Shown one piece after another: positions 1 through 64,000 of a DNA stretch of 64,000 bases. This DNA comes from Rhodanobacter sp. DHB23 (lineage in GTDB: Bacteria > Pseudomonadota > Gammaproteobacteria > Xanthomonadales > Rhodanobacteraceae). How positions within the stretch are numbered: the first letter of the stretch is position 1; every line of letters begins with the position of its first letter. Location: assembly GCF_014842975.1 (NCBI RefSeq), contig NZ_JACYXK010000024.1, positions 64,554 through 128,553 on the forward strand, in the 5' to 3' direction. The translations under genes were made by a program, and so were the position numbers. A model generated the notes under the pieces. That model saw nothing but the letters and a program-made list of their open reading frames with translations, had not been told where the DNA came from and did no database searches.

Positions 1-112
1 GCAACGGCGCCACCGGCAGGTGGAAATACGCCAGCAGGCCGGACAGCAGGATCGCGACCGCCAGCAGGGTGGTCGCCACCGGCCGCCGGATGAACAGGCC
101 GGGGATGCTCAT
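1..112 (-). CDS. mdtC: RND efflux permease, MdtC-like (N-terminus only)
   Basis: This is the first 37 or so codons of an inner-membrane proton-driven RND pump; the gene leaves the window at base 1. The visible start reads MSIPGLFIRRPVATTLLAVA, the usual N-terminus of MdtC/MuxC proteins: a short cytoplasmic FIRRPVAT motif entering the first membrane helix. It lies directly downstream of mdtB on the same strand, so it should be the third gene of an mdtABC operon in which MdtB and MdtC form a mixed trimer with MdtA as adaptor. The ATG is separated from the mdtB stop by 154 bases that hold a REPIN. The assignment to mdtC rather than another RND pump rests on gene order and this short segment. Confidence 0.8.
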   Translation of the reverse strand, partial: MSIPGLFIRRPVATTLLAVAILLSGLLAYFHLPVAPL

Positions 113-126
113 GCGCGGTCACCCAT

Positions 127-238
127 GCTCCCTTCCCTGCGTGCAGCAGGGGAGGGTTGGGACGGGGTGAAGTCCCCGGCGTTGCGGCAAGCGTGGATGA
201 CCCCACCCCGACCCTCCCCTGCACGCAGGGGAGGGAGT
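127..238. repeat. REPIN-like inverted pair (family 1) between mdtB and mdtC
   Basis: Two GC-rich hairpins face each other: one at 127-156 and one at 212-237 (arm core CCCTCCCCTGCACGCAGGGG). The adjoining segments 154-168 and 200-214 are also complementary, so the arms are about 42 bases long. The same structure recurs at 28991-29094 and 40261-40383. It fills most of the mdtB-mdtC spacer and would be transcribed with the operon, where such folds can stabilise or attenuate mRNA. Confidence 0.8.
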
Positions 239-266
239 GGTCCGCGGCAAGTCATGACGCCACCGC

Positions 267-3200
267 TCACGCTTCACCGCCTTCCGCTTCCAGCGCGGGG
301 GCAGGGCGCAGGCGCTGCGCCAGCCGGTCGAAGAACAGGTAGATCACCGGCGTGGTGAACAGGGTCAGCAGCTGGCTGAGCGCGAGGCCGCCGATGATGG
401 ACAGGCCCAGCGGACGGCGCAGTTCCGAACCCATGCCGGTGCCCAGCAGCATCGGCAGCGCGCCCAGCATGGCCGCCAGCGTGGTCATCAGGATGGGGCG
501 GAAGCGCAGCAGCGAGGCCTCGAAGATCGCCTCCGCTGGCGGCTTGCCGTGCACGCGCTCGGCTTCCAGCGCGAAGTCCACGATCATGATCGCGTTCTTC
601 TTCACGATGCCGATCAGCAGCACGATGCCGATGATGCCGATCACGTCGAGGTCGGCGCCGGCGACCATCAGCGCCAGCAGCGCGCCGATGCCGGCCGAGG
701 GCAGGGTGGAGAGGATGGTCACCGGGTGGATGAAGCTCTCGTACAGCACGCCGAGCACGATGTACACGGCCACCAGTGCGGCGATCAGCAGGTAGACCTC
801 GCTGGACAGCGAATCCTGGAACGCCGCCGCCGCGCCCTGGAACGAGGATTCGATCGAGGACGGCAGGTTCGACGCTTTCTCTGCCTGGGTGATCTCGTCC
901 ACCGCCGTGCTCAGCGAGGCGCCCTGCGCCAGGTTGAACGAGATGGTGGTGGACGGGAACTGCGCGAGGTGGCTGATCACCAGCGGCGACTTGTCCACCT
1001 GGATCTGCGCGATCGCGCTCAGCGGCACCTGGCCGCTGCTGCTGGTCTGGCTGGGCAGGTACAGGTTGCCCAGCGACTGCAGCGTGGGCAGGCTCTCCGG
1101 CTTGGCCACCAGGATCACGCGGTACTGGCTGGACTGGTCGAAGATCGTCGACACGATGCGCTGGCCCAGCGCGTCGTACAGCGCGTTGTCGATGGTCGCC
1201 GCGGTGATGCCGTAGCGCGCCGCCAGCTGGCGGTTCACTTCCACGTTCACGCTGAGGCCGTTGTTGTCGAGGTCGCTGGTGACGTCGGCGATGGACTTGA
1301 TGTCCTTCATGCGCGCGAGCAGGGCCGGCACGTACTGCTGCAACGCCGCCTGGTTCGGGCCGCGCAGCACGAACTGGTACTGGTTCGGCGACACCGTGGT
1401 GTCCAGCGTCAGGTTCTGCTCCGGCTGCAGGAACAGCTTGATGCCGGGCACGTCCGCGGTTTCCTTCTGGATGCGGCGGGCGATCTGCCGGGCGGTGCCC
1501 GAGCGTTCGTCGCGCGGCTTCAGGTTGATCAGGAAGCGGCCGTTGTTGAGCGTGATGTTGGTGCCGTCGATGCCGACGTAGGAGGTGAGGCTGGCGACGT
1601 CGGGGTCCTTCAGCACGGCCTCGGCCAGCGCCTGCTGGCGCTCCACCATGGTGTCGTAGGACACCGAGTTGTCGGCGGTGCTGATGCCCTGCAGCACGCC
1701 CACGTCCTGCACCGGGAACAGGCCCTTGGGGATCACTACGTACAGCACGATGGTCAGCGCCAGCGTGGCCAGGAACACCAGCAGGGTGGTGGTCTGGTGC
1801 TTCATCACCACGATCAGGCCGCGGCGGTAGGCGTCCAGCAGCTTGTCGAACAGGCCTTCGCTGATCCGCTCGAAGCGGCTGGGGTGGCGGTCGTGCTGGG
1901 CCTTGAGGATGCGCGCGCACATCATCGGCACCAGGGTCAGCGAGACCACCGCGGAGAGCACGATGGTGACCGCCAGCGTGACCGCGAACTCGCTGAACAG
2001 GCGGCCGATCACGCCGCCCATGAACAGCAGCGGGATCAGCACCGCGATCAGCGACACGGTCAGCGACAGGATGGTGAAGCCGATCTGGCCGGCGCCTTCC
2101 AGTGCGGCTTGCAGCGGCGTCTTCCCTTCTTCCAGGTAGCGCACGATGTTCTCGATCATCACGATCGAGTCGTCCACCACGAAGCCGGTGGCGATGATCA
2201 GCGCCATCAGCGAGAGGTTGTCGATCGAGTAGCCGAGCTTGTACATCACCGCCAGCGTGCCGATCAGCGACACCGGCACCGAGATGCTGGGGATGAGGGT
2301 GGCCGGCAGGTTGCGCAGGAACACGAAGATCACCAGCACCACCAGCGCGATCGCCAGCACCAGCTCGAACGTGGCGTCCGACACCGATGAGCGGATCACG
2401 CCGGTGCTGTCGTTGACGATGCTGATCTTCATGCCGGCCGGCAGGGTGGCCTCCAGCGCGGGCAGTTCCTGCGTGATGTGGTCCACCGTGGCGATCACGT
2501 TGGCGCCCGGCTGGCGCTGCACGTTGAGCACGATGGCCTGGGTCTTGTTGTACCAGGCGCCCAGCTCGCTGTTCTGCGCGGCCTGCGTCACGCGGGCCAC
2601 GTCGCGCACGAACACCGGCGCGCCGTTCTGGTAGGCCAGCACCGTGTCCAGGTAGCCCTGCGGGTTCTGGATCTGGTCGTTGCCGTTGATCGTGTAGTCC
2701 AGCTTCGGCCCGTCGAAGCTGCCCTTGGGCTGGCTCACGTTGACGTTGGCGATCAGCGAGCGCAGGTCGTCGATGTTGAGCCCGTAGCCGGCCAGCTTCT
2801 GCGGCTCGGCCTCCACGCGGATCGCCGGCACGTTGCCGCCGGCGGCGGTGACCAGGCCCACGCCGGGCACCTCGGAGATCTTGGTGGCGAGGCGGTTGTT
2901 GGCGGCGTCCTGCAGCTGCGTCAGCGACATCGAATCGGAGGTCACCGCCAGCGTGAGGATGGGCTGGTCGGCCGGGTTCACCTTGGCGTAGGTGGGTGGC
3001 GCGGGCAGGCCGCTGGGCAGCAGGCTGTTGGAGGCGTTGATCGCCTCCTGCACGTCCTGCTCGGCCACGTCGAGGTTGAGCGAGAGGTCGAACTGCAGGG
3101 TGATGACCGACGCGCCGGCGGAGCTGGTCGAGGTCATCTGCTGCAGGCCGGGGATCTCGCCCAACTGCACTTCCAGCGGTGCGGTCACCGTGGTCGCCAT

Positions 3201-3374
3201 CACCGAAGGGCTGGCGCCGGGGTAGAAGGTCTGCACCTGGATCGTCGGGTAATCGACGTCCGGCAGCGAGGACACCGGCAGGAAGCGCACGGCGACCACG
3301 CCCACCAGCACCATGGCGATCATCAGCAGCGCCGTCGCCACCGGACGGAGCACGAACGGTCGTGAAATGTTCAT
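267..3374 (-). CDS. mdtB: RND multidrug efflux permease MdtB
   Basis: A 1035-residue inner-membrane pump of the hydrophobe/amphiphile efflux family, normal in length. The N-terminus MNISRPFVLRPVATALLMIA and the proton-relay helix GFVVDDSIVMIEN, with its Asp-Asp pair near residue 400, are typical of MdtB/MuxB. Two large periplasmic loops and the second set of helices near the C-terminus (KKNAIMIVDFALEAE) follow the family plan. It begins 18 bases after the mdtA stop and is followed by mdtC, forming an mdtABC operon. Together with a TolC-type outer-membrane channel not seen here, it would export drugs, bile salts or plant phenolics; the substrate cannot be read from sequence. Confidence 0.92.
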   Translation of the reverse strand: MNISRPFVLRPVATALLMIAMVLVGVVAVRFLPVSSLPDVDYPTIQVQTFYPGASPSVMATTVTAPLEVQLGEIPGLQQMTSTSSAGASVITLQFDLSLNLDVAEQDVQEAINASNSLLPSGLPAPPTYAKVNPADQPILTLAVTSDSMSLTQLQDAANNRLATKISEVPGVGLVTAAGGNVPAIRVEAEPQKLAGYGLNIDDLRSLIANVNVSQPKGSFDGPKLDYTINGNDQIQNPQGYLDTVLAYQNGAPVFVRDVARVTQAAQNSELGAWYNKTQAIVLNVQRQPGANVIATVDHITQELPALEATLPAGMKISIVNDSTGVIRSSVSDATFELVLAIALVVLVIFVFLRNLPATLIPSISVPVSLIGTLAVMYKLGYSIDNLSLMALIIATGFVVDDSIVMIENIVRYLEEGKTPLQAALEGAGQIGFTILSLTVSLIAVLIPLLFMGGVIGRLFSEFAVTLAVTIVLSAVVSLTLVPMMCARILKAQHDRHPSRFERISEGLFDKLLDAYRRGLIVVMKHQTTTLLVFLATLALTIVLYVVIPKGLFPVQDVGVLQGISTADNSVSYDTMVERQQALAEAVLKDPDVASLTSYVGIDGTNITLNNGRFLINLKPRDERSGTARQIARRIQKETADVPGIKLFLQPEQNLTLDTTVSPNQYQFVLRGPNQAALQQYVPALLARMKDIKSIADVTSDLDNNGLSVNVEVNRQLAARYGITAATIDNALYDALGQRIVSTIFDQSSQYRVILVAKPESLPTLQSLGNLYLPSQTSSSGQVPLSAIAQIQVDKSPLVISHLAQFPSTTISFNLAQGASLSTAVDEITQAEKASNLPSSIESSFQGAAAAFQDSLSSEVYLLIAALVAVYIVLGVLYESFIHPVTILSTLPSAGIGALLALMVAGADLDVIGIIGIVLLIGIVKKNAIMIVDFALEAERVHGKPPAEAIFEASLLRFRPILMTTLAAMLGALPMLLGTGMGSELRRPLGLSIIGGLALSQLLTLFTTPVIYLFFDRLAQRLRPAPALEAEGGEA

Positions 3375-3392
3375 CGCTTGCGCGCCCGCCGT

Positions 3393-4649
3393 TTACGAGG
3401 CCGAACTGTCGGCGGATGCGTGCTTCTTCTTCCAGCCGGAATGCTTGCCGCCGGCCTTGCCCGCCGGTGCCGCCGCCGTGCTGCCCGACGCGGCCGGCGC
3501 CGCGCCGGCAAGCTTGATCGGCGCGCCGTCGCTGAGGCGGTCCGTGCCGTCGGTGACCACGACCTGGCCAGCGGCGAGGCCGGACAGGATCACGGTGTTC
3601 TTGCCGTCGCTGGGGCCGAGGGTGACCTTGTGCACGGAGACGGTGTCGTCGGCATTGACCAGGTAGACGAAGTCGCCCGGCGCACCGTTCTGCACGGCGG
3701 GGGTCGGCACCAGCACCGCGTTCTTCAGCGTGTCCACCAGCAGGTAGGCGTTGACGAACTCGTTGGGGAACAGCGCCTCGTCGTCGTTGGGCACCGTGGC
3801 GCGCAGGGTCACCGTGCCGGTGCCGGTGGCCATCTGGTTGCCAATGGCGTACACCGTGCCGCTGGCGATCTGCTTGCTGTTGTCGCTGTTCCAGATCGCG
3901 ACCGGCAGCTTTGCGCCGCTGTTGAAGCGCTGCAGCACCTGGCCCAACGAGTTCTGCGGCACGGCGAACTGCACCGTGGTCGGCTTCATCGTGGTGATGG
4001 TCACGATGCCCGGCGAGCTGGACGCGGTGACGTAGTTGCCGGGATCGACCAGGCGCAGGCCGACGCGCCCGGACACCGGTGCGGTGATGTGGCAGTAGGC
4101 AAGGTCCAGGTCGTCCTGCGCGACGGCGGCCTGGTCGGCCTTCACCGCCGCCTCGTCCTGCTGCACGGTGAACTGCTGGTCGGCGAAGGTCTGCTCGGCG
4201 ATCGACTTCTGCGCGTGCAACTGCGTGTAGCGGGCCAGGTCGGCGCGCGCTTGTCCAAGACTCGCCTGGTCCTTGGCGAGCTGCGCCTCGGCCTGCTGCT
4301 TGTTGATCTGGTACTGGCGCGGGTCGATCTGGGCGAGGAACTGGCCCTTGGCCACGTCCTGGCCTTCCTGGTAGGCGACCTCGGTGAGGTAGCCGCTCAG
4401 CTGCGGCAGCACGTTGACCGTGGCCGTCGGCGTCACCGTGCCCAGTTCCTTGAGGGTCTCCGGCATGTCGCCGAGCGTGGCAGTGGCCGTGCCCACCATT
4501 TGCGCCGGCTGCCCGTTGCGGACCTTCCTGCCGCCGAGCAGGTGGAGCACGATCAGGGCGATGATCGCCGCCACCACGATGCCGGCGATCAGCGGCCCAC
4601 GCTTCCTGCGAACCTGTCCCGTGGTCATGGCCGCGTTGTTGCTCATCAT
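3393..4649 (-). CDS. mdtA: RND efflux periplasmic adaptor MdtA
   Basis: A 418-residue membrane-fusion protein that links the MdtB/MdtC pump to an outer-membrane channel. It has a single N-terminal membrane anchor (about residues 20-40, IAGIVVAAIIALIVLHLL), a lipoyl-type barrel beginning with the motif LPQLSGYLTEV, a long alpha-helical hairpin rich in Gln, Ala and Asp (about 115-175), then the second lipoyl half with ITAPVSGRVGLR. The C-terminal tail is Ala/Gly/Lys-rich and low-complexity. The ATG at 4649 has a GGAG ribosome site about seven bases upstream. It is the first gene of the operon with mdtB and mdtC. The 208 bases upstream, up to the stop of the next gene, must hold the operon promoter. 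Confidence 0.9.
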   Translation of the reverse strand: MMSNNAAMTTGQVRRKRGPLIAGIVVAAIIALIVLHLLGGRKVRNGQPAQMVGTATATLGDMPETLKELGTVTPTATVNVLPQLSGYLTEVAYQEGQDVAKGQFLAQIDPRQYQINKQQAEAQLAKDQASLGQARADLARYTQLHAQKSIAEQTFADQQFTVQQDEAAVKADQAAVAQDDLDLAYCHITAPVSGRVGLRLVDPGNYVTASSSPGIVTITTMKPTTVQFAVPQNSLGQVLQRFNSGAKLPVAIWNSDNSKQIASGTVYAIGNQMATGTGTVTLRATVPNDDEALFPNEFVNAYLLVDTLKNAVLVPTPAVQNGAPGDFVYLVNADDTVSVHKVTLGPSDGKNTVILSGLAAGQVVVTDGTDRLSDGAPIKLAGAAPAASGSTAAAPAGKAGGKHSGWKKKHASADSSAS

Positions 4650-4857
4650 TCGGTCTCCAGCGCATCAGTCCATCGCATGCGTGACGGAGGCCCGCCTTCC
4701 GCTTCCGATGCTCGGAGTTTCCCGGACGACGCGGCCGCCATCACGAAGGCGGTCGAGTTACCCAAAACGAACCGACGCGCGAAAAGTTGACAGTGGCGTG
4801 CCGGAAGTCATGCACGCCGCGCCGGGTGCGGTTCAGCGTACGGCCGCGGAAACAGGG

Positions 4858-5733
4858 TCAGACCATCCGCGTCCGCTTCCACCAGCCCGTCACCTTCTCC
4901 TCGCGCACCAGGGTGAACAGCCCCGCGCCGAGGATCATCACGATGCCGGCCAGCATCGGCCAGTCGAGGTGGTCGCCGAAGAACCAGTAGCCGAACGCGA
5001 TGGCCCACAGCATCTGGCTGTACTGGGTGGGGGCGACGCGGTTGGCGGGGGCGATCAGGGTGGCGTGCATCAGCAGCACGCCGGCCAGCGCCGCGAGCAG
5101 GCCGTAGCCGGCCAGCAGCAGGGACTGCTGCAGGTCGGGCCAGACGAAGTGCGGCAGCATCAGCGCGCCGCCGGCCACCAGCGGGCCGATGACGCCGGCG
5201 CCGTACAGGCTCACGCGCTTTTCCTCGCTGCCGGCCATGCGCAGCGCCACCACCGACAGCGCGGCGGCGATGCCGCAGGTGATGGCCGCCAGGTGCCCCA
5301 GCCCCAGCATGCGGAAACCGGGGCGCAGCACCACCAGCACGCCGGCGAAGCCCACGAACACCGCCGTCCAGCGCCGCCAGCCCACGTGCTCCTTCAGCAG
5401 CAGCACGGAGAGGATGGTCACGAAGATCGGCATCAGGAAGATCATCGAGAACACCTCGGCCATCGGCAGCAAGGTGAACGCGGTGACCGAGGTGATGTTG
5501 CCCACCGCGCCGCCCAGCGCGCGCACCCACCACAGCGCCGGGCGCCGCGCCGCGAACACGTCGTGCCAGCGGTCGCCCTTGTCCATCACGAAGGGCAGGG
5601 CGGCGAGGCCCAGCAGGCCGCCGAAGAACACCGATTCGTAGGGCGGCACGCCGCCGTGCACGGCCTTCACGAAGGCGTCGCTGATGGCATAGGCGGCGAA
5701 GCAGGCGAAGCCCAGCAACACACCCTTGAGCAT
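4858..5733 (-). CDS. DMT-family (EamA) membrane transporter
   Basis: A 291-residue integral membrane protein of the drug/metabolite transporter superfamily, with two EamA repeats of about five helices each and a short basic C-terminus (WWKRTRMV). I chose the ATG at 5733 (MLKGVLLGFACFAAYAISDAF), because the first helix starts there and a GGAAA site precedes it; a start at 5769 would add twelve residues (MDALPPADSGNS). It is transcribed divergently from gcdH with a 167-base shared upstream region. Family members export or import small metabolites such as amino acids, but nothing here indicates the substrate. Confidence 0.85.
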   Translation of the reverse strand: MLKGVLLGFACFAAYAISDAFVKAVHGGVPPYESVFFGGLLGLAALPFVMDKGDRWHDVFAARRPALWWVRALGGAVGNITSVTAFTLLPMAEVFSMIFLMPIFVTILSVLLLKEHVGWRRWTAVFVGFAGVLVVLRPGFRMLGLGHLAAITCGIAAALSVVALRMAGSEEKRVSLYGAGVIGPLVAGGALMLPHFVWPDLQQSLLLAGYGLLAALAGVLLMHATLIAPANRVAPTQYSQMLWAIAFGYWFFGDHLDWPMLAGIVMILGAGLFTLVREEKVTGWWKRTRMV

Positions 5734-5900
5734 GGAATTTCCGGAGTCGGCGGGGGGGAGGGCGTCCATGATCGCATCTGGCGGGCGGCGGCGTCCGGAT
5801 CTCCCGGCCGTCGCCGGGGGCGTCCTGCCGCACCGGGCCATGACCCGCGCCGGCGCCCCGGGTAGAATCTGCCGTTTCCCCACCTGCCACTGGAACGCTC

Positions 5901-7073
5901 ATGGCTGCTGCCCGCCTGAACCCGCTCGACCTGTACGACGTCCGCTCGTTGCTCTCCGACGAGGAGCGCATGGTGCAGGACGCCGTCGGTCGCTTCGTCG
6001 ACGAGAAGGTGCTGCCCATCATCGGCGACGCCTTCGACCAGGCGCGGTTCCCCACCGAGCTGATCCCGGAGATCGCCAGCCTCGGCCTGCTCGGCGCCAC
6101 CATCCCCGAGAAGTACGGCTGCGCCGGCATGAGCGGCGTGAGCTACGGCCTGATCTGTCAGGAGCTGGAGCGCGGCGATTCGGGCCTGCGCAGCTTCGCC
6201 TCGGTGCAGAGCTCGCTGGTGATGTACCCGATCTACGCCTACGGCAGCGAAGAGCAGAGGATGGAGTACCTGCCGAAGATGGCGGCGGGCGAGATCATCG
6301 GCTGCTTCGGCCTCACCGAGCCGCACGGCGGTTCCGATCCGGCCAACATGAAGACCCACGCGAAGAAGGACGGCGGCGACTGGGTCATCAACGGCGCCAA
6401 GATGTGGATCACCAACGGCAACCTCGCGCAGATCGCCGTGGTATGGGCGCAGACCGAGGACGGCATCCAGGGCTTCATCGTGCCGACCGACACGAAGGGC
6501 TTCACCGCCCAGCAGATCCACAAGAAGATGAGCCTGCGCGCCTCGGTCACCAGCGCGCTGTTCCTCGACAACGTGCGCGTGCCGGACGCCAACCGCCTGC
6601 CCAACGTGAAGGGCCTCAAGGGCCCGCTGGGCTGCCTGACGCAGGCGCGCTACGGCATCACCTGGGGCCCGATCGGCGCCGCGCAGGCCTGCCTGAAGGA
6701 AGTGATCGACTACACCGCCGAGCGCGTGCTGTTCGGTCGCCCGCTGGCCGCGAACCAGGCGATCCAGCTCAAGCTCGCCGACATGGCCCGCCGCATCACC
6801 ACCGCGCAGCTGCTCTCGCTGCAGCTCGGCCGCCTGAAGGATGCTGGCGCCATGCAGCCGACGCAGGTGTCGCTGGCCAAGTGGAACAACTGCCGCATGG
6901 CCATCGACATCGCGCGCCAGTGCCGCGACATCCTCGGCGGCGCCGGCATCACCACCGAGCACACGGCGATCCGCCACGCGCTGAACCTGGAATCGGTCAT
7001 CACCTACGAAGGCACCGAGACGGTGCACGAGCTGGTGGTGGGCCGCGAGCTGACCGGCATCAACGCGTTCTGA
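5901..7073 (+). CDS. gcdH: Glutaryl-CoA dehydrogenase
   Basis: A 390-residue FAD flavoenzyme of the acyl-CoA dehydrogenase superfamily that oxidises and decarboxylates glutaryl-CoA to crotonyl-CoA in lysine and tryptophan degradation. The subgroup is recognised by the stretch SFASVQSSLVMYPIYAYGS, the FGLTEPHGGSDP flavin-binding segment, the MWITNG motif and the C-terminal ITYEGTETVHELVVGRELTG, whose Glu is the catalytic base. Length and domain order are those of bacterial GcdH. It stands alone: no other genes of glutarate or lysine catabolism are adjacent. Downstream there is a short REPIN and then a GNAT gene on the same strand. Other acyl-CoA dehydrogenases are less likely given these motifs. 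Confidence 0.9.
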   Translation: MAAARLNPLDLYDVRSLLSDEERMVQDAVGRFVDEKVLPIIGDAFDQARFPTELIPEIASLGLLGATIPEKYGCAGMSGVSYGLICQELERGDSGLRSFASVQSSLVMYPIYAYGSEEQRMEYLPKMAAGEIIGCFGLTEPHGGSDPANMKTHAKKDGGDWVINGAKMWITNGNLAQIAVVWAQTEDGIQGFIVPTDTKGFTAQQIHKKMSLRASVTSALFLDNVRVPDANRLPNVKGLKGPLGCLTQARYGITWGPIGAAQACLKEVIDYTAERVLFGRPLAANQAIQLKLADMARRITTAQLLSLQLGRLKDAGAMQPTQVSLAKWNNCRMAIDIARQCRDILGGAGITTEHTAIRHALNLESVITYEGTETVHELVVGRELTGINAF

Positions 7074-7084
7074 GCTTCCTGATC

Positions 7085-7159
7085 GTCATCCCGGCGCAAG
7101 CCGGGATCCAGCGCCTTTCGAGGCCCGAGACACTGGATTCCGGCTTTCGCAGGAATGAC
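7085..7159. repeat. REPIN-like inverted pair (family 3)
   Basis: A 75-base element with 27-base imperfect inverted arms: GTCATCCCGGCGCAAGCC at 7085-7102 and its counterpart ending GCAGGAATGAC at 7159. Both arms continue into a matching GGATCCAG/CTGGATTCC segment. It starts 12 bases after the gcdH stop, so it may act as a transcript end-stabiliser. A diverged version of the same arms occurs at 44500-44521 and 44684-44705. Confidence 0.8.
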
Positions 7160-7188
7160 GGAGAGGGCGAGTCGACACCGAGACCAGA

Positions 7189-7740
7189 ATGTCCCGCATG
7201 GGCTGGCAAGACATCCGCATCGAAACCGAACGCCTGATCCTGCGTCCGCCGCAGGCCGGCGATTTCGCGGGTTGGGCGGCCTTCTTCGCCGATCCGGAGG
7301 CCACGCGCCACATGGGCGGACCGCGCAGCGAGCCGCTGGCATGGCGCCATTTCCTGATGATGGTGGGCGCGTGGAACATCCAGGGTGCTTCGTCCTTCTC
7401 GCTGATCGACAAGCGCAGCGGACAATGGCTGGGCTGGAGCGGCCCCTGGGATCCGCCCGGCTGGCCGGGTCGCGAAGTGGGCTGGAGCCTGGTGCGCGCA
7501 GCGTGGGGACACGGCTATGCCACCGAAGCCGCCACGGCCGTCGTCGATTGGGTGTTTCGAACCTTGGGCTGGGACGAAGTGATTCACCTCGTCACACCCG
7601 ACAACCATCCTTCGCAAGGTGTGGCGCGGCGCCTGGGTTCCGGGGTCCTGCGCTGCATCGAGATGTCCGAGCCTTTCAGCGGGGAAGTGGTGGATGTGTG
7701 GGGCCAGAGCCGCGACACTTGGCTGCGTCGCCGCGCATGA
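7189..7740 (+). CDS. GNAT acetyltransferase, RimJ/RimL type
   Basis: A 183-residue N-acetyltransferase of the Acetyltransf_3 group, which moves the acetyl group of acetyl-CoA to an amine. The opening TERLILRPPQAGDFAGWAAF is the signature of RimJ/RimL-like enzymes. The middle part EVGWSLVRAAWGHGYATEA carries the acetyl-CoA pyrophosphate loop, and VTPDNHPSQGVARRLG is the usual late motif. Its stop codon overlaps the start of the next gene (ATGA), so the two are translationally coupled. The acceptor, whether a ribosomal protein or a small molecule, cannot be told from sequence. Confidence 0.85.
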   Translation: MSRMGWQDIRIETERLILRPPQAGDFAGWAAFFADPEATRHMGGPRSEPLAWRHFLMMVGAWNIQGASSFSLIDKRSGQWLGWSGPWDPPGWPGREVGWSLVRAAWGHGYATEAATAVVDWVFRTLGWDEVIHLVTPDNHPSQGVARRLGSGVLRCIEMSEPFSGEVVDVWGQSRDTWLRRRA

Positions 7741-8240
7741 GCCACATCCCGCCCGCGCTGTTCGTCGCGCTTACCGAGCTGGTGCCCGATCTGCACGTGC
7801 ATTGCGCCGAGCCGTGGTGCCTGATCGGCAGCGCGGCGGCGCGCCTGCTTGGCGCCGAGGTGAGCGTGGCCGACATCGACGTGCTGGTTTCGCGCGCCGA
7901 TGCCGAAACATTGGCGACGCTGTGGGCTGAGCGCCGCGACGCCACGCATGTGCCGGCCGACGACGGCCGCTTCCGTTCGCAGTTCGCCCGCTTCGACTTT
8001 CCCGGCCTGCCGGTTGAAGTGATGGGCGGCCTTGAACTCGACCGGGGCGAAGGCTGGCAGCCGGTGTCGCCGGGCCGGCTGGTGCTGGCCGGCGTGCAGG
8101 GCATGGCCGTGCCGGTGCCCGCACTGGACGAGCAGATCCGCATCCTCGAATCCTTCGGCCGCGACAAGGACCGCGCACGCGCCGCGGCCCTGCGCCGCTT
8201 GCGCCAGCCTTCCGTGCTTTCCATCGTTTCCTCTTCCTGA
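7737..8240 (+). CDS. Nucleotidyltransferase-fold protein of unknown role
   Basis: A 167-residue protein whose start overlaps the preceding GNAT stop by four bases. Residues 28-50 read LIGSAAARLLG followed by VADIDVLVSRADA. This is the Gly-Ser plus Asp-x-Asp arrangement of minimal nucleotidyltransferases, in which the two Asp residues bind the catalytic metal. The C-terminal half holds a further acidic stretch (FDFPGLPVEVMGGLELDRGE) and an Arg-rich helix (GRDKDRARAAALRRLR). Homologs are usually annotated as hypothetical. The coupling to a GNAT gene suggests related substrates, but I cannot name one. It could also be a degenerate, non-catalytic member of the fold. Confidence 0.7.
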   Translation: MSHIPPALFVALTELVPDLHVHCAEPWCLIGSAAARLLGAEVSVADIDVLVSRADAETLATLWAERRDATHVPADDGRFRSQFARFDFPGLPVEVMGGLELDRGEGWQPVSPGRLVLAGVQGMAVPVPALDEQIRILESFGRDKDRARAAALRRLRQPSVLSIVSSS

Positions 8241-8250
8241 CGGCATCGCC

Positions 8251-10518
8251 ATGACCACCACGCCAACCCCCATCGCCGCCCGCCACAAGGGCTTCAACCG
8301 CGCCGAGATCGTCGACCAGAACTTCACCGAGTTCGTGCAGCAGTGGCAGGGCGAGGCGCATGCCGCGCCGCGCGACGATGCGCCGGTGCTGCCGGGCAGC
8401 GCGCTCGACGCGCGCGGCTTCCGCGAGCTGCTGGAATCGCAGCTGATCTCGCGCCACCTCGACCTGATGGCGCGCGTGCTGCGCGTGCAGAACAAGGTGT
8501 TCTACACGATCGGCTCCAGTGGCCACGAAGGCAACGCGATGGTGGCGCGGCTGACCCGCCACACCGACCCGGCCTTCCTGCATTACCGCAGCGGCGGCTT
8601 CATGGCCGAGCGCTTCCGCAAGCTGCCGGGCATGGACCCGGTGATGGATTCGGCGCTGTCGTTCGCCGCCAGCAAGGACGACCCGGCCTCCGGCGGCCGC
8701 CACAAGGTGTGGGGCAGCAAGCCGCTCTGGGTGTTGCCGCAGACTTCCACCATCGCCTCGCACCTGCCCAAGGCGCTGGGCACCGCCGTCGCGATCGACC
8801 ATGCGAAGCGCATCGGCCACACGCTGCCGATTCCCGACGACTCCATCGCCATCTGCTCGTTCGGCGACGCCTCCAGCAACCACGCCACCGCGCAGACCGC
8901 GTTCAACGCCGCGGCGTGGACGGCCTACCAGAAGCTGCCCGCGCCGGTGCTGTTCGTGTGCGAGGACAACGGCATCGGCATCTCGGTGAAGACGCCGACC
9001 GGCTGGGTGGCGAACAACTTCCGGCACCGCGCCGACCTCGACTACTTCTTCGCCGACGGCCTCGACCTCGCCGAAGGCTACGCGCAGGTGCAGCGCGCGG
9101 TGGAGCACTGCCGCGGCACGCGCCGGCCCACCTTCCTGCACGTCCGGACCACCCGCATCATGGGTCACGCGGGCACCGACTTCGAGATCGAGTGGCGCAG
9201 CATCGAGGAGCTGGTGGCGCTGGAAGCCACCGATCCGCTGCTGCGTTCGGCAGCCATCGCGCTGGAGTCGGGCCTGTACACCAAGGCTTCGCTGCTGGAA
9301 CTCAACGAGTCCATCCGCAAGCGCTGCTTCGCCGCCGCCGAGGAAGCCGACCGCCGCCCGAAGCTGGAGCGCCTCGACGACGTGATGAAGCCACTCGCGC
9401 CGTACACGCCGGTCGCGGTGAAGACCGAGGCCGAACGCGCGAATTACGCGGAAGCTCGCCTCGCGGCCTTCGGTAGCGAAGCGAAACTGCCGGAAAACCA
9501 GCCGCCGCGGCACCTGGCCATCCAGATCGGCCAAGCGCTGCACGACGTGATGGCCAAGTACCCCGAGTCGCTGCTGTTCGGCGAGGACGTGGCGCAGAAG
9601 GGCGGCGTCTACACGGTCACCAAGGGCCTGCACAAGGCGTTCAAGAACACGCGCGTGTTCAACACGCTGCTGGACGAGACGGTGATCCTCGGCCTCGCCC
9701 AGGGCTACGCCAACATGGGCATGCTGCCGATCCCGGAGATCCAGTACCTCGCGTACTTCCACAACGCGGGTGACCAGATCCGCGGCGAGGCGGCCAGCCT
9801 GCAGTTCTTCTCCAACGACCAGTACCGCAACCCGCTGGTGATGCGCGTGGCCTCGCTGGGCTACCAGCGAGGCTTCGGCGGCCATTTCCACAACGACAAC
9901 TCGATCGCCGCGCTGCGCGACATCCCGGGCCTGGTGGTCGGTTGTCCCTCGCGCGGCGACGACGCGGCGACCATGCTGCGCACGCTGACCGCCTTGGCCA
10001 AGGTGGACGGCCGCGTCTGCGCCTTCCTCGAGCCGATCGCGCTGTACATGACCAAGGATCTGTACGAGGCCGGCGACGGTCAGTGGCAGTTCGCCTATCC
10101 CGCACCGGGTGAAGCGATGACGCTGGGCGAAGGCCGCGTCTACGACGAGCAGGCGAACGACCTTGTGGTGTTCACCTTCGGCAACGGCGTGACCATGGCA
10201 CTGCGCGCTGCGCGCACGATCGAGGCCGAGCTGAAGTGGAAGGTGCGCGTGGTCGACCTGCGCTGGCTGGCGCCGCTCAACGACGCCTTCATCGCCGCGC
10301 AGGCGAAGGGCGCCAAGCGCATCATCGTGCTCGACGAAGGCCGCAAGAGCGCCGGCGTGGGCGAGGGCGTCATCACCGCCATCGTCGAAGCCGGCTATGG
10401 CGCCACGCCGCTGGAGCGCGTGGTCGGTGCCGATACCTTCACGCCGCTGGCCGGCGCGGCCTTCCTGGTGCTGCCGGGCGATGCGGACGTGGTGGCGGCG
10501 GCGCGCAAGCTCGCCTGA
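8251..10518 (+). CDS. 2-oxoacid dehydrogenase E1, fused alpha and beta subunits
   Basis: A 755-residue thiamine-diphosphate enzyme combining both halves of a branched-chain-type E1. The alpha half (about 1-400) contains GSSGHEGNA, the FLHYRSGG loop and the diphosphate motif FGDASSNHATAQTAFN. The beta half (about 415-755) has LFGEDVAQKGGVYTVTKGL, FNTLLDETVILGLAQGYA and QIRGEAASLQFFSN. The E1 step decarboxylates a 2-oxoacid and passes the acyl group to the lipoyl domain of an E2. No E2 or E3 gene is adjacent, so the partner must be encoded elsewhere. The ATG at 8251 starts ten bases after the previous stop. The substrate is probably a branched-chain 2-oxoacid, by family. Confidence 0.88.
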   Translation: MTTTPTPIAARHKGFNRAEIVDQNFTEFVQQWQGEAHAAPRDDAPVLPGSALDARGFRELLESQLISRHLDLMARVLRVQNKVFYTIGSSGHEGNAMVARLTRHTDPAFLHYRSGGFMAERFRKLPGMDPVMDSALSFAASKDDPASGGRHKVWGSKPLWVLPQTSTIASHLPKALGTAVAIDHAKRIGHTLPIPDDSIAICSFGDASSNHATAQTAFNAAAWTAYQKLPAPVLFVCEDNGIGISVKTPTGWVANNFRHRADLDYFFADGLDLAEGYAQVQRAVEHCRGTRRPTFLHVRTTRIMGHAGTDFEIEWRSIEELVALEATDPLLRSAAIALESGLYTKASLLELNESIRKRCFAAAEEADRRPKLERLDDVMKPLAPYTPVAVKTEAERANYAEARLAAFGSEAKLPENQPPRHLAIQIGQALHDVMAKYPESLLFGEDVAQKGGVYTVTKGLHKAFKNTRVFNTLLDETVILGLAQGYANMGMLPIPEIQYLAYFHNAGDQIRGEAASLQFFSNDQYRNPLVMRVASLGYQRGFGGHFHNDNSIAALRDIPGLVVGCPSRGDDAATMLRTLTALAKVDGRVCAFLEPIALYMTKDLYEAGDGQWQFAYPAPGEAMTLGEGRVYDEQANDLVVFTFGNGVTMALRAARTIEAELKWKVRVVDLRWLAPLNDAFIAAQAKGAKRIIVLDEGRKSAGVGEGVITAIVEAGYGATPLERVVGADTFTPLAGAAFLVLPGDADVVAAARKLA

Positions 10519-10539
10519 CGCTCTCCTACCGGAATCCGC

Positions 10540-11121
10540 TCACCCCGCAAAGCCGCCTTCGTCGAGGAACGCCTGTTCCCCGGCCGTGGTTACGCGGCCG
10601 AGCATGGAGTTGCGGTGCGGGAAGCGGCCGAAGCGGGCGATCACCTCGCGGTGGATGCGGGCGTATCGGGCGTAGTCGTCCAGCCCCTCGCACAGCGCCA
10701 CCGAGCGATCCTGGTCGGCAAGCACCTCGCTGTGCTCGAACGGCAGGTAGAAGAACACGCGCAACGCCGGTTCCACGGCATGGTCGTGGCCGCGCGCCAC
10801 GGCCTGCCGCGCGAAGCCCAGCGCCAGCGGGTCGGTGGCGAACATGTGCGCCGTGCCGCGGAAGGCGTTGCGCGGGAACTGGTCGAGCAGGATCAGCAGC
10901 GCCAGCGCGCCTTCGGCTTCGTCCAGCCAGTCGTCGAGTTCGCGCCGCGCGGCAGCCATGTGCGCGTCCAGGAAACGGGTGGTGAAGGCGTGGTCGAACG
11001 CCGCATCCTTTTCGAACCACCGCGCGGGCCCGGCCTCGCGCCAGAAGCGGGTGACGTCATGCGCTTGCAGGATCTCGGCCACGGCGGATTCCTCGATGGG
11101 GACGGGATGGCGACGATGCAT
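10540..11121 (-). CDS. DUF924 family protein
   Basis: A protein of about 193 residues of the DUF924 family (a TPR-like all-helical fold, function unknown). Recognisable features are VTRFWREAGPARWFEKDAAFD at the start of the domain, the conserved core LLILLDQFPRNAFRGTAHMFATDPLAL, and VFFYLPFEHSE followed by RFGRFPHRNSMLGR. These run in the family order with normal length. I used the ATG at 11121; a GTG near 11084 (VAEILQAHDV) would fit the domain edge equally well. It is convergent with the E1 gene (22-base gap) and divergent from the M61 peptidase gene. Confidence 0.85.
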   Translation of the reverse strand: MHRRHPVPIEESAVAEILQAHDVTRFWREAGPARWFEKDAAFDHAFTTRFLDAHMAAARRELDDWLDEAEGALALLILLDQFPRNAFRGTAHMFATDPLALGFARQAVARGHDHAVEPALRVFFYLPFEHSEVLADQDRSVALCEGLDDYARYARIHREVIARFGRFPHRNSMLGRVTTAGEQAFLDEGGFAG

Positions 11122-11217
11122 GGTCGCATGACGACGACCCGTGCCAGTCGTCACCCCCGCGCGCCGCGCGCGGGGTGATAAGTTGGGCGAATCCCCGTCC
11201 CGCCTGCAGGTACAGCC

Positions 11218-13173
11218 ATGTCTCTCGCTTCGTTCGTGCGTCCGCGGCTCGCCAGCCGCCATCCCGTGATGCGTCTTGCCCTGGCCGTGTCGCTCGCGCT
11301 CGCCGCCGGAGCCGCCGGTGCGCAGGTGTCGTCCAGCACGCAGGTGCCGGTGCCACAGGACACGCCGTATCCCGGCACCCTCGCCATCCACGTCGACGCC
11401 AGCGACACGCGGCAGGGCATCTTCCGCGTGCACGAGACGATCCCGGTGCAGGCCGGCAAGCTCACCCTGCTGTATCCGGAATGGATCCCCGGCAACCATT
11501 CGCCCAGCGGTCCCGTCGCGATGCTGGCGGGCCTCAGGCTCAGCGCCAACGGCAAGCCGGTGCCGTGGACGCGCGACAAGTACGACGTCTACGCCTTCCA
11601 CCTCGTCGTGCCCGAGGGCGTCAGCAGCCTCGACGCGGACTTCCAGTACCTCTCGCCGCGCGACGACGGCAGCTACGAGATGACCGGCAGCATGCTGATG
11701 CTGGAATGGGACAAGATGTCCCTCTATCCGGCCGGCTATTACACCCGCGGCATCCACGTCGAACCCAGCGTGAGCCTGCCGCAGGGCTGGCAGTTCGGCA
11801 GCGCGCTGGAGACGGCTTCGCAGTCGGGCGCGGATGCCACGTTCAAGCCGACCACCTACAACACGCTGGTCGATTCGCCGATCTACGCGGGGCGCTACTT
11901 CAAGCGCGTGGACCTGAACCCGGGCGACAAGACCCAAGTGCACCTGGACATCGTGGCCGACGCGCCGAAGTACCTGGAGACGACGCCGGAGCAGATCGCG
12001 CAGCATCGGGCCCTGGTGACGCAGGCGGTGAAGCTGTTCGGCTCGCACCATTACGACCACTACGACTTCCTGTTCTCGCTGTCCGACGTGCTGTCCGGCA
12101 ACGGCCTGGAGCACCACCAGTCCAGCGAGAACGGCCTGGGCGCGGACTACTTCACCGCATGGGCTGACGACGCGCCGGGCCGCGACCTGCTGGCGCACGA
12201 GTACACGCATTCGTGGAACGGCAAGTTCCGCCGCCCGGTCGACCTGTGGACGCCGAACTTCAACGTGCCGATGGGCGACTCGCTGCTGTGGGTGTACGAG
12301 GGCCAGACGCAGTACTGGGGCTTCGTGCTCACCGCACGCGCCGGCCTGTGGACGCCGCAGCAGTTCCGCGACGCGCTGGCGATGGACGCCGCCAACTACG
12401 AGCGCAACCGCCCCGGTTTCCAGTGGCGCACGCTGGAGGACACCACCAACGACGCCACCGCCGCGCATCGCTCGCCGCTGCCGTACCGCAGCTGGCAGAT
12501 GAGCGAGGACTACTACAGCGGCGGCCAGATGATGTGGCTGGCGGTGGACGCCAAGCTGCGCGAGCTCACCGGTGGGAAGAAATCGCTGGACGATTTCGCG
12601 CAGGCCTTCTTCGGCGTGGACAACGGCAGCTTCGTCACGAAGACCTACACCTTCGACGACGTGGCCGCCGCGCTCGACGGTGTGGCGAAGTACGACTGGG
12701 CCGGCTTCCTGCACGCGCACGTCGATGCGGTGAACCCAGCGCTGGTGGATGGCCTGGCCGCCACCGGCTGGAAGCTGGTCTACACCGGCAAGCCCAGCGA
12801 ATTCGAGAAGCAGTACGACAGCCGGCCGGAATCGCCGCGCCACATCTACAACTTCGCGTGGTCGATCGGCCTGACCCTCACCGACGATGGCGCAGTCAAC
12901 GACGTGCGCTGGGGCGGCCCCGCGTTCAAGGCCGGCGTGAGCACCGGCGCCACCGTGGTGGCGGTGAACGGGCAGGCGTATTCGCGCGAGGTGCTGCAGG
13001 AGGCGATCGCCACGGCAAAGACCGATCAGGCGCCGATCAAGCTGCTGCTGAAGTTCCAGGGCAACCTGCAGACCGTGCCGGTGGACTACCACGGCGGCCC
13101 GCAATACCCGCACCTCGAGCGCATCGCCGGCACGCCGGATTACCTCGATCAGATCATCGCCGCGCGGAAGTAG
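11218..13173 (+). CDS. M61-family metallopeptidase with PDZ domain, exported
   Basis: A 651-residue zinc aminopeptidase of the glycyl-aminopeptidase (M61) family. A signal peptide covers about residues 1-40 (hydrophobic LALAVSLALAAGAAGAQ). An N-terminal beta domain is followed by the catalytic domain with the zinc motif HEYTHSWNGKFRRP near residue 330 and a downstream VYEGQTQYWG segment supplying the third ligand Glu. A C-terminal PDZ domain lies at about 540-640 (GLTLTDDGAVNDVRWGGPAF). The ATG at 11218 has an AGG site upstream; an internal ATG at 11269 is a weaker alternative. It acts in the periplasm or at the cell surface. It appears monocistronic. Confidence 0.9.
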   Translation: MSLASFVRPRLASRHPVMRLALAVSLALAAGAAGAQVSSSTQVPVPQDTPYPGTLAIHVDASDTRQGIFRVHETIPVQAGKLTLLYPEWIPGNHSPSGPVAMLAGLRLSANGKPVPWTRDKYDVYAFHLVVPEGVSSLDADFQYLSPRDDGSYEMTGSMLMLEWDKMSLYPAGYYTRGIHVEPSVSLPQGWQFGSALETASQSGADATFKPTTYNTLVDSPIYAGRYFKRVDLNPGDKTQVHLDIVADAPKYLETTPEQIAQHRALVTQAVKLFGSHHYDHYDFLFSLSDVLSGNGLEHHQSSENGLGADYFTAWADDAPGRDLLAHEYTHSWNGKFRRPVDLWTPNFNVPMGDSLLWVYEGQTQYWGFVLTARAGLWTPQQFRDALAMDAANYERNRPGFQWRTLEDTTNDATAAHRSPLPYRSWQMSEDYYSGGQMMWLAVDAKLRELTGGKKSLDDFAQAFFGVDNGSFVTKTYTFDDVAAALDGVAKYDWAGFLHAHVDAVNPALVDGLAATGWKLVYTGKPSEFEKQYDSRPESPRHIYNFAWSIGLTLTDDGAVNDVRWGGPAFKAGVSTGATVVAVNGQAYSREVLQEAIATAKTDQAPIKLLLKFQGNLQTVPVDYHGGPQYPHLERIAGTPDYLDQIIAARK

Positions 13174-13219
13174 CGTTTCCGCTGCCCTCCCGGAAGAGGG
13201 TGCAAGGCCTACGCAATCC

Positions 13220-14056
13220 ATGGACCCCTGCATGATCGTCGCGCCCGTTCACCAGCCTCCGGCACTCGGCCAACTAGTGCGCGAATGGCGCGCCCTGCGC
13301 AAGCACAGCCAGCTCGACCTCGCGCTGGCGGCGGAAATGTCCACGCGCCACCTCAGCTGCATCGAGACCGGCAAGGCCAGGCCCAGCCGCGAAGCGCTGG
13401 GCCGCATCGCGGCCACGTTGGACATGCCGCTGCGCGCGCGCAACGCCATGCTGCTCGCGGCGGGGTACGCGCCGGAATATCCCGAGCGCGAGTGGGCCGC
13501 GCCCGCGCTGGACCGCATGCGGCACGCGGTGGAACTGATCCTCGCGCAGCAGGAGCCGTATCCCGCCTTCGTGCTCGACCGGCAGTGGAACGTGCTGATG
13601 GCCAACGGCGCCGCGATGCGCGTCAACCGCCTGCTGATGGACGGGCGCGAAAGCCGCCACGCCAACCTGCTGCACCAGGTGTTCGATCCGCTGGACTTCC
13701 GCCCGGTGATCGTCAACTGGCCCGCTGTGGCGGAGAAGTTCCTGCACCACCTGCACGCGCAGATCGCGGCCGCGCCCACCGATCCGGTGCCGCGCCGCCT
13801 GCTGGCGGAGATCGCGCGCTACCCGGACGTGCCTGCGCCGGGCGCGCTGCACGACGGCGAGTTGCCCGCGCCGGTACTCACGCTGGAATTCCGCAGTCGC
13901 GCGGGCGAGCTGCGCTTTTTCGAAACCATCACCACCTTCTCGATGCCGCATGACGTGACGTTGCAGGAACTGCGCATCGAAAGTGCGTTCCCGGCGGATG
14001 CGCATACCGCGGCGGTATGCGCCCGGTTGGCGCGAGAGGAAATCGCCGTGACTTGA
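13220..14056 (+). CDS. XRE-type regulator with MmyB-like ligand domain
   Basis: A 278-residue transcription factor. The N-terminal helix-turn-helix (about residues 15-70) contains LREWRALRKHSQLDLALAAEMS-type helices ending HLSCIETGKARPSREAL. The rest is an MmyB-like domain (about 100-270) with the marks YPAFVLDRQWNVLMANGAAMR and NLLHQVFDPLDFRPVIVNWP. In this family that domain is a PAS-like pocket, reported to bind fatty acids in some members. These proteins commonly regulate a neighbouring oxidoreductase or act on their own promoter. Here the downstream neighbour is a DUF1579 gene 69 bases away. A second in-frame ATG (13232) exists; neither start has a strong ribosome site. Confidence 0.87.
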   Translation: MDPCMIVAPVHQPPALGQLVREWRALRKHSQLDLALAAEMSTRHLSCIETGKARPSREALGRIAATLDMPLRARNAMLLAAGYAPEYPEREWAAPALDRMRHAVELILAQQEPYPAFVLDRQWNVLMANGAAMRVNRLLMDGRESRHANLLHQVFDPLDFRPVIVNWPAVAEKFLHHLHAQIAAAPTDPVPRRLLAEIARYPDVPAPGALHDGELPAPVLTLEFRSRAGELRFFETITTFSMPHDVTLQELRIESAFPADAHTAAVCARLAREEIAVT

Positions 14057-14125
14057 CCTGCGAGGTCATGGACGCAGCCGGTAGGTGCGCGCACGCTGGC
14101 ACCACCTTCATCGCAGGATTCCCCA

Positions 14126-14680
14126 ATGCGTCAGCGCAGTCTCTTCCGCTCTTTGTCCGCCTTCATCGCAATGGTTGCGATCACCGGCGCGGCGCCATTT
14201 GCAGCGGTTGCGCAGCAGCCTGCGCCAGCTGCCCACGGCCTGAATTGGCTGGTGGGAAACTGGAACGTGCGCCAATCCTTCTGGAGCGACGCGGCAAAGG
14301 CGCCGGCCATCGATACCGGTTCGGCCGTTTTCACGTCCGTGCTTGAAGGTCGACATTTGCGGCAGGATCTGGCCATCGCCTCGGCCAAGCCCTTCCACGG
14401 TTTGGGCTATCTCGGCTACGACGATGCGGCCAGCCGTTACGACAGCCTGTGGATGGACGTGAACTTCGGCGGCGTGGTGATCGCGCACGGCGATTGCAGC
14501 GCCGATGGCCGCAACTGCACGTTCCGCGGAGCGATGTCAGGCGCGCACGGCGGCGCGCCGGTGCCCGTGCGCGAAGTGCTCGAAGCCAGCGATGCCGATC
14601 ATTTCAGCTATGCCTACTACGAGCGCCACGACGGCAAGGAGATGCTCACGGTCAGGCTGGAATACAGCCGTACGAAGTGA
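14126..14680 (+). CDS. Exported DUF1579-like protein
   Basis: A 184-residue protein with a signal peptide (residues 1-31, AITGAAPFAAVAQQ), then the motif LNWLVGNWNVRQSFW characteristic of DUF1579 and related calycin-like beta-barrel proteins. It continues with GYLGYDDAASRYDSLWMDV and ends in the family pattern of repeated beta strands. The fold suggests binding of a small hydrophobic ligand, but no function is established. It follows the MmyB-type regulator in the same direction and is convergent with the small HTH gene, whose stop lies four bases away. Little space is left for a terminator between them. Confidence 0.75.
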   Translation: MRQRSLFRSLSAFIAMVAITGAAPFAAVAQQPAPAAHGLNWLVGNWNVRQSFWSDAAKAPAIDTGSAVFTSVLEGRHLRQDLAIASAKPFHGLGYLGYDDAASRYDSLWMDVNFGGVVIAHGDCSADGRNCTFRGAMSGAHGGAPVPVREVLEASDADHFSYAYYERHDGKEMLTVRLEYSRTK

Positions 14681-14684
14681 TCGC

Positions 14685-14927
14685 TCACTCCGCGCCGCCG
14701 GCTTCGGCCACGCCGCCCGGATTCCAGTGGAACACCTCGTCCAGCCGTTTGCCGAACACGTCGGCGATGCGGAAGGCCACTTCCAGCGACGGCGAATAGC
14801 GGCCCTGTTCGATGGCGGCGATGGTCTGGCGCGTGAGGCCCACGCGCTTGCCCAGTTCGGCCTGCGTCATGTCCTGCGCCAGGAAGCGCAGCAGGCGCAC
14901 CTCGTTGGTGAGCGATTCAGTGGGCAA
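14685..14927 (-). CDS. Small XRE-family repressor (YgzD type)
   Basis: An 80-residue protein consisting almost entirely of a helix-turn-helix domain: MTQAELGKRVGLTRQTIAAIEQGRYSPSLEV is split over the recognition helices, followed by AFRIADVFGKRLDEVFHW. This is the compact group that pairs with a small multi-spanning membrane protein. Here the partner is immediately upstream, overlapping by 11 bases, so both come from one transcript. A perfect palindrome in front of the partner gene is the obvious candidate operator for this protein, which would make the pair self-regulated. The signal sensed is unknown. Confidence 0.85.
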   Translation of the reverse strand: MPTESLTNEVRLLRFLAQDMTQAELGKRVGLTRQTIAAIEQGRYSPSLEVAFRIADVFGKRLDEVFHWNPGGVAEAGGAE

Positions 14928-15345
14928 GGCGCGGCGTCCTGCGGTAGCCCATCGCGATCAGCGCATAGCGCACCGTCTCGGCCAGCACGATGGCGAACAG
15001 CGCGGTGTTGGTGATCTTCCAGCCGGTATCGCTGAAGGGCATCACCACGCCGACCACGATCATGCCGGCCAGCATCACGAAGTAGGCGGTGCGGGTGGCC
15101 CGCCCGTCGATGGCGCGGTCGCGCTCGTCCAGCAGCAGCGGCTCGGCGCGCTCCTGCCATTTCATCACCAGCAGGCCGGTCACGTAGGCGATGGCATGCA
15201 CGCCGGCGACGATGGCGAGGCAGGCGATGCGCTGCAGGAACGTCGTCAGCCACATCGGGCATTCGGCCTGGATCAGGAAATAGACGAGGTAAGGCGGGCA
15301 CTGACTCCACAGCGCCAGCCAGGCGCGCTTTTCAAACGGTGACAT
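14917..15345 (-). CDS. Small integral membrane protein paired with XRE repressor
   Basis: A 142-residue protein with four predicted membrane segments: YLVYFLIQ region, IACLAIVAGVHAIAYVTGLLVM, YFVMLAGMIVVGVVMP, and ITNTALFAIVLAETVRYALIAM. A charged cytoplasmic loop (KWQERAEPLLLDERDRAID) separates the pairs. I prefer the ATG at 15345 (MSPFEKRAW) because a GGGGA site sits five bases before it. An ATG four codons earlier (15357) has no ribosome site and falls inside the operator palindrome. The DERD loop followed by membrane helices is common in proteins paired with YgzD-type repressors. Function is unknown. Confidence 0.75.
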   Translation of the reverse strand: MSPFEKRAWLALWSQCPPYLVYFLIQAECPMWLTTFLQRIACLAIVAGVHAIAYVTGLLVMKWQERAEPLLLDERDRAIDGRATRTAYFVMLAGMIVVGVVMPFSDTGWKITNTALFAIVLAETVRYALIAMGYRRTPRLAH

Positions 15346-15356
15346 GGCATTCCCCA

Positions 15357-15406
15357 TAGGTTCGTTATTTCGAACCTAATGTTCAATATATTTTACATCA
15401 TGTCAA
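15357..15406 (-). promoter_or_regulatory. Promoter and perfect palindromic operator of the XRE/membrane-protein pair
   Basis: Reading the minus strand, a perfect TTGACA (15406-15401) precedes an AT-rich stretch. A weak -10 (AACATT) lies 17 bases on. Directly after it comes TAGGTTCG-N6-CGAACCTA (15378-15357), a perfect inverted repeat with 8-base arms. It covers the expected transcription start and ends just before the GGGGA ribosome site. A repressor bound there would block initiation. The -10 assignment is uncertain; the palindrome is exact. Confidence 0.65.
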
Positions 15407-15464
15407 GTTTGTCAGTCTTTGATGTGCGCCATCCAATGCGGCTTGATGGTTTGTCGGGAAGGGG

Positions 15465-15989
15465 CTAGTTGCCGGCAGGTTTGCCCGTGCGTCGCGCCGG
15501 CAGCATCGCGTACAGCACATCGCTGGCGTTGGCCTGCGAGGCGGTGGCGATGGCGGCTACCGAGTCGCCGGTGGAGCCGGCCTTGTAGCCTTGCTGCTGC
15601 AGGTGGCGCAGCAGTTCGTCCGGCGTCGCCTGCAGCACCGGCGCGAGATCGGCCAGGCTGGCCTGCGTCAGCAAGGCCACGGTCTGGGTGGCGGGATTCG
15701 CCGGGCGGCCCTTGCCGGCGGTCAATGCGAACGGCACCGCCACCACCACGGACAGCAGCAGCGGAACCAGCAGGGTCCTGCGCTTGGCGTAGGCCAGCAG
15801 CGGCTTCCAGTTCTTCAGCAAGTGCAGCGCGAACGGCGCCAGCAGCACCACGCTCAGCCATTCGTGCATGGCATGGAAGGTGCGCGGCGCCCAGTGGAAG
15901 AACAGCGCCACGCCCGAGACGGCGGAGACGGTGAACAGGCCGGCGGTGAGCGGCGTGCCGTAGCGGTGCATGAAGTCGTTGAGGCGCAT
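15465..15989 (-). CDS. DUF4405 membrane protein, probably iron-regulated
   Basis: A 174-residue membrane protein with a DUF4405-type N-terminal half. Three helices bear several His residues (MHRYGT; FFHWAPRTFHAMHEW; FALHLLKNW), the layout of b-heme-binding cytochrome-like proteins. After a third helix (LLVPLLLSVVVAVPFAL) there is a soluble C-terminal domain of about 75 residues rich in Ala, Gln and Leu (ATPDELLRHLQQQGYK). Homologs often sit beside iron-uptake or redox genes. A near-consensus Fur box lies 31 bases upstream of the ATG, so expression should rise under iron limitation. A role in ferric reduction or electron supply is a reasonable guess but not shown by the sequence. Confidence 0.75.
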   Translation of the reverse strand: MRLNDFMHRYGTPLTAGLFTVSAVSGVALFFHWAPRTFHAMHEWLSVVLLAPFALHLLKNWKPLLAYAKRRTLLVPLLLSVVVAVPFALTAGKGRPANPATQTVALLTQASLADLAPVLQATPDELLRHLQQQGYKAGSTGDSVAAIATASQANASDVLYAMLPARRTGKPAGN

Positions 15990-16020
15990 TCCAGCGAGCT
16001 GTCGGAGAGGGGAGATGCTA

Positions 16021-16039
16021 GATAATGATATTTATTCTC
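16021..16039. promoter_or_regulatory. Fur box
   Basis: GATAATGATATTTATTCTC matches the classical 19-base Fur box GATAATGATAATCATTATC at 16 positions. It lies 31 bases upstream of the DUF4405 start, where it would cover the promoter, and 115 bases upstream of the YCII-like gene on the other strand. The surrounding DNA is markedly more AT-rich than the window as a whole. Confidence 0.8.
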
Positions 16040-16153
16040 ATTTGAGGCAAGCAAGGCGTTGGCGTTGCACTTGTCGATCCGCCGCCGCACCGTTCGTCGT
16101 CCCTGCGAGCGCCGCCTTGCGTGTGGCGTCGACCCCGACATGGAGATGACGAG

Positions 16154-16516
16154 ATGCGATTCCTTTCGATGGTGCGGATCAACGAACGGGCGGGCCAGAA
16201 GCCCAGTGCGCAATTGATGGAAGACATGGGCAGGCTGATGGCCGAGCTGAGCGCGGCCGGCTCGCTGCTGGATACCGCCGGCCTGCAGCCCACGGCCGAA
16301 GGCAAGCGCGTGCGCCTGTCGCGCGGCCGGCAGACGGTGATCGACGGCCCCTTCACGGAGACGAAGGAAGTGGTGGCCGGTTACGCCATGCTGCAAGCCG
16401 CCTCGATGGACGAGGCGCTGGAAATCACCCGCCGCTTCCTCGCGGTGCACGGCGACGACTGGGACCTCGAATGCGAGGTGCGGCAGGTGATGGAGCATTG
16501 CCCCGAGGCGGCGTGA
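16154..16516 (+). CDS. YCII-related (DGPF) family protein
   Basis: A 120-residue protein of the YCII-like superfamily, dimeric ferredoxin-like folds. It opens with MRFLSMVRINERAGQKPS and carries the conserved core VRLSRGRQTVIDGPFTETKE, whose Asp-Gly-Pro-Phe motif names the DGPF group, and then VVAGYAMLQAASMDEALE. Proteins of this family are often encoded next to ECF sigma factors or SRPBCC/ArsR genes, and here an ArsR/SRPBCC pair lies convergent to it 40 bases away. The start at 16154 follows a GGAGATGACGAG stretch serving as ribosome site. No enzymatic activity has been settled for the family. Confidence 0.82.
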   Translation: MRFLSMVRINERAGQKPSAQLMEDMGRLMAELSAAGSLLDTAGLQPTAEGKRVRLSRGRQTVIDGPFTETKEVVAGYAMLQAASMDEALEITRRFLAVHGDDWDLECEVRQVMEHCPEAA

Positions 16517-16556
16517 TCCGGGGCGGGAGCCCGGGCGGGGGAAGCCGTCCGGACTC

Positions 16557-16886
16557 CTAGCGCTCGACGAAGTGCTTCAGGCGCGCAAGCGCCCGGTCCC
16601 ACTGCGCCGCGATCGCGTCCAGCGAGCGGCGTGCCTCGTCCAGCCGCGACGGCTCCAGTTCCCACAGCCGCTCGCGTCCCTGCCAGCTGTCGCGCACCAG
16701 CCCGGCATCGGCCAGCACCAGCAAGTGCTTGGTGACGGCCTGGCGGGTGATCGCGGTGCCGGTGGTGAGCTGCGCGATGGACAGCGCGCCACCGGCGCAC
16801 AGCGCGGCAAGCAGTTTCAGCCGGGTGGCGTCGCCCAGCGCGGCGAACACCGGCGCGCTGTCCTGCCAGGCGGTTTTCTTCGCCAT
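16557..16886 (-). CDS. ArsR-family repressor
   Basis: A 109-residue winged-helix repressor. The recognition region reads LGDATRLKLLAAL, then LSIAQLTTGTAITRQAVTKHLLVLADAGLV, and the wing DSWQGRERLWELEP. It has no Cys pair typical of metal-sensing ArsR proteins and belongs to the group that regulates SRPBCC/Aha1 genes. It is the second gene of a two-gene operon, four bases after the SRPBCC stop. The twin palindromes in front of the operon (17375-17435) are its likely binding sites. The inducing signal is unknown. Confidence 0.87.
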   Translation of the reverse strand: MAKKTAWQDSAPVFAALGDATRLKLLAALCAGGALSIAQLTTGTAITRQAVTKHLLVLADAGLVRDSWQGRERLWELEPSRLDEARRSLDAIAAQWDRALARLKHFVER

Positions 16887-16890
16887 GGGC

Positions 16891-17352
16891 TCAGCGCCCG
16901 GCCAGGTGGCGCTGGATGTTCTGCATCTGCTGGTCCCAGCCGCCGCTGTTCATGCGGTAGGCCTCGGCACGGCGTGCCAGCGGGATGCGGTCGAAGCCGG
17001 ATTCGAGCAGGCGCAGCAGGATGCCTTCGGCATGGTCTTCCAGCACGAACTCCACCAGCGTGGTCGGCTCGTGCGAATAGTTGCCGGCTGGATCGATGGC
17101 GTAGGGATGCCAGCGATACGAGAACAGGTGCTTGGGCTCGATGCGCTCGACCTGCAACTCGCACAGCAGGTGTTCGTAGCCAGGGTAGGTGAGGTGGCCG
17201 CTCGTGGTCGCGCCGGCGATGAAGCGCTGGCCTTGCAGTTTCATGCCGAACCAGTCGCCGAAGCTTTCGGCATCGGTCAGCGCGTGCCAGACCTTGTCGC
17301 GCGTGGCCTGCAGCAGGATCTGTCGCTCGATGCGATCGGTGCTCGTGCTCAT
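16891..17352 (-). CDS. SRPBCC (Aha1/START-like) protein
   Basis: A 153-residue protein of the START/Bet v 1 superfamily, the bacterial Aha1-domain group. It shows the family's opening ERQILLQATRDKVWHALTDAESFGDWFGMK, the strand pair HLFSYRWHPYAIDPAG, TLVEFVLEDHAEGILLRLLESGF, and the closing helix GGWDQQMQNIQRHLAGR. The fold has a deep hydrophobic cavity, but the ligand is not known. It is co-transcribed with the ArsR gene that follows four bases later. This pairing is common in bacteria and implies the repressor controls its partner. Confidence 0.88.
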   Translation of the reverse strand: MSTSTDRIERQILLQATRDKVWHALTDAESFGDWFGMKLQGQRFIAGATTSGHLTYPGYEHLLCELQVERIEPKHLFSYRWHPYAIDPAGNYSHEPTTLVEFVLEDHAEGILLRLLESGFDRIPLARRAEAYRMNSGGWDQQMQNIQRHLAGR

Positions 17353-17374
17353 GCAGTTTCTCCAGGACGGTTGA

Positions 17375-17435
17375 ATGCAACTTTGTGGTTGCATATTGCG
17401 GCCATGTCCGGAGAAATGCAACTGCATGGTTGCGT
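17375..17435. promoter_or_regulatory. Twin operators for the ArsR/SRPBCC operon
   Basis: Two copies of ATGCAAC-N6-GTTGCAT lie upstream of the operon. The first (17375-17394) is perfect. The second (17416-17435) differs at one base in the right arm. Their centres are 41 bases apart, close to four helical turns, so two dimers would sit on the same face of the DNA. The first copy begins 22 bases upstream of the SRPBCC start codon. Confidence 0.75.
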
Positions 17436-17453
17436 CATTCGATCCCGCCGGGG

Positions 17454-18689
17454 TCAGGCCCGTGCTCCCTCCGGCTGCACCCGCAGGCCGGCCATGTAGC
17501 GCAGTGCCACCAGCATCGCGGCAAGGCCCGAGGCCGCGCCCACGCCCAATGCCCAGCGCGGACCGAAGTGGTCGGCGATCCAGCCGACGATGGGCGCGCC
17601 GAGCGGCGTGCCGCCCATGGCGACGGCGATGCGCAACGCCATCACGCGGCCGCGCATGGCCGGCTCCGTAGTGAGCTGCATCAGGCTGTTGGTGCCGGTG
17701 GCGAACACCAGTGCGGCGAGGCCGGTCAGCACCAGGGCGGCGGCGAACAGGCCTTCGTCCGGGGCCAGCGCCGCCAGCAGGCAGCCCGCGCCGAATGCGG
17801 CGGAAGCCGTGCACAGCACGGCCATCCCCGGCTGGCTGCGGTACGCGGAATACAGCGCGCCGCCCATCGAGCCGACCGCGAACGCGGAAGTGAGCAGGCC
17901 GTATTGCCCGGCGCCGCCGTGGAACGCGGTCAGCGACATGGTGGAGATGAAGATCGGGAAATTCAGGCCGAACGTGCCGATCAGGAACAGCATCACCAGC
18001 ACCGCCATCAGGTCGGGCCGCCGCCACACGTAGCGGAAGCCTTCGGCGATGCCGCCCGGCTTGCGCGACCTGCGCCCGCCGTCGTGCAACTGGTCCTTGC
18101 GCAGCAGCATCAGCGAAGCCAGCACGCCCGCGAACGAGGCGGCATTGATCAGGAACACCCAGCCGCAACCCACGGCGGCGATCAGCAGGCCGGCCACCGC
18201 CGGCCCGATCATCCGCGCGGCGTTGAACGAAGTGGAGTTGAGCGACACCGCGTTGGCCAGGTATCGGTCGCCCACCAGCTCGTTGACGAACACCTGCCGC
18301 ACCGGCGCATCGAACGCGGAGACGCAGCCGAGCAGGAAGGCGAATACGTACACCTGCCACAACGCGACCACGCCCAGCACCGTCACCAGCCCCAGACCCA
18401 AGGCCAGCAGGCCCAGCGCGGCCTGCGTGGCGATCAGCAGCCTGCGCCGGTCGAAGCGGTCGGCGGCGTAGCCGCTCCACGGCAACAGCAGCAGCTGCGG
18501 GCCGAACTGCAGGGCCATCACCACGCCCACCGCGCTGGCGTTGCGATGGGTGAGGATGGTCAGCACCAGCCAATCCTGCGCCACGCGCTGCATCCAGGTG
18601 CCGACGTTGGAGACCAGCGCGCCGCCGGCCCACACGCGGTAGTTCCGGACGCGCAGCGAACCGAACATGCCGGAACCGTTCGCGCTCAC
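17454..18689 (-). CDS. MFS exporter (EntS/MFS_3 type)
   Basis: A major-facilitator transporter of 411 residues with twelve predicted helices. The opening FGSLRVRNYRVWAGGALVSNVGTWMQRVAQDWLVL and the first cytoplasmic loop GYAADRFDRRRLLI are typical of the MFS_3 (enterobactin-exporter-like) group. I place the start at the GTG at 18689, with a GGAA site at -8 and a GTGA overlap with the upstream gene's stop; an ATG at 18668 would shorten it by seven residues. It is the last gene of a four-gene minus-strand operon beginning with a MarR repressor, so it is probably a MarR-controlled efflux pump. The substrate is unknown. Confidence 0.85.
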   Translation of the reverse strand: MSANGSGMFGSLRVRNYRVWAGGALVSNVGTWMQRVAQDWLVLTILTHRNASAVGVVMALQFGPQLLLLPWSGYAADRFDRRRLLIATQAALGLLALGLGLVTVLGVVALWQVYVFAFLLGCVSAFDAPVRQVFVNELVGDRYLANAVSLNSTSFNAARMIGPAVAGLLIAAVGCGWVFLINAASFAGVLASLMLLRKDQLHDGGRRSRKPGGIAEGFRYVWRRPDLMAVLVMLFLIGTFGLNFPIFISTMSLTAFHGGAGQYGLLTSAFAVGSMGGALYSAYRSQPGMAVLCTASAAFGAGCLLAALAPDEGLFAAALVLTGLAALVFATGTNSLMQLTTEPAMRGRVMALRIAVAMGGTPLGAPIVGWIADHFGPRWALGVGAASGLAAMLVALRYMAGLRVQPEGARA

Positions 18690-19015
18690 GTGCGTTCCGG
18701 CGTGTTGCCGCCGTTGAAGCGGCCGAAATGGCGCGCCATGCCCAGGCTCAACAGCAGGGCGCCGGCGAATGCCGTGCCCATGCACGCCGTGTCATGCGGA
18801 TCGAAGCTGCCGACGTGCGCCAGCAGCCCGTAGCCAAGGGCGAGGTTGAGGAAGCCCCACCACACGTTGGTGACCGAAGAGGACAGCCCTTCGCCGCGCG
18901 GGCGGGCGAAGGGACTCTGGAACGCGCGCCCCATCAGGCCGCTGACCGCATGCGGCACGGCATTGGCGAGCAGGGCGCCGCCGAAGAACCATGAAACGAA
19001 GTGCAGCCAGGGCAT
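18686..19015 (-). CDS. Small membrane protein of unknown function
   Basis: A 109-residue protein with three predicted membrane stretches: LHFVSWFFGGALLANAVPHAVSGL, SVTNVWWGFLNLALGYGLLAHV and GTAFAGALLLSLGMARHFG. A short polar loop after the first (SPFARPRGEGLSSS) is likely cytoplasmic. I do not recognise a named family. Its stop codon overlaps the GTG start of the MFS gene and it starts 14 bases after the isochorismatase-like gene, so it belongs to the same transcript. It could assist the exporter, but that is a guess from position only. Confidence 0.7.
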   Translation of the reverse strand: MPWLHFVSWFFGGALLANAVPHAVSGLMGRAFQSPFARPRGEGLSSSVTNVWWGFLNLALGYGLLAHVGSFDPHDTACMGTAFAGALLLSLGMARHFGRFNGGNTPERT

Positions 19016-19029
19016 GGGGCGCTCCTTGC

Positions 19030-19590
19030 TCAGCCGCGGCTGCCGGCGAGCAGGGCGATGGCTTCGGCGGTGCTGCCGGTTTCGCCGAGGCGCGGGAAGA
19101 TGCGCGCCACGCTGTTCGCGTGCGCATCGGCGTTCATGTCGGTCATCGCGTCGGTGGCCAGCGTGACGTTGTAGCCCAGTTCGTAGGCCTGGCGCGCGGT
19201 GGATTCCACGCCGATGCTGGTGGCCACGCCCACGATCACCACCTGGGTCACGCCGAGTTTCTGCAGGTGTTCGTGCAGGTCGGTATGCATGAACGCGCCC
19301 CAGGTATGCTTGGTGACCAGGTGATCGCCGGGCTGCATGTCCAGCTCGGGCACCAGTTCGGTCCAGTCCGGCGGCAGGCTGCCGCGCATCGGTTGCTCGT
19401 TGCGGCCCGGTGCGCCACCGGCCACGTTCACCAGCACCACCGGGGCATGCTGCTGGCGGAAGGCCCGGGTGATTTCCAGCACGCGGCCAATCACCTCGGC
19501 CATGGGATGCGCGCAGGGCAACTGGACGATGCCTTTCTGGATGTCGATGACGATCAGGGCGGTCTTGGGATCGAGCGTGGTCAGTGCCAT
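19030..19590 (-). CDS. Isochorismatase-like hydrolase, lacking the catalytic Cys
   Basis: A 186-residue protein of the isochorismatase-like fold. The first catalytic Asp is in ALIVIDIQKGIV and the Lys in VTKHTWGAFMHTDL. At the place where cysteine hydrolases carry their nucleophile, the sequence reads VVIVGVATSIGVESTARQA, with Gly instead of Cys. True isochorismatases (EntB, PhzD) also lack this Cys, so the protein may act on a vinyl ether or may be a divergent non-cysteine member. It is the second gene of the MarR-led operon, 37 bases after the marR stop. The substrate is unknown. Confidence 0.82.
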   Translation of the reverse strand: MALTTLDPKTALIVIDIQKGIVQLPCAHPMAEVIGRVLEITRAFRQQHAPVVLVNVAGGAPGRNEQPMRGSLPPDWTELVPELDMQPGDHLVTKHTWGAFMHTDLHEHLQKLGVTQVVIVGVATSIGVESTARQAYELGYNVTLATDAMTDMNADAHANSVARIFPRLGETGSTAEAIALLAGSRG

Positions 19591-19627
19591 GGGGAAGGCC
19601 TCGGGCTGGGGAAGGGAAGTGTGCGGC

Positions 19628-20080
19628 TCAGCCTTCGGCCAGCCGCTTGAGCAATTCGACGCCGCGGGCGAGGGCGTCCTGTTCGCTGGCGTCGAAGCGG
19701 TCGCGGATGGCCTGGAACAGCCAGTCTTCGCGTGCGGTGCGGTTGGCGCGGATCTTTTCGTGCGCCAGCGGCGTCAGCGAGAGCAGGGTGCGGCGACCGT
19801 CGTTCGGATCCGGCACGCCATCGACCAGGCCCTGCACCTGCAGGCCGAGCACCGTGGCGCCCATCGACTGCGGCCTGACGTTCTCGGCGCGCGCCAGTTC
19901 GCTGACCGTGGCGCTGCCCTGGCGTTCCAGGTGGATCAGCACCGAAGTCTGCGACAGCGTGAGTCCCATGATGCCGACCTTTTCGCGCAGCTGGCGCTTC
20001 AGCTTGCCGATCAGGGCGCGCAGTTCGCGCGCGGTCGCCTGGGTCTGGGCGATGCGAGGATCGTGGCGGAGGGTTTTCAT
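19628..20080 (-). CDS. MarR-family repressor
   Basis: A 150-residue winged-helix regulator with helical dimerisation ends. The DNA-binding core reads LSQTSVLIHLERQGSATVSELARAENVRPQSMGATVLGLQVQGLV, followed by the wing DGVPDPNDGRRTLLSLTPLA with the conserved Asp-x-Arg. It heads an operon with an isochorismatase-like protein, a small membrane protein and an MFS exporter, an arrangement typical of phenolic-compound-inducible efflux. The AT-rich stretch just upstream (20085-20135), before the divergent ABC transporter, should contain its promoter and operator. I could not define a convincing palindrome there. Confidence 0.87.
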   Translation of the reverse strand: MKTLRHDPRIAQTQATARELRALIGKLKRQLREKVGIMGLTLSQTSVLIHLERQGSATVSELARAENVRPQSMGATVLGLQVQGLVDGVPDPNDGRRTLLSLTPLAHEKIRANRTAREDWLFQAIRDRFDASEQDALARGVELLKRLAEG

Positions 20081-20182
20081 GACGCCGGATGTTAGGGTTA
20101 ATACAGGAAAACTGCAAAGGTAAACTTCATATCGTGGCGAGCGACGCCGACAGCCCGCGCAAATGCACGCGGGTTGGCTCGG

Positions 20183-20210
20183 TTGATTTCAAAACCATTT
20201 GGTTTAGTAT
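20183..20210 (+). promoter_or_regulatory. Candidate promoter for the ABC exporter operon
   Basis: TTGATT (20183-20188) and TAGTAT (20205-20210) are separated by 16 bases, a good sigma-70 arrangement 50 bases upstream of the ATG. The spacer and -10 edge contain the inverted repeat AAACC-ATTT-GGTTT (20192-20205), which could be a regulator site. Confidence 0.5.
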
Positions 20211-20260
20211 TTCCGGTCCTTGGCCGCCTCGCGGCGGCCGGCGGAACACGGGAGACGGGC

Positions 20261-21207
<947 letters not shown>

Positions 21208-21211
<4 letters not shown>

Positions 21212-21969
21212 ACTGGCACGGCATCCGCGCGATCTACCGCTTCGAAATGGCACGCACCGGGCGCACCCTGATGCAGAGCGTCGCCTCGCCGGTGGTTTCC
21301 ACCTCGCTGTACTTCGTGGTGTTCGGCTCGGCGATCGGCTCGCGCATCACCAGCGTGGAAGGCGTCAGCTACGCGGCCTTCATCATTCCCGGCCTGGTGA
21401 TGCTGTCGCTGCTGATGCAGAGCGTGTCCAACGCCTCGTTCGGCATCTACTTCCCGAAGTTCGTGGGCACCATCTACGAGGTGCATTCCGCGCCGTTGTC
21501 GTTCCTGGAGATCGTGCTGGGCTACGTGGGTGCGGCGGCCACCAAGGCGGTCATGGTGGGGCTGATCATCCTCGCCACGGCGCGCCTGTTCGTGGACTAC
21601 TCGATCGCGCATCCGCTGGTGATGGTGGCTTTCCTGCTGCTCACCACGGTCACCTTCAGCCTGCTCGGCTTCATCATCGGCATCTGGGCGGACAATTTCG
21701 AGAAGCTGCAGGTGGTGCCGCTGATGGTGATCACGCCGCTGACCTTCCTCGGCGGCAGTTTCTATTCCATCCACATGCTGCCGCCGTTCTGGCAGAAGGT
21801 GACGCTGTTCAATCCCGTGGTGTACCTGATCTCGGGCTTCCGCTGGAGTTTCTACGACCTGGCCGACGTCGGCGTGGGCATCAGCCTGGCCGCCACCCTG
21901 GGGTTTCTGGTGCTGTGCCTGGCCGTGGTGTGGTGGATCTTCAGGACGGGCTACCGGCTGAAGGTTTGA
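21208..21969 (+). CDS. ABC-2 type permease
   Basis: A 253-residue membrane protein with six predicted helices, the partner of the ATPase just upstream (ATGA overlap). It opens with a short cytoplasmic helix ([30 protein letters not shown]) and includes the conserved ABC-2 segment [44 protein letters not shown], which is diagnostic of YadH/NodJ-like permeases. It likely homodimerises to form the pore. The operon appears to end here, 78 bases before the next start. Confidence 0.9.
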
Positions 21970-22047
21970 GCGGGTTCGCCGTTCACTGAACGATTCGACC
22001 GGGTGCGTGTCGAATCTTCTTCATGCAGCGCGCAATCGAGGTGGGTA

Positions 22048-22887
22048 GTGGCGAACAGGCGGAAATCGGGCAGCGGCTGGGTGCCGGCAGTGGTCGCGGT
22101 GGTGGCCGTTGCTGCGGTGGGTGCCTACATGGCATGGCGCGCGACGCATCCGGCCGCGGCCCCCGCACAGGCATCCGCCGTGGCTGCGGCGGCGAGCGTC
22201 GCGGCGCCGGCCGTGGCCGCCATCCCCCAGCACCCGATTGCGCAAGCCACGGTGCCGGCGCCGGCTTCCACTGCGCCATTGCCTTCCCTGGAGGACAGCG
22301 ATGCCAGCGTGGGAGAGGCATTGCTGGCGCTGGGGGGCGACAGGCTGCGGGACCTGCTGCTGCCGCAGCAGGTCGTGAACCACATCGTGGCCACGGTGGA
22401 CGCGCTGCCACGCCACGAATTGGGCAGTGCATCCATTCTTCCGCTGCGTACGCCGCGCGGGGCGTTCACGACGATCGAAACGCAGGGCATCCTTGCCGCC
22501 GATGCGAGCAATGCCGGGCGTTACGCGGCCTACATGGCGATCGCGCGGCGCGTCGATTCACCGGCCCTGGTGGCGTGGTACGTGCACAGCTATCCGCTGT
22601 TCCAGCAGGCGTACCGCGAACTCGGTTATCCCAAGGGTTATTTCAACGATCGCCTGATTGCCGCCATCGACGACATGCTGGCCGCGCCCTCGCTGGCGCA
22701 GCCGCCGGCGCTGAAGCTCGCGAATGGGCGTTACACCTATGCCGATCCCGCGCTGGAATCGCTGTCGGTGGGGCAGAAGCTGATGTTGCGGCTGGGCCCG
22801 GCCAACGAGGGCGAACTCAAGGCGAAGCTGCGGGTGATCCGCGCATTGCTCACGGCCAGGCCGTCATCGGCCGGGCCGATGCGCTGA
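22048..22887 (+). CDS. DUF3014 family membrane-anchored protein
   Basis: A 279-residue protein with one N-terminal membrane anchor (WVPAVVAVVAVAAVGAYMAW), an Ala/Pro-rich linker of about 60 residues, and a DUF3014 domain (about 90-279) marked by DASVGEALLALGGDRLRDLLLPQQVVNHIVATVDALPR and ILPLRTPRGAFTTIE. I place the start at the GTG at 22048 because GAGG stands six bases before it; an upstream GTG at 22003 would put unrelated Ser/Cys-rich residues before the anchor. The bulk of the protein should be periplasmic. Function is unknown. It appears to be transcribed alone. Confidence 0.8.
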   Translation: MANRRKSGSGWVPAVVAVVAVAAVGAYMAWRATHPAAAPAQASAVAAAASVAAPAVAAIPQHPIAQATVPAPASTAPLPSLEDSDASVGEALLALGGDRLRDLLLPQQVVNHIVATVDALPRHELGSASILPLRTPRGAFTTIETQGILAADASNAGRYAAYMAIARRVDSPALVAWYVHSYPLFQQAYRELGYPKGYFNDRLIAAIDDMLAAPSLAQPPALKLANGRYTYADPALESLSVGQKLMLRLGPANEGELKAKLRVIRALLTARPSSAGPMR

Positions 22888-23447
22888 GTGCCGGCCGGTA
22901 TCGCCGGGAACCCGATGGTTTCGCCGGCTGTGCGGAACTGCGCCTGCCGGGCATTCTCGTCGGCACGGCGCGAATGCGTTTCCGTAAGCCATGACACCAA
23001 TGCGAATCCCTCCGTGGCGAGAGGTTCCGGTGTCGACAGCGCGGAATTCCCTCCGCCCAGCATCTCCATAATCCTGAGTACTGCGTGTTTCACCGCGACT
23101 CGGGTTATTGGTGAGCGCATGTTCTTGCCCTTCGGCCGTCCCCGTGCGGCCTTGGGGACACTGTAGCTCCATTCATGCTGTGTACACAAATTCTCGCGAG
23201 TGGCGTGCATGAACTTGCGCGCCGCGACGCAGCCATGCCGGTCCGGGCTTGCGGACCGACACGAGATGCCGGCGAAACGCATCAAAGAAAGCAGCCTGCC
23301 CGGGGCCAACCCTGCTTCGGGTGCGCCGCCGACACACCCTGCATCGCAGGATCGGGATCGACGGTGAGGCCAATGACCGGACTCACGCGTTCATTGCGCC
23401 GCACTCGGGCGCACAATGCGTTCCCCTCGTCGAAAACGGAGTCCGTC
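22888..23447. other. 560-base region without a supported gene
   Basis: Several overlapping frames are open here on both strands, but none has a ribosome site, a recognisable domain or consistent codon use, and the longest runs back into the 3' end of the DUF3014 gene. The stretch is less GC-rich than its neighbours. It contains a perfect 10-base palindrome TGTGTACACA (23179-23188), a possible regulator site. It may be a decayed gene or a long regulatory region for the methyltransferase downstream. Confidence 0.4.
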
Positions 23448-24221
23448 ATGCGCCAGACCCTACTCGTCGCGTTGCTCGCGTCGGCCTTGCCCGTCGTCGC
23501 CAGCCAGGCTTCGCCTGCCGCATCGTCCGGCAGCCAGACCACGCCCTCCTATGTCACGGCCGCGATGGACGACCCCGCGCGCGGTACCGACCGCAACGAC
23601 GATGCGCGCCGGCAGATGGCCGCCGTCATGGTGTTTGCCGGGGTGAAGCCCGGACAGAAGGTGATGGAACTGGTGCCAGGCAGCGGCTACTGGACGCGGG
23701 TGTTCAGCGGCATCGTGGGCGGGCAGGGCCATGTGTACACGATCTGGCCGCAGGAGATGATGTCGCACCTGGACAAGAATTTCGCGAAGTGGGGCAAGCT
23801 GGCCACCACGCCGCACTACGCCAATGTCAGCGTGTCCGAGCAGCCGGTCGCGCAGCTCGAGGTGCCGGCGAAGGTGGACCTGGCATTCACCGTGCAGAAC
23901 TACCACGACCTCCACGACGTGACGGATCCGGCGGGCGTGGCGAAGTTCGACAAGCAGGTCTACGACGCGCTCAAGCCCGGCGGATTGTTCGTGATCGTCG
24001 ACCACGTGGCGCCCGCCGGCTCGGGCCTGGCCGACACCGGCACCCTGCATCGCATCGACCCGGCAGCGGTGAAGCAGGAAGTCGAGGCTGCCGGCTTCGT
24101 CTTCGACGGCGAGAGCGACGCGCTGCGCAATCCTGCCGACCCGCATACCGCGAAGGTGTTCGACCCGTCGATACGCGGCCACACCGACCAGTTCATCTAC
24201 CGCTTCCGCAAGCCGGAGTAA
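23448..24221 (+). CDS. Exported class I SAM-dependent methyltransferase-like protein
   Basis: A 257-residue protein with a signal peptide (MRQTLLVALLASALPVVASQA) and a Rossmann-fold methyltransferase domain. Motif I is VMELVPGSGYWTRVFSGIVG, followed by GHVYTIWPQEMM, VDLAFTVQNYHDLHD and LKPGGLFVIVDHVAP. Proteins of this group, predicted to be secreted to the periplasm, are common in Xanthomonadaceae and related bacteria. Export is odd for an enzyme needing S-adenosylmethionine, so it may use another ligand or a different chemistry. It is flanked by non-coding DNA on the 5' side and by selO 135 bases downstream. Confidence 0.82.
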   Translation: MRQTLLVALLASALPVVASQASPAASSGSQTTPSYVTAAMDDPARGTDRNDDARRQMAAVMVFAGVKPGQKVMELVPGSGYWTRVFSGIVGGQGHVYTIWPQEMMSHLDKNFAKWGKLATTPHYANVSVSEQPVAQLEVPAKVDLAFTVQNYHDLHDVTDPAGVAKFDKQVYDALKPGGLFVIVDHVAPAGSGLADTGTLHRIDPAAVKQEVEAAGFVFDGESDALRNPADPHTAKVFDPSIRGHTDQFIYRFRKPE

Positions 24222-24320
24222 GCAGCGGCTGCCCAGGGCCGGCCGGCGGGCCATGGATGGCCCGCACGCGGCCAGTCGTGCACGCGTGCGGCCGGGCCCC
24301 GGATCGTGCGTGACCACACC

Positions 24321-24336
24321 TCCCGGGTACCCGGGA
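24321..24336. promoter_or_regulatory. Perfect 16-base palindrome upstream of selO
   Basis: TCCCGGGTACCCGGGA is a perfect palindrome ending 20 bases before the selO ATG. It could be an operator or a hairpin in the leader. There is no further support for a particular regulator. Confidence 0.4.
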
Positions 24337-24356
24337 ACACGTTCCAGGACCACGGC

Positions 24357-25916
24357 ATGCCCCCGTTGCACTTCGACAACGCCTTTCTGCGCGAACTCCC
24401 CGGCGATCCGTCCGACGTACCCGGTCCGCGCGAGGTGACCGGAGCCTGCCATTCGCGGGTGATGCCGACGCCGGTGGCGGCGCCGCGGTTGCTCGCCCAC
24501 TCGGCGGAGATGGCCGCGGCGCTGGGTTTCGACGCGGACGATCCCGCGGGCGACGGTTTCGCCCGGGTATTCGGCGGCAACGCACTGCTGCCGGGCATGC
24601 AGCCCTGGGCGGCGAACTACGGCGGCCACCAGTTCGGCGTGTGGGCGGGCCAACTGGGTGATGGCCGGGCGATCTCGCTGGGCGAGGCGGTCACGCCAGA
24701 CGGCGGGCGTTGGGAGCTGCAACTGAAGGGCGCCGGCCCTACGCCGTATTCGCGCGGCGCGGACGGGCGCGCGGTGTTGCGCTCCTCGATCCGCGAATTC
24801 CTTTGCAGCGAGGCGATGCACCACCTCGGCATCCCCACCACGCGTGCGCTGTGCCTGGTCGCCACCGGCGAGGCGGTGGTGCGCGACATGCTCTACGACG
24901 GCCACCCGCGTGCGGAGCCGGGCGCCATCGTCTGCCGCGTGGCGCCTTCCTTCATCCGCTTCGGCAGCTTCGAGCTGCCTGCCGCGCGCGGCGACACGGC
25001 GTTGCTGCGGCAACTGGCCGACTTCACGATATGCCGCGATTTCCCCCATCTCGCAGGGCAGGGCGAGGATCGCTACGGCGACTGGTTCGGCGAGGTCTGC
25101 GAGCGTACCGCGCAGCTGGTCGCCGGCTGGATGCGGGTGGGTTTCGTGCACGGGGTGATGAACACCGACAACATGTCCATTCTCGGCCTCACCCTGGACT
25201 ACGGCCCCTACGGCTGGATCGACGACTACGATCCGGACTGGACGCCGAACACCACCGACGCCTCGCGTCGCCGCTACCGCCATGGCCAGCAGCCGAACGT
25301 GGCGTGGTGGAACCTCTCGCGGCTCGCCGCCGCGCTGGCGCCGCTGTTCGGCGACATCGCGCCGCTGCAGGCCGGGCTGGACCGCTACGCCGCCACCTAT
25401 GCCGAGGCGGGCCGCGCCAACACGGCGGCCAAGCTCGGCCTTGCTGCCTGCCGTGATGAGGATGTGGCATTGATGCAGTCGTTGCAGGTGCTGCTGCACG
25501 GGGCCGAGGTGGACATGACGCTGTGGTTCCGCCATCTCATCGACTTCGATCCGCAGCGTCCTGCGTTGCAGCCGCTGCACGAGGCGTTCTATGACGAGTC
25601 GAAACGGCGCGCGAACGAGCCGGCCTTGATGGACTGGCTGGCGCGCTATGCCGGTCGCCTTGCCGACGATCCGCTGCCCATCGCGGAGCGCCGCGATCGC
25701 ATGCGCGCCGCCAATCCGCGCTACGTGCTGCGCAACTATCTCGCCCAGCAGGCGATCGAGCGCGCGGAACAGGGCGACAACGGCGGCATCCACGAGCTGC
25801 TGGACGTATTGCGCCATCCCTACGACGAGCAACCCGGTCGCGAGGCCTTCGCGCGCCGGCGGCCCGACTGGGCACGGCACAAGCCCGGCTGTTCGATGCT
25901 TTCCTGCAGTTCCTGA
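24357..25916 (+). CDS. selO: Protein adenylyltransferase SelO (YdiU)
   Basis: A 519-residue pseudokinase that transfers AMP from ATP to Ser, Thr or Tyr of target proteins, reported to protect bacteria in oxidative stress. Diagnostic stretches are [62 protein letters not shown] and the metal/catalytic segment [20 protein letters not shown]. The protein ends CSMLSCSS: the antepenultimate Cys is at the place where eukaryotic SelO has selenocysteine. Length matches the family. The ATG at 24357 gives a start [10 protein letters not shown] typical of SelO. It is probably monocistronic, with an inverted repeat just after the stop. Confidence 0.93.
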
Positions 25917-25932
25917 GCAAGAGCTCGTCCGC

Positions 25933-25964
25933 CAATATCCCCGTACGGTTGCGCGGAGATATTG
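25933..25964. terminator. Inverted repeat between convergent selO and methyltransferase genes
   Basis: CAATATCCCCG (25933-25943) and CGGAGATATTG (25954-25964) form an 11-base stem with one mismatch and a 10-base loop, placed 16 bases after the selO stop and 10 bases before the stop of the opposing gene. There is no T-run, so termination strength is uncertain. Confidence 0.5.
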
Positions 25965-25973
25965 AACAGGCTT

Positions 25974-26708
25974 TCAGGCCTTGCGTCCGCGCACGATCCA
26001 CACCCACGGAAACATCAGGAACAACGGCCATGAGCGCCGGGTGTCGAGCCCGGCTTCGCGCAGCGTCTGCGCGTAGTGCGCCGTGCGGCGGAAGTCGAGC
26101 AGGGCGACCTGCCCGCCGGGCTTGAGCACGCGTACTATCTCGCGCACCGCCTGCTCGCGGTCGGTTTCGGTGGGCAGGTTGTGGATGGCGAGGCTGGAGA
26201 CGATCACGTCGAAGCTGGCGTCGGCATAGGGCAACTGGCGCATGTCGCCGGTGTCGATCTGCACGCGCTCGCGCAGGCCGGCCAGTTCGGCATTGCGCGC
26301 GGTGGCCGCGGCGGCGTTGCCGCTCTGGTCGCGCGTGCTCCACAGATCCAGCCCGGTGACGCGGCCGCGCGGCAGGCGGCTGGCGGTTTCCAGCAGCAGC
26401 ATGCCGCGTCCGCAACCCACGTCCAGCGCCTGTTCGTCGCCGCGAAGGGCCAGCGAATCGACCATGCGGCGCAGCAGGATGCGCTTGCCGTACAGGCTGC
26501 TCAACGTCATCAGGATCGCTTCGAGGCACAGCACCAGACCGGTGTTGCGTATCGTCCACAGCAGTGCCTGCACTTGGGCGAGCCAGTCGATGAAACTGAG
26601 TGCGACCAGCAGCGGGCCGCCGATGGCGAAACCCAGCACCAGCGTGGGCGCGTCGATGCCGAAGCGTGGTTGGTCGCCGCGCGTGGATTCGATCCGGTCT
26701 TCCCGCAT
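25974..26708 (-). CDS. Membrane-anchored class I SAM methyltransferase
   Basis: A 244-residue protein. Two membrane helices near the N-terminus (APTLVLGFAIGGPLLVALSF and a second around IRNTGLVLCLEAILMTLS) precede a methyltransferase domain with motif I ALDVGCGRGMLLLETA, then VTGLDLW, FDVIVSSLAIHNLP and VLKPGGQVALLDF. The start at 26708 has a strong GGAGG site. Such UbiE-like domains behind two helices may act on lipids or quinones at the membrane, but no substrate can be assigned. It lies convergent to selO and 94 bases downstream of mfd on the same strand. Confidence 0.82.
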   Translation of the reverse strand: MREDRIESTRGDQPRFGIDAPTLVLGFAIGGPLLVALSFIDWLAQVQALLWTIRNTGLVLCLEAILMTLSSLYGKRILLRRMVDSLALRGDEQALDVGCGRGMLLLETASRLPRGRVTGLDLWSTRDQSGNAAAATARNAELAGLRERVQIDTGDMRQLPYADASFDVIVSSLAIHNLPTETDREQAVREIVRVLKPGGQVALLDFRRTAHYAQTLREAGLDTRRSWPLFLMFPWVWIVRGRKA

Positions 26709-26802
26709 GATCCGCCTCCGGGGTGATGGCACGGCGCAGCATGCGGTGCCGTGCCGGGGCGATCCAGTGACGGCTGTCATGCGGATGTCCTGCGTGCAGC
26801 GA

Positions 26803-29800
26803 TCAACCCGGTCGCCGTGCTCCCAGCAACACCAGCACTTCCTGCGCGCTGCGGATGCGTTCGCTGGCGCCGGGCAGGTCGAGGGTGACGCGCAGCTTGT
26901 CCTGGCCGTCCAGCTTGTACACGCGCGGCAGGCCCTGGACCAGCTTGATGATCGCCAGCGGATCGACCTCGGGTTTTTCGCGGAACACGATGCGGCCGCC
27001 GTTCGGGCCGAAGTCGAGCTTGCGGATGCCCAAGGGCGTGGCCATCAGCTTGAGGCCGGACAGCGCGAACAGGGTCCTGGTCGGTTCGGGCAGCAGGCCG
27101 AAGCGGTCGATCATCTCCACCTGCAGGTCGCGCAGCGCGTCCTCGTTGCGCGCGCTGGCGATGCGCTTGTACAGGGTCAGGCGCGTGTGCACGTCGGGCA
27201 GGTAGTCGTCGGGGATCAGCGCGGGCAGGTGCAGCTCGACTTCGGTCTCGTGTTCGGAGGACAGGTCGAAGTCAGGCACCTTGCCGCTCTTCAGCGCGCG
27301 CACGGCGCGATCCAGCAGCTCGGTGTACAGGCCGAAGCCGATCTCCTGGATCTGGCCGGACTGCTCGTCGCCCAGCAGCTCGCCCGCGCCGCGGATTTCC
27401 AGGTCGTGCGTGGCGAGGGTGAAGCCGGCGCCGAGTTCCTCCAGCGAGGCCAGCGCTTCGAGGCGCTTCTCGGCGTCGGCGGTGATCGCCTTGCGGTCGG
27501 GCACGATCAGGTAGGCGTAGGCGCGGTGGTGCGAGCGGCCCACGCGGCCGCGTAACTGGTGCAACTGGGCCAGGCCGAAGCGGTCGGCGCGGTCGATGAT
27601 GATGGTGTTGGCGGTGGGGATGTCGATGCCGGTTTCGATGATGGTGGTGCACACCAGCACGTTGAAGCGCTGGCGGTGGAAATCCGCCATCACGCGCTCC
27701 AGCTCGCGCTCGGCCATCTGGCCGTGGGCCACGCCGATGCGCGCGTCGGGAATCAACTCCTCCAGCTCGCGCGCGGTGCGCTCGATGCTCTCCACTTCGT
27801 TGTGCAGGAAATACACCTGGCCGCCGCGCTGCAGCTCGCGCTGGAACGCCTCGCGGATGGTGGCCGGGTCCCACGCGCTGATGAAGGTGCGCACAACCAT
27901 GCGGTGCGCGGGCGGCGTGGTGATCAGCGAGAGGTCGCGCAGCCCGCTCATCGCCATGTTCAGCGTGCGCGGGATCGGCGTGGCGGTCATGGTGAGCAGG
28001 TCGACTTCCGCGCGCAGCTTCTTCAGCTGCTCCTTCTGGCGCACGCCGAAGCGCTGTTCCTCGTCCACCACGACCAGGCCCAGGTTCTTGAACTTGATGT
28101 CCGGCTGCAGCAGCTTGTGCGTGCCTACGATCACGTCGATCTGGCCGTCGGCCAGCCGCTTCAGCGCCTCGTTCACTTCCTTGGCGGACTTGAAGCGCGA
28201 CAGCACGTCCACCTTCACCGGCCAGTCGGCGAAGCGGTCGGCGAAGTTGCGGTAGTGCTGCTGCGCCAGCAGGGTGGTGGGCACCAGCACCGCCACCTGC
28301 TTGCCTGCGGTGGCCGCGGCGAAGGCGGCGCGCAGCGCCACCTCGGTCTTGCCGAAGCCCACGTCGCCGCAGATCACGCGGTCCATCGCGCGCGACGCGG
28401 CGAGGTCGCCGAGCACGGCGGCGATGGCCTGTTCCTGGTCCGGCGTTTCCTCGAACGGGAAGCTGGCGCCGAATTCCTCGACCAACAGGCGGTCGATGGG
28501 CAGGGACTCGCCGCCGCGCGCCTCGCGCTGTGCGTAGATGGCCAGCAGTTCCGCCGCCACGTCGCGTACCTTCTCGGCGGCCTTCTTGCGTGCACGCTCC
28601 CACGCGTCACCGCCCAGCGAATGCATCGGCGCCAGTTCCGGCGCGGTGCCGGAGTAGCGGCTGACCAGGCCGAGCTGCGCCACCGGCACGTAGAGCTTGT
28701 CGCCCTTGGCGTACTCGATGACCAGGAACTCGCCTTCCATGCCGCCCAGTTCCATCGACAGCAGCCCCTGGTAGCGGCCCACGCCGTGGTCCACGTGCAC
28801 GATGGGCGAGCCGATGGACAGCTCGGTGAGGTCGCGGATGATGGTGTCGGGATCGCGCGCCGCGCCGCGCCGCCGGCGTCGCTCGCTGCGCACGCGCTCG
28901 CCGAACAGCTCGCGCTCGGTGAGTACGGTGAGCGCGGGTTGCCTGAGGGCGAAGCCCTGTTCCAGCGGGGCGATGGTGATGGCGAACTTGGCTCCCTCCC
29001 CTGCATGCAGGGGAGGGTTGGGGTGGGGTTGCTCTGGCTTGCCGTGAAGTTGGTTGACCCCCTCCCGACCTCCCCCTGCTTGCAGGGGGAGGAGAAAAGC
29101 CGACCAGCTCTCGATGTTCTGCGGCTTCAACCCCGCCGCCGCCATCGTTTCCAGCAGTGCCTCGCGCCGTCCCGCCGAATCCGCGGCGACCAGCACGCGG
29201 CCCGGGTAGCTTTCGAGGAAATGCCTGAGCGACGTGCCCGGTTCCTCGCCCTTGCGGTTCAGCGGCAACTCGGGTGCCGGCAGTGTGCCGGCATCCACCG
29301 CATGGGCGTGGCCGCTGTCCACCATCTCCACGCGCAGGCGCTTGTTCAACTGCTCGCGCAGCTGCTCGGGCGAGAGGTACAACTCGGCCGGCGGCAGCAC
29401 CGGGCGCTCGATGTCGTGCGCGCGCTGGTCGTAGCGTTCGCCGGTCTGCGTCCAGAACATTTCGCTGGCGTCGCCCGCACCTTCGCCCAGCACGAACAGG
29501 GCGTCGTCGGCGAGGTAATCAAAAAGCGTGGCTGTACCTGTACTGGCCTCCGCAACACCCCGCGCATCCATGTGCGGACTCTTCGCAGGGAAGAACAGCG
29601 GCAGGTAGTACTCGATGCCGCCCGGCGTCACGCCTTCCTTCATGTCCTGGTACAGCGGGCAGCGGCGCACGTCGATGGGGAAGCGGTCGCGCAGGGCGCT
29701 GCGGAAATCCTTCGCCGCCTGCTCGGTGAGCGGGAACTCGCGCGCGGGCAGCAGCTCGACCTTCTCCACCGGCTGCTGCGAGCGCTGCGTCTCCGGGTCG

Positions 29801-30390
29801 AAGCTGCGGATGGAGTCCACCTCGTCGTCGAACAGCTCGACGCGATACGGCTCGGCGGCGCCCATCGGGTAGATGTCGATCAGCGCGCCGCGCACGGCGA
29901 AATCGCCCGGCTCGGCCACCTGCGGCACGTTGCGGTAGCCGCTGGCTTCCAGCCGGCGCTGCTCGGTGGCGAGATCGAACTTCTGACCCTTCGCCACCAC
30001 CAGGCCGGAGCCGGTGATGTGCGAGCGCGGCGCGATGCGCTGCATCAGCGTGGCCACCGGCACCACCAGTACGCCGCGCTTCACACCAGGCAGGCGGTAC
30101 AGCGTGGCGATGCGCTGCGAGACGATCTCCGGGTGCGGGCTGAACACGTCGTAGGGCAGGGTTTCCCAGTCCGGGAAATGCAGCACCGGTAGGTCGCCAG
30201 CGAAGAGGCGCAGCTCGTCTTCCAGTGCCGAGGCGCGCTGGGTATCGCGGGTCACCGCGACCAGCAGGCCCGCATGCGAGCGTGCGGCTTCCGCCAGCAG
30301 CAGGGCGCGCGACGAGCCGTGCGGCGGCGTCCAGTAGCGACGCTGTTTCGGGGTGGTGGGAAGCGGGGGATGCGGTATCGGAGCGGGCAT
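26803..30390 (-). CDS. mfd: Transcription-repair coupling factor Mfd
   Basis: An 1195-residue ATP-dependent translocase that removes RNA polymerase stalled at DNA damage and recruits UvrA. The UvrB-like N-terminal part (about 1-430) includes LPVLHFPDWETLPYD. The RNA-polymerase-interacting domain follows after VHVDHGVGRYQGL. Motor domains carry Walker A GDVGFGKTEVALRAAFAA near residue 673, VVDEEQRFGVRQKE, MTATPIPRTLNMA and QLRGRVGRSHHRAYAYL. The C-terminal UvrA-masking domain is present. It is longer than the usual 1150 or so because residues 433-467 are encoded by a REPIN inserted in frame just before the polymerase-interacting domain. The ATG at 30390 is used; an in-frame TTG at 30444 is an alternative. 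Confidence 0.95.
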   Translation of the reverse strand: MPAPIPHPPLPTTPKQRRYWTPPHGSSRALLLAEAARSHAGLLVAVTRDTQRASALEDELRLFAGDLPVLHFPDWETLPYDVFSPHPEIVSQRIATLYRLPGVKRGVLVVPVATLMQRIAPRSHITGSGLVVAKGQKFDLATEQRRLEASGYRNVPQVAEPGDFAVRGALIDIYPMGAAEPYRVELFDDEVDSIRSFDPETQRSQQPVEKVELLPAREFPLTEQAAKDFRSALRDRFPIDVRRCPLYQDMKEGVTPGGIEYYLPLFFPAKSPHMDARGVAEASTGTATLFDYLADDALFVLGEGAGDASEMFWTQTGERYDQRAHDIERPVLPPAELYLSPEQLREQLNKRLRVEMVDSGHAHAVDAGTLPAPELPLNRKGEEPGTSLRHFLESYPGRVLVAADSAGRREALLETMAAAGLKPQNIESWSAFLLPLQAGGGREGVNQLHGKPEQPHPNPPLHAGEGAKFAITIAPLEQGFALRQPALTVLTERELFGERVRSERRRRRGAARDPDTIIRDLTELSIGSPIVHVDHGVGRYQGLLSMELGGMEGEFLVIEYAKGDKLYVPVAQLGLVSRYSGTAPELAPMHSLGGDAWERARKKAAEKVRDVAAELLAIYAQREARGGESLPIDRLLVEEFGASFPFEETPDQEQAIAAVLGDLAASRAMDRVICGDVGFGKTEVALRAAFAAATAGKQVAVLVPTTLLAQQHYRNFADRFADWPVKVDVLSRFKSAKEVNEALKRLADGQIDVIVGTHKLLQPDIKFKNLGLVVVDEEQRFGVRQKEQLKKLRAEVDLLTMTATPIPRTLNMAMSGLRDLSLITTPPAHRMVVRTFISAWDPATIREAFQRELQRGGQVYFLHNEVESIERTARELEELIPDARIGVAHGQMAERELERVMADFHRQRFNVLVCTTIIETGIDIPTANTIIIDRADRFGLAQLHQLRGRVGRSHHRAYAYLIVPDRKAITADAEKRLEALASLEELGAGFTLATHDLEIRGAGELLGDEQSGQIQEIGFGLYTELLDRAVRALKSGKVPDFDLSSEHETEVELHLPALIPDDYLPDVHTRLTLYKRIASARNEDALRDLQVEMIDRFGLLPEPTRTLFALSGLKLMATPLGIRKLDFGPNGGRIVFREKPEVDPLAIIKLVQGLPRVYKLDGQDKLRVTLDLPGASERIRSAQEVLVLLGARRPG
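28991..29094. repeat. REPIN-like inverted pair (family 1) inside mfd
   Basis: Two opposed hairpins, 28992-29016 (CTCCCTCCCCTGCATGCAGG at its start) and 29071-29092 (TCCCCCTGCTTGCAGGGGGA), with complementary inner segments GGGTTGGGGTGGGG and CCCCCTCCCGACC. It is the same structure as at 127-238 and 40261-40383. On the minus strand it is translated in frame within Mfd, the two arms reading PLQAGGGREG and PPLHAGEG. Confidence 0.88.
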
Positions 30391-30467
30391 GGACACGTCG
30401 GCGCTGGTGGCGCGAACGTCGAACCGCGCCGGGAAAGCGGGCAAGTGTAGCGCGCTGCGCTTTCAAG

Positions 30468-30506
30468 CCCCTCGCCCGCTTGCGGGAGCGGGGTTGGGGA
30501 GAGGGT
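30468..30506. repeat. Single REP-like hairpin upstream of mfd
   Basis: CCCCTCGCCCGCTTGCGGGA continues as GCGGGGTTGGGGAGAGGGTG, a GC-rich hairpin with a tail resembling the REP elements at 33288 and 35099. It lies between the GNAT stop and the mfd start and has no opposed partner nearby. Confidence 0.6.
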
Positions 30507-30510
30507 GCTC

Positions 30511-31113
30511 TTACAGCCTCAGCGTGATCTGCGCCGTGCCCGGCTCGTCCATCATCAGGCGCTGGGTGAAGCCCAGCTCCCGGCACAGCTCCAGCATCGG
30601 GCGGTTTTCCAGCAGCACGTAGCCCCAGAGCTCGGCGAGACCGCGCTGGCGGCAATCGTCCACCAGTCGTTGCATCAGCAGTGCACCGAGGCCGACGCGA
30701 CTCCAGTCGTGCTCGACGATCACCGAGAACTCGGCGCTGTCGGCGGCCTCGTCCACGTAGATGCGGCCCACGCCGCGGATTTCGGCCGGGCGCACCGATT
30801 CGTCCACCAGCACGAGGGCGGTCTCGCGCGCCGGGTCGATGTTGCACAGGCGCTGCGCCATCGGTGCCGGCAGCTCGGACATCGCGTGCAGGAAGCGGCG
30901 GCGGATGTCCTCCGGCGACAGCCGGGTGAAGCAGCGCTGCAAGGTCGCGACATCGCCCGGCTCGATCCCGCGCAGCCACAGCTCGCGGCCGTCGCGGCTG
31001 CGCACGCGTTCGCCATGGGCGGTGTGCACGGTGAACGCGGGGGCGAGGCGTTCGCTGCTGCGCGAAGACAGGGAGGGATGCGAGGCCATGGAGCGCAGGC
31101 TGGCGGCGTTCAT
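30511..31113 (-). CDS. GNAT acetyltransferase, Pat-like domain
   Basis: A 200-residue acetyltransferase resembling the C-terminal GNAT domain of protein lysine acetyltransferase Pat, without the large acyl-CoA-synthetase-like part. It shows GRELWLRGIEPGDVATLQRCFTRLSPEDIRRRFL at the start of the domain, then IRGVGRIYVDE, EFSVIVEHDWSRVGLGALLMQRLVDDCRQRGL with the acetyl-CoA loop, and LELCRELGF. The N-terminal 25 residues are Ser-rich. It lies upstream of mfd in the same direction, separated by a REP hairpin. Protein or metabolite acceptors are equally possible. Confidence 0.82.
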   Translation of the reverse strand: MNAASLRSMASHPSLSSRSSERLAPAFTVHTAHGERVRSRDGRELWLRGIEPGDVATLQRCFTRLSPEDIRRRFLHAMSELPAPMAQRLCNIDPARETALVLVDESVRPAEIRGVGRIYVDEAADSAEFSVIVEHDWSRVGLGALLMQRLVDDCRQRGLAELWGYVLLENRPMLELCRELGFTQRLMMDEPGTAQITLRL

Positions 31114-31213
31114 ATCAATACTCTTGCGTATTGTGTGCGATGCAGCATGGCTTGATTGCGGTCACGATGCAAGCTGTTGCGTCAATTTGGCGCAAGAGCA
31201 CATGTTCTGCGGT

Positions 31214-31762
31214 TCAGCCCTGGGACCCGCCCGGAGGCCGTCGCGGCCGTTTCGGCCCGGGCGCGGAATGGCGGCCCTGTGCCGTGTCGATGGCGTCGAT
31301 CCAGCCTGCGCGCGAGGTGGGGAAGGCATCGGCGTAAGGCACGTAGGGCTTGATGTCCAGGATGGGGGTGCCGTCCAGCAGGTCCACGCCACGCACGCGC
31401 AACGCCCGTTCCTCGACGGCGACCAGTTCGACGGCCGACAGCCCGATGGCATTCGGTCGATGCGGCGAACGCGTGGCCAGCACGCCGCGCTTGCCGCCAC
31501 CGCGCGGCGGCCGCACCTGCGGCTTCCAGCCCTCGCTGCGGTCGAACACGAAAACCAGCCAGATCCGCTCGAAGCCGGCAAGGTCGCGGAACGCTTCGGC
31601 CGGCAGGCCATCGACGAACTCGATGCGCGCTTCCGCCTCGGCCCCCGTCTCGGTACCCGCCACCACCACCGACTGGTGCGGCGCGTCGATGCGCCGCGCG
31701 TAGGGGGAGCGCATGTGGCCGATGGGGTGGGCCGTGAAGGCGACGCCTTCATCCATGGTCAT
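31214..31762 (-). CDS. trmO: tRNA (N6-threonylcarbamoyl-A37)-methyltransferase TrmO
   Basis: A 182-residue enzyme of the TsaA/YaeB family that methylates threonylcarbamoyladenosine 37 of tRNA-Thr using S-adenosylmethionine. The fingerprint is VLATRSPHRPNAIGLSAVELV, with IGHMRSPYARRIDAPHQ at the start and DLLDGTPILDIKPYVPYADAF later. It is shorter than the E. coli protein because it lacks most of the C-terminal extension, as in other short members; the last 30 residues are Pro/Arg/Gly-rich. The ATG at 31762 (MTMDEGVAF) is preferred over 31756. It sits between GNAT and slp on the same strand. Confidence 0.9.
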   Translation of the reverse strand: MTMDEGVAFTAHPIGHMRSPYARRIDAPHQSVVVAGTETGAEAEARIEFVDGLPAEAFRDLAGFERIWLVFVFDRSEGWKPQVRPPRGGGKRGVLATRSPHRPNAIGLSAVELVAVEERALRVRGVDLLDGTPILDIKPYVPYADAFPTSRAGWIDAIDTAQGRHSAPGPKRPRRPPGGSQG

Positions 31763-31787
31763 GGTCGTGCTTGCCGGCTGGCCCGCT

Positions 31788-32288
31788 TCAACGAATGCCG
31801 ACACCCACGCCCACCCCGAAGCTGATGTTCGGATGCCCGCTGCGCATTTCGTCGGGCGTCCACACATGCGATTGCGCGATCTTCACCAGCGGGAACACGT
31901 AGTCGGCCTCGCCGACCTTGCCGACGTGGGTGCCGGCAAGCTGGCCATCGACCGTGATCGGCGCGCCGCCCGGGTAGTTCATCGGCTCGGCATAGCCGGG
32001 TACGACGGCGATGAAGCGGCCGCTGGCGCCGGCGCCGAACCGGGGGCGCTGCGAGGAGTCGAGCGGATAGGCGAGCACCTCGATTTCGCTGTGGTCGGGC
32101 AGGTTGCGCACGCCCACCACGCGGCCACCCCAGATCACCTGGCCTTGCGAGAATTGTTCCGGCGTTTGCGCCACCTGGCCTGGCGTGGCGGCGAGCGTGC
32201 CCGGCGCGGCCTTGTAGATCGGCGCGGGTGCGCAGGCGGCGAGGCCGAGCAACAGGGCGGGCAGGAGGGTGCGGGCGATGAGGCGCAT
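31788..32288 (-). CDS. slp: Slp-family outer-membrane lipoprotein
   Basis: A 166-residue lipoprotein with a signal peptide and lipobox LLLGLAAC, the Cys becoming residue 1 of the mature form. The Slp domain shows QFSQGQVIWGGRVVGVRNLPDHSEIEVLAYPLDSSQRP and GRFIAVVPGYAEPMNYPGG. Slp proteins are induced in starvation and stationary phase in enterobacteria and stabilise the outer membrane. The C-terminal end is rich in Gly and Val (ISFGVGVGVGIR). It is the gene between trmO (25 bases away) and rlmJ (43 bases away), all in one direction, and they may share a transcript. Confidence 0.88.
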   Translation of the reverse strand: MRLIARTLLPALLLGLAACAPAPIYKAAPGTLAATPGQVAQTPEQFSQGQVIWGGRVVGVRNLPDHSEIEVLAYPLDSSQRPRFGAGASGRFIAVVPGYAEPMNYPGGAPITVDGQLAGTHVGKVGEADYVFPLVKIAQSHVWTPDEMRSGHPNISFGVGVGVGIR

Positions 32289-32331
32289 GGCGGACTCCAG
32301 TAGCGAAGATCGCAACGGCGATGCAGTGAGC

Positions 32332-33255
32332 TTAGCGACGGCGCGGCGAGGGCGGTAGCTTTGCGGTTCTGGGCGGCGGCGCAGGGGCGGCTTCGTCCAC
32401 CAGCCAGTCCAGCTTCCATTCGGCGGGACGTTCCTGCGCAAGCAGTCGGGCCATCGCGCGCAGCGGTTCGCGCAGGGTCTCGTCGAGCTGCCACGGGGCG
32501 TTGATGATCGCCATGCCGGTACCGTTGAGGCGCAGCGGCGAGTCGTCGCCGTGCAGCAGCAGCTCCGCGCGCAGCACGCGCTTCGCGCCGCAATGCGCGA
32601 GCCAGCGCAGGAAGGGCTGCACCTGGCTGCGCCGCTTGATCGGGTACCAGATGGCGTAGATGCCGCCGGGCCAGCGTTGCAGTGCTTCCTTCAAGGCGTG
32701 CTCGATCAGGCGGTACTCGGCTTCCTGCGCCTCGTAGGGCGGGTCGATCAGCACCAGGCCGCGCTTTTCCATGGGCGGCAGCAGCGCTTTCAGCGCCTCG
32801 TAGCCGTTGCGTTCGTGCACGTGCACGCGCGCATCGCGGCGGAACAGCTCGCGCAGCCGCGAGGCTTCCTCGGGATGCAGTTCGCACAGTTGCGCGCTGT
32901 CGGCGTCGCGCATGGCCAGTGCGGCCTGCAGGGGCGAACCGGGGTAGAGCTTCAGGCCGTGCTCGTTGCCGGGCAGCGCGAGGATGGCGTCCAGCCAGCG
33001 GCGCAGCAGCGGCGGCAGCGGTTCGTGGCTGGCATTGCCGAGGTCGGGGAACAGCAGGCGCGCGATGCCGTCCTTGTACTCGCCGGTCTTGCCGGCTTCG
33101 TTGCTGTCCAGCGCATAGCAGCCGCTGCCGGCGTGGGTATCGATCACGCAGAACGGCGCGGGCTTGAGCTTGAGCGCCTCGATCAGCGCCAGCAGCACGG
33201 CGTGCTTGAGTACGTCGGCGAAATTGCCCGCGTGGTAGGCGTGGCGATAGTTCAT
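32332..33255 (-). CDS. rlmJ: 23S rRNA (adenine-2030-N6)-methyltransferase RlmJ
   Basis: A 307-residue methyltransferase that modifies A2030 of 23S rRNA before ribosome assembly. The N-terminus MNYRHAYHAGNFADVLKHAV is unmistakable. The AdoMet-binding stretch is VIDTHAGSGCYAL and the catalytic motif is LVLIDPPYEAQEAEY near residue 167. The C-terminal 25 residues (PAPPPRTAKLPPSPRRR) are an extra Pro/Arg-rich tail beyond the usual 280-residue enzyme. The upstream 33256-33513 region contains a REP-type fold-back and the start of the divergent copper operon. Confidence 0.95.
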   Translation of the reverse strand: MNYRHAYHAGNFADVLKHAVLLALIEALKLKPAPFCVIDTHAGSGCYALDSNEAGKTGEYKDGIARLLFPDLGNASHEPLPPLLRRWLDAILALPGNEHGLKLYPGSPLQAALAMRDADSAQLCELHPEEASRLRELFRRDARVHVHERNGYEALKALLPPMEKRGLVLIDPPYEAQEAEYRLIEHALKEALQRWPGGIYAIWYPIKRRSQVQPFLRWLAHCGAKRVLRAELLLHGDDSPLRLNGTGMAIINAPWQLDETLREPLRAMARLLAQERPAEWKLDWLVDEAAPAPPPRTAKLPPSPRRR

Positions 33256-33287
33256 GATTGTGGTTCGCGGGTAGCGTTGTGAGTGAT

Positions 33288-33427
33288 TCCCTCTCCCTGC
33301 GGGAGAGGGTGCCGACAGACAGGAGAGGGTTCGGGCGAAGCGCGGTGATGGTGATTTGCGGAAGATGTCGGCAGCACGCTTCGATCGAACCCTCACCCCA
33401 ACCCCTCTCCCGGAGGGAGAGGGGAGG
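33288..33427. repeat. REPIN-like inverted pair (family 2) between rlmJ and copL
   Basis: Hairpins CCCTCTCCCTGCGGGAGAGG (33289 on) and CCCCTCTCCCGGAGGGAGAG (33402 on) are opposed. Between them further complementary segments occur (GCCGACA with TGTCGGC; GAGGGTTCGGGCGAAGCG with its inverse), so the whole 140 bases can fold back on itself. The same family is found inside copA. Confidence 0.8.
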
Positions 33428-33477
33428 CGAGTAGTGGCCAAGTATAGGCGTGCGGCCGCACGGAGCCTGCTCCAGAG

Positions 33478-33507
33478 TTGAGCGGGCGCGGCTTGCATGG
33501 CTATGCT
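33478..33507 (+). promoter_or_regulatory. Candidate promoter of the cop operon
   Basis: TTGAGC (33478-33483) and TATGCT (33502-33507) are 18 bases apart, slightly longer than optimal. Transcription would start about at the copL ATG (33514), implying a leaderless message. A perfect palindrome GTGCGGCCGCAC (33450-33461) lies 16 bases upstream of the -35 and is a possible regulator site. Confidence 0.4.
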
Positions 33508-33513
33508 CGGTAC

Positions 33514-33861
33514 ATGGTCCGTCCCGTCCTCCACCATTTGCGCCGTTGCCGCGCGCTGTTCGCGCTGGCGCTGTGCGCGTGGCTGGGCCTGGCCACTGCG
33601 GTGTTCGCGAAAGCCGATTGCTGCGCCGGCATGGCGGGCATGCCCGCCATGAAGACGATGACACATCACCACGATGCGCCTGCCCCGATGCACGCGGACG
33701 GCATGCATGCCGATTGCGCTTGCGCGCACATGACGGCGACGCTGCCGTTGCCGGTCGTGACGGCCGGGGCCGTGCGTTTCGCCATGCTGGCCTGGCAGGC
33801 GCAGCCTGCCGTGGCACCCGATCTGGCGCACGCGCCACCGTTGCGACCGCCACTGGCCTGA
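33514..33861 (+). CDS. copL: CopL-type copper-binding protein
   Basis: A 115-residue exported protein with a hydrophobic signal segment (ALFALALCAWLGLATAVFAKA) followed by a short mature part rich in Cys, His and Met: DCCAGMAGMPAMK, THHHDAPAPMHADGMHADCACAHM. The rest is plain. In Xanthomonas the copL gene stands directly before copA and copB and is needed for copper-induced expression of both; position and composition match here. The ATG at 33514 has no ribosome site, in keeping with a leaderless start; an in-frame TTG at 33478 is possible. It is 88 bases upstream of copA. Confidence 0.8.
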   Translation: MVRPVLHHLRRCRALFALALCAWLGLATAVFAKADCCAGMAGMPAMKTMTHHHDAPAPMHADGMHADCACAHMTATLPLPVVTAGAVRFAMLAWQAQPAVAPDLAHAPPLRPPLA

Positions 33862-33949
33862 TCCCCTCCGTTCGCGCCGACCCGTTCGGCTGATCGCCTG
33901 CACCCGCAGGCTGGTGGCCGCGTGCGCGGCCACGCAACAGGAGCGAAGA

Positions 33950-35761
33950 ATGAACACACTGGATTCGCGCGACGTGCGACTGTCGCGCCGACGTTTCGTG
34001 CAGGGTTTGATGCTGGGTGGCGTGGCCGCCGGCCTCGGGATGCGCGCAGGCGCATCCATCGCGCAGGCGACGGGCGCCGCGCCACGCGAGTTGCGCGGCA
34101 CGCAATTCGACCTGTCCATAGCCGAGCTGCCGGTGGACTTCACCGGACGCAGGCGCGTCGCCACCGTGGTGAACGGCCAGTTGCCCGCGCCGCTGCTGCG
34201 CTGGCGGCAAGGCGACACGGTGACCTTGCGCGTGACCAATCGCCTGCGCGTGCCCAGCTCCATCCACTGGCACGGCATCCTGTTGCCGTCCGGCATGGAC
34301 GGCGTGCCGGGCATCAGCTACGTCGGCATCGCGCCGGGCGAGACGTTCACCTACCGCTTCCCGGTGCGGCAAACCGGCACTTACTGGTACCACGGCCATT
34401 CCGGTTTCCAGGAGCAGACCGGCCTGTACGGCCCGATCGTGGTCGAGCCGGCGGGCGGCGAGCGTTTTCCCGCCGAGCGCGACTACGTGGTGATGCTGGC
34501 CGACTGGACGGACGAGGATCCGCTGGCGATCTACGCGCACCTCAAGAAGCAAAGCGACTACTACAACCATGCCGAACCCACCGCGCCGGATTTCCTGCGC
34601 GACATGCGCGCGCAGGGCCTGCGCCAGGCGCTGGCCGAGCGACGCATGTGGCAGCAGATGCGCATGAGCCCGAACGACCTCGCCGACGTGGGTGGCGCCA
34701 CCTACACCTACCTGATGAACGGCGCCGCGCCCGCCGGCAACTGGACGGCCCTGTTCCGACGCGGCGAGAAGGTGCGGCTGCGCTTCATCAACGGCTCGGC
34801 GATGACGATCTTCGACGTGCGCATCCCCGGCCTGAAGATGACCGTGGTGGCGGCCGACGGGCAGGACGTGGAGCCGGTGAGCGTGGACGAGTTCCGCATC
34901 GCCGTGGCCGAGACCTACGACGTGATCGTGGAACCTGCGGACGACCGCGCCTGGACCGTCTTCGCGCAATCCATCGACCGCAGCGGCTATGCCCGCGGCA
35001 CGCTGGCGCCGCGCGCAGGCATGAGCGCGCCGGTGCCGGCGATGGATGCGCGCGTGCCGCTGGCGATGATGGACATGATGGGCGCGATGGGCGGCTTTCC
35101 CCTCTCCCCCCGGGAGAGGGTGCCCGAAGAGCCTGCCCCGGACTTGATCCGGGGGCGGGAGAGGGTACGGGTGGAGCATGATGTTGCCGGTTCCACCGAA
35201 CCCTCACCCCCAGTCCCTCACCCGGAGGGAGAGGGGAGTTACACACGCCATGCCCGCACGGAATACCGCAACCCCGGCGTGGACATGCGCGTGGACACGC
35301 CGCGCAGCAACCTCGACGACCCGGGCACCGGCCTGCGCGACAACGGCCGCCGCGTGCTCACCTACGCCGACCTGCACACCCTCGGCGGTTCATTGGACAC
35401 GCGCGAGCCAAGCCGCGAGATCGAGCTGCACCTCACCGGCAACATGCGGCGCTACCAGTGGTCGTTCGACGGCGTGAAGTTCTCCGACGCCAGGCCCGTG
35501 CATTTCCGTGCCGGCGAGCGGCTACGGCTGGTGCTGGTCAACGACAGCATGATGAACCACCCCGTGCACCTGCACGGCATGTGGAGCGAGCTGGAAAGCC
35601 CGGACGGCCAGTTCCAGGTGCGCAAGCACACCGTCAACGTGCAACCCGCGCAGCGCATCGCCTACGGCGTCACCGCCGACGCGCTGGGCCGCTGGGCGTA
35701 TCACTGCCACATGCTCTACCACATGGGGGCCGGGATGATGCGCGAGGTGGTGGTGTCATGA
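33950..35761 (+). CDS. copA: Periplasmic copper oxidase CopA
   Basis: A 603-residue multicopper oxidase that oxidises Cu(I) in the periplasm. A twin-arginine signal (SRRRFVQGLMLGG) leads export of the folded protein. All copper ligands are present: HWHG near residue 106, WYHGHSGFQEQTGLYG near 147, HPVHLHGMW near 537, and HCHMLYHMGAGM near 585. A GGAG site precedes the ATG. CopA proteins normally have a Met-rich linker ahead of the third cupredoxin domain. Here only a short remnant (MMDMMGAMGG) is left, and residues of about 384-430 are a Pro/Glu/Arg-rich segment encoded by an in-frame REPIN-like element. copB overlaps the stop by four bases. Confidence 0.93.
   Translation: MNTLDSRDVRLSRRRFVQGLMLGGVAAGLGMRAGASIAQATGAAPRELRGTQFDLSIAELPVDFTGRRRVATVVNGQLPAPLLRWRQGDTVTLRVTNRLRVPSSIHWHGILLPSGMDGVPGISYVGIAPGETFTYRFPVRQTGTYWYHGHSGFQEQTGLYGPIVVEPAGGERFPAERDYVVMLADWTDEDPLAIYAHLKKQSDYYNHAEPTAPDFLRDMRAQGLRQALAERRMWQQMRMSPNDLADVGGATYTYLMNGAAPAGNWTALFRRGEKVRLRFINGSAMTIFDVRIPGLKMTVVAADGQDVEPVSVDEFRIAVAETYDVIVEPADDRAWTVFAQSIDRSGYARGTLAPRAGMSAPVPAMDARVPLAMMDMMGAMGGFPLSPRERVPEEPAPDLIRGRERVRVEHDVAGSTEPSPPVPHPEGEGSYTRHARTEYRNPGVDMRVDTPRSNLDDPGTGLRDNGRRVLTYADLHTLGGSLDTREPSREIELHLTGNMRRYQWSFDGVKFSDARPVHFRAGERLRLVLVNDSMMNHPVHLHGMWSELESPDGQFQVRKHTVNVQPAQRIAYGVTADALGRWAYHCHMLYHMGAGMMREVVVS
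35099..35237. repeat. REPIN-like inverted pair (family 2) inside copA
   Basis: Hairpin arms CCCTCTCCCCCCGGGAGAGG (35100 on) and the opposed TCACCCGGAGGGAGAGGGGA (35218 on) enclose GGGTACGGGTGGAGC and GGTTCCACCGAACCCTC segments that match the family at 33288-33427. A second, different palindrome, CCCCGGACTTGATCCGGGG (35137-35155), is nested within. The whole is translated in frame in CopA. Confidence 0.85.
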
Positions 35762-36885
35762 GCGCATTCATCCGCAACAGCCTGGCCTGCGTCGCGCTGT
35801 CGGTTTCATTGACGGCACTGGCGCAGCAGACCGCGCCGGCGCCGGCGGGCGGCACGGGCATGGACATGTCGTCGATGCCGGGCATGACGCAGGGCCCGGG
35901 CAAGCCTGTATCGCAGACAGGACAGCCTCGGCCAGCATCCGCGAGCAACACGGCCATGGACATGGGCGGCATGGGCATGTCGTCGATGCTCGGCATGACA
36001 CACGACCCGGCCGCGCAGGCGAAGCCGGCCACGCAAGCCGGGCAGGCCGCGCCTGCGCCGGCCAGCAGCACAGGCACGGACATGGGCGGCATGGACATGC
36101 CCACGATGCCCGGCATGGGCCACGACCCGTCGCACGACATGCATGCGATGCCGCCCATGCGCATGCAAGGGGGCACCGCGCCGGCGGATGCGCGCAGCGC
36201 CGACTATTCCGACGGCATCGGTTACGGCGACATGGCCGGCATGGACATGCGCGATGCCGGATCGCTGGGCATGCTGCGCATCGACCAGCTCGAAGCCTTC
36301 GACGGCCTGCACGGCAACGGCCAGTCGTGGGAAATGGAGGGCTGGTACGGCACCGATGCCGACAAGCTGTGGCTGCGCAGCGAGGGCGAGCGGAAAGGCG
36401 GCTCGTTCGACGACAGCGACGTCGAGGCGCTGTGGAGCCATGCCGTGGCGACGTACTGGGACACCCAGCTCGGCGTGCGCAACGACTTCGGCGGCGGTCC
36501 TTCGCGGCAATGGCTGGCGTTCGGCGTGCAGGGGCTGGCGCCGTACTGGTTCGAGCTGCAGGCCACGGCCTACGCGGCTTCGTCGGGCCGCACCGCGGCG
36601 CGCCTGCGGGCCGATTACGAGTTGCTGTTCACGCAGCGGTTGATCCTGCAGCCGGAGTTCGAGCTGAACTTCTACGGCAAGGCCGATCCGCAACACCGGC
36701 TTGGCAGCGGCCTGTCCGATGCCACGTTCGGGCTGCGCCTGCGCTACGAGATCCGCCGGCAGTTCGCGCCGTATGTCGGCGTGGTGTGGACGCAGCGCTA
36801 CGGCGACACGGCCGACTTCACCCGCGACGCGCATCAACCCGTCTTCGACCGGCAGTTGGTCGCTGGCCTGCGCTTCTGGTTCTGA
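35758..36885 (+). CDS. copB: Outer-membrane copper resistance protein CopB
   Basis: A 375-residue outer-membrane protein working with CopA. After a signal peptide (CVALSVSLTALAQQ) it carries three Met-rich copper-binding stretches at intervals of about 40 residues: GMDMSSMPGMT, AMDMGGMGMSSMLGMTHDP and GTDMGGMDMPTMPGMGHDP, ending with DMHAMPPMRM. The C-terminal part (about 160-375) is the CopB beta-barrel, with LRIDQLEAFDGLHGNGQSWEMEGWYG and the terminal aromatic LRFWF used for barrel insertion. Start and copA stop overlap (ATGA), so the two are translationally coupled. The spaced Met-rich blocks look like recent internal duplications. Confidence 0.92.
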   Translation: MSAFIRNSLACVALSVSLTALAQQTAPAPAGGTGMDMSSMPGMTQGPGKPVSQTGQPRPASASNTAMDMGGMGMSSMLGMTHDPAAQAKPATQAGQAAPAPASSTGTDMGGMDMPTMPGMGHDPSHDMHAMPPMRMQGGTAPADARSADYSDGIGYGDMAGMDMRDAGSLGMLRIDQLEAFDGLHGNGQSWEMEGWYGTDADKLWLRSEGERKGGSFDDSDVEALWSHAVATYWDTQLGVRNDFGGGPSRQWLAFGVQGLAPYWFELQATAYAASSGRTAARLRADYELLFTQRLILQPEFELNFYGKADPQHRLGSGLSDATFGLRLRYEIRRQFAPYVGVVWTQRYGDTADFTRDAHQPVFDRQLVAGLRFWF

Positions 36886-36895
36886 GGATCCCGCC

Positions 36896-37531
36896 ATGAA
36901 GAGAAACGCCGAACGCACGCTGGTTGTCGCAGCCACACTTGTGGTACTGGCCTTTGGTGGTATGGCTTGGGTCTGGTCGGGGCTTTACGACATCGGCGCC
37001 GATGCGCAGCACTGGAAGCCCACCTATGTCTTGCTTGCAACCCTGCGCGACCGCTCCATCCATGCGCGCGCGGAAAACCTCGTCGTACCGAACCTCGACG
37101 ATCCGCAACGGATCCTCAAGGGCGCGGGCCAGTACGCGGCCATGTGCACCGGCTGTCACCTCGCGCCGGGCATGCGCGATTCCGAAATCCGCCCCGGCCT
37201 CTATCCGCAACCGCCGAACCTGGCGCAGCAGCGCGTCGATCCGAAAGTCGCATTCTGGGTCATCAAGCACGGCATCAAGATGAGCGCGATGCCGGCCTGG
37301 GGCTCCAGCCACGACGACGCCACGATATGGAGCATGGTGGCTTTCCTGCAGGAACTGCCCGGCATGACGCCCACTCAATACAAGGCCATCGTGGCCAAGG
37401 CGCCGCCGGACGACGACATGGGCATGGACGACCATCACGAGCATGCCGGTGGCGACATGGGCGACATGACCATGCCGGCCGGCGCGGCCAGTGCCGCCGC
37501 GCCGGCTTCCGTGCCGAAACCGGCTCAGTAG
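36896..37531 (+). CDS. Membrane-anchored c-type cytochrome of the cop operon
   Basis: A 211-residue protein with an N-terminal membrane anchor (TLVVAATLVVLAFGGMAWVW) and a single cytochrome c domain: heme motif CTGCH near residue 85 in GAGQYAAMCTGCHLAPGM, and the probable axial Met in IKMSAMPAWGSSHDD. After the domain comes a Met/His/Asp-rich tail (DDDMGMDDHHEHAGGDMGDM), which looks like a copper-binding segment similar to those in CopB. It begins ten bases after the copB stop, so it belongs to the cop operon. It may carry electrons from Cu(I) oxidation, but that is inferred from the neighbours. The gene's last seven bases overlap the convergent NmrA-like gene. Confidence 0.85.
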   Translation: MKRNAERTLVVAATLVVLAFGGMAWVWSGLYDIGADAQHWKPTYVLLATLRDRSIHARAENLVVPNLDDPQRILKGAGQYAAMCTGCHLAPGMRDSEIRPGLYPQPPNLAQQRVDPKVAFWVIKHGIKMSAMPAWGSSHDDATIWSMVAFLQELPGMTPTQYKAIVAKAPPDDDMGMDDHHEHAGGDMGDMTMPAGAASAAAPASVPKPAQ

Positions 37532-38166
37532 GCCACGGTGATGCGGCGGCGCGGGGCGTCGCCTTTCTCGGCGCGGTCGAGCAGGGCGATGGCATAGTCC
37601 GCCACGCTGATGCGGCTCGAGCCCGCGGCATCGACCAGCAACTGGTCACCGCCGATGCGGTAATGGCCGCTGCGCTCGCCGTCCTCGATCAGCGCGGCGG
37701 GGCTGATGTAAGTCCAGGCGATCGGCGAGGTGCTGGCGCGGAAGATTTCCAGCGCACGGCCCTGTGCCTCGGCCTCGGCCTTCCATGCCGCCGGGAAGTT
37801 CGGATCGTCGAGCACGCGCACGCCCGGCGCGGTTTCCAGGCTGCCGGCGCCACCCACCCAGACCAGGCGTGGCACGCCGGCCGCGGGCAACTGGTCGAGC
37901 AGCAGGCGTGCGTTGGCAGGCAGGCTGTCCGGGTTGCCGTCGCGGCGGGCGGACAGGCTGGCCACCACGGCATCGCTGCCATGCACGGCGGGCAGCCAGG
38001 TTTCCGGCCGCGCCACGTCGCCGGCGACGACCGTGAGCCTGGCGTGGTGCGTGGACAGGCGTGACGGATCGCGCACGATGGCGGTCACGTCGTGGCCGCG
38101 CGCCAGCGCTTCGTCGAGGATGGCGTGGCCGAGGTGGCCGGTGGCGCCGAACAATGCAATGCGCAT
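37525..38166 (-). CDS. NmrA/SDR-like NAD(P)-binding protein
   Basis: A 213-residue Rossmann-fold protein. The N-terminal MRIALFGATGHLGHAILDEAL is the glycine-rich dinucleotide site. Then come VTAIVRDPSRL, VVAGDVARPETW, RLVWVGGAGSLE and WTYISPAALI, the pattern of atypical short-chain dehydrogenases of the NmrA/YwnB group. The catalytic Tyr-x-x-x-Lys is absent, as in this group generally. It is divergently transcribed from a LysR gene, which is probably its regulator. Its 3' end overlaps the cop-operon cytochrome on the other strand by seven bases. Confidence 0.85.
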   Translation of the reverse strand: MRIALFGATGHLGHAILDEALARGHDVTAIVRDPSRLSTHHARLTVVAGDVARPETWLPAVHGSDAVVASLSARRDGNPDSLPANARLLLDQLPAAGVPRLVWVGGAGSLETAPGVRVLDDPNFPAAWKAEAEAQGRALEIFRASTSPIAWTYISPAALIEDGERSGHYRIGGDQLLVDAAGSSRISVADYAIALLDRAEKGDAPRRRITVAY

Positions 38167-38245
38167 GGAAAGTCTCCAGTGGATGAGGGAACGGGACACA
38201 GCATGCGCCCTCCCATTCATGCGATAAACCGCCCATGATGGAATT

Positions 38246-38269
38246 CACTGTAAAGTGCGGATTGACAGT
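38246..38269. promoter_or_regulatory. Possible LysR binding region in the NmrA-LysR divergent promoter
   Basis: The 114-base gap between the divergent genes holds CACTGTAAAGTG (38246-38257) and the spaced inverted repeat ACTGT-N13-ACAGT (38247-38269), 12 bases before the LysR ATG. The sequence is AT-richer than its surroundings. LysR proteins usually bind such interrupted dyads; the assignment is tentative. Confidence 0.4.
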
Positions 38270-38280
38270 TGGGAGAGCGC

Positions 38281-39180
38281 ATGGGCGAGGTCAATCTCAA
38301 CCGGCTGGCGGTGTTCGTGGCGCTGGTGCGCGCCGGTTCGTTCACCGCGGCGGCGGAACAGCTGGGCCTGACCAAGGCGATGGTGAGCCAGCACCTGGCG
38401 CGGCTGGAACGCGAGCTGGGCGTGGCGCTGCTGGTGCGCAGCACGCGGCGGATGACGTTGACCGAAGCCGGCACCGTGTTCCATGCCGACTGCGTGCGCA
38501 TCCTGGGCGAGGCCGAGGCGGCGATCGCGCGCGTGGGCGAAAACCGCGAGACCCCGCGCGGCACGCTGCGCCTCACGGCGCCGGTGAACTACGGCGCGAT
38601 GGTGGTGGCGCCCGCACTGGCCAGTTTCCTGCGGGCCTGTCCCGAGGTGAGCGCCGAGCTGGTGCTGGACGACGGCATCAGCGACCTGATCGGCGGCCGC
38701 TTCGACCTGGCGATCCGCGGCGGCCCGCTGCGTGACTCGGGTCTGCACGCGGTGCGCCTGTCCGGCTTCCGCCAGTTGCTGGTGGCGGCGCCGGCCTATC
38801 TCGATGCGCGCGGAAGGCCGCGCCGGCCGCCGGAGCTGGCGCAGCACGACGCGATCCTGCTCTCGGTGCTCAGCTCGCCCGCGAACTGGACCTTCACCGC
38901 GCGCAACGGCAGCCAGGCCCGCGTGCGCCTGGCGCGCCGCGCCATGGCCGACAGCGCGGCGGCCGTGCATGCGATGGCGCTGGCCGGGGCTGGCATCGCG
39001 GTGCTGCCGGATTTCATGGTGCAGGCCGACCTGGCGGCCGGCCGCCTCGAGCACCTGTTGCCCGCCCAGCGCCTGCCCGAAGGCAGCTTCCACGCGGTCT
39101 ACGCGGGGCTGCATGCTCCCGCGAAGGTGCGGGCTTTCATCGACCACCTGCGCACGAGCCTTGCGGAACGAGCGGAGTAA
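38281..39180 (+). CDS. LysR-family regulator
   Basis: A 299-residue transcription factor with the winged HTH at residues 5-64 (LAVFVALVRAGSFTAAAEQLGLTKAMVSQHLARLEREL) and a periplasmic-binding-like effector domain from about 90 on (TLRLTAPVNYGAMVVAPALASFL ... DLAIRGGPLRDSGLHAV). It belongs to the group related to AaeR/PA-type regulators that sense small aromatic or other molecules. It is divergent from the NmrA-like gene and probably controls it and itself. The inducer is not known. Confidence 0.9.
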   Translation: MGEVNLNRLAVFVALVRAGSFTAAAEQLGLTKAMVSQHLARLERELGVALLVRSTRRMTLTEAGTVFHADCVRILGEAEAAIARVGENRETPRGTLRLTAPVNYGAMVVAPALASFLRACPEVSAELVLDDGISDLIGGRFDLAIRGGPLRDSGLHAVRLSGFRQLLVAAPAYLDARGRPRRPPELAQHDAILLSVLSSPANWTFTARNGSQARVRLARRAMADSAAAVHAMALAGAGIAVLPDFMVQADLAAGRLEHLLPAQRLPEGSFHAVYAGLHAPAKVRAFIDHLRTSLAERAE

Positions 39181-39223
39181 AAGGCCGCCGCAGCGGCGGC
39201 CGGTCCCGGCGGCGGAGCCGGCA

Positions 39224-40153
39224 CTACTCGACGATGTTGTGGCCCTCGGCGACGCCCAGCAGCTCCGGCTGCTCCGCTTCGCCGCGCTTGCGGTGGAGCA
39301 GCGGATGCGCGAACACCGCGGCCAGGATCACCGCCACGCCGGCATAGAACCAGCCGTCCAGCTGGCGCTGCTCGCCGAGCAGCGGTATCGCCAGCACGAT
39401 CGCATAGACCGGTTCCAGGTTGGTCACCATCTGCACGCCGAAGGCGCTGAGGTGGCGCAGCGCGACCAGCGCCAGCGCGAACGGCAGCAGGGTGCAGCCG
39501 AAGGCCAGCGCGAGCAGCAACAGCGTGTCGTGCAGGTCCGGCAGCACGAAGGCGGGGCCGGCGTGCGGCAGCAGCGGAGCGAGCAGGCCGAGGAAGACGG
39601 TGCCGGCGCCCAGCTCGATGCAGGTGATGGTGAGCGGGTCGCCGTGTTCCACCATGCGCTTGTTGAAGGCACTGAACACCGCGACCAGCAGCGCGCAGAC
39701 CACGCCCACCGCGATGCCCATGCGCATGCCCGCGGGCACGCCGCCCACCACCATCGCCACGCCGGGCACCACCGCGACGCCGATCAGCATCTCGCGCGGA
39801 TCGAATTTGCGCCTGGCGATCCACGGTTCCACGAAGGCCAGGAACACCGGCCCCAGCGCCATGCAGGTGGCGCCCACCGAGGCGTTGGCGAGCTTGATCG
39901 CGGCGTAGAAGGTGAGCCAGTGCAGCGACACCAGCACGCCGATGCCGGCGTAGGCCCAGCGCAGGCGCGCCGGCATCGCGCGCAGCCCGCGCCACACGCG
40001 CGGTACCAGCAGCAGCGCCGCCGTCACCAGCAGCACGCGCCACCACACCAGCGGCAGCGCCGGCAGGCTGATCAGCTTGCCGAGGATCGCGGTGAAGCCC
40101 CACAGCAGGACGCAGAAGTGGATCTGCAAACGGGCCTTGCTGACGGGTTGCAT
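39224..40153 (-). CDS. DMT-family (EamA) transporter
   Basis: A 309-residue membrane protein with ten predicted helices in two EamA repeats; the second repeat contains LALAFGCTLLPFALALVALRHLSAFGVQMVTNLEPVYAI, the conserved pattern of RhaT/EamA exporters. Its length and helix pattern are normal. The C-terminal tail is hydrophilic (HRKRGEAEQPELLGVAEGH). It is convergent with the LysR gene. The upstream 292 bases hold a long nested inverted repeat. It is only distantly similar to the DMT protein at 4858-5733. The substrate is unknown. Confidence 0.87.
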   Translation of the reverse strand: MQPVSKARLQIHFCVLLWGFTAILGKLISLPALPLVWWRVLLVTAALLLVPRVWRGLRAMPARLRWAYAGIGVLVSLHWLTFYAAIKLANASVGATCMALGPVFLAFVEPWIARRKFDPREMLIGVAVVPGVAMVVGGVPAGMRMGIAVGVVCALLVAVFSAFNKRMVEHGDPLTITCIELGAGTVFLGLLAPLLPHAGPAFVLPDLHDTLLLLALAFGCTLLPFALALVALRHLSAFGVQMVTNLEPVYAIVLAIPLLGEQRQLDGWFYAGVAVILAAVFAHPLLHRKRGEAEQPELLGVAEGHNIVE

Positions 40154-40214
40154 GGAGTGTGCGCTACCGGGATGGGGGCGCACATTGTAAGGGGAGCGCA
40201 CGGTGGACTCCCGT

Positions 40215-40433
40215 CCCTGCACGCACCTGATCAGCGTCGAGTCCCAGCGGTGAGCTGATCTGCTCCTCCCCCTGCGTGCAGGGGGAGGTTGGGAGGGGGT
40301 GGAACCTTGCGAAAGACGCTCATGGATGGCTTTCGCCAGAGCTTGACCCCACCCCGGCCCTCCCCTGCACGCAGGGGAGGGAGACAGCACATGGCACGAC
40401 TGAGACTCGACGCTGATCAGGTGCACGCAGGGG
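40215..40433. repeat. Nested inverted repeat with a family-1 REPIN at its centre
   Basis: Outer arms 40215-40247 and 40402-40433 are complementary over about 33 bases with three mismatches (core CACCTGATCAGCGTCGAGTC). They enclose a REPIN with hairpins at 40263-40289 and 40358-40382, the same family as at 127-238 and 28991-29094. The whole 219 bases can fold into one long branched hairpin. It occupies nearly all the space between the AsmA stop and the DMT transporter start and leaves little room for an independent promoter. Confidence 0.8.
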
Positions 40434-40445
40434 AAGCGAAACTGT

Positions 40446-42575
40446 TCAGTGCGTGGCCTTGCCCGCGGGCGAGCGCATCTGCTGCAACACCGTGCCGCAG
40501 GTATCGACGCCGCCGTCGCCATGGCTGGGGGCGACCAGCGCCAGCAGCGCCGCGACCGGCGTGGCGACCACGCCCAGCGCCAGCGCACCCGCGCCGCGCG
40601 CGATCAACGGGCCGGTGTGCACGCCGACGTCGGGTTGCTTGAATGTGCCGTGCACGTACAGCGGCGAGCGCAGCGTGAACAGGCGGACGCCCTTGGTGTG
40701 CGGGACCACGTCGAGGTCGAGCTTCTCGTCGGCGAAGTTCACCGTGCCGTTGACGTTGATCAGCGCGTCCTGCGTGTCGAACACGAACAGCCGCGTGCTG
40801 AACAGGCCATCCTTCCCCACCAGGTCGCTGGCGGCGCAGTCGATCTGCACCGTCTTGTCGCCGAACAGCTTGCCCAGCACGATGTTGCCCACGTTGAGGC
40901 CGGCCATTTCCAGCAGATTGCGACTGATCGCGCCGTTGTTCATCAGCAGCCGCAACTGGCCGCTGGCGCTGCCGAGCAGGGCAGCCACGGAGTTGCCCCG
41001 CGCGTCCAGCGCGGCGTCGCCGTTGATCTCGCCGAGGCTGCTGCGCATCGCCGCGAAGCTCTGCGACAACTGCTCGATGCGCAGGTGGCGCACGCCCAGC
41101 TGCAGCGTGCCGCGCATCGGCGCGGTGCTACCGTCGATGCGCAGCCTGCCGTCCACCTGGCCGCCGGCCACGCCGAAGCGCAGCGGATCCAGCGTCAGCA
41201 CGCCGTCGTCCATCACCAGGTGCGTGGACAGCGACTGGATCGGCAACGAGGGGCCGTGTTCGATGCGTCCGGCGGCGAAGCTCACGTCGGCATCCATCGC
41301 CTTCCAGCGGTCGGTGCGGAAGGACTGCGTGGGCAGCACGCGGTCCGAGGCGGCGGGCGGCGGCGCGGTGGTACTGGAGCCGCCGCCGCCGACCAGCGGC
41401 GCGAGGTCGGCGAAACGCAGCTGGGTGCCCTGCAGCTTGCCGCTGAGTTTGGGCCGCGCGCCGCCGGTGACGTAGTCGATGTCGCCGGCGATGTCGCTGC
41501 CGCCCACGTGCGCACGGAAACCGTGATAACCGAAGTGGCTGCCGTTGCGCCCCAGCGTGGCAGTGAGCCGGCCGCGCGTGGCGTAGGCCGGCGTGTCGGG
41601 CAGGGTCACGCCGAGGATGGGATAGAGCTTCGCCATGCTGGAGCCGGCTAGCCACAGGCGCAGGTCCAGCGCGCCTAGATGCACCGGATCGGTGAGCGTG
41701 CCGACCAGGGCGATGTGGGTGTCTCCGATGCGCAGCTTAGCCTGCAGCGGGAACGGCTGGTTGGCCTGCTGCAAGGCCAGCACGGCGCCGATCCTGCCGC
41801 TGCCGTCCAGCGGCGCGCCCTGATAGCTGCCTTTCGCGCTCCACGCGAACTGGTAGCTGGACGGTTGTGCATTCGTGCCGCCGGTCTGCTCCTGCTCGTC
41901 ACCTTTGTCCATCGTCTTGCCAGCGTTGCGGCCGGCGCTGCTCACCGCCTGCGTGCGTGCATCCGCCGTTGCCTGCACCACGATCTGGTCGTAGGGAATC
42001 GCCTGCTGCAGCGGTTCGATCCGCGCATCGATCTTCACGTGGCCGCTGGCGTCGTCCAGCGCGATCCGGCCGGCGTCGAAGCCGATGGCGCCGAGATCCA
42101 CCGTCCACGCGGAGGGCGTGCCGCCTTGTGGCAGCTCGAACGTCCAGTTGGCGTGGCCTTGCGCGTCGCGCTCCAGGTCCACGCTGGGGTTCACCAACTG
42201 CAGGGTGGGGATGCGCACGCGGTGTTGCAGCAGGTCCAGCGGCGACAGGCTGAAGCGCAACGCGTCGAGATGCGCGAATTGCGGCTGCTTCGTCCACGCC
42301 GGGTTCGCGACGGAAATGTCGTTCGCCACGACGTGTGGCCACGGCATCCAGGCGCGCCAGCCTTGCGATTGCGGATCGCGCAGCCATGCCACGCCGAGGT
42401 TGCCGTTGATCGCGAACGCGCGGCCGATGGCCGTACTGGCCTGCGCATCGATGGTCGGCTTCAGCCGGTTCCAGTCGAACAGCGACAGCGTGATCACCAG
42501 GGCCGAGGTCAGCACGATGAGCAACGTCACGGGCGCAACGATGATCCAGGTCAGCCATGGGTGCCTGCACTTCAT
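40446..42575 (-). CDS. AsmA-family protein
   Basis: A 709-residue protein with one N-terminal membrane anchor (LTWIIVAPVTLLIVLTSALVITLSLF) and a large periplasmic part of the AsmA type. AsmA marks are DWNRLKPTIDAQASTAIGRAFAINGNLGVAW near the start, and the C-terminal GDAALDARGNSVAALLGSASGQLRLLMNNGAISRNLLEMAGLNVG. These proteins act in lipid transfer or outer-membrane homeostasis. The start at 42575 has GGGAGA in front; an ATG 11 codons upstream is unlikely. A Gln/Thr-rich linker near residues 220-245 is not conserved in the family. It is transcribed alone. Confidence 0.88.
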   Translation of the reverse strand: MKCRHPWLTWIIVAPVTLLIVLTSALVITLSLFDWNRLKPTIDAQASTAIGRAFAINGNLGVAWLRDPQSQGWRAWMPWPHVVANDISVANPAWTKQPQFAHLDALRFSLSPLDLLQHRVRIPTLQLVNPSVDLERDAQGHANWTFELPQGGTPSAWTVDLGAIGFDAGRIALDDASGHVKIDARIEPLQQAIPYDQIVVQATADARTQAVSSAGRNAGKTMDKGDEQEQTGGTNAQPSSYQFAWSAKGSYQGAPLDGSGRIGAVLALQQANQPFPLQAKLRIGDTHIALVGTLTDPVHLGALDLRLWLAGSSMAKLYPILGVTLPDTPAYATRGRLTATLGRNGSHFGYHGFRAHVGGSDIAGDIDYVTGGARPKLSGKLQGTQLRFADLAPLVGGGGSSTTAPPPAASDRVLPTQSFRTDRWKAMDADVSFAAGRIEHGPSLPIQSLSTHLVMDDGVLTLDPLRFGVAGGQVDGRLRIDGSTAPMRGTLQLGVRHLRIEQLSQSFAAMRSSLGEINGDAALDARGNSVAALLGSASGQLRLLMNNGAISRNLLEMAGLNVGNIVLGKLFGDKTVQIDCAASDLVGKDGLFSTRLFVFDTQDALINVNGTVNFADEKLDLDVVPHTKGVRLFTLRSPLYVHGTFKQPDVGVHTGPLIARGAGALALGVVATPVAALLALVAPSHGDGGVDTCGTVLQQMRSPAGKATH

Positions 42576-42700
42576 GATCGTCTCCCTGTGGCCGCCGGGG
42601 CGGCACATGTTGGCGATGGTGATGCGGCAGGCTTAGCCGATGGCGTGGCAAGATTTTGTAGTGGTCGCCCGATTCAGCTCATCGTTTGTTCATGCGGCGA

Positions 42701-43501
42701 TCACTCCGTGTCGTCGTCTGCGTGGGCCTTCCAGTAGCCGGTGGCCTTGATCCAGTCCTTCGGCACGCCGCGTTGCTCCAGCGACTGGCGCATCGCGCGG
42801 GCGCGGCCCGACTCGGTGGCGATCCACCAGAAGCAGTCGCCTTCGATGGCGGGTAGTCCGTGCAACGCGTGTTCCAGCGATTCGCCATGCGCGGCATCGC
42901 GCTCGAACCAGCGGATATCGACGTTGGCGCGCGTGAACAGCACCTGGCGATCGGCGGCCGCGGGGACTTCGATCAGTGCGGTGGCGCGCATGCCGGCGGG
43001 CATTTCCTCCAGCCAGCGGCTGATCGCGGGCAGGGCGGTTTCATCACCGGCCAGCACGTAGTGGTCGAAGTCGCCGGCGATCACGTGCGAGCCGCGCGGA
43101 CCGCCGACGCCGATGTGCTGCCCCGGCGCGGCCTGTTCGGCCCAATGCGAGGCAGGGCCGTCGCCGTGCAGCACGAAGTCGACCACCAGCTCGCCGCGCG
43201 TGGCGTCATGGTGGCGCGGCGTGTAGTCGCGCATCGGCGAGGGTTCGCGGCCGGCGGGGAATTCGATGCCGTTGGCGCCCAGCGTGGGCAACACGAGTTC
43301 GCCGTCGCGGTTGGGCAGGAACAGCTTCACGTGGTCGTCGGGCGCGGCACTGTGGAAGCCGCGCAATTCGGCGCCGCCGAACGTCACGCGCTGCATGTGC
43401 GGGGTGAGCCGCTCGACGCGGAGCACGGCCAGCCTGCGCAGCACGACGTCGTGGCGCAGGCGCTGGTGGACATGCCGTTCCAGCGTGGCGGCGGGCGTCA
43501 T
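42701..43501 (-). CDS. yqjH: NADPH-dependent ferric-siderophore reductase (YqjH/SIP family)
   Basis: A 266-residue flavoprotein of the siderophore-interacting protein family, which reduces ferric siderophores in the cytoplasm and frees iron. The FAD-binding motif is MRDYTPRHHD (the R-x-Y-T motif) near residue 90, the phosphate-binding segment follows, and DHYVLAGDETALPAISRWLEEMP starts the NADPH domain. The C-terminal GDCFWWIATESGRARAMRQSLEQRGVPKDWIKATGYWK is the usual end. It overlaps the PadR-type gene stop by four bases. In E. coli the same pair is yqjI-yqjH, there divergent; here they form one operon. Confidence 0.88.
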   Translation of the reverse strand: MTPAATLERHVHQRLRHDVVLRRLAVLRVERLTPHMQRVTFGGAELRGFHSAAPDDHVKLFLPNRDGELVLPTLGANGIEFPAGREPSPMRDYTPRHHDATRGELVVDFVLHGDGPASHWAEQAAPGQHIGVGGPRGSHVIAGDFDHYVLAGDETALPAISRWLEEMPAGMRATALIEVPAAADRQVLFTRANVDIRWFERDAAHGESLEHALHGLPAIEGDCFWWIATESGRARAMRQSLEQRGVPKDWIKATGYWKAHADDDTE

Positions 43502-44148
43502 TCCTGTGCTCCCTTGCTGGCGATTTCGCTGGCGGCGCGTTCGAGGATCGCGGCCACGCGCTCGGCTTCGGCCTTGTCCCAGCTGACGCGCATCAGCATC
43601 GCGTGCTTGAGCGCATGCATGGCCTTGCGCACGCGCATCGGGGCGGCCATCTTCGCCGCCAGCCTGGCGCTTTGCTCGGTGCGGGCGTTGGCCGCATCCA
43701 CCGCGGCGCGGTTCTCATCGAGGAAGGCACGGCCCTCGTCGGTGATCGCGTACAGCTTGCGGTTGCCGGCCTCGTTCTCCACCGAGGCGTAGCCCATGTC
43801 CTCCAGCATGGCGAGGGTGGGGTAGATCGCGCCGGGGCTGGGCGTGTACTGGCCGTGGAACATCTCCTCGATCATGCGGATCAGTTCGTAGCCGTGGCGT
43901 GGCTGCTGCTCGATCAAGGCCAGCAGGATCAATTTGAGGTCGCCGTGGCCGAACATGCGGCCGCCGCCGCGACGTCCGCCGCCGCGCAGGCCGTTCCAGC
44001 CGCCGAAGGCGTCGTCGCCGCGTTCGCCGTCGAAGGGGCCGTGGCGGCCGGCGTGGAAGCCGTGTTCGTCGCCTTCCAGGTCGAAGAGGCGGAAGCCGTG
44101 GTGATGGTGGTGGTTGCGGATGTGCTGGAAGAAGTGGTGCATTCGCAT
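43498..44148 (-). CDS. yqjI: PadR-family metal-responsive repressor, YqjI-like
   Basis: A 216-residue regulator. The N-terminal 60 residues are rich in His and Gly (MHHFFQHIRNHHHHHGF, HGFHAGRHGPFDGE), followed by a PadR winged-helix: GDLKLILLALIEQQPRHGYELIRMIEEMFHGQYTPSPGAIYPTLAMLEDMGYASVENEAGNRKLYAITDEG is split over the domain. The C-terminal helix (KAMHALKHAMLMRVSW) mediates dimerisation. E. coli YqjI has the same His-rich extension and senses nickel to control yqjH and iron homeostasis. Here the regulated gene follows directly. Either of two ATGs (44148, 44142) may be used. Repeated GATATATC sites upstream are its probable operator. Confidence 0.88.
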   Translation of the reverse strand: MRMHHFFQHIRNHHHHHGFRLFDLEGDEHGFHAGRHGPFDGERGDDAFGGWNGLRGGGRRGGGRMFGHGDLKLILLALIEQQPRHGYELIRMIEEMFHGQYTPSPGAIYPTLAMLEDMGYASVENEAGNRKLYAITDEGRAFLDENRAAVDAANARTEQSARLAAKMAAPMRVRKAMHALKHAMLMRVSWDKAEAERVAAILERAASEIASKGAQE

Positions 44149-44203
44149 GATATGTCTCCGATATATCGAATTTGTGGAATTACGATATATCGAAGATATG
44201 TCT
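44149..44203. promoter_or_regulatory. Operator array in front of yqjI-yqjH
   Basis: Two perfect palindromes CGATATATCG (44159-44168 and 44183-44192), 24 bases centre to centre, are flanked by direct repeats GATATGTCT (44149-44157 and 44195-44203). The array begins immediately upstream of the start codon. AT-rich GATATATC repeats are what YqjI-type PadR proteins are expected to bind, so the operon should be self-repressed. Confidence 0.7.
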
Positions 44204-44306
44204 TTTGCAAGGGTGCGGTGGGAATTTTTCGCAAGGTGGTTTGGGGCGGATGCCCGCGACAATCCTGCGCTTCTGCGACTTGGCTCGCCTGCGGCGGGCT
44301 TTCGAT

Positions 44307-44840
44307 CGCCTGCCGGCGACCGAGTCACTTCTCTTTGCTGGCCCAAAGAGAAGTAACCAAGAGAAATGGCCTTGCTTAATCCGCCGGAATTACAAGCCTG
44401 CTGTTTCGAGGATGTTGGAACGGCATTACGCGACACGACCTCCGCCGCCGCCATGCCGCGCCGTATCTGGAAGCTGAGGCACGCGAGCACTCCACATCTG
44501 TCATCCCGGCGAAGGCCGGACAAAAGCGAGCTACGCGAGCGTTGAACAGCCGAAGGCTGGCCCTGCAAGGGCGAGCGCAGCGAGTCATCCAGTGCCTTGG
44601 CACTAAAAATCAACGTCACAGCATGACTCGCTACCCTCGCCCCTTCGGGGCCGCCCTGCGGGCGTTCTGCGTGCTTCGCGCTTGTCCGGCTTTCGCTGGA
44701 ATGACGAGCAACAGCCACGCAACTGCTTTGGCCGTTTGCTTCTGCGCGCGGGAGCGCGCTGCTTTTCGCGGGGAGCCCTTTCTCCTGGGCTGCTTTCTCT
44801 TTAGCACGCCAAGAGGAAGTGGCTCGGGCGCCGACAGGCG
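44307..44840. repeat. Nested fold-back (MITE-like) element of about 530 bases
   Basis: Outer inverted arms run from 44307 (CGCCTGCCGGCGACCGAGTC) to about 44366 and from about 44779 to 44840 (ending GGCGCCGACAGGCG). They contain the AAAGAGAAGT motif twice in each arm. Inner arms 44500-44521 and 44684-44705 match the family-3 REPIN at 7085-7159. Between these there is a third pair (GCGAGCGCAGCGAGTCAT with ATGACTCGCTACCCTCGC). No supported gene lies in it. It fills most of the 730 bases between yqjI and the PmtA-like gene. Confidence 0.75.
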
Positions 44841-44880
44841 CACGAAACCGCTCTGTCGCTCACGAAATCGTACGGCGGGG

Positions 44881-45456
44881 CTAACCCTTCCGCCGGATCC
44901 GCCAGACCCAGGCCGGTGGCAGATTGAGCCATGCCCCGCCGACGCGTTCGGCCTGCAGGCCCAGCCGCTGCCGCAACGCGCGCGGTACCGGGCAACGCAG
45001 CCCGTAGGTGAACTGGTAGAGCGCGCCGTCGGATTGCAGCTGGCGCTCGAACACGCCCTCGACGATGGCGGCGACCTTGTCGGCGGGGATGGACAGCAGG
45101 GGCAGGCCGCTGATGACGGCGCTGGCGCGCTCGTCGCCGAACAATGGCGAGGAATCGCCCAGCCGGGCGGCGTCCATGCGCAGCACGCGGGCGTGCGGGT
45201 AACGCCGGGCCAGCGTGGCGGCCAGCACGGCATCGGTTTCCACCAGCACCAGCCGGTGCCCGGGCAGGCCGCGCTCCAGCAGGGCCCTGGTGAAGACGCC
45301 GGTGCCTGGGCCGAGTTCGATCACCGGGCCGTGCGCGTGGTCGACATGGGCGGTCATCAGCCGTGCCAGCGCGGGACCGGAAGGCGCCAGCGCGCCCACG
45401 CTGCGCGGGTCGCGCAGCCAGGCGCGCAGCAGGTGCATGGTGTCATTCAGTGACAT
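44881..45456 (-). CDS. Phospholipid N-methyltransferase-like protein (PmtA family)
   Basis: A 191-residue AdoMet-dependent methyltransferase resembling rhizobial phosphatidylethanolamine N-methyltransferase (PmtA). The opening FLRAWLRDPRSVGALAPSGPALARLM pattern (here LLRAWL...) is characteristic. Motif I is VIELGPGTGVFTRALLERG, followed by LVLVETDAVLAATLARRYPHARVLRMDAARL and ISGLPLLSIPADKVAAIVE. It would make mono- or dimethyl-PE or phosphatidylcholine from PE. The C-terminal end (LPPAWVWRIRRKG) is basic. It stands alone, downstream of nothing on its strand and 39 bases from the fold-back element. Confidence 0.85.
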   Translation of the reverse strand: MSLNDTMHLLRAWLRDPRSVGALAPSGPALARLMTAHVDHAHGPVIELGPGTGVFTRALLERGLPGHRLVLVETDAVLAATLARRYPHARVLRMDAARLGDSSPLFGDERASAVISGLPLLSIPADKVAAIVEGVFERQLQSDGALYQFTYGLRCPVPRALRQRLGLQAERVGGAWLNLPPAWVWRIRRKG

Positions 45457-45650
45457 GGACGGAGAGCCGGTTGGCGCATGGAAACCACCATAACCTGAAG
45501 GGGCTGGCCGGATGTTCGGATACGGTTATGCCGCCCTGCCAGGCATCACGCCCAAGCCGCCATCCGGCTTGCCGCCGTGCGCCGGAGTGCCGACGTCGTT
45601 CGTGCGGGAATGACGGGACATGGGGCTAGCTTCTGCGATGGCGCGCCTCG

Positions 45651-46583
45651 TCACAGCGGCTTCCCGTCCACCCGCACCGGCGCGTGGATGTCGCAGATGC
45701 CGACCTTGCCCACCGGCGTGGGATAGAACGTGTTGTGGCCATGGCGCGCGGCATCGATCAGTGCGGCGAAGGTGGGGCTTCCGGTGCGCAGCACCTGGAT
45801 CTGTTCGCGCTCCGCGGCGGGCAGCTCGGAGGCCAGTTTCACCGACAGGATGGGCGTGCGCTCGCCGGCCTTTTCGTAGAAACCCATCGGCCCGGTGCCG
45901 CGCGGCAGCGCCGACAGGTACTGCATGCCCTGCAGCACGCGGCCGGCCACCGCCAGGTTGTGGTCCAGGCGGCGCGGCGCCTGGCCGATGACGGCGTACA
46001 GCGCATTGCCGTTGCCGCTGTCCGGGGGCACGTCGCGCCCCACGCCGACCATGCCGTAGCACTGCACCAGCCATTCCTTGCCGCTGGCCGGGTCGCGCGC
46101 CACCGGGAAGCCTTCGGAGAAACCGACCTGTGGCGCGTAGATGTCGCCGTCGGGCAGCGGCGTCCACGGTTGCTTCGGGTCGATGGCGCGGGTGAATTCC
46201 GGCGGCAGGGTGGCCTTGGCCTTGCCCAGCGGGTGCATCTTCGCCTTGTCGCCGCCGTCGTCGCCGTCCGGGTCGTCCCACTGGGTGACGAAGTTGTCCT
46301 GCACGCGCACGATGGCCAGGCCGTCGAAGTAGTGCTGGCTGACCAGGGTGCGGATGTTCTGCGCATGCAGCGGGGTGAAGTCCGGCGCCAGCTCGATCAC
46401 CACGCGGCCCGCGGGCAACTGCATGTAGAGCAGGTTGGCCGGGTCGGGCGTGCGCCATTCGGCAGGCTTGGACGCATCCAGCAACTCCTTCGCGCTGGGC
46501 GTGGGCTTGTCCTGCGCGGCGTATGAAGGCGACGTGGCCAGGGCGCAGGCAAGCGCCAGGGCAAGCGGGGCGGATCGAATCAT
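45651..46583 (-). CDS. Exported cyclophilin-type peptidyl-prolyl isomerase
   Basis: A 310-residue periplasmic isomerase. A signal peptide (SAPLALALACALATSPSYA) precedes a cyclophilin domain with GRVVIELAPDFTPLHAQNIRTLVSQHYFDGLAIVRVQDNFVTQWDDPDG and NALYAVIGQAPRRLDHNLAVAGRVLQGM. Inserts make it about 120 residues longer than the basic domain. The extra C-terminal part (LAAEREQIQ region, then GHNTFYPTPVGKVGICDIHAP) is typical of the large cyclophilins of Xanthomonadales. It follows the permease gene by four bases and is likely transcribed with it. Confidence 0.87.
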   Translation of the reverse strand: MIRSAPLALALACALATSPSYAAQDKPTPSAKELLDASKPAEWRTPDPANLLYMQLPAGRVVIELAPDFTPLHAQNIRTLVSQHYFDGLAIVRVQDNFVTQWDDPDGDDGGDKAKMHPLGKAKATLPPEFTRAIDPKQPWTPLPDGDIYAPQVGFSEGFPVARDPASGKEWLVQCYGMVGVGRDVPPDSGNGNALYAVIGQAPRRLDHNLAVAGRVLQGMQYLSALPRGTGPMGFYEKAGERTPILSVKLASELPAAEREQIQVLRTGSPTFAALIDAARHGHNTFYPTPVGKVGICDIHAPVRVDGKPL

Positions 46584-46587
46584 GGAT

Positions 46588-47982
46588 TTACTCCCCTTTG
46601 GGAATGGGCTTGCCGCCGCGCCGGCCCTTCCACGCGTAGCCGATCCCCAGCAGCACGAACCACACCGGGCTGGCCAGCAGGGCGGCGCGGGTATCGGCCC
46701 GCAGGCAGAGCAGCACCAGCACGAAGGCGAAGAACGCCAGGCACACCCAGCACATGAACACGCCGCCGGGCATCTTGTACGCCGAGTCGGCATGCTGCTG
46801 CGGGCGCTTGCGGCGGTAGGCCATGTACGCGCACAGGATCAGCGACCACACGAACATGAAGAGCACGGCGGACAGCGTGGTGACCAGGGTGAACGCGGTG
46901 ACCAGGTTGGGCACGAGGTAGATCAGCGCCGCGCCCAGCAGCAGGCAGAAGCAGGAGAACAGCAGGCCCAGCGACGGCACCGCGGCCTTCGACAGGCGCG
47001 CGAATGCCTTGGGCGCATGGCCTTCGTCGGCCAGGCCGTACAGCATGCGGCTGGTGGAGAACATGCCGCTGTTGGCCGAAGAGGTGGCCGAGGTCAGCAC
47101 CACGAAATTGATCAGGCTGGCCGCCGCCGGCACGCCGGCCAGTACGAACAGTTCCACGAACGGGCTCTTGTCCGCCTCGACCAGGTGCCACGGCGTCACC
47201 GCCATGATCGCCGCCAGCGCCAGCACGTAGAAGATGATGATGCGCACCGGGATCGAGTTGATCGCCTTCGGCAGGTTGCGCCGCGGGTCGGCGGTCTCGG
47301 CGGCGGTGGTGCCGACCAGCTCGATGCCGACGAAGGCGAACACCGCGATCTGGAAGCCGGCGAAGAAACCCGACAGTCCATGCGGGAAGAGGCCGCCGTC
47401 GTTCCACAGGTTGGCCAGCGTAGCCTTGTTCCCCGCCGGCGAATGGAAGCCCCAGGCTACCAGCGCGAAGCCGACCACGATCAGCGCGACGATGGCGATG
47501 ATCTTGATCAGCGCGAACCAGAACTCCAGCTCGCCGAACATCTTCACCGTCGCCAGGTTCAGGCCGAGCAGCAGCAACACGCACAGCAGCGCCGGTATCC
47601 ACGGCGCCAGATGCGGCAGCCAGAACTGCGCGTAGGAGGCGATCGCGATCACCTCGGCGATCGCGGTGACGATCCAGCAGAACCAGTACGTCCAGCCGCA
47701 GAAGAAACCGGCCCACGGCCCGAGCAGGTCGGTGGAGAAGTCGATGAACGACTTGTACTCCAGGTTCGACAGCAGCAGCTCGCCCATCGCGCGCATCACG
47801 AAGAACAGCATCACGCCGATGATCAGGTACACCAGCAGGATCGACGGCCCGGCCAGGCTGATGGTCTTGCCCGAGCCCATGAACAGGCCGGTGCCGATCG
47901 CGCCGCCGAGGGCGATCAGCTGCAGGTGGCGGTTGGAGAGGCTGCGCCTCAGGTGGTCCGGCTGTTGCGTGGGTGCGGACAT
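46588..47982 (-). CDS. cycA: D-serine/D-alanine/glycine permease, CycA-like
   Basis: A 464-residue amino-acid/proton symporter of the APC superfamily with twelve predicted helices. The N-terminal LRRSLSNRHLQLIALGGAIGTGLFMGSGKTISLAGPSI is the hallmark of the AAT group, and the closest named pattern is CycA: EFWFALIKIIAIVALIVVG and FVGIELVGTTAAETADPRRNLPKAINSIP. It would import D-serine, D-alanine or glycine. The ATG at 47982 is supported by the usual short hydrophilic N-terminus. A cyclophilin gene follows four bases downstream. Other AAT permeases (AroP, ProY) remain possible. Confidence 0.85.
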   Translation of the reverse strand: MSAPTQQPDHLRRSLSNRHLQLIALGGAIGTGLFMGSGKTISLAGPSILLVYLIIGVMLFFVMRAMGELLLSNLEYKSFIDFSTDLLGPWAGFFCGWTYWFCWIVTAIAEVIAIASYAQFWLPHLAPWIPALLCVLLLLGLNLATVKMFGELEFWFALIKIIAIVALIVVGFALVAWGFHSPAGNKATLANLWNDGGLFPHGLSGFFAGFQIAVFAFVGIELVGTTAAETADPRRNLPKAINSIPVRIIIFYVLALAAIMAVTPWHLVEADKSPFVELFVLAGVPAAASLINFVVLTSATSSANSGMFSTSRMLYGLADEGHAPKAFARLSKAAVPSLGLLFSCFCLLLGAALIYLVPNLVTAFTLVTTLSAVLFMFVWSLILCAYMAYRRKRPQQHADSAYKMPGGVFMCWVCLAFFAFVLVLLCLRADTRAALLASPVWFVLLGIGYAWKGRRGGKPIPKGE

Positions 47983-48073
47983 GCGGGCGCCATGGTCGGG
48001 AGTGAGCCGTCACCATAGAAGAAACATCCGGTTTCTTGAAAGTGCCGACTGAGTTCGCGCAAACCCGCCCCGG

Positions 48074-48916
48074 CTAGTCTTGGACGGGCGTCGTCTTTTC
48101 GCCGTAGTAAAGCCGGTAGAACCATGCCCACACCGTCTCGATCTGCTTCTGGATCCGCGGCGGCACGGGGTGCGGCGTGGGCGCGACGATGCGGGTGAAT
48201 CGCCGGTGCGGGTACTTCATCCGGTAGTGGCTGTCGCTTTCGTGCATTCCCGCGGCGATCCGTTCGGGATCGATTTCGCAGGGCGATACCCCCAGCCACG
48301 CGTGCAGGTGCGACATGCACTTCACCGGTTGCGTCACCAGATCCTCGAAGCGCACGAAGTACAGGCGTTGCTGCACGGCCGGGGGAAGATCCAGCACCGC
48401 CTGGAGCGAGACGAGGGGGGCGCCGATCACCCGGTCTTTCGCGAACAACGCATCGGCACGACCGAAGCGGTCGTAGTCCGCCAGGTGGTCGTTGAAGTCC
48501 ACCAGTATCGTGCGCTGGTGCTGCGCCTCGATCGACCCGTAGACCTGTCCGAGTTCCCGCAGGCAGACGATCAGTCGGGCTTCCGGTTCGATGTGCAGTA
48601 GCAGTTCGATCGCATGCAGCCAGGCGCGGTTCTTGTCGACCACCACCCGGTGTGCGCCGCTGTCGTGGTGCCACCCGCGCAGAAACCCCTGCATGGCCGC
48701 GGCAAGGTGCGCGTAGCTCGTCTCGAACGAGGTATCGAGTTGCGACAGGAAGAACTGGTCGTCGCTGATCATCCGCCGGATGCCGAGCAGCGTGTTGCAC
48801 AGTGGCGAACTGTGTCCTTCGCACTGGATCTCCGGGTGCTGTGCAAGCAGCTGGCACAGCAGGGTCGAACCCGCGCGCGGGAGACCGGTGACGCCGACGA
48901 AAGCGCTTCCTGCCAC
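48074..48916 (-). CDS. Sulfotransferase, last gene of the two-partner-secretion operon
   Basis: A 280-residue sulfotransferase that would move sulfate from PAPS to a hydroxyl group. The PAPS phosphate loop is GVTGLPRAGSTLLCQLLAQHP (about residues 8-28), and the 3'-phosphate site is RLIVCLRELGQVYGSIEAQ with its Arg and Ser. Later marks are VRFEDLVTQPVKCMSHLHAWLG and the C-terminal WFYRLYYG. I place the start at the GTG at 48916, one base after the tpsB stop, with AAGGGG as ribosome site inside tpsB; no ATG fits. The tight coupling ties it to the secretion system. Target may be the exoprotein or a cell-surface sugar; the sequence does not decide. Confidence 0.82.
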   Translation of the reverse strand: MAGSAFVGVTGLPRAGSTLLCQLLAQHPEIQCEGHSSPLCNTLLGIRRMISDDQFFLSQLDTSFETSYAHLAAAMQGFLRGWHHDSGAHRVVVDKNRAWLHAIELLLHIEPEARLIVCLRELGQVYGSIEAQHQRTILVDFNDHLADYDRFGRADALFAKDRVIGAPLVSLQAVLDLPPAVQQRLYFVRFEDLVTQPVKCMSHLHAWLGVSPCEIDPERIAAGMHESDSHYRMKYPHRRFTRIVAPTPHPVPPRIQKQIETVWAWFYRLYYGEKTTPVQD

Positions 48917-48917
48917 G

Positions 48918-50594
48918 TCAGAACCCCTTGCTGATCTGCATCCACGCACGCGTGGACGGACGCTTGCCTGCCAGTTCCGGCGTGCTGCCTATGGGCTGCC
49001 CCAGTTGGACCTGTGCCACCCATTGCCCGGGGCCGGCCCAGTTCAGCCCCACGCCGGCGCTGCTCAACGAGGCATGGTTGCCGCCAGTATCGCCGGCCCA
49101 TGGCTGCGGGTTGATCCACAGGCCGCCCTGGTCGACGAACAGGCTGCCTTGCCAGGCGCCGCCCGGCAGGCCCAGGTCATGGCGCAGCTCCACCGTGGCC
49201 AGGTATCCGGAAGCGCCGGCCAGCGTACTCACGTCGTAGCCGCGCACGCTCTGCATGCCGCCGAGCAGGACCTGCTCGGAGCTGTCCAGGTTGCGGTGGC
49301 TGTACTGGCCAGTGAGCGACAGGTACAGGCGCGTCGTGGCGGTGATCGTCTGCAGGCGGCTCAGGTTGCCGTCCCAATGCAGCTCGTGGCCCTGGGTGTC
49401 CGCGGTCACCGCGTCAGCCGCCCTGGCCGCGGGATTGTCGAACGCCAATTGTCCGTGCGTCGCCGACAACTGCGCCTGCGTCACGCCGCCACCACCCCAA
49501 TCATCGCGGTGGTCGAACGTGCTGCTGGCTGTCCAGTCCCACGAATGGCGGTCGTTGTGCACGCCGATGCTGCCGGTGTCGTCGGCCAGATGGCGGTTGT
49601 CGACCTCGAGCCGGACACTGAGGTTCGTGTCGGGGCTGCGCACGACAGGCTGGAGCAGCCACGCACTGGCTTCGGTGGCGTGGCCACGGGCATCCAGGTC
49701 CGACAGGTTGTCGCCCAGCCGGTAGGCGAGCGCGGAGTACGCAAGTCCGAACCGGGTGCCGGCGCCGTTGAGCGCAAGGTCGTAGGCCAGGTGGCCGTAA
49801 TGCATGTGCCCGTCGGAAACCAGGGCGCCTGCGCTGAGCTGGTCGCCGAGGCCTGCAAGATTGTTCACGGCCACGTTGCCGCCGAGACGGAGACGGCCGG
49901 TATAGCGGTCACCCCCATCGTCCAGTGTGAGATTGCCGGTTACGGGCGGCAACGGCTGGGCCTCGACGTCGAGGTTGCTGGTTCCGGGCGCGCTGCCAGG
50001 ACTCAGGATGGCATGCCCCTGCACGCCCGGCAGGTCGTTCAACAACAACAACTGGCGATCGAGGGATTCCTGCGTCACCGCCTGTCCGGCCTGCAGCGGG
50101 GCCAGGGTGGCGTCAAGCAGGCTCGTCCGGGCGCGGCTGTGGTTGCTCACCGCCACCTGGTCGTAGCGCGCTTCGACAATCTTGAAGCGCACCACGCCTC
50201 CATCCAGTGCCTGCGCCGGTATGACGGCGCGGGACAATGGATAGCCATGGGCGTGGTAGTAGTCGGTGATGCGTTGCGCGAGCACGGCAAGCGTGGCGAG
50301 CGTCTGCGTGTGGCCTTCGCCATCGGCGACCAACGCGTGCAGCGTCCGGGTATCGAATACCGTATTGCCGTCGACAACGATCCGCCTCACCTCGAAAGGG
50401 GTGTTGTCGCTGGCATGCGTGGTCCCGGGATTCTGGATCTGCACACCCGTATCACTGCGGGGCAGCAGATGCTGTGAAGGCTGTGCCTGCTGCAGCAGTT
50501 GACCGCTGCTGGGTGGCACCTGCTGCGCGAACGCAGGGGCGGCCAGCAGGGCCATGGCGAGTGGCGACAAGCGCAACGTGATGGAACGGGTCAC
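48918..50594 (-). CDS. TpsB outer-membrane transporter (FhaC/ShlB family)
   Basis: A 558-residue outer-membrane protein that secretes its TpsA partner. Signal peptide MTRSITLRLSPLAMALLAAP is followed by a Gln/Pro-rich stretch and a POTRA domain (about 75-160: FEVRRIVVDGNTVFDTRTLHALV, YYHAHGYPLSRAVIPAQAL, VVRFKIVEARYDQV). The rest is a 16-strand barrel ending in WMQISKGF with the C-terminal Phe used for insertion. Motif SVRGYDVSTLAGASGYLATVELRHDLG in the C-terminal third corresponds to the conserved VRGY tetrad in the inner loop. The start is a GTG at 50594 and the gene lies 42 bases after tpsA, the same order as fhaB-fhaC in Bordetella. Confidence 0.92.
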   Translation of the reverse strand: MTRSITLRLSPLAMALLAAPAFAQQVPPSSGQLLQQAQPSQHLLPRSDTGVQIQNPGTTHASDNTPFEVRRIVVDGNTVFDTRTLHALVADGEGHTQTLATLAVLAQRITDYYHAHGYPLSRAVIPAQALDGGVVRFKIVEARYDQVAVSNHSRARTSLLDATLAPLQAGQAVTQESLDRQLLLLNDLPGVQGHAILSPGSAPGTSNLDVEAQPLPPVTGNLTLDDGGDRYTGRLRLGGNVAVNNLAGLGDQLSAGALVSDGHMHYGHLAYDLALNGAGTRFGLAYSALAYRLGDNLSDLDARGHATEASAWLLQPVVRSPDTNLSVRLEVDNRHLADDTGSIGVHNDRHSWDWTASSTFDHRDDWGGGGVTQAQLSATHGQLAFDNPAARAADAVTADTQGHELHWDGNLSRLQTITATTRLYLSLTGQYSHRNLDSSEQVLLGGMQSVRGYDVSTLAGASGYLATVELRHDLGLPGGAWQGSLFVDQGGLWINPQPWAGDTGGNHASLSSAGVGLNWAGPGQWVAQVQLGQPIGSTPELAGKRPSTRAWMQISKGF

Positions 50595-50636
50595 AGGCAG
50601 GTATCCGTAAGGCGTAAGGGAGAAGGAGGCGAGTCG

Positions 50637-53600
50637 TCAGGGCAGGCGTACGCCGCCGCTTACGACGCGGACATCCGGGGCGTAGAGGTCCGATCCGGCT
50701 GGCGCAGTGGCGGAGCGTGGCGGCATGGTTGCCGGCAACGATTCGTCCGGCGAGGCCGCCGCCGATACCAGCAGCCCGCCTGGCAATGACGCGATACCCG
50801 CAGGTGCGGCCTGTCCAAGCAACTGCTGCGCAGTTGCCACGCCCGGCAGTGCGGTTGCGCTGTCGGGCGCCACGTTGAAGGCGAGCGCATTGCCTGCGGC
50901 CTGCACGAAGGTGTAGTTGCCGTCGTTGGCGGCAAGCCCGCTGCCGATGATGGCGTATTGCCCGGCCGGGCTCTGTGCCGTGGCCTGGGTGGCAAAGCCC
51001 AACGTGCCGGTCGTGGCATCGGCCAGCGTGTCGCTGCCCTGGAAGCCGGTGACCGTGCCGCCCAGTGCCGGAATCGCCTGCCCGGCATACACCTGCACCG
51101 GTGTCGCCACGTAGGTCAGCGTGGCTGGCGTTATCGCCAGCCTGCCGCTGTCGTAGGTGATGGTGTAGTTGTCCGAGCTCAGGCCGGCGGGCGTGATCGC
51201 ATAGTTGCCCACGTTCATGGCGCCCTGGGAATTTCCGCCATAGCCCAGTGCGCCACCCAGTACGGCGGCGGTCTGCCCGTCGACGAAGCCGCTGTAGGTC
51301 ACGCCGTTGCCGCCGCTGTAGGGTTGGGCGTCGTAGATGGCGCTGGCGTTGTTGGCAGTGACGGTGAGGCGGGCAGGGGTGATCGTTCCGATCGCAGCAC
51401 TGGCCGTGCCGTTGCCAAGGACATAGTTGCCTGCGGCACTGCCGCTGATGGCCAGCCCGCCCACCTGCACATCGATGCCGCTGCCGGCATTCGCCGAGGC
51501 ATAAGTGCCGGAGCTTGGGGTGTCGAGGCTTACCGCATCGCCGCCGATCACGCCGGTCAACAAGTAGTTGCCGGACGCAAGCGTTGCTGCCGACGTGCCG
51601 TCATACACCTTGCTGATCTGGCCGGTAAGGCTGGCGGTCAGCACCGCCGGCGTGATCGTCGCCGCCACGCTGGCGCTGTTGGCCGCCAAAGCGTAGTCAC
51701 TGGCCAACGAACCCACGCTGCCCGTGATGCTGCCGATGCCCAGGCCCGTCACCGTTACATTCGTGGCGCTGGATACCTGCGAGCTGTTGTAGGCCGCGCC
51801 GGTGTCCGTCAAGGTTGCGCCGGTATCGCCGGAGACCAGCCCGCTGTAACCGTACGCCGGGGTGAACCCGGCCGGTGCGCTGGTCGTGCCGTCGTAGGTC
51901 TTGGTCACGCCGGTGTTGGTCAGCGTTGCCGTCAGCGTTGCCGGCGTGATGGTCGCCGCCACATTCGTGCTGGTGGAGGCCAGGACGTAATCGCTGGCCA
52001 GTGAACCGTTGCTGCCGGCAATACCGGTGATGCCCAGCCCGGATACGGTGACCTCGGTGGCAGCGGCCACGTGCGCGCTGTCGTATGCGGCCCCCGTGTC
52101 GGACAGGGTGGCGGCGGTATCGCCGGAGACGAATCCGGTGACGTCGTATGTCGGGGTGAACCCGGCCGGCGCACTGGTCGTGCCGTCGTAGGTCTTGGTC
52201 ACGCCGCTGTTGGTCAGCGTCGCCGTCAGCGTTGCCGGCGTGATGGTCGCCGCGACATTCGCGCTGGTGGAGGCCAGGACGTAATCGCTGGCCAGTGAAC
52301 CGTTGCTGCCGGCAATACCGGTGATGCCCAGCCCGGATACGGTGACGTCGGTGGCAGTGGCCACGTGCGCGCTGTTGTAGGCCGCACCGGTGTCCGTCAA
52401 GGTCGCGGCGGTATCGCCGGAGACGAATCCGGTGACGTCGTACGTCGGGGTGAAGCCGGCCGGCGCACTGGTCGTCCCGTCGTAGGCCTTGATCACGCCA
52501 GTGTTGGTCAGCGTCGTCGTCAGCGTTGCCGGCGTGATGGTCGCCGCGATATTCGCGCTGGTGGAGGCCAGGACGTAATCGCTGGCTAGCGAAGCATTGC
52601 CGCCGGTGACATCGGCGATGCCCAGCCCCGATACGGTGACCGCGCTGGCGCTGGCCACGTGCGCGCTGTCGTATGCGGCCCCCGTGTCGGACAGGGTGGC
52701 GCCGGTATCGCCGGAGACAAATCCGGTGACGTCGTACGTCGGGGTGAAGCCGGCCGGTGCGTTGGTCGTCCCATCGTAGGTCTTGGTCACGCCGGTGTTG
52801 GTCAGCGTCGCCGTCAATGTGGCAGGCGTGATCGTTGCCGGCACGTACAAACTGGTGGATGCCAGGGTGTAATCGCTGGCCTGCGAAGCATTGCTGCCAG
52901 TGACGCCGGTGATGCCCAGTCCCGATACGGTGACCTCGGTGGCGGTGGTCACATGTGCGCTGTCGTAAGCAGTGCCTGTGCTGGACAGGGTGGCGGCGGT
53001 ATCGCCGGAGACGAATCCGGTGATGTCGTACGTCGGGGTGAAACCGACCGGTGCGCTGGTCGTCCCGTCGTAGGTCTTGGTCACGCCGCTGTTGGTCAAC
53101 GTTGCCGTCAGCGTTGCAGGCGTGATGGTCGCCGCGACATTCGCACTGGTGGAGGCCAAGGTGTAATCGCTGGCCTGCGAAGCATTGCTGCCGGTGACAC
53201 TGGTGATGCCCACCCCGGATACGGTGACGCCGGTGGCGGTGGCCACATGCGCGCTGTCGTAAACGCTGCCGGCATTGGACAGGGTCGCAGCGGTATCGCC
53301 GGGCACGAATCCGGTGATGCTGTACGTCGGGGTGAAGCCGGCCGGCGCACTGGTCGTGCCGTCGTAGGTCTTGGTCACGCCGGTGTTGGTCAGCGTCGCC
53401 GTCAGCGTTGCCGGCGTGATGGTCGCCGCGACATTCGCGCTGGTGGAGGCCAGGACGTAATCGCTGGCCAGTGAACCGTTGCTGCCGGCAATGCCAGTGA
53501 TGCCCAGCCCGGATACGGTGACGTCGGTGGCAGTGGCCACGTGCGCGCTGTCGTATGCGGCCCCCGTGTCGGACAGGGTGGCGGCGGTATCGCCGGAGAC

Positions 53601-56600
53601 GAATCCAGTGATGTCGTACGTCGGGGTGAAGCCGGCCGGTGCGTTGGTCGTGCCGTCATAGGTCTTGGTCACGCCGCTGTTGGTCAACGCTGCCGTCAGC
53701 GTTGCAGGCGTGATGGTCGCCGCGACATTCGCGTTGGTGGAGGCCAGGGCGTAATCGCTGGCCAGTGAACCGTTGCTGCCGGCAATACCGGTGATGCCCA
53801 GCCCGGATACGGTGACGCCGGTGGCGCTGGCCACGTGCGCGCTGTTGTATGCGGCCCCCGTGTCGGACAGGGTGGCGGCGGTATCGCCGGAGACGAATCC
53901 GGTGACGTCGTACGTCGGGGTGAACCCGGCCGGTGCGCTGGTCGTGCCATCGTAGGTCTTGGTCACGCCGGTGTTGGTCAACGTCGCCGTCAATGTGGCC
54001 GGCGTGATGGTCGCCGCGACATTCGCGCTGGTGGATGCCAGGGCGTAATCGCTGGCCAGTGAGCCGTTGCTGCCGATGACATTGGTGATGCCCAGCCCGG
54101 ATACGGTGACCTCGGTGGCGGTGGCTACATGCGCGCTGTCGTAAACGCTGCCGGTATTGGACAGGGTCGCGGCGGTATCGCCGGAGACAAAGCCAGTGAC
54201 GTCGTACGTCGGGGTGAAACCGGCAGGGGCGCTGGTCGTGCCGTCGTAGGTCTTGGTCACGCCGCTGTTGGTCAACGTCGCCGTCAATGTGGCCGGCGTG
54301 ATGGTCCCGGCCACCGGGGCGATGGCGGGCAGCGCCACGCTGTAGTCCGTGCTCAGGCTGCCGTTCGTGCTGCCGAGGATATCCACCGAAAGGCTGCCGC
54401 TGGCGCCGATGCTGCTGGCGGTGGCGACGTGGCTGCTGTTGTAGTCCAGCGTGATGCCGCTGGTATTGAGCGACAGACTGTCGCCGCCGATCGCGCCGCT
54501 GACACTGCCGCCGGACAGGATCGCGCCGGCCGCTGTTGTGGTGCCGTCGTAGACCTTGGTCGTGATGCCGCCGATGGTCGGTGCCAAGACTGTCAGCGTC
54601 AGCGGCGAGATGCTGGCGACGCCAATACCGGTGGAAGCCGTGGTGCTCGACAAGGTGTAATCGCCGATTACGGAATTGTCGCTGCCGTTGCCGATGATCG
54701 CCGACAGTGACAGGCCGGTTTGCGCGATCATCGTCGCCGAGACGACATGCGCGGAATCGAAGACCGGCGTCGCCGAACTGCTCACCGTGGCACTGTCACC
54801 CGACACCAGGCCCGCGATGCTGTAGGTCGGGGTGAAGCCGCTGGGCGCTGCCGTGGTGCCGTCGTAGGTCTTGGTGACGTTGGTGGTGTTGGAGAGCGAT
54901 ACCGTCAATGGCGCTGGCGTGATCGTGGCCGCCACGCTCGCGTTGACGGATGCCAGCGTGTAATCGGTAGCCTGCGAACCGTTGCTGCCGGTGACGCCGG
55001 CGATGCCCAGCCCCGATACGGTGACTTCGGTGGCGCTGACCACATGCGCACTGTCGTAAGCGGTGCCCGTGTCGGACAGGGTGGCGGCGGTATCGCCGGA
55101 GACAAACCCGGCGATGTCGTATGTCGGAGTGAACCCGGTCGGTGCGTTGGTCGTCCCGTCGTAGGTCTTGGTCACGCCGCTGTTGGTCAGGGTCGCAGTC
55201 AATGTGGCAGGCGTGATCGTTGCCGGCACGTACACACTGGTGGAGGCCAGGGTGTAATCGCTGGCCAGTGATGCATTGCTGCCGGTGACGCCGGTGATGC
55301 CCAGTCCGGATACGGTGACCTCGGTGGCGGTGGCCACGTGCGCGCTATCGTACGTGGCGCCCGTGTTGGACAGGGTGGCGGCGGTGTCGCCGGAGACAAA
55401 TCCGATGATGCTGTACGTCGGGGTGAAGCCGGCAGGGGCGCTGGTCGTCCCGTCGTAGGTCTTGGTCACGCCGTTGTTGGTCAGCGTCGCCGTCAATATG
55501 GCAGGCGTGATGGTCGCCGCGACATTCGCGCTAGTGGAGGCCAGGACGTAATCGCTGGCCAGTGAACCGTTGCTGCCGGCAATGCCAGTGATGCCCAGCC
55601 CGGATACGGTGACGTCGGTGGCAGTGGCCACGTGCGCGCTGTTGTAGGCCGCACCGGTGTCCGTCAAGGTCGCGGCGGTATCGCCGGAGACGAATCCGGT
55701 GACGTCGTACGTCGGGGTGAACCCGGCCGGCGCGGCGATGGTGCCATCATAGGTTTTGCTGACGCCGGTGTTGGTCAGCGCTGCCGTCAGTGGCGCCGGC
55801 GTGATGGTTCCGGCCACCGGGGCGATGGAGGGCAACGTTACGCTGTAGTCCGTGCTCTGGCTGCCGTTCGTGCTGCTGAGGATGTCCACCGCGAGGCTGC
55901 CGCTGGCGCCGATGCTGCTGGCGGTGGCGACGTGGCTGCTGTTGTAGTCCAGCGTGATGCCGCTGGTGTCGAGTGACAGGTCGTCGCCGACGAGCGCGCC
56001 GCTGACACCGCCGCCGGACAGGATCGCGCCGGATGCTGTCGTGCTGCCGTCGTAGACCTTGGTCGTGCTGCCGCCGATGGTCGGCGCCGAGACCGTCAGC
56101 GTCAGCGGCGAGATGCTGGCGATGCCAGCGCCGGTGGCAGCCGTGGTGCTCGCCAGGGTGTAATCGCCGAGCACGGAATTGTCGGTGCCGTTGCCGGTGA
56201 TCGATCCCAACGACAGGCCGCCTTGCGTGATCGCCGTCGCCGAGGCGACGTGCGCGGAATCGAAGACCGGCGTCGCCGAACTGCTCACCGTGGCACTGTC
56301 ACCCGACACCAGGCCCGCGATGCTGTAGGTCGGGGTGAAGCCGCTGGGCGCTGCCGTGGTGCCGTCGTAGGTCTTGCTGACGTTGGTGGTGTTGGAGAGC
56401 GATAACGTCAGTGGCGCTGGCGTGATCGTGGCCGCCACGCTCGCGTTGCCGGATGCCAGCGTGTAATCGGTAGCCTGCGAACCGTTGCTGCCGGTGACGC
56501 CGGTGATGCCCAGCCCCGATACGGTGACCTCGGTGGCGCTGGCCACATGCGCGCTGTCGTAAGCGATGCCCGTGCTGGACAGGTTGGCATCGGTATCGCC

Positions 56601-59600
56601 CGAGACCAGCCCGCTGTAGCTGTACGTCGGCGTAAAGCCAGCCGGTGCATTGGTCGTGCCGTCATAGGTCTTGGTCACGCCGCTGTTGGTCAGCGTCGCT
56701 GTCAGCGTCGCCGGCACGATGCTTGCGATGCCAGCGCCGGTGGCAGCCGTGGTGCTCGCCAGGGTGTAATCGCCGAGCACGGAATTGTCGGTGCCGTTGC
56801 CGGTGATCGATGCCAACGACAGGCCGCCCTGCGTGATCGCCGTCGCCGAGGCGACGTGTGCGGAATCGAAGACCGGCGTCGCCGAACTGCTCACCGTGGC
56901 GCTGTCGCCCGGAACCAGGCCCGCGATGCTGTAGGTCGGAGTGAAGCCCGACGGTGCGGACGCGGTGCCGTCGTAGGTCTTGCTGACGTTGGTGGTGTTG
57001 GAGAGCGACACCGTCAACGGTGCTGGCGTGATCGTGGCCGCCACGCTCGCGTTGCCGGATGCCAGCGTGTAATCGCTGGCCTGCGAACCGTTGCTGCCGG
57101 TGACGCTGGTGATGCCCAGCCCCGATACGGTGACCTCGGTGGCGCTGGCCACATGCGCGCTGTCGTAAGCGATGCCCGTGCTGGACAGGCTGGCGCTGGT
57201 GTCGCCCGAGACCAGCCCGCTGTAGCTGTACGTCGGTGTAAAGCCAGCCGGCGCATTGGTCGTGCCGTCATAGGTCTTGGTCACACCGCTGTTGGTCAGC
57301 GTCGCCGTCAGTGTCGCCGGCGTGATGGTCCCGGCCATTGCGGCGATGGAGGGCATCGCCACGCTGTAGTCCGTGCTCTGGCTGCCGTGCGTGCTGCTGA
57401 GGATATTCACCGAAAGGCTGCCGCTGGCGCCGATGCTGCTGGCGGTGGCGACGTGGCTGCTGTTGTAGTTCAGTGAGATGCCGCTGGTGTTGAGCGACAG
57501 GTTGTCGCCGCCGAGCGCGCCACTGATGCTGCCGCCAACCAAGGTGGCGCCGATTGCCGTCGTGGTGCCGTCGTAGACCTTGGTCGTGATGCCGCCGATG
57601 GTCGGTGCCGTGGCCGCCAGCACGATGGGCGTAATGCTCGCCGACACGTTGGCGCTGGTGGAGGCCAGGGTGTAATCGCCGGCCAGCGAGCCATTGCTGC
57701 CGGTGACGCCGGTGATGCCAAGCCCCGATACGGTGAGCTCGGTGGCGCCGGCCACGTGCGCGTTGTTGTACGCGGCACCCGTGTCGGACAGGGTCGCGGC
57801 GGTATCGCCGGAGACAAAGCCGGTGACGTGGTATGTCGGGGTAAAGCCGGATGGTGCGCTGGTTGTCCCGTCGTAGGTCTTGGTCACGCCGGTATTGGTC
57901 AGCGATACCGTCAGCGTCGCCGGGTTGATCGTCAGGGTCGCGCTTGACGTGCCTATGCTCAGGTCGTAGGTGGTCGAATACGCCGACGATATGTTCTCGG
58001 CATGGGAGCCGGCGTGTTGCGCCGCCGTCAACCCCAGCGTGATTGCCGAAACATTTGGCGATGGCAACGAATAGCCCACCACCGCGGTGTCCTGATTGGT
58101 TCCGTTGTACGTCACCGTTTGATTGCTCGCGGAGATCGTCAGCGGAACCAGCAGGCTTTCGATCAGGGGCGTGGTGTCGCCAGCGTAGATACGCCAGGCC
58201 AGGCCCTGGCCGCCGGTTGTCGCAATGCTCCAGCCTGAAAAATTGCTGGCTTGCTCCATCTGGGTCGTGGTCAAGCCAGCTACCCCACTGGTGCTGCCAT
58301 TGCCAACACCACTGGGCAGCGCACTGTTGTTCGAGGTATCCCAATAGCTGGTGGTGACCTTGCCAGTGTAGCCAGCGGGGATGTTGACCTCGCCAACCAG
58401 ACCACCCAGATAATCGTGCGTGTTCGGACTCGACACTGTTCCCGTGGCATACGTGTCGGTGATCGAGCCGTTGCCATAGTTGTAGCCCACAAGTCCGCCG
58501 ATGGCGTTCCCGTAATTACTCCCGCTGTACGTAATCTTGGCGCTGGACACGCTGCCTGTGGCATAGGCATTCACGATGGTTCCAGGGTTAAAACCGACGA
58601 GTCCACCAATATTGTCTGCTTCAGGCAAGGTGCCACTATAGGAACCACTCACCGACCCAGTCGCATAGGCATTGCGAATCGTGCCGTAATTGGTCCCGAC
58701 GAGGCCTCCGAGATTGGCGGAATATGACGAGCCGGTAACCGCTCCCGTGGCATAGGCGTTACTGATGGTTCCACCGGACTCGTTGGCGCCGGCCAGTCCA
58801 CCCACCCACTCGCCGCCTCCTTGGTCGCTCGCGTTGCTTGGGTTTCCCGCGCCGCTGACCGTTCCCGTCATGAAAACGTTGTTGATGGTGCCTGAGTTAT
58901 CGCCCACCAATCCGCCAATGGAAGCCCCCTGGCTTGTGCCCGAAACGCTTTCGTTCAACAAACCCACGTTGCGGATCGTGCCCGAGGACGCTCCAAACAA
59001 CCCTACGTCGGTTGCGGTGGAGTTCGTGATGCTGAGGCCGCTGATGGTGTGGCCAAGTCCATCGAACACACCCGAGAACGCGGTGGTGCTGTCTCCGATC
59101 GGCGTGAAGTTGCCTGAGAGAGTCAGGTTGCCCGCAAGCGCATAGAAGCCGGATGTCCCCATGCCCCCTAGCGTTGAAGCGCTGTTGACCAGCGTGTAGC
59201 TGTGCCCGTTGATCGTCAGCGAGTTGCCCGAACCCGTGAAATTCACCTGCCCAACGAACCCGCTGCTGCCCAGCCCCATGTTCAGCGTGCCGCCGGTCAC
59301 GGCGGCGTCCCCGCCATTGGCCGTCGCCGTGTTGACCGCAAGGCCTGCCGTGCCGCTCGCCGTCATCGTCGCGTTGACGTTGACGTTGTTGGCCGCCGTC
59401 AGCGTCAGCGTGTGCAGGCTCCAGCTTACGTTGTCGTCGATATTGATGTTGCCGCTGCCGCCCGCCGTCCCCGCGCTTGACTGGATGGTGACGGGTCCGC
59501 CCGCCAGCTCGCTCGTCAGCGTCGCGCCCGTCATGTTGCCGCCGCTAGGCGCGACCGTGAAATCGGACGGGTCGATCAGCCACGTTCCGGCCAGGCCCAG

Positions 59601-60701
59601 GCGGGCGGCGGTCGTGATCCGCGCGGTGTCCGCAACATTGACCTGCGCGGCGCTCGTTTCGACCTGTCCGCCGTTCCCGCCATCGGGGGCGCTGGCATCG
59701 AGCGTGCCGCCCACGCCGACCGTGCCTGCATCCATGCCGCCCAGCAGCATGATGTGGCCGCTCCGGTTCTGCACGGTCTGCGCCTCGATGGTGCCGGTGT
59801 TGTTCACCGCGCTGGCGAGCAGGCTGTCGCGTGCGCCGGCGGTCATCCATACGTTGCCGCCATCGGCTTCGATCAACTGGCCGTTTTGCGCCAGGGCGTC
59901 GAGCGCGCCCTGGTCCACGCGCACGCCCACCAGCTTGTCGCCGCTGAAGCTGAGCGTCACCGCGCTGCCGCCGGCGAGCGCCACGGCACCGAGCTGGGCA
60001 TGAATTGCCCCCTGGTTGACGACCTGGTTGCCGAGCAGGGCCGCGTAGCCGCCGCCGGCTACGTTGATCGTGCCCAGATTGGTCACGCTGCCCTTGCCGG
60101 TGCCGCTGAAGCTCAGCGAGCCGGTGTCCAGGGTGTTGTCGTCGACATCCAGCGTCGAGGCGACGAGGCCTCCCACGTTCACCTGCGCGCTCTTGCCGAA
60201 CAGGATGCCGTTGGGATTGATCAGGAAGACCTGGCCGTTGGCGTCGAGGTGGCCGAAGATCCGGCTGCCGTTGGTGTCGGCGATGCGGTTGACCGCAATG
60301 GCGCTGGCATTCGGCTGCACGAAGTCCACGGTGGACTGGCTGCCGATATCGAAGGTCTGCCAGTTGAGCGAGAGGTTCTGGCTCTGCTGGGTGATGGTGA
60401 GCGTATTGCCGTGCTGCGCAAGCTGGCCGGTGCCGCCGGTGACCTGGCCGCCCGTGGGCAGCGCGTTTGCCGCCACGGCGGCGGTGACGGCGGGGGAGGC
60501 GCCCGTGACGGGAATGCCGGGGGAGGGTATGGCCGCCAGCGCCACCAGCGGCAGGCTCAGGGGGATGCCTGCCAACCATGCCGCGCGACGCGTGCCGCCT
60601 TCGGCGCTGCGCCCGCCCTTGCGGTGGCCGCGGGTGAGTTCGGACGCGACCTGGAGCACGCACAGCTCGCGGTTCCAGACCAACTGAAAGATACGATTCA
60701 T
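50637..60701 (-). CDS. Very large TpsA exoprotein with 22 YDG repeats
   Basis: A 3354-residue secreted adhesin-like protein of the filamentous hemagglutinin type. It begins with an extended signal peptide (MNRIFQLVWNRELCVLQVAS) preceded by an AGGGGA site, then a hydrophobic core ending near LVALAAIPSPGIPV. The TPS secretion domain spans about 75-300 with NPNGILFG near residue 164. About five GLUG motifs (GGLVGxNxGTIxNAYATG) lie near 565-770, an MBG-like domain follows (NQTVTYNGTNQDT), then 22 YDG units of about 98 residues (937 to about 3034), and two further MBG-like domains. No clear membrane anchor or LPXTG signal is present. The frame is open throughout. It heads an operon with tpsB and a sulfotransferase. 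Confidence 0.92.
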   Translation of the reverse strand: MNRIFQLVWNRELCVLQVASELTRGHRKGGRSAEGGTRRAAWLAGIPLSLPLVALAAIPSPGIPVTGASPAVTAAVAANALPTGGQVTGGTGQLAQHGNTLTITQQSQNLSLNWQTFDIGSQSTVDFVQPNASAIAVNRIADTNGSRIFGHLDANGQVFLINPNGILFGKSAQVNVGGLVASTLDVDDNTLDTGSLSFSGTGKGSVTNLGTINVAGGGYAALLGNQVVNQGAIHAQLGAVALAGGSAVTLSFSGDKLVGVRVDQGALDALAQNGQLIEADGGNVWMTAGARDSLLASAVNNTGTIEAQTVQNRSGHIMLLGGMDAGTVGVGGTLDASAPDGGNGGQVETSAAQVNVADTARITTAARLGLAGTWLIDPSDFTVAPSGGNMTGATLTSELAGGPVTIQSSAGTAGGSGNINIDDNVSWSLHTLTLTAANNVNVNATMTASGTAGLAVNTATANGGDAAVTGGTLNMGLGSSGFVGQVNFTGSGNSLTINGHSYTLVNSASTLGGMGTSGFYALAGNLTLSGNFTPIGDSTTAFSGVFDGLGHTISGLSITNSTATDVGLFGASSGTIRNVGLLNESVSGTSQGASIGGLVGDNSGTINNVFMTGTVSGAGNPSNASDQGGGEWVGGLAGANESGGTISNAYATGAVTGSSYSANLGGLVGTNYGTIRNAYATGSVSGSYSGTLPEADNIGGLVGFNPGTIVNAYATGSVSSAKITYSGSNYGNAIGGLVGYNYGNGSITDTYATGTVSSPNTHDYLGGLVGEVNIPAGYTGKVTTSYWDTSNNSALPSGVGNGSTSGVAGLTTTQMEQASNFSGWSIATTGGQGLAWRIYAGDTTPLIESLLVPLTISASNQTVTYNGTNQDTAVVGYSLPSPNVSAITLGLTAAQHAGSHAENISSAYSTTYDLSIGTSSATLTINPATLTVSLTNTGVTKTYDGTTSAPSGFTPTYHVTGFVSGDTAATLSDTGAAYNNAHVAGATELTVSGLGITGVTGSNGSLAGDYTLASTSANVSASITPIVLAATAPTIGGITTKVYDGTTTAIGATLVGGSISGALGGDNLSLNTSGISLNYNSSHVATASSIGASGSLSVNILSSTHGSQSTDYSVAMPSIAAMAGTITPATLTATLTNSGVTKTYDGTTNAPAGFTPTYSYSGLVSGDTSASLSSTGIAYDSAHVASATEVTVSGLGITSVTGSNGSQASDYTLASGNASVAATITPAPLTVSLSNTTNVSKTYDGTASAPSGFTPTYSIAGLVPGDSATVSSSATPVFDSAHVASATAITQGGLSLASITGNGTDNSVLGDYTLASTTAATGAGIASIVPATLTATLTNSGVTKTYDGTTNAPAGFTPTYSYSGLVSGDTDANLSSTGIAYDSAHVASATEVTVSGLGITGVTGSNGSQATDYTLASGNASVAATITPAPLTLSLSNTTNVSKTYDGTTAAPSGFTPTYSIAGLVSGDSATVSSSATPVFDSAHVASATAITQGGLSLGSITGNGTDNSVLGDYTLASTTAATGAGIASISPLTLTVSAPTIGGSTTKVYDGSTTASGAILSGGGVSGALVGDDLSLDTSGITLDYNSSHVATASSIGASGSLAVDILSSTNGSQSTDYSVTLPSIAPVAGTITPAPLTAALTNTGVSKTYDGTIAAPAGFTPTYDVTGFVSGDTAATLTDTGAAYNSAHVATATDVTVSGLGITGIAGSNGSLASDYVLASTSANVAATITPAILTATLTNNGVTKTYDGTTSAPAGFTPTYSIIGFVSGDTAATLSNTGATYDSAHVATATEVTVSGLGITGVTGSNASLASDYTLASTSVYVPATITPATLTATLTNSGVTKTYDGTTNAPTGFTPTYDIAGFVSGDTAATLSDTGTAYDSAHVVSATEVTVSGLGIAGVTGSNGSQATDYTLASVNASVAATITPAPLTVSLSNTTNVTKTYDGTTAAPSGFTPTYSIAGLVSGDSATVSSSATPVFDSAHVVSATMIAQTGLSLSAIIGNGSDNSVIGDYTLSSTTASTGIGVASISPLTLTVLAPTIGGITTKVYDGTTTAAGAILSGGSVSGAIGGDSLSLNTSGITLDYNSSHVATASSIGASGSLSVDILGSTNGSLSTDYSVALPAIAPVAGTITPATLTATLTNSGVTKTYDGTTSAPAGFTPTYDVTGFVSGDTAATLSNTGSVYDSAHVATATEVTVSGLGITNVIGSNGSLASDYALASTSANVAATITPATLTATLTNTGVTKTYDGTTSAPAGFTPTYDVTGFVSGDTAATLSDTGAAYNSAHVASATGVTVSGLGITGIAGSNGSLASDYALASTNANVAATITPATLTAALTNSGVTKTYDGTTNAPAGFTPTYDITGFVSGDTAATLSDTGAAYDSAHVATATDVTVSGLGITGIAGSNGSLASDYVLASTSANVAATITPATLTATLTNTGVTKTYDGTTSAPAGFTPTYSITGFVPGDTAATLSNAGSVYDSAHVATATGVTVSGVGITSVTGSNASQASDYTLASTSANVAATITPATLTATLTNSGVTKTYDGTTSAPVGFTPTYDITGFVSGDTAATLSSTGTAYDSAHVTTATEVTVSGLGITGVTGSNASQASDYTLASTSLYVPATITPATLTATLTNTGVTKTYDGTTNAPAGFTPTYDVTGFVSGDTGATLSDTGAAYDSAHVASASAVTVSGLGIADVTGGNASLASDYVLASTSANIAATITPATLTTTLTNTGVIKAYDGTTSAPAGFTPTYDVTGFVSGDTAATLTDTGAAYNSAHVATATDVTVSGLGITGIAGSNGSLASDYVLASTSANVAATITPATLTATLTNSGVTKTYDGTTSAPAGFTPTYDVTGFVSGDTAATLSDTGAAYDSAHVAAATEVTVSGLGITGIAGSNGSLASDYVLASTSTNVAATITPATLTATLTNTGVTKTYDGTTSAPAGFTPAYGYSGLVSGDTGATLTDTGAAYNSSQVSSATNVTVTGLGIGSITGSVGSLASDYALAANSASVAATITPAVLTASLTGQISKVYDGTSAATLASGNYLLTGVIGGDAVSLDTPSSGTYASANAGSGIDVQVGGLAISGSAAGNYVLGNGTASAAIGTITPARLTVTANNASAIYDAQPYSGGNGVTYSGFVDGQTAAVLGGALGYGGNSQGAMNVGNYAITPAGLSSDNYTITYDSGRLAITPATLTYVATPVQVYAGQAIPALGGTVTGFQGSDTLADATTGTLGFATQATAQSPAGQYAIIGSGLAANDGNYTFVQAAGNALAFNVAPDSATALPGVATAQQLLGQAAPAGIASLPGGLLVSAAASPDESLPATMPPRSATAPAGSDLYAPDVRVVSGGVRLP
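51340..57890 (-). repeat. Tandem YDG-domain repeats, period 294 bases
   Basis: Twenty-two units, each with a K-x-YDG motif, are arranged head to tail in the exoprotein gene. Most are 98 residues (294 bases) and nearly identical in DNA; between 51891 and 54243 the same bases recur at exactly 294-base intervals. Four unit types can be told apart: A (APAGFTPTYDVTGF), B (TTKVYDGTT, SSIGASGSL), C (APSGFTPTYSIAGL, lacking the A-type tail) and a divergent last one. Order from the N-terminus: A B A C A C B A A A C B, then nine A, then the last. The pattern C-B-A occurs twice, pointing to duplicated blocks. Confidence 0.9.
58400..59000 (-). repeat. GLUG-motif repeats in the exoprotein
   Basis: Five copies of a 30-to-45-residue unit with the theme GGLVG-x-N-x-G-x-I-x-N-A-Y-ATG-x-V-SG occur before the first MBG-like domain. 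GLUG motifs are frequent in bacterial surface adhesins and IgA-peptidase-like proteins and probably form beta-helix turns. Confidence 0.8.
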
Positions 60702-60963
60702 TCGATTGTCCCCTGTGAGGAGCCTGGCCGGCCCCTCGCTTTTTTGTGGCTGGACATGCACGGGGAAGCGCAGCCGACACCGTTGTGCACGGTTCGCACG
60801 GGCAACGTGCCCGCCGGCGGTGACATCCCCGGGAATTCAGGCTGCTGTCGCATCCATCCATATGCCCATGTCGGGCGGCAGTTTAGTCTCAAAAACTCCC
60901 CGGCAACATACGGGCATCGTTGCCCGGCCAATGGCGCCCCGGCATGACTTCCGGCGCATGTAC

Positions 60964-60982
60964 TAGTGCGAAGTCAACACTA
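60964..60982. promoter_or_regulatory. Inverted repeat overlapping the PadR start
   Basis: TAGTG-N9-CACTA (60964-60968 and 60978-60982) ends on the A of the PadR ATG. It resembles a self-regulatory PadR site. No ribosome site is seen before that ATG, so either the message is leaderless or translation starts at the GTG at 61021. Confidence 0.4.
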
Positions 60983-61383
60983 TGCTTCAGTCCAAGCTAT
61001 GCAGCAGGGCGGGCAAGCAGGTGGACGAGATCGACGGCCAACTGAAGAAGTTCCAGAAGGAGCTGTCCGCGGGCACGGTGTCGCTGGTGCTGCTGGCGGT
61101 GCTGGGGCAGTCGCGCCAGCCGCTGTACGGCTACCAGATCGCCAAGCGGCTGGAGCAGGCGGGCGAGGGCGTGCTGGCGGGCAAGCAGAGCGCGCTGTAT
61201 CCGGTGCTGCGCAACCTCGAAGGCGCGGGCCTGCTGGCCAGCGAGGTGGAGCCCTCGGTGAGCGGGCCGCCGCGCCGCTATTACCGCATCACGAAAGTCG
61301 GCCGCGAGGTGCTGCGCGAATGGATCGCCGCGTGGAACGCCAGTCGCGATTCCGTAGACAAGGTCCTGCAAGGGGAGCTGTGA
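60982..61383 (+). CDS. PadR-family repressor paired with a HAAS membrane protein
   Basis: A 133-residue PadR regulator: LKKFQKELSAGTVSLVLLAVLGQSRQPLYGYQIAKRLEQAGEGVLAGKQSALYPVLRNLEGAGLLASEVEPSVSGPPRRYYRITKVGREVL covers the whole winged-helix domain, given here in fragments: core LYGYQIAKRLEQ, SALYPVLRNLEGAGLL and PPRRYYRIT. It is followed at a TGATG overlap by a HAAS-domain gene, a standard pair in which the repressor responds to the membrane partner. It is divergent from tpsA with a 280-base shared region, so it might influence the exoprotein promoter. The start codon is uncertain (ATG 60982 or GTG 61021). Confidence 0.83.
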   Translation: MLQSKLCSRAGKQVDEIDGQLKKFQKELSAGTVSLVLLAVLGQSRQPLYGYQIAKRLEQAGEGVLAGKQSALYPVLRNLEGAGLLASEVEPSVSGPPRRYYRITKVGREVLREWIAAWNASRDSVDKVLQGEL

Positions 61384-62312
61384 TGACCACGCCACGCACC
61401 ATCAACGAATACCTTGAACAACTGCGCGTCGCCCTGCGCGGCGCCGATCCCGCGCTGATCCAGGATGCGTTGTACGACGCCGAGGAACATCTGCGCGCCG
61501 AACTGTACGAGCGCCCCGGCCGCGACGAGGCCGCGATGCTCGAGCACGTGGTCGAAAGCTACGGCGCGCCTGATGAAGTGGCCGAGATCTACCGCGACCA
61601 GGAGATCCGGATCCAGCGCGCGATCCGCCCGCCGCCGCCGCCGCAACGGCGCTCGGCCGCCGGCCGCTTCTTCGGCGTGATCGCCGATCCGCGCGCCTGG
61701 GGCGCGCTGTTCTACCTGCTGTTCGGGCTGGTCACCGGCATCGCGTACTTCACCTGGGTGATTACCGGCCTCTCGATGTCGGCGGGCTTCTCGGTGTTGA
61801 TCATCGGCCTGCCGTTCATCGTGCTGTTCTTCGGCAGCGTGCGCGGACTGGCGCTGCTGGAAGGGCGCCTGGTGGAAACCATGCTGGGCGTGCGCATGCC
61901 GCGCCGGCCGCCGTACCCGCCGAAGGACATGACGCTGTTCCAGCGCATCGGCGCGATGTTCACCGACCCGCGCAGTTGGAGCTCGATGCTGTACGCACTG
62001 CTGCAGCTGCCGCTGGGCATCTTCTACTTCACGCTGATCGTGGCGTGGCTGGCCGTTTCGCTGAGCTTTGCCGCGGCCCCCGTCCTGAAGCTGGTCGCCG
62101 AGCTCGGGCACTGGGACACCGGGACCTGCACCGGCCTGTCGGACTGGGCCTGCGGCGGCATCGAATGGCTGAGTGGCTGGGGCGGCGCGAGCGTGCTGTG
62201 CGTGCTGGGCGTGCTGCTGTTCTTCACACTGCTGCACGTGGTGCGCGGGCTCGGCCACATGCACGGTGCGCTGGCCAAGGGACTGCTGGTGCGGGGCGTG
62301 GAGCGCGGTTGA
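61383..62312 (+). CDS. HAAS-domain membrane protein (DUF1700-like sensor)
   Basis: A 309-residue protein. Residues 1-80 form a HAAS (DUF1700-type) domain: INEYLEQLRVALRGADPALIQDALYDAEEHLRAELYE. A Pro-rich linker (RPPPPPQRRS) leads to two putative sensor segments with four or more membrane helices (LFYLLFGLVTGIAYFTWVITGL; VLIIGLPFIVLFFGSV; LLQLPLGIFYFTLIVAWLAVSLSF; ASVLCVLGVLLFFTLLH). The repeated DPRxWxxxLY start before each helix block suggests an internal duplication. The overlap with PadR makes the two one operon. The signal sensed is unknown. Confidence 0.83.
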   Translation: MTTPRTINEYLEQLRVALRGADPALIQDALYDAEEHLRAELYERPGRDEAAMLEHVVESYGAPDEVAEIYRDQEIRIQRAIRPPPPPQRRSAAGRFFGVIADPRAWGALFYLLFGLVTGIAYFTWVITGLSMSAGFSVLIIGLPFIVLFFGSVRGLALLEGRLVETMLGVRMPRRPPYPPKDMTLFQRIGAMFTDPRSWSSMLYALLQLPLGIFYFTLIVAWLAVSLSFAAAPVLKLVAELGHWDTGTCTGLSDWACGGIEWLSGWGGASVLCVLGVLLFFTLLHVVRGLGHMHGALAKGLLVRGVERG

Positions 62313-62375
62313 CCCCGCGCGGCGGTATTCCTACGCTGGGCCGGCGCGTCCGTGCGCGGCCACCGGGGAGAAACC

Positions 62376-64000
62376 ATGCGCTTCCGTCGATCCGGGCTTG
62401 CGGCCCTCATGCTGGCTTCGCTCGCGGCTGCCGCGGCGGACGCGCCGGTCAAGGGCTTCCCGCCCGCGTTGCCCGCCGCCGACCTGGTGCTGCGCGACGC
62501 CAGCATCGCCACGCTCGATCCGCTGCAGCCGAGCGTGCAGGCGCTGGCGGTGAAGGACGGCAAGATCGCCGCGCTGGGCAGCGACGCCGACATCGCGCGC
62601 TACGTCGGCCCGGACACCAGGGTGCTGGACCTGCACGGCGCCTTCGTCGCCCCCGGCTTCATCGAGGGCCATGGCCACCTGCTGGACACTGGCGATTCGC
62701 TGACCCAGCTCAATGCGGGCACGGCGCCGAACTGGGATGCCGTCGTGGCGATGGTCAAGGCCGCGGTGGCCAAGGCCAAGCCGGGCGAATGGATCGTCGG
62801 CCAGGGCTGGCAGCAGAGCAAATGGGACAAGGTGCCGCAACCCAACATCGACGGCCTGCCGCTGCCGGCCAGCCTCGACGCGGTGTCGCCGGACAACCCC
62901 GTGCTGCTCGCGCACACCAGCGGTCACGCGATCTACGCGAACGCCATGGCGCTGAAGCTCGCCGGCATCGGCCACGACACGCCCGATCCCGTCGGCGGCA
63001 GCATCGTGCGCGACGCCCGGGGCAACGCCATCGGCGCGTTGCGCGACACCGCGGGCGACGCGGTGTACGCGGCCTACAACCGTTATCTCGACGGCCTGCC
63101 GCCGCAGGAGCTGGCCGCGCGCAAGGAGCAGTCGCTGAAACTGGCCATGCAGAACGAGGTGAGCAAGGGCATCACCGGCTTCGTGGACATGGGCGAGGAC
63201 TTCCAGACGATTGATTGGCTCAAGCAGCAGGCCACCAAGGGCTTCCCGCTGCGCCTGTACGTCAACGTCGGCGTGCTGGACGTCGCCAGCCTCGACAGGA
63301 ACCTCGCCAGGTACCGCACGATCGGCTTCGCCGACGACCACTTCACCGTGCGCGGCGTGGGCGAGGATGTTTCCGACGGCGCACTGGGCACGCACAGCGC
63401 GTGGTTCCTCAAGCCGTACGACGACGCGCCGGGCGTCACCGGCAAGAACGTCACGCCGATGGCCACGCTCGAACAGATCGCGCGCATCGCCGCGCGCGAC
63501 GGCTTCCAGGTGTCGATCCACGCGATCGGCGACCGCGCCAACCGCGAACTGCTCGACATGTACCAGAAGATCTTCGCCGAGGATCCGGCAGCGCACGCGC
63601 TGCGCTGGCGCATCGAGCACGCGCAGCACCTGGCGCCCTCCGACATCCCGCGCTTCGCGCAGCTCGGCGTGATCGCCTCGATGCAGTCCATCCACGCCTG
63701 CTCGGACGCGCCCTACGTGGTGCCGCACCTGGGCGAGCAACGTGCGAAGGAGGGTGCCTACGTGTGGCACTCGCTGATCGAAAGCGGCGCGATGGTGCTG
63801 GACGGCAGCGACACGCCGGTGGAGGACACCAATCCCATCGCCGGCTTCTACTGCGCGGTGACGCGCGACAACGGCCGCGGCCAGCGCTTCTTCCCCGCGC
63901 AGGCCAAGACCCGGCTGGAGGCGCTGCGCTCCTACACGTTCAACAATGCCTATGCCAACTTCGAGGACCAGCGCCTCGGCACGCTGAGCCCCGGCAAGCT
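62376..64000 (+). CDS. YtcJ-like amidohydrolase, exported (3' end outside window)
   Basis: The first 541 codons of a metal-dependent amidohydrolase of the YtcJ group. A signal peptide (GLAALMLASLAAAAADA) precedes a composite beta domain, the metal site FIEGHGHLLDTGDSL near residue 95, the segment LRGVGEDVSDGALG-like (VRGVGEDVSDGALGTHSAWF) and the later His residues in QVSIHAIGDRANREL and RIEHAQHL. The usual Lys-Ile-Phe-Ala before DGALG is replaced by GEDVS, as seen in some relatives. Family members hydrolyse formamides or other C-N bonds, and the true substrate is unknown. A HAAS gene lies 63 bases upstream. The frame continues past base 64000. Confidence 0.85.
   Translation, partial: MRFRRSGLAALMLASLAAAAADAPVKGFPPALPAADLVLRDASIATLDPLQPSVQALAVKDGKIAALGSDADIARYVGPDTRVLDLHGAFVAPGFIEGHGHLLDTGDSLTQLNAGTAPNWDAVVAMVKAAVAKAKPGEWIVGQGWQQSKWDKVPQPNIDGLPLPASLDAVSPDNPVLLAHTSGHAIYANAMALKLAGIGHDTPDPVGGSIVRDARGNAIGALRDTAGDAVYAAYNRYLDGLPPQELAARKEQSLKLAMQNEVSKGITGFVDMGEDFQTIDWLKQQATKGFPLRLYVNVGVLDVASLDRNLARYRTIGFADDHFTVRGVGEDVSDGALGTHSAWFLKPYDDAPGVTGKNVTPMATLEQIARIAARDGFQVSIHAIGDRANRELLDMYQKIFAEDPAAHALRWRIEHAQHLAPSDIPRFAQLGVIASMQSIHACSDAPYVVPHLGEQRAKEGAYVWHSLIESGAMVLDGSDTPVEDTNPIAGFYCAVTRDNGRGQRFFPAQAKTRLEALRSYTFNNAYANFEDQRLGTLSPGK

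Follow-up and report, generated by a model that had tools for sequence, protein, structure and literature searches.

Why would a two-partner secretion (TPS) locus end in a gene for a sulfotransferase, and on what would such an enzyme act? The question is raised by three genes on the minus strand of the window, by which we mean the whole 64,000-nucleotide stretch of DNA that was analysed. A sequence-only reading of this stretch had described tpsA, tpsB and a sulfotransferase gene as an unbroken series on one strand, and our analysis agrees. The first gene, tpsA (50637..60701, minus strand), encodes a giant exoprotein of 3354 aa read from the ATG at 60701 (MNRIFQLVWNRE...). After a gap of 42 bases comes tpsB (48918..50594, minus), which encodes a predicted outer-membrane pore of 558 aa, and then the sulfotransferase gene (48074..48916, minus), whose 280-aa product belongs to PF13469 and is called ST here. 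The same reading had ST beginning one base after tpsB with its ribosome site inside tpsB, and both details were confirmed. The tpsB stop codon TGA occupies 48920-48918 and the GTG start of ST 48916-48914, leaving a gap of 1 base, and AAGGGG, which resembles a ribosome-binding site, lies within tpsB at 48929-48924 (48924..48929, minus), 7 bases 5′ of the GTG. Neither a sigma-70-like promoter nor a coding-strand terminator was found between 47900 and 61200, and the frame 3′ of ST (46583-48016) had no Pfam match.

The domains of the first two proteins are those of type Vb secretion. In TpsA, Pfam recognizes an extended signal peptide (ESPR; 60558..60701, minus), a TPS secretion domain (59733..60467, minus), GLUG, 22 YDG stretches and MBG_2, with ESPR and TPS above the Pfam cut-off as in two-partner secretion. 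The adjoining tpsB encodes the POTRA_2 domain and ShlB barrel of a type Vb partner. Based on these domains and on adjacency, TpsA is a putative substrate for export by TpsB. On the 3′ side of the TPS domain lies a GLUG module (58485..59219, minus; borders drawn by motif) with INGHSYTL ... FDGLGHTI ... GGLVG repeats, and beyond it an array of YDG repeats (51315..57881, minus). The 22 KxYDG motifs of this array delimit 21 intervening units, ten of which are 98 aa long, each with 4 or 5 Tyr. The sequence-only reading had observed that the tyrosines of these units sit next to Asp, and this pattern is real: 68 of the 121 Tyr of TpsA touch Asp or Glu, compared with about 10.5% expected from composition. 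The protein also has an NGGVRLP-like motif near its C-terminus (50640-50660). The motif is common in TpsAs of the same class, linked to ST or not (L160-L199), and was rejected as an ST-linked feature since unlinked TpsAs carry it too.

ST matches the Pfam profile Sulfotransfer_3 at 67.8 bits (cut-off 27), and no signal peptide was seen in it by eye. The genome from which the window comes (4 Mb) gives 17 Sulfotransfer_3 match rows, two of which are neighbouring pieces. An alignment of 49 STs has 80 invariant columns, and R14, G16-S17-T18, K95, R120 and S128 show no substitution in any of the 79 rows of a larger alignment, a set that leaves out L075 (Asp for Gly16) and L095 (broken frame). By likeness to known sulfotransferases, R14, G16-S17-T18, R120 and S128 would form the PAPS site. 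ST thus combines the PF13469 profile with the PAPS-site residues of a PAPS-dependent sulfotransferase; such an activity is predicted, with neighbouring APS kinase genes in its support.

By both sequence and fold, the closest solved structures are those of protein-tyrosine sulfotransferases (TPSTs). TPST1, TPST2 and tick TPST take profile ranks 1-7 among solved structures (best E 3.6e-10, the match spanning about the first 130 of 273 positions), and TPSTs fill ranks 1-13 of a fold search (TM about 0.5) made with a predicted ST model of mean pLDDT 75, in which residues 135-153 fall below 50. The catalytic residues of TPST2 are given as R78, E99, K158 and S285 in the portions of PMC5562738 available to us. 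The Arg and Lys are aligned and invariant in ST; the Glu aligns with the variable ST position 35, and the region of S285 lies outside the alignment. Position 33 is conserved (76 E, 3 D), and Glu33 may replace the catalytic Glu of TPST. In TPST1, R102 and R106 contact acidic residues of the substrate (same portions of PMC5562738). In a weak alignment they correspond to Pro38 and Thr42 of ST, which gives no ground for expecting an acidic preference.

How regularly is ST found with a TPS system? ST was detected at E up to 1e-40 in 12 of 197 genomes of the bacterial family, and a TPS domain like that of the window (E up to 1e-25) in 72 of 197. TPS domains that match that of the window at 84% identity or more were found at 11 places in 9 of the 197 genomes searched. 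All nine genomes carry ST, seven intact and two truncated, which upholds the proposed coupling of ST and TPS. Among the other 63 TPS-positive genomes, with at most 70% identity, one (G147) holds tpsB and ST remnants. Related tpsB genes standing without the sulfotransferase, the latter grouping with unrelated loci, had been named as an observation that would speak against coupling. This was made in part, in two related strains (L125 and L126) where tpsA and tpsB are intact and ST is cut to about 100 residues (L125 lying near a contig end). In L124, what is left of tpsB and of ST are remnants. Together with the truncated genes of L125 and L126 beside intact tpsA and tpsB, this indicates that ST is dispensable in those strains. 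Within the window's genus, a close relative of ST is absent from the 14 other genomes searched (1 of 15 carries ST). For ST relatives at 55-59% identity (L127; L129, on a 5-kb contig), no TPS was found in the fetched DNA. The 55% relative at L127 (6633-8561) has as neighbours proteins that, by eye, resemble secreted ones, in place of TPS.

In GTDB genomes at large, 133 relatives of ST were found, which form a tight family, and the best 80 of these, 64-88% identical, were surveyed with flanks of up to 8 kb. Among these 80 loci, TpsB or a TPS domain occurs in 49 (TpsB in 44, the TPS domain in 30). A further 17 of the 31 loci without a TPS match have a YDG/GLUG exoprotein frame beside ST, called in three (L035, L037, L047) by weak YDG similarity only, which brings the loci with an exoprotein or TPS partner to 66 of the best 80. 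In the remaining 14 (L043, L048, L050, L051, L063, L065, L066, L069, L075, L076, L095, L098, L102, L104) no exoprotein was seen. In ten of them the flank falls short of 8 kb on one side or both; L048, L050, L063 and L104 lack an exoprotein although both flanks reach 8 kb, and these four speak against a strict link. APS kinase is present in 4 of the 14. The STs of two of the 14 look damaged, by Gly16 to Asp in L075 and by a broken frame in L095. Upstream of the ST in L065 and L076, which lack TPS, there is a secreted protein that looks, by eye, FecR-like.

Members of the ST family thus stand mostly beside exoproteins of the GLUG/YDG class, in several bacterial classes, and their carriers include isolates of Dyella, Collimonas and Janthinobacterium. 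Three MAG records among the best 80 of 133 loci hold two STs. A contig binned as Candidatus Eremiobacteraeota (L031) has a Dyella-like tpsA-tpsB-ST with 77-87% identity to the window's, and is probably a mis-binned Dyella contig. A 48-50% relative (L029:14959-15834) is carried by the Geminocystis plasmid pGM3709_03, where its neighbours are a tyrosine recombinase on one side and a transposase on the other, and the fetched stretch had no matches to TPS, TpsB or GLUG. Neighbour clusters 4 and 15 of the survey were set aside as apparent antisense frames.

The arrangement of the genes varies. Among the best 80 of 133 relatives, the order tpsA-tpsB-ST occurs 21 times, (tpsB-)tpsA-ST 14 times (TpsB seen in 11), convergent orders nine times, divergent orders three times and ST-tpsA twice. 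The linked TPS domains are not one clade, requiring 7 changes on the TPS tree versus 15.5 when shuffled. Because of the five gene orders and these repeated changes, a single inherited operon is unlikely to be the source of the linkage. Over 38 loci the median pairwise identity is 73% for ST versus 34% for TpsB, and the distances of the two proteins correlate with r 0.57, a value reached in 0 of 2000 permutations. In the ST tree, the sequence from the window groups with those of Dyella in a single clade (support 98) inside a largely betaproteobacterial group, with Burkholderia-type STs as neighbours at modest support (81). This nesting suggests that ST has probably moved between classes.

Linkage was also assessed at the scale of whole genomes. 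Twenty carrier genomes picked by hand contain one ST each and 78 TPS domains in all. In 18 of the 20, the distance from the single ST to a TPS domain is 0.5-11 kb; if placement were random, 0.35 genomes would be expected to have the two within about 12 kb of each other (P about 2e-31). In one of the two exceptions, the genome of L074, ST follows a YDG frame of 700 aa that has no TPS domain; in the other, the genome of L081, the exoprotein frame is interrupted and the stretch from the contig start to ST has no TPS domain (L177). Other PF13469 proteins served as a control. Within 1.5-kb flanks, TpsB was found at 10 of 12 loci of this ST family, one of them a remnant, and at a single place in the control set of 57 loci with other PF13469 proteins (L001-L008, L010-L028 and L130-L159, from the same genome and its relatives, some being the same places). 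Two control loci, L151 and L153, gave weak TPS-domain matches of 27 and 25 bits. The TpsB and TPS profiles used for this control, for the survey of the 80 loci and for the TpsA comparison below were trained on linked members, and their scores lean towards them.

The sole control place with TpsB is a second TPS locus in the genome of the window itself. There, on contig C20 (L123:1073-4245 and 4613-8290), a TPS system lies beside a PF13469 sulfotransferase that is divergent from tpsB. This sulfotransferase is of another subfamily, 25% identical to ST and present in 56 of 117 of the bacterial family. It was rejected as a second example of the TPS-ST pairing because TpsB was not seen beside that subfamily elsewhere, among 30 loci.

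Which feature of the exoprotein accompanies ST? The sequence-only reading had argued from the YDG tyrosines, and as a general rule this argument failed. Three or more YDG motifs were counted in 8 of 18 linked TpsAs and, among unlinked TpsAs of the same class, in 8 of 11 (Fisher p 0.25), so that these repeats are as frequent or more so away from ST, and the YDG tyrosines were rejected as a general target. The 11 are the unlinked TpsAs above 390 bits, and all come from ST-carrying genomes, which makes targets in cis and in trans inseparable in this comparison. They were drawn from about 60 unlinked TPS places in the hand-picked genomes, of which 41 were fetched (40 plus L123), 27 scored and 14 without a profile match. 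The 18 leave out the linked L177, which has no TPS domain; L166 is cut at a gap. Acid-flanked tyrosines vary widely among linked TpsAs, from zero in that of Solimicrobium to 9.7-20 per 1000 residues in those of Dyella type, the richest. A preference of ST for acid-flanked Tyr found no support, either in the TpsA comparison or in the weak alignment with TPST1.

The GLUG module behaves differently. GGLVG motifs are found in 17 of 18 linked versus 4 of 11 unlinked TpsAs (Fisher p 0.001, in a test that ignores kinship), and a stricter FDGLGHTI-type motif in 15 of 18 versus 4 of 11. Among the linked TPS frames of at least 1500 bases from the best 80 of 133 loci, a set of 30 that overlaps the 18 and skips one short frame (L052), GGLVG is present in 30, the FDGLGHTI-type motif in 25 and at least three KxYDG in 17. 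Within the bacterial family, the module occurs in 9 of 9 linked TpsAs, two of them with truncated ST, versus 2 of 19 scorable unlinked ones (of 30 loci, 2 could not be scored). Both unlinked TpsAs with GLUG (L228 and L229) come from genomes without ST, so that GLUG by itself is not sufficient. Taken together, these counts single out the GLUG module that immediately follows the TPS domain, rather than the YDG array, as the part of TpsA that best accompanies ST, and this module is a candidate for the target of ST. No Tyr motif specific to linked TpsAs could be proved; the top pair motifs look GLUG-like and are confounded by kinship.

A third recurrent partner bears on the sulfate donor. The recurring gene directly after ST, often overlapping its end, encodes APS kinase: PF01583 matched in 7 of 7 scanned members of this cluster, and three other neighbours had no match. 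APS kinase was found in 26 of the best 80 of 133 loci, in 25 of them within 1.7 kb of ST. In the Geobacter locus L099 it is a GTPase-APS kinase fusion 1.6 kb on, and an APS kinase lies at the same 1.6 kb distance in three more loci. The single APS kinase of the window's genome is encoded elsewhere on the chromosome. Clustering of neighbours over the best 80 of 133 loci gave the exoprotein, TpsB and APS kinase as the most widely shared.

Based upon these observations, we think it probable that the locus is a three-partner TPS system in which a cytosolic ST sulfates TpsA before export, much as HMW1C acts. ST would work in the cytosol and draw its PAPS from APS kinase. Sulfate would be added to the unfolded TpsA, which would then be exported by Sec and TpsB, and on the resulting surface fibre the fixed negative charge would alter folding, stability or binding. 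By likeness to TPST, the sulfated residue is most likely tyrosine, and the target is more likely to lie in or near the GLUG module following the TPS domain than in the YDG repeats. A bolder proposal, which we hold to be slightly less likely than not, is that the locus belongs to an undescribed class of three-partner secretion systems spread by gene transfer among beta- and gammaproteobacteria, Desulfuromonadia and Chlorobi. Giant exoproteins built of repeats would there be sulfated in the cytosol, ahead of their export, by a dedicated protein (tyrosine) sulfotransferase that often has an APS kinase of its own.

Several other explanations were weighed against sulfation of TpsA. ST could act on the cell's own surface glycans or lipids (capsule, LPS or exopolysaccharide) that anchor or bind the exoprotein; its coupling to TPS would then be functional, with TpsA not being the substrate. 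It would suit this explanation that the fold search also found heparan 3-O-sulfotransferases and CurM, and that the only NCBIfam match to ST is the nodulation protein profile NodProtNoeE, at 30 bits versus a cut-off of 500. However, the carbohydrate sulfotransferases rank below the TPSTs by sequence and by fold, no glycan-synthesis family was identified among the neighbour clusters that were annotated (some of the clusters only), and the exoprotein, TpsB and APS kinase remain the partners shared most widely by the best 80 of 133 loci. We regard a glycan or lipid substrate as unlikely. Slightly more unlikely, in our estimation, is an ST that acts on a small molecule or lipid and meets TPS genes only through shared mobile adhesin islands. 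The probable movement of the window/Dyella ST clade between classes, the 50% relative near an integrase and a transposase on a cyanobacterial plasmid, and the 14 loci without a visible exoprotein among the best 80 of 133 are all in keeping with mobile islands. Nevertheless, hitch-hiking does not predict that ST would rejoin TPS exoproteins of one and the same class in five gene orders, and neither does it predict PAPS synthesis next door.

The two remaining explanations concern what ST does to TpsA itself. Sulfation of the acid-flanked tyrosines of the YDG repeats draws on the 68 of 121 Tyr that touch Asp or Glu in the window's TpsA and on the abundance of such residues in the Dyella-type linked TpsAs. 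It fits poorly with the fewer than three YDG motifs in 10 of 18 linked TpsAs, when 8 of 11 same-class unlinked TpsAs have at least three, and with the acid-reading arginines of TPST1, which are not conserved in the ST alignment. We consider it improbable overall, and it could still hold within the window's own lineage. A catalytically dead ST serving as a chaperone of TpsA would have a parallel in the chaperone role proposed for HMW1C too, in the portions of PMC3983070 available to us, but the PAPS-site residues are invariant in 79 of 79 rows (the altered L075 being left out) and APS kinase is a frequent neighbour, and we give this explanation hardly any credence.

Should sulfation of TpsA before export prove true, sulfation would be a regular modification of bacterial surface proteins beyond RaxX, parallel to glycosylation by HMW1C, and the family would provide new enzymes for protein sulfation in E. 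coli. No description of a TPS system with a sulfotransferase was found in the open-access literature on TPS, sulfotransferases and bacterial tyrosine sulfation. In the retrieved portions of papers that matched both TPS and sulfotransferase, the sulfotransferase was RaxST, mentioned there without a link to TPS, and PMC10932419, to judge from its retrieved portion, concerns arylsulfate sulfotransferases. RaxX, along with an earlier claim for Ax21, is the only precedent for bacterial protein tyrosine sulfation in the portions of the papers searched.

The RaxX-RaxST-RaxA-RaxB system of Xanthomonas likewise places a dedicated sulfotransferase, the tyrosine sulfotransferase RaxST, beside the exported protein that it modifies (PMC6637879, in the portion available). 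The RaxX precursor has 60 residues and is dealt with by a type I system, whereas the window encodes a 3354-aa TPS exoprotein, and the adjacent same-strand genes of ST are those of TpsA and TpsB, not of a small peptide and a type I exporter; RaxST is likened to ST here by description. With animal TPST1 and TPST2 and tick TPST, the nearest solved structures, ST shares the catalytic Arg and Lys. In contrast, no conserved counterpart of their catalytic Glu or acid-reading Arg is aligned in ST, and TPSTs are membrane-anchored and luminal according to the available portions of PMC5562738. In cdiBCAI loci, the third gene has also been suggested to modify the exoprotein (PMC5422565, in part); its product CdiC is a predicted toxin acyltransferase, while the third gene of the window encodes a sulfotransferase. 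The parallel that guides our reading is HMW1A/HMW1B/HMW1C of Haemophilus influenzae, with Etp of E. coli, where a TPS pair is likewise joined by a third gene, whose product modifies TpsA in the cytosol (portions of PMC3983070 and PMC5422565), HMW1C glycosylating HMW1 in the cytoplasm prior to export (PMC3983070, same portion). HMW1C is an N-linked hexosyltransferase, whereas the third gene of the window encodes a predicted PAPS sulfotransferase from a family often accompanied by APS kinase. Since this third gene belongs to PF13469, another enzyme family, the window locus falls outside the HMW1C type, although it may work like HMW1ABC.
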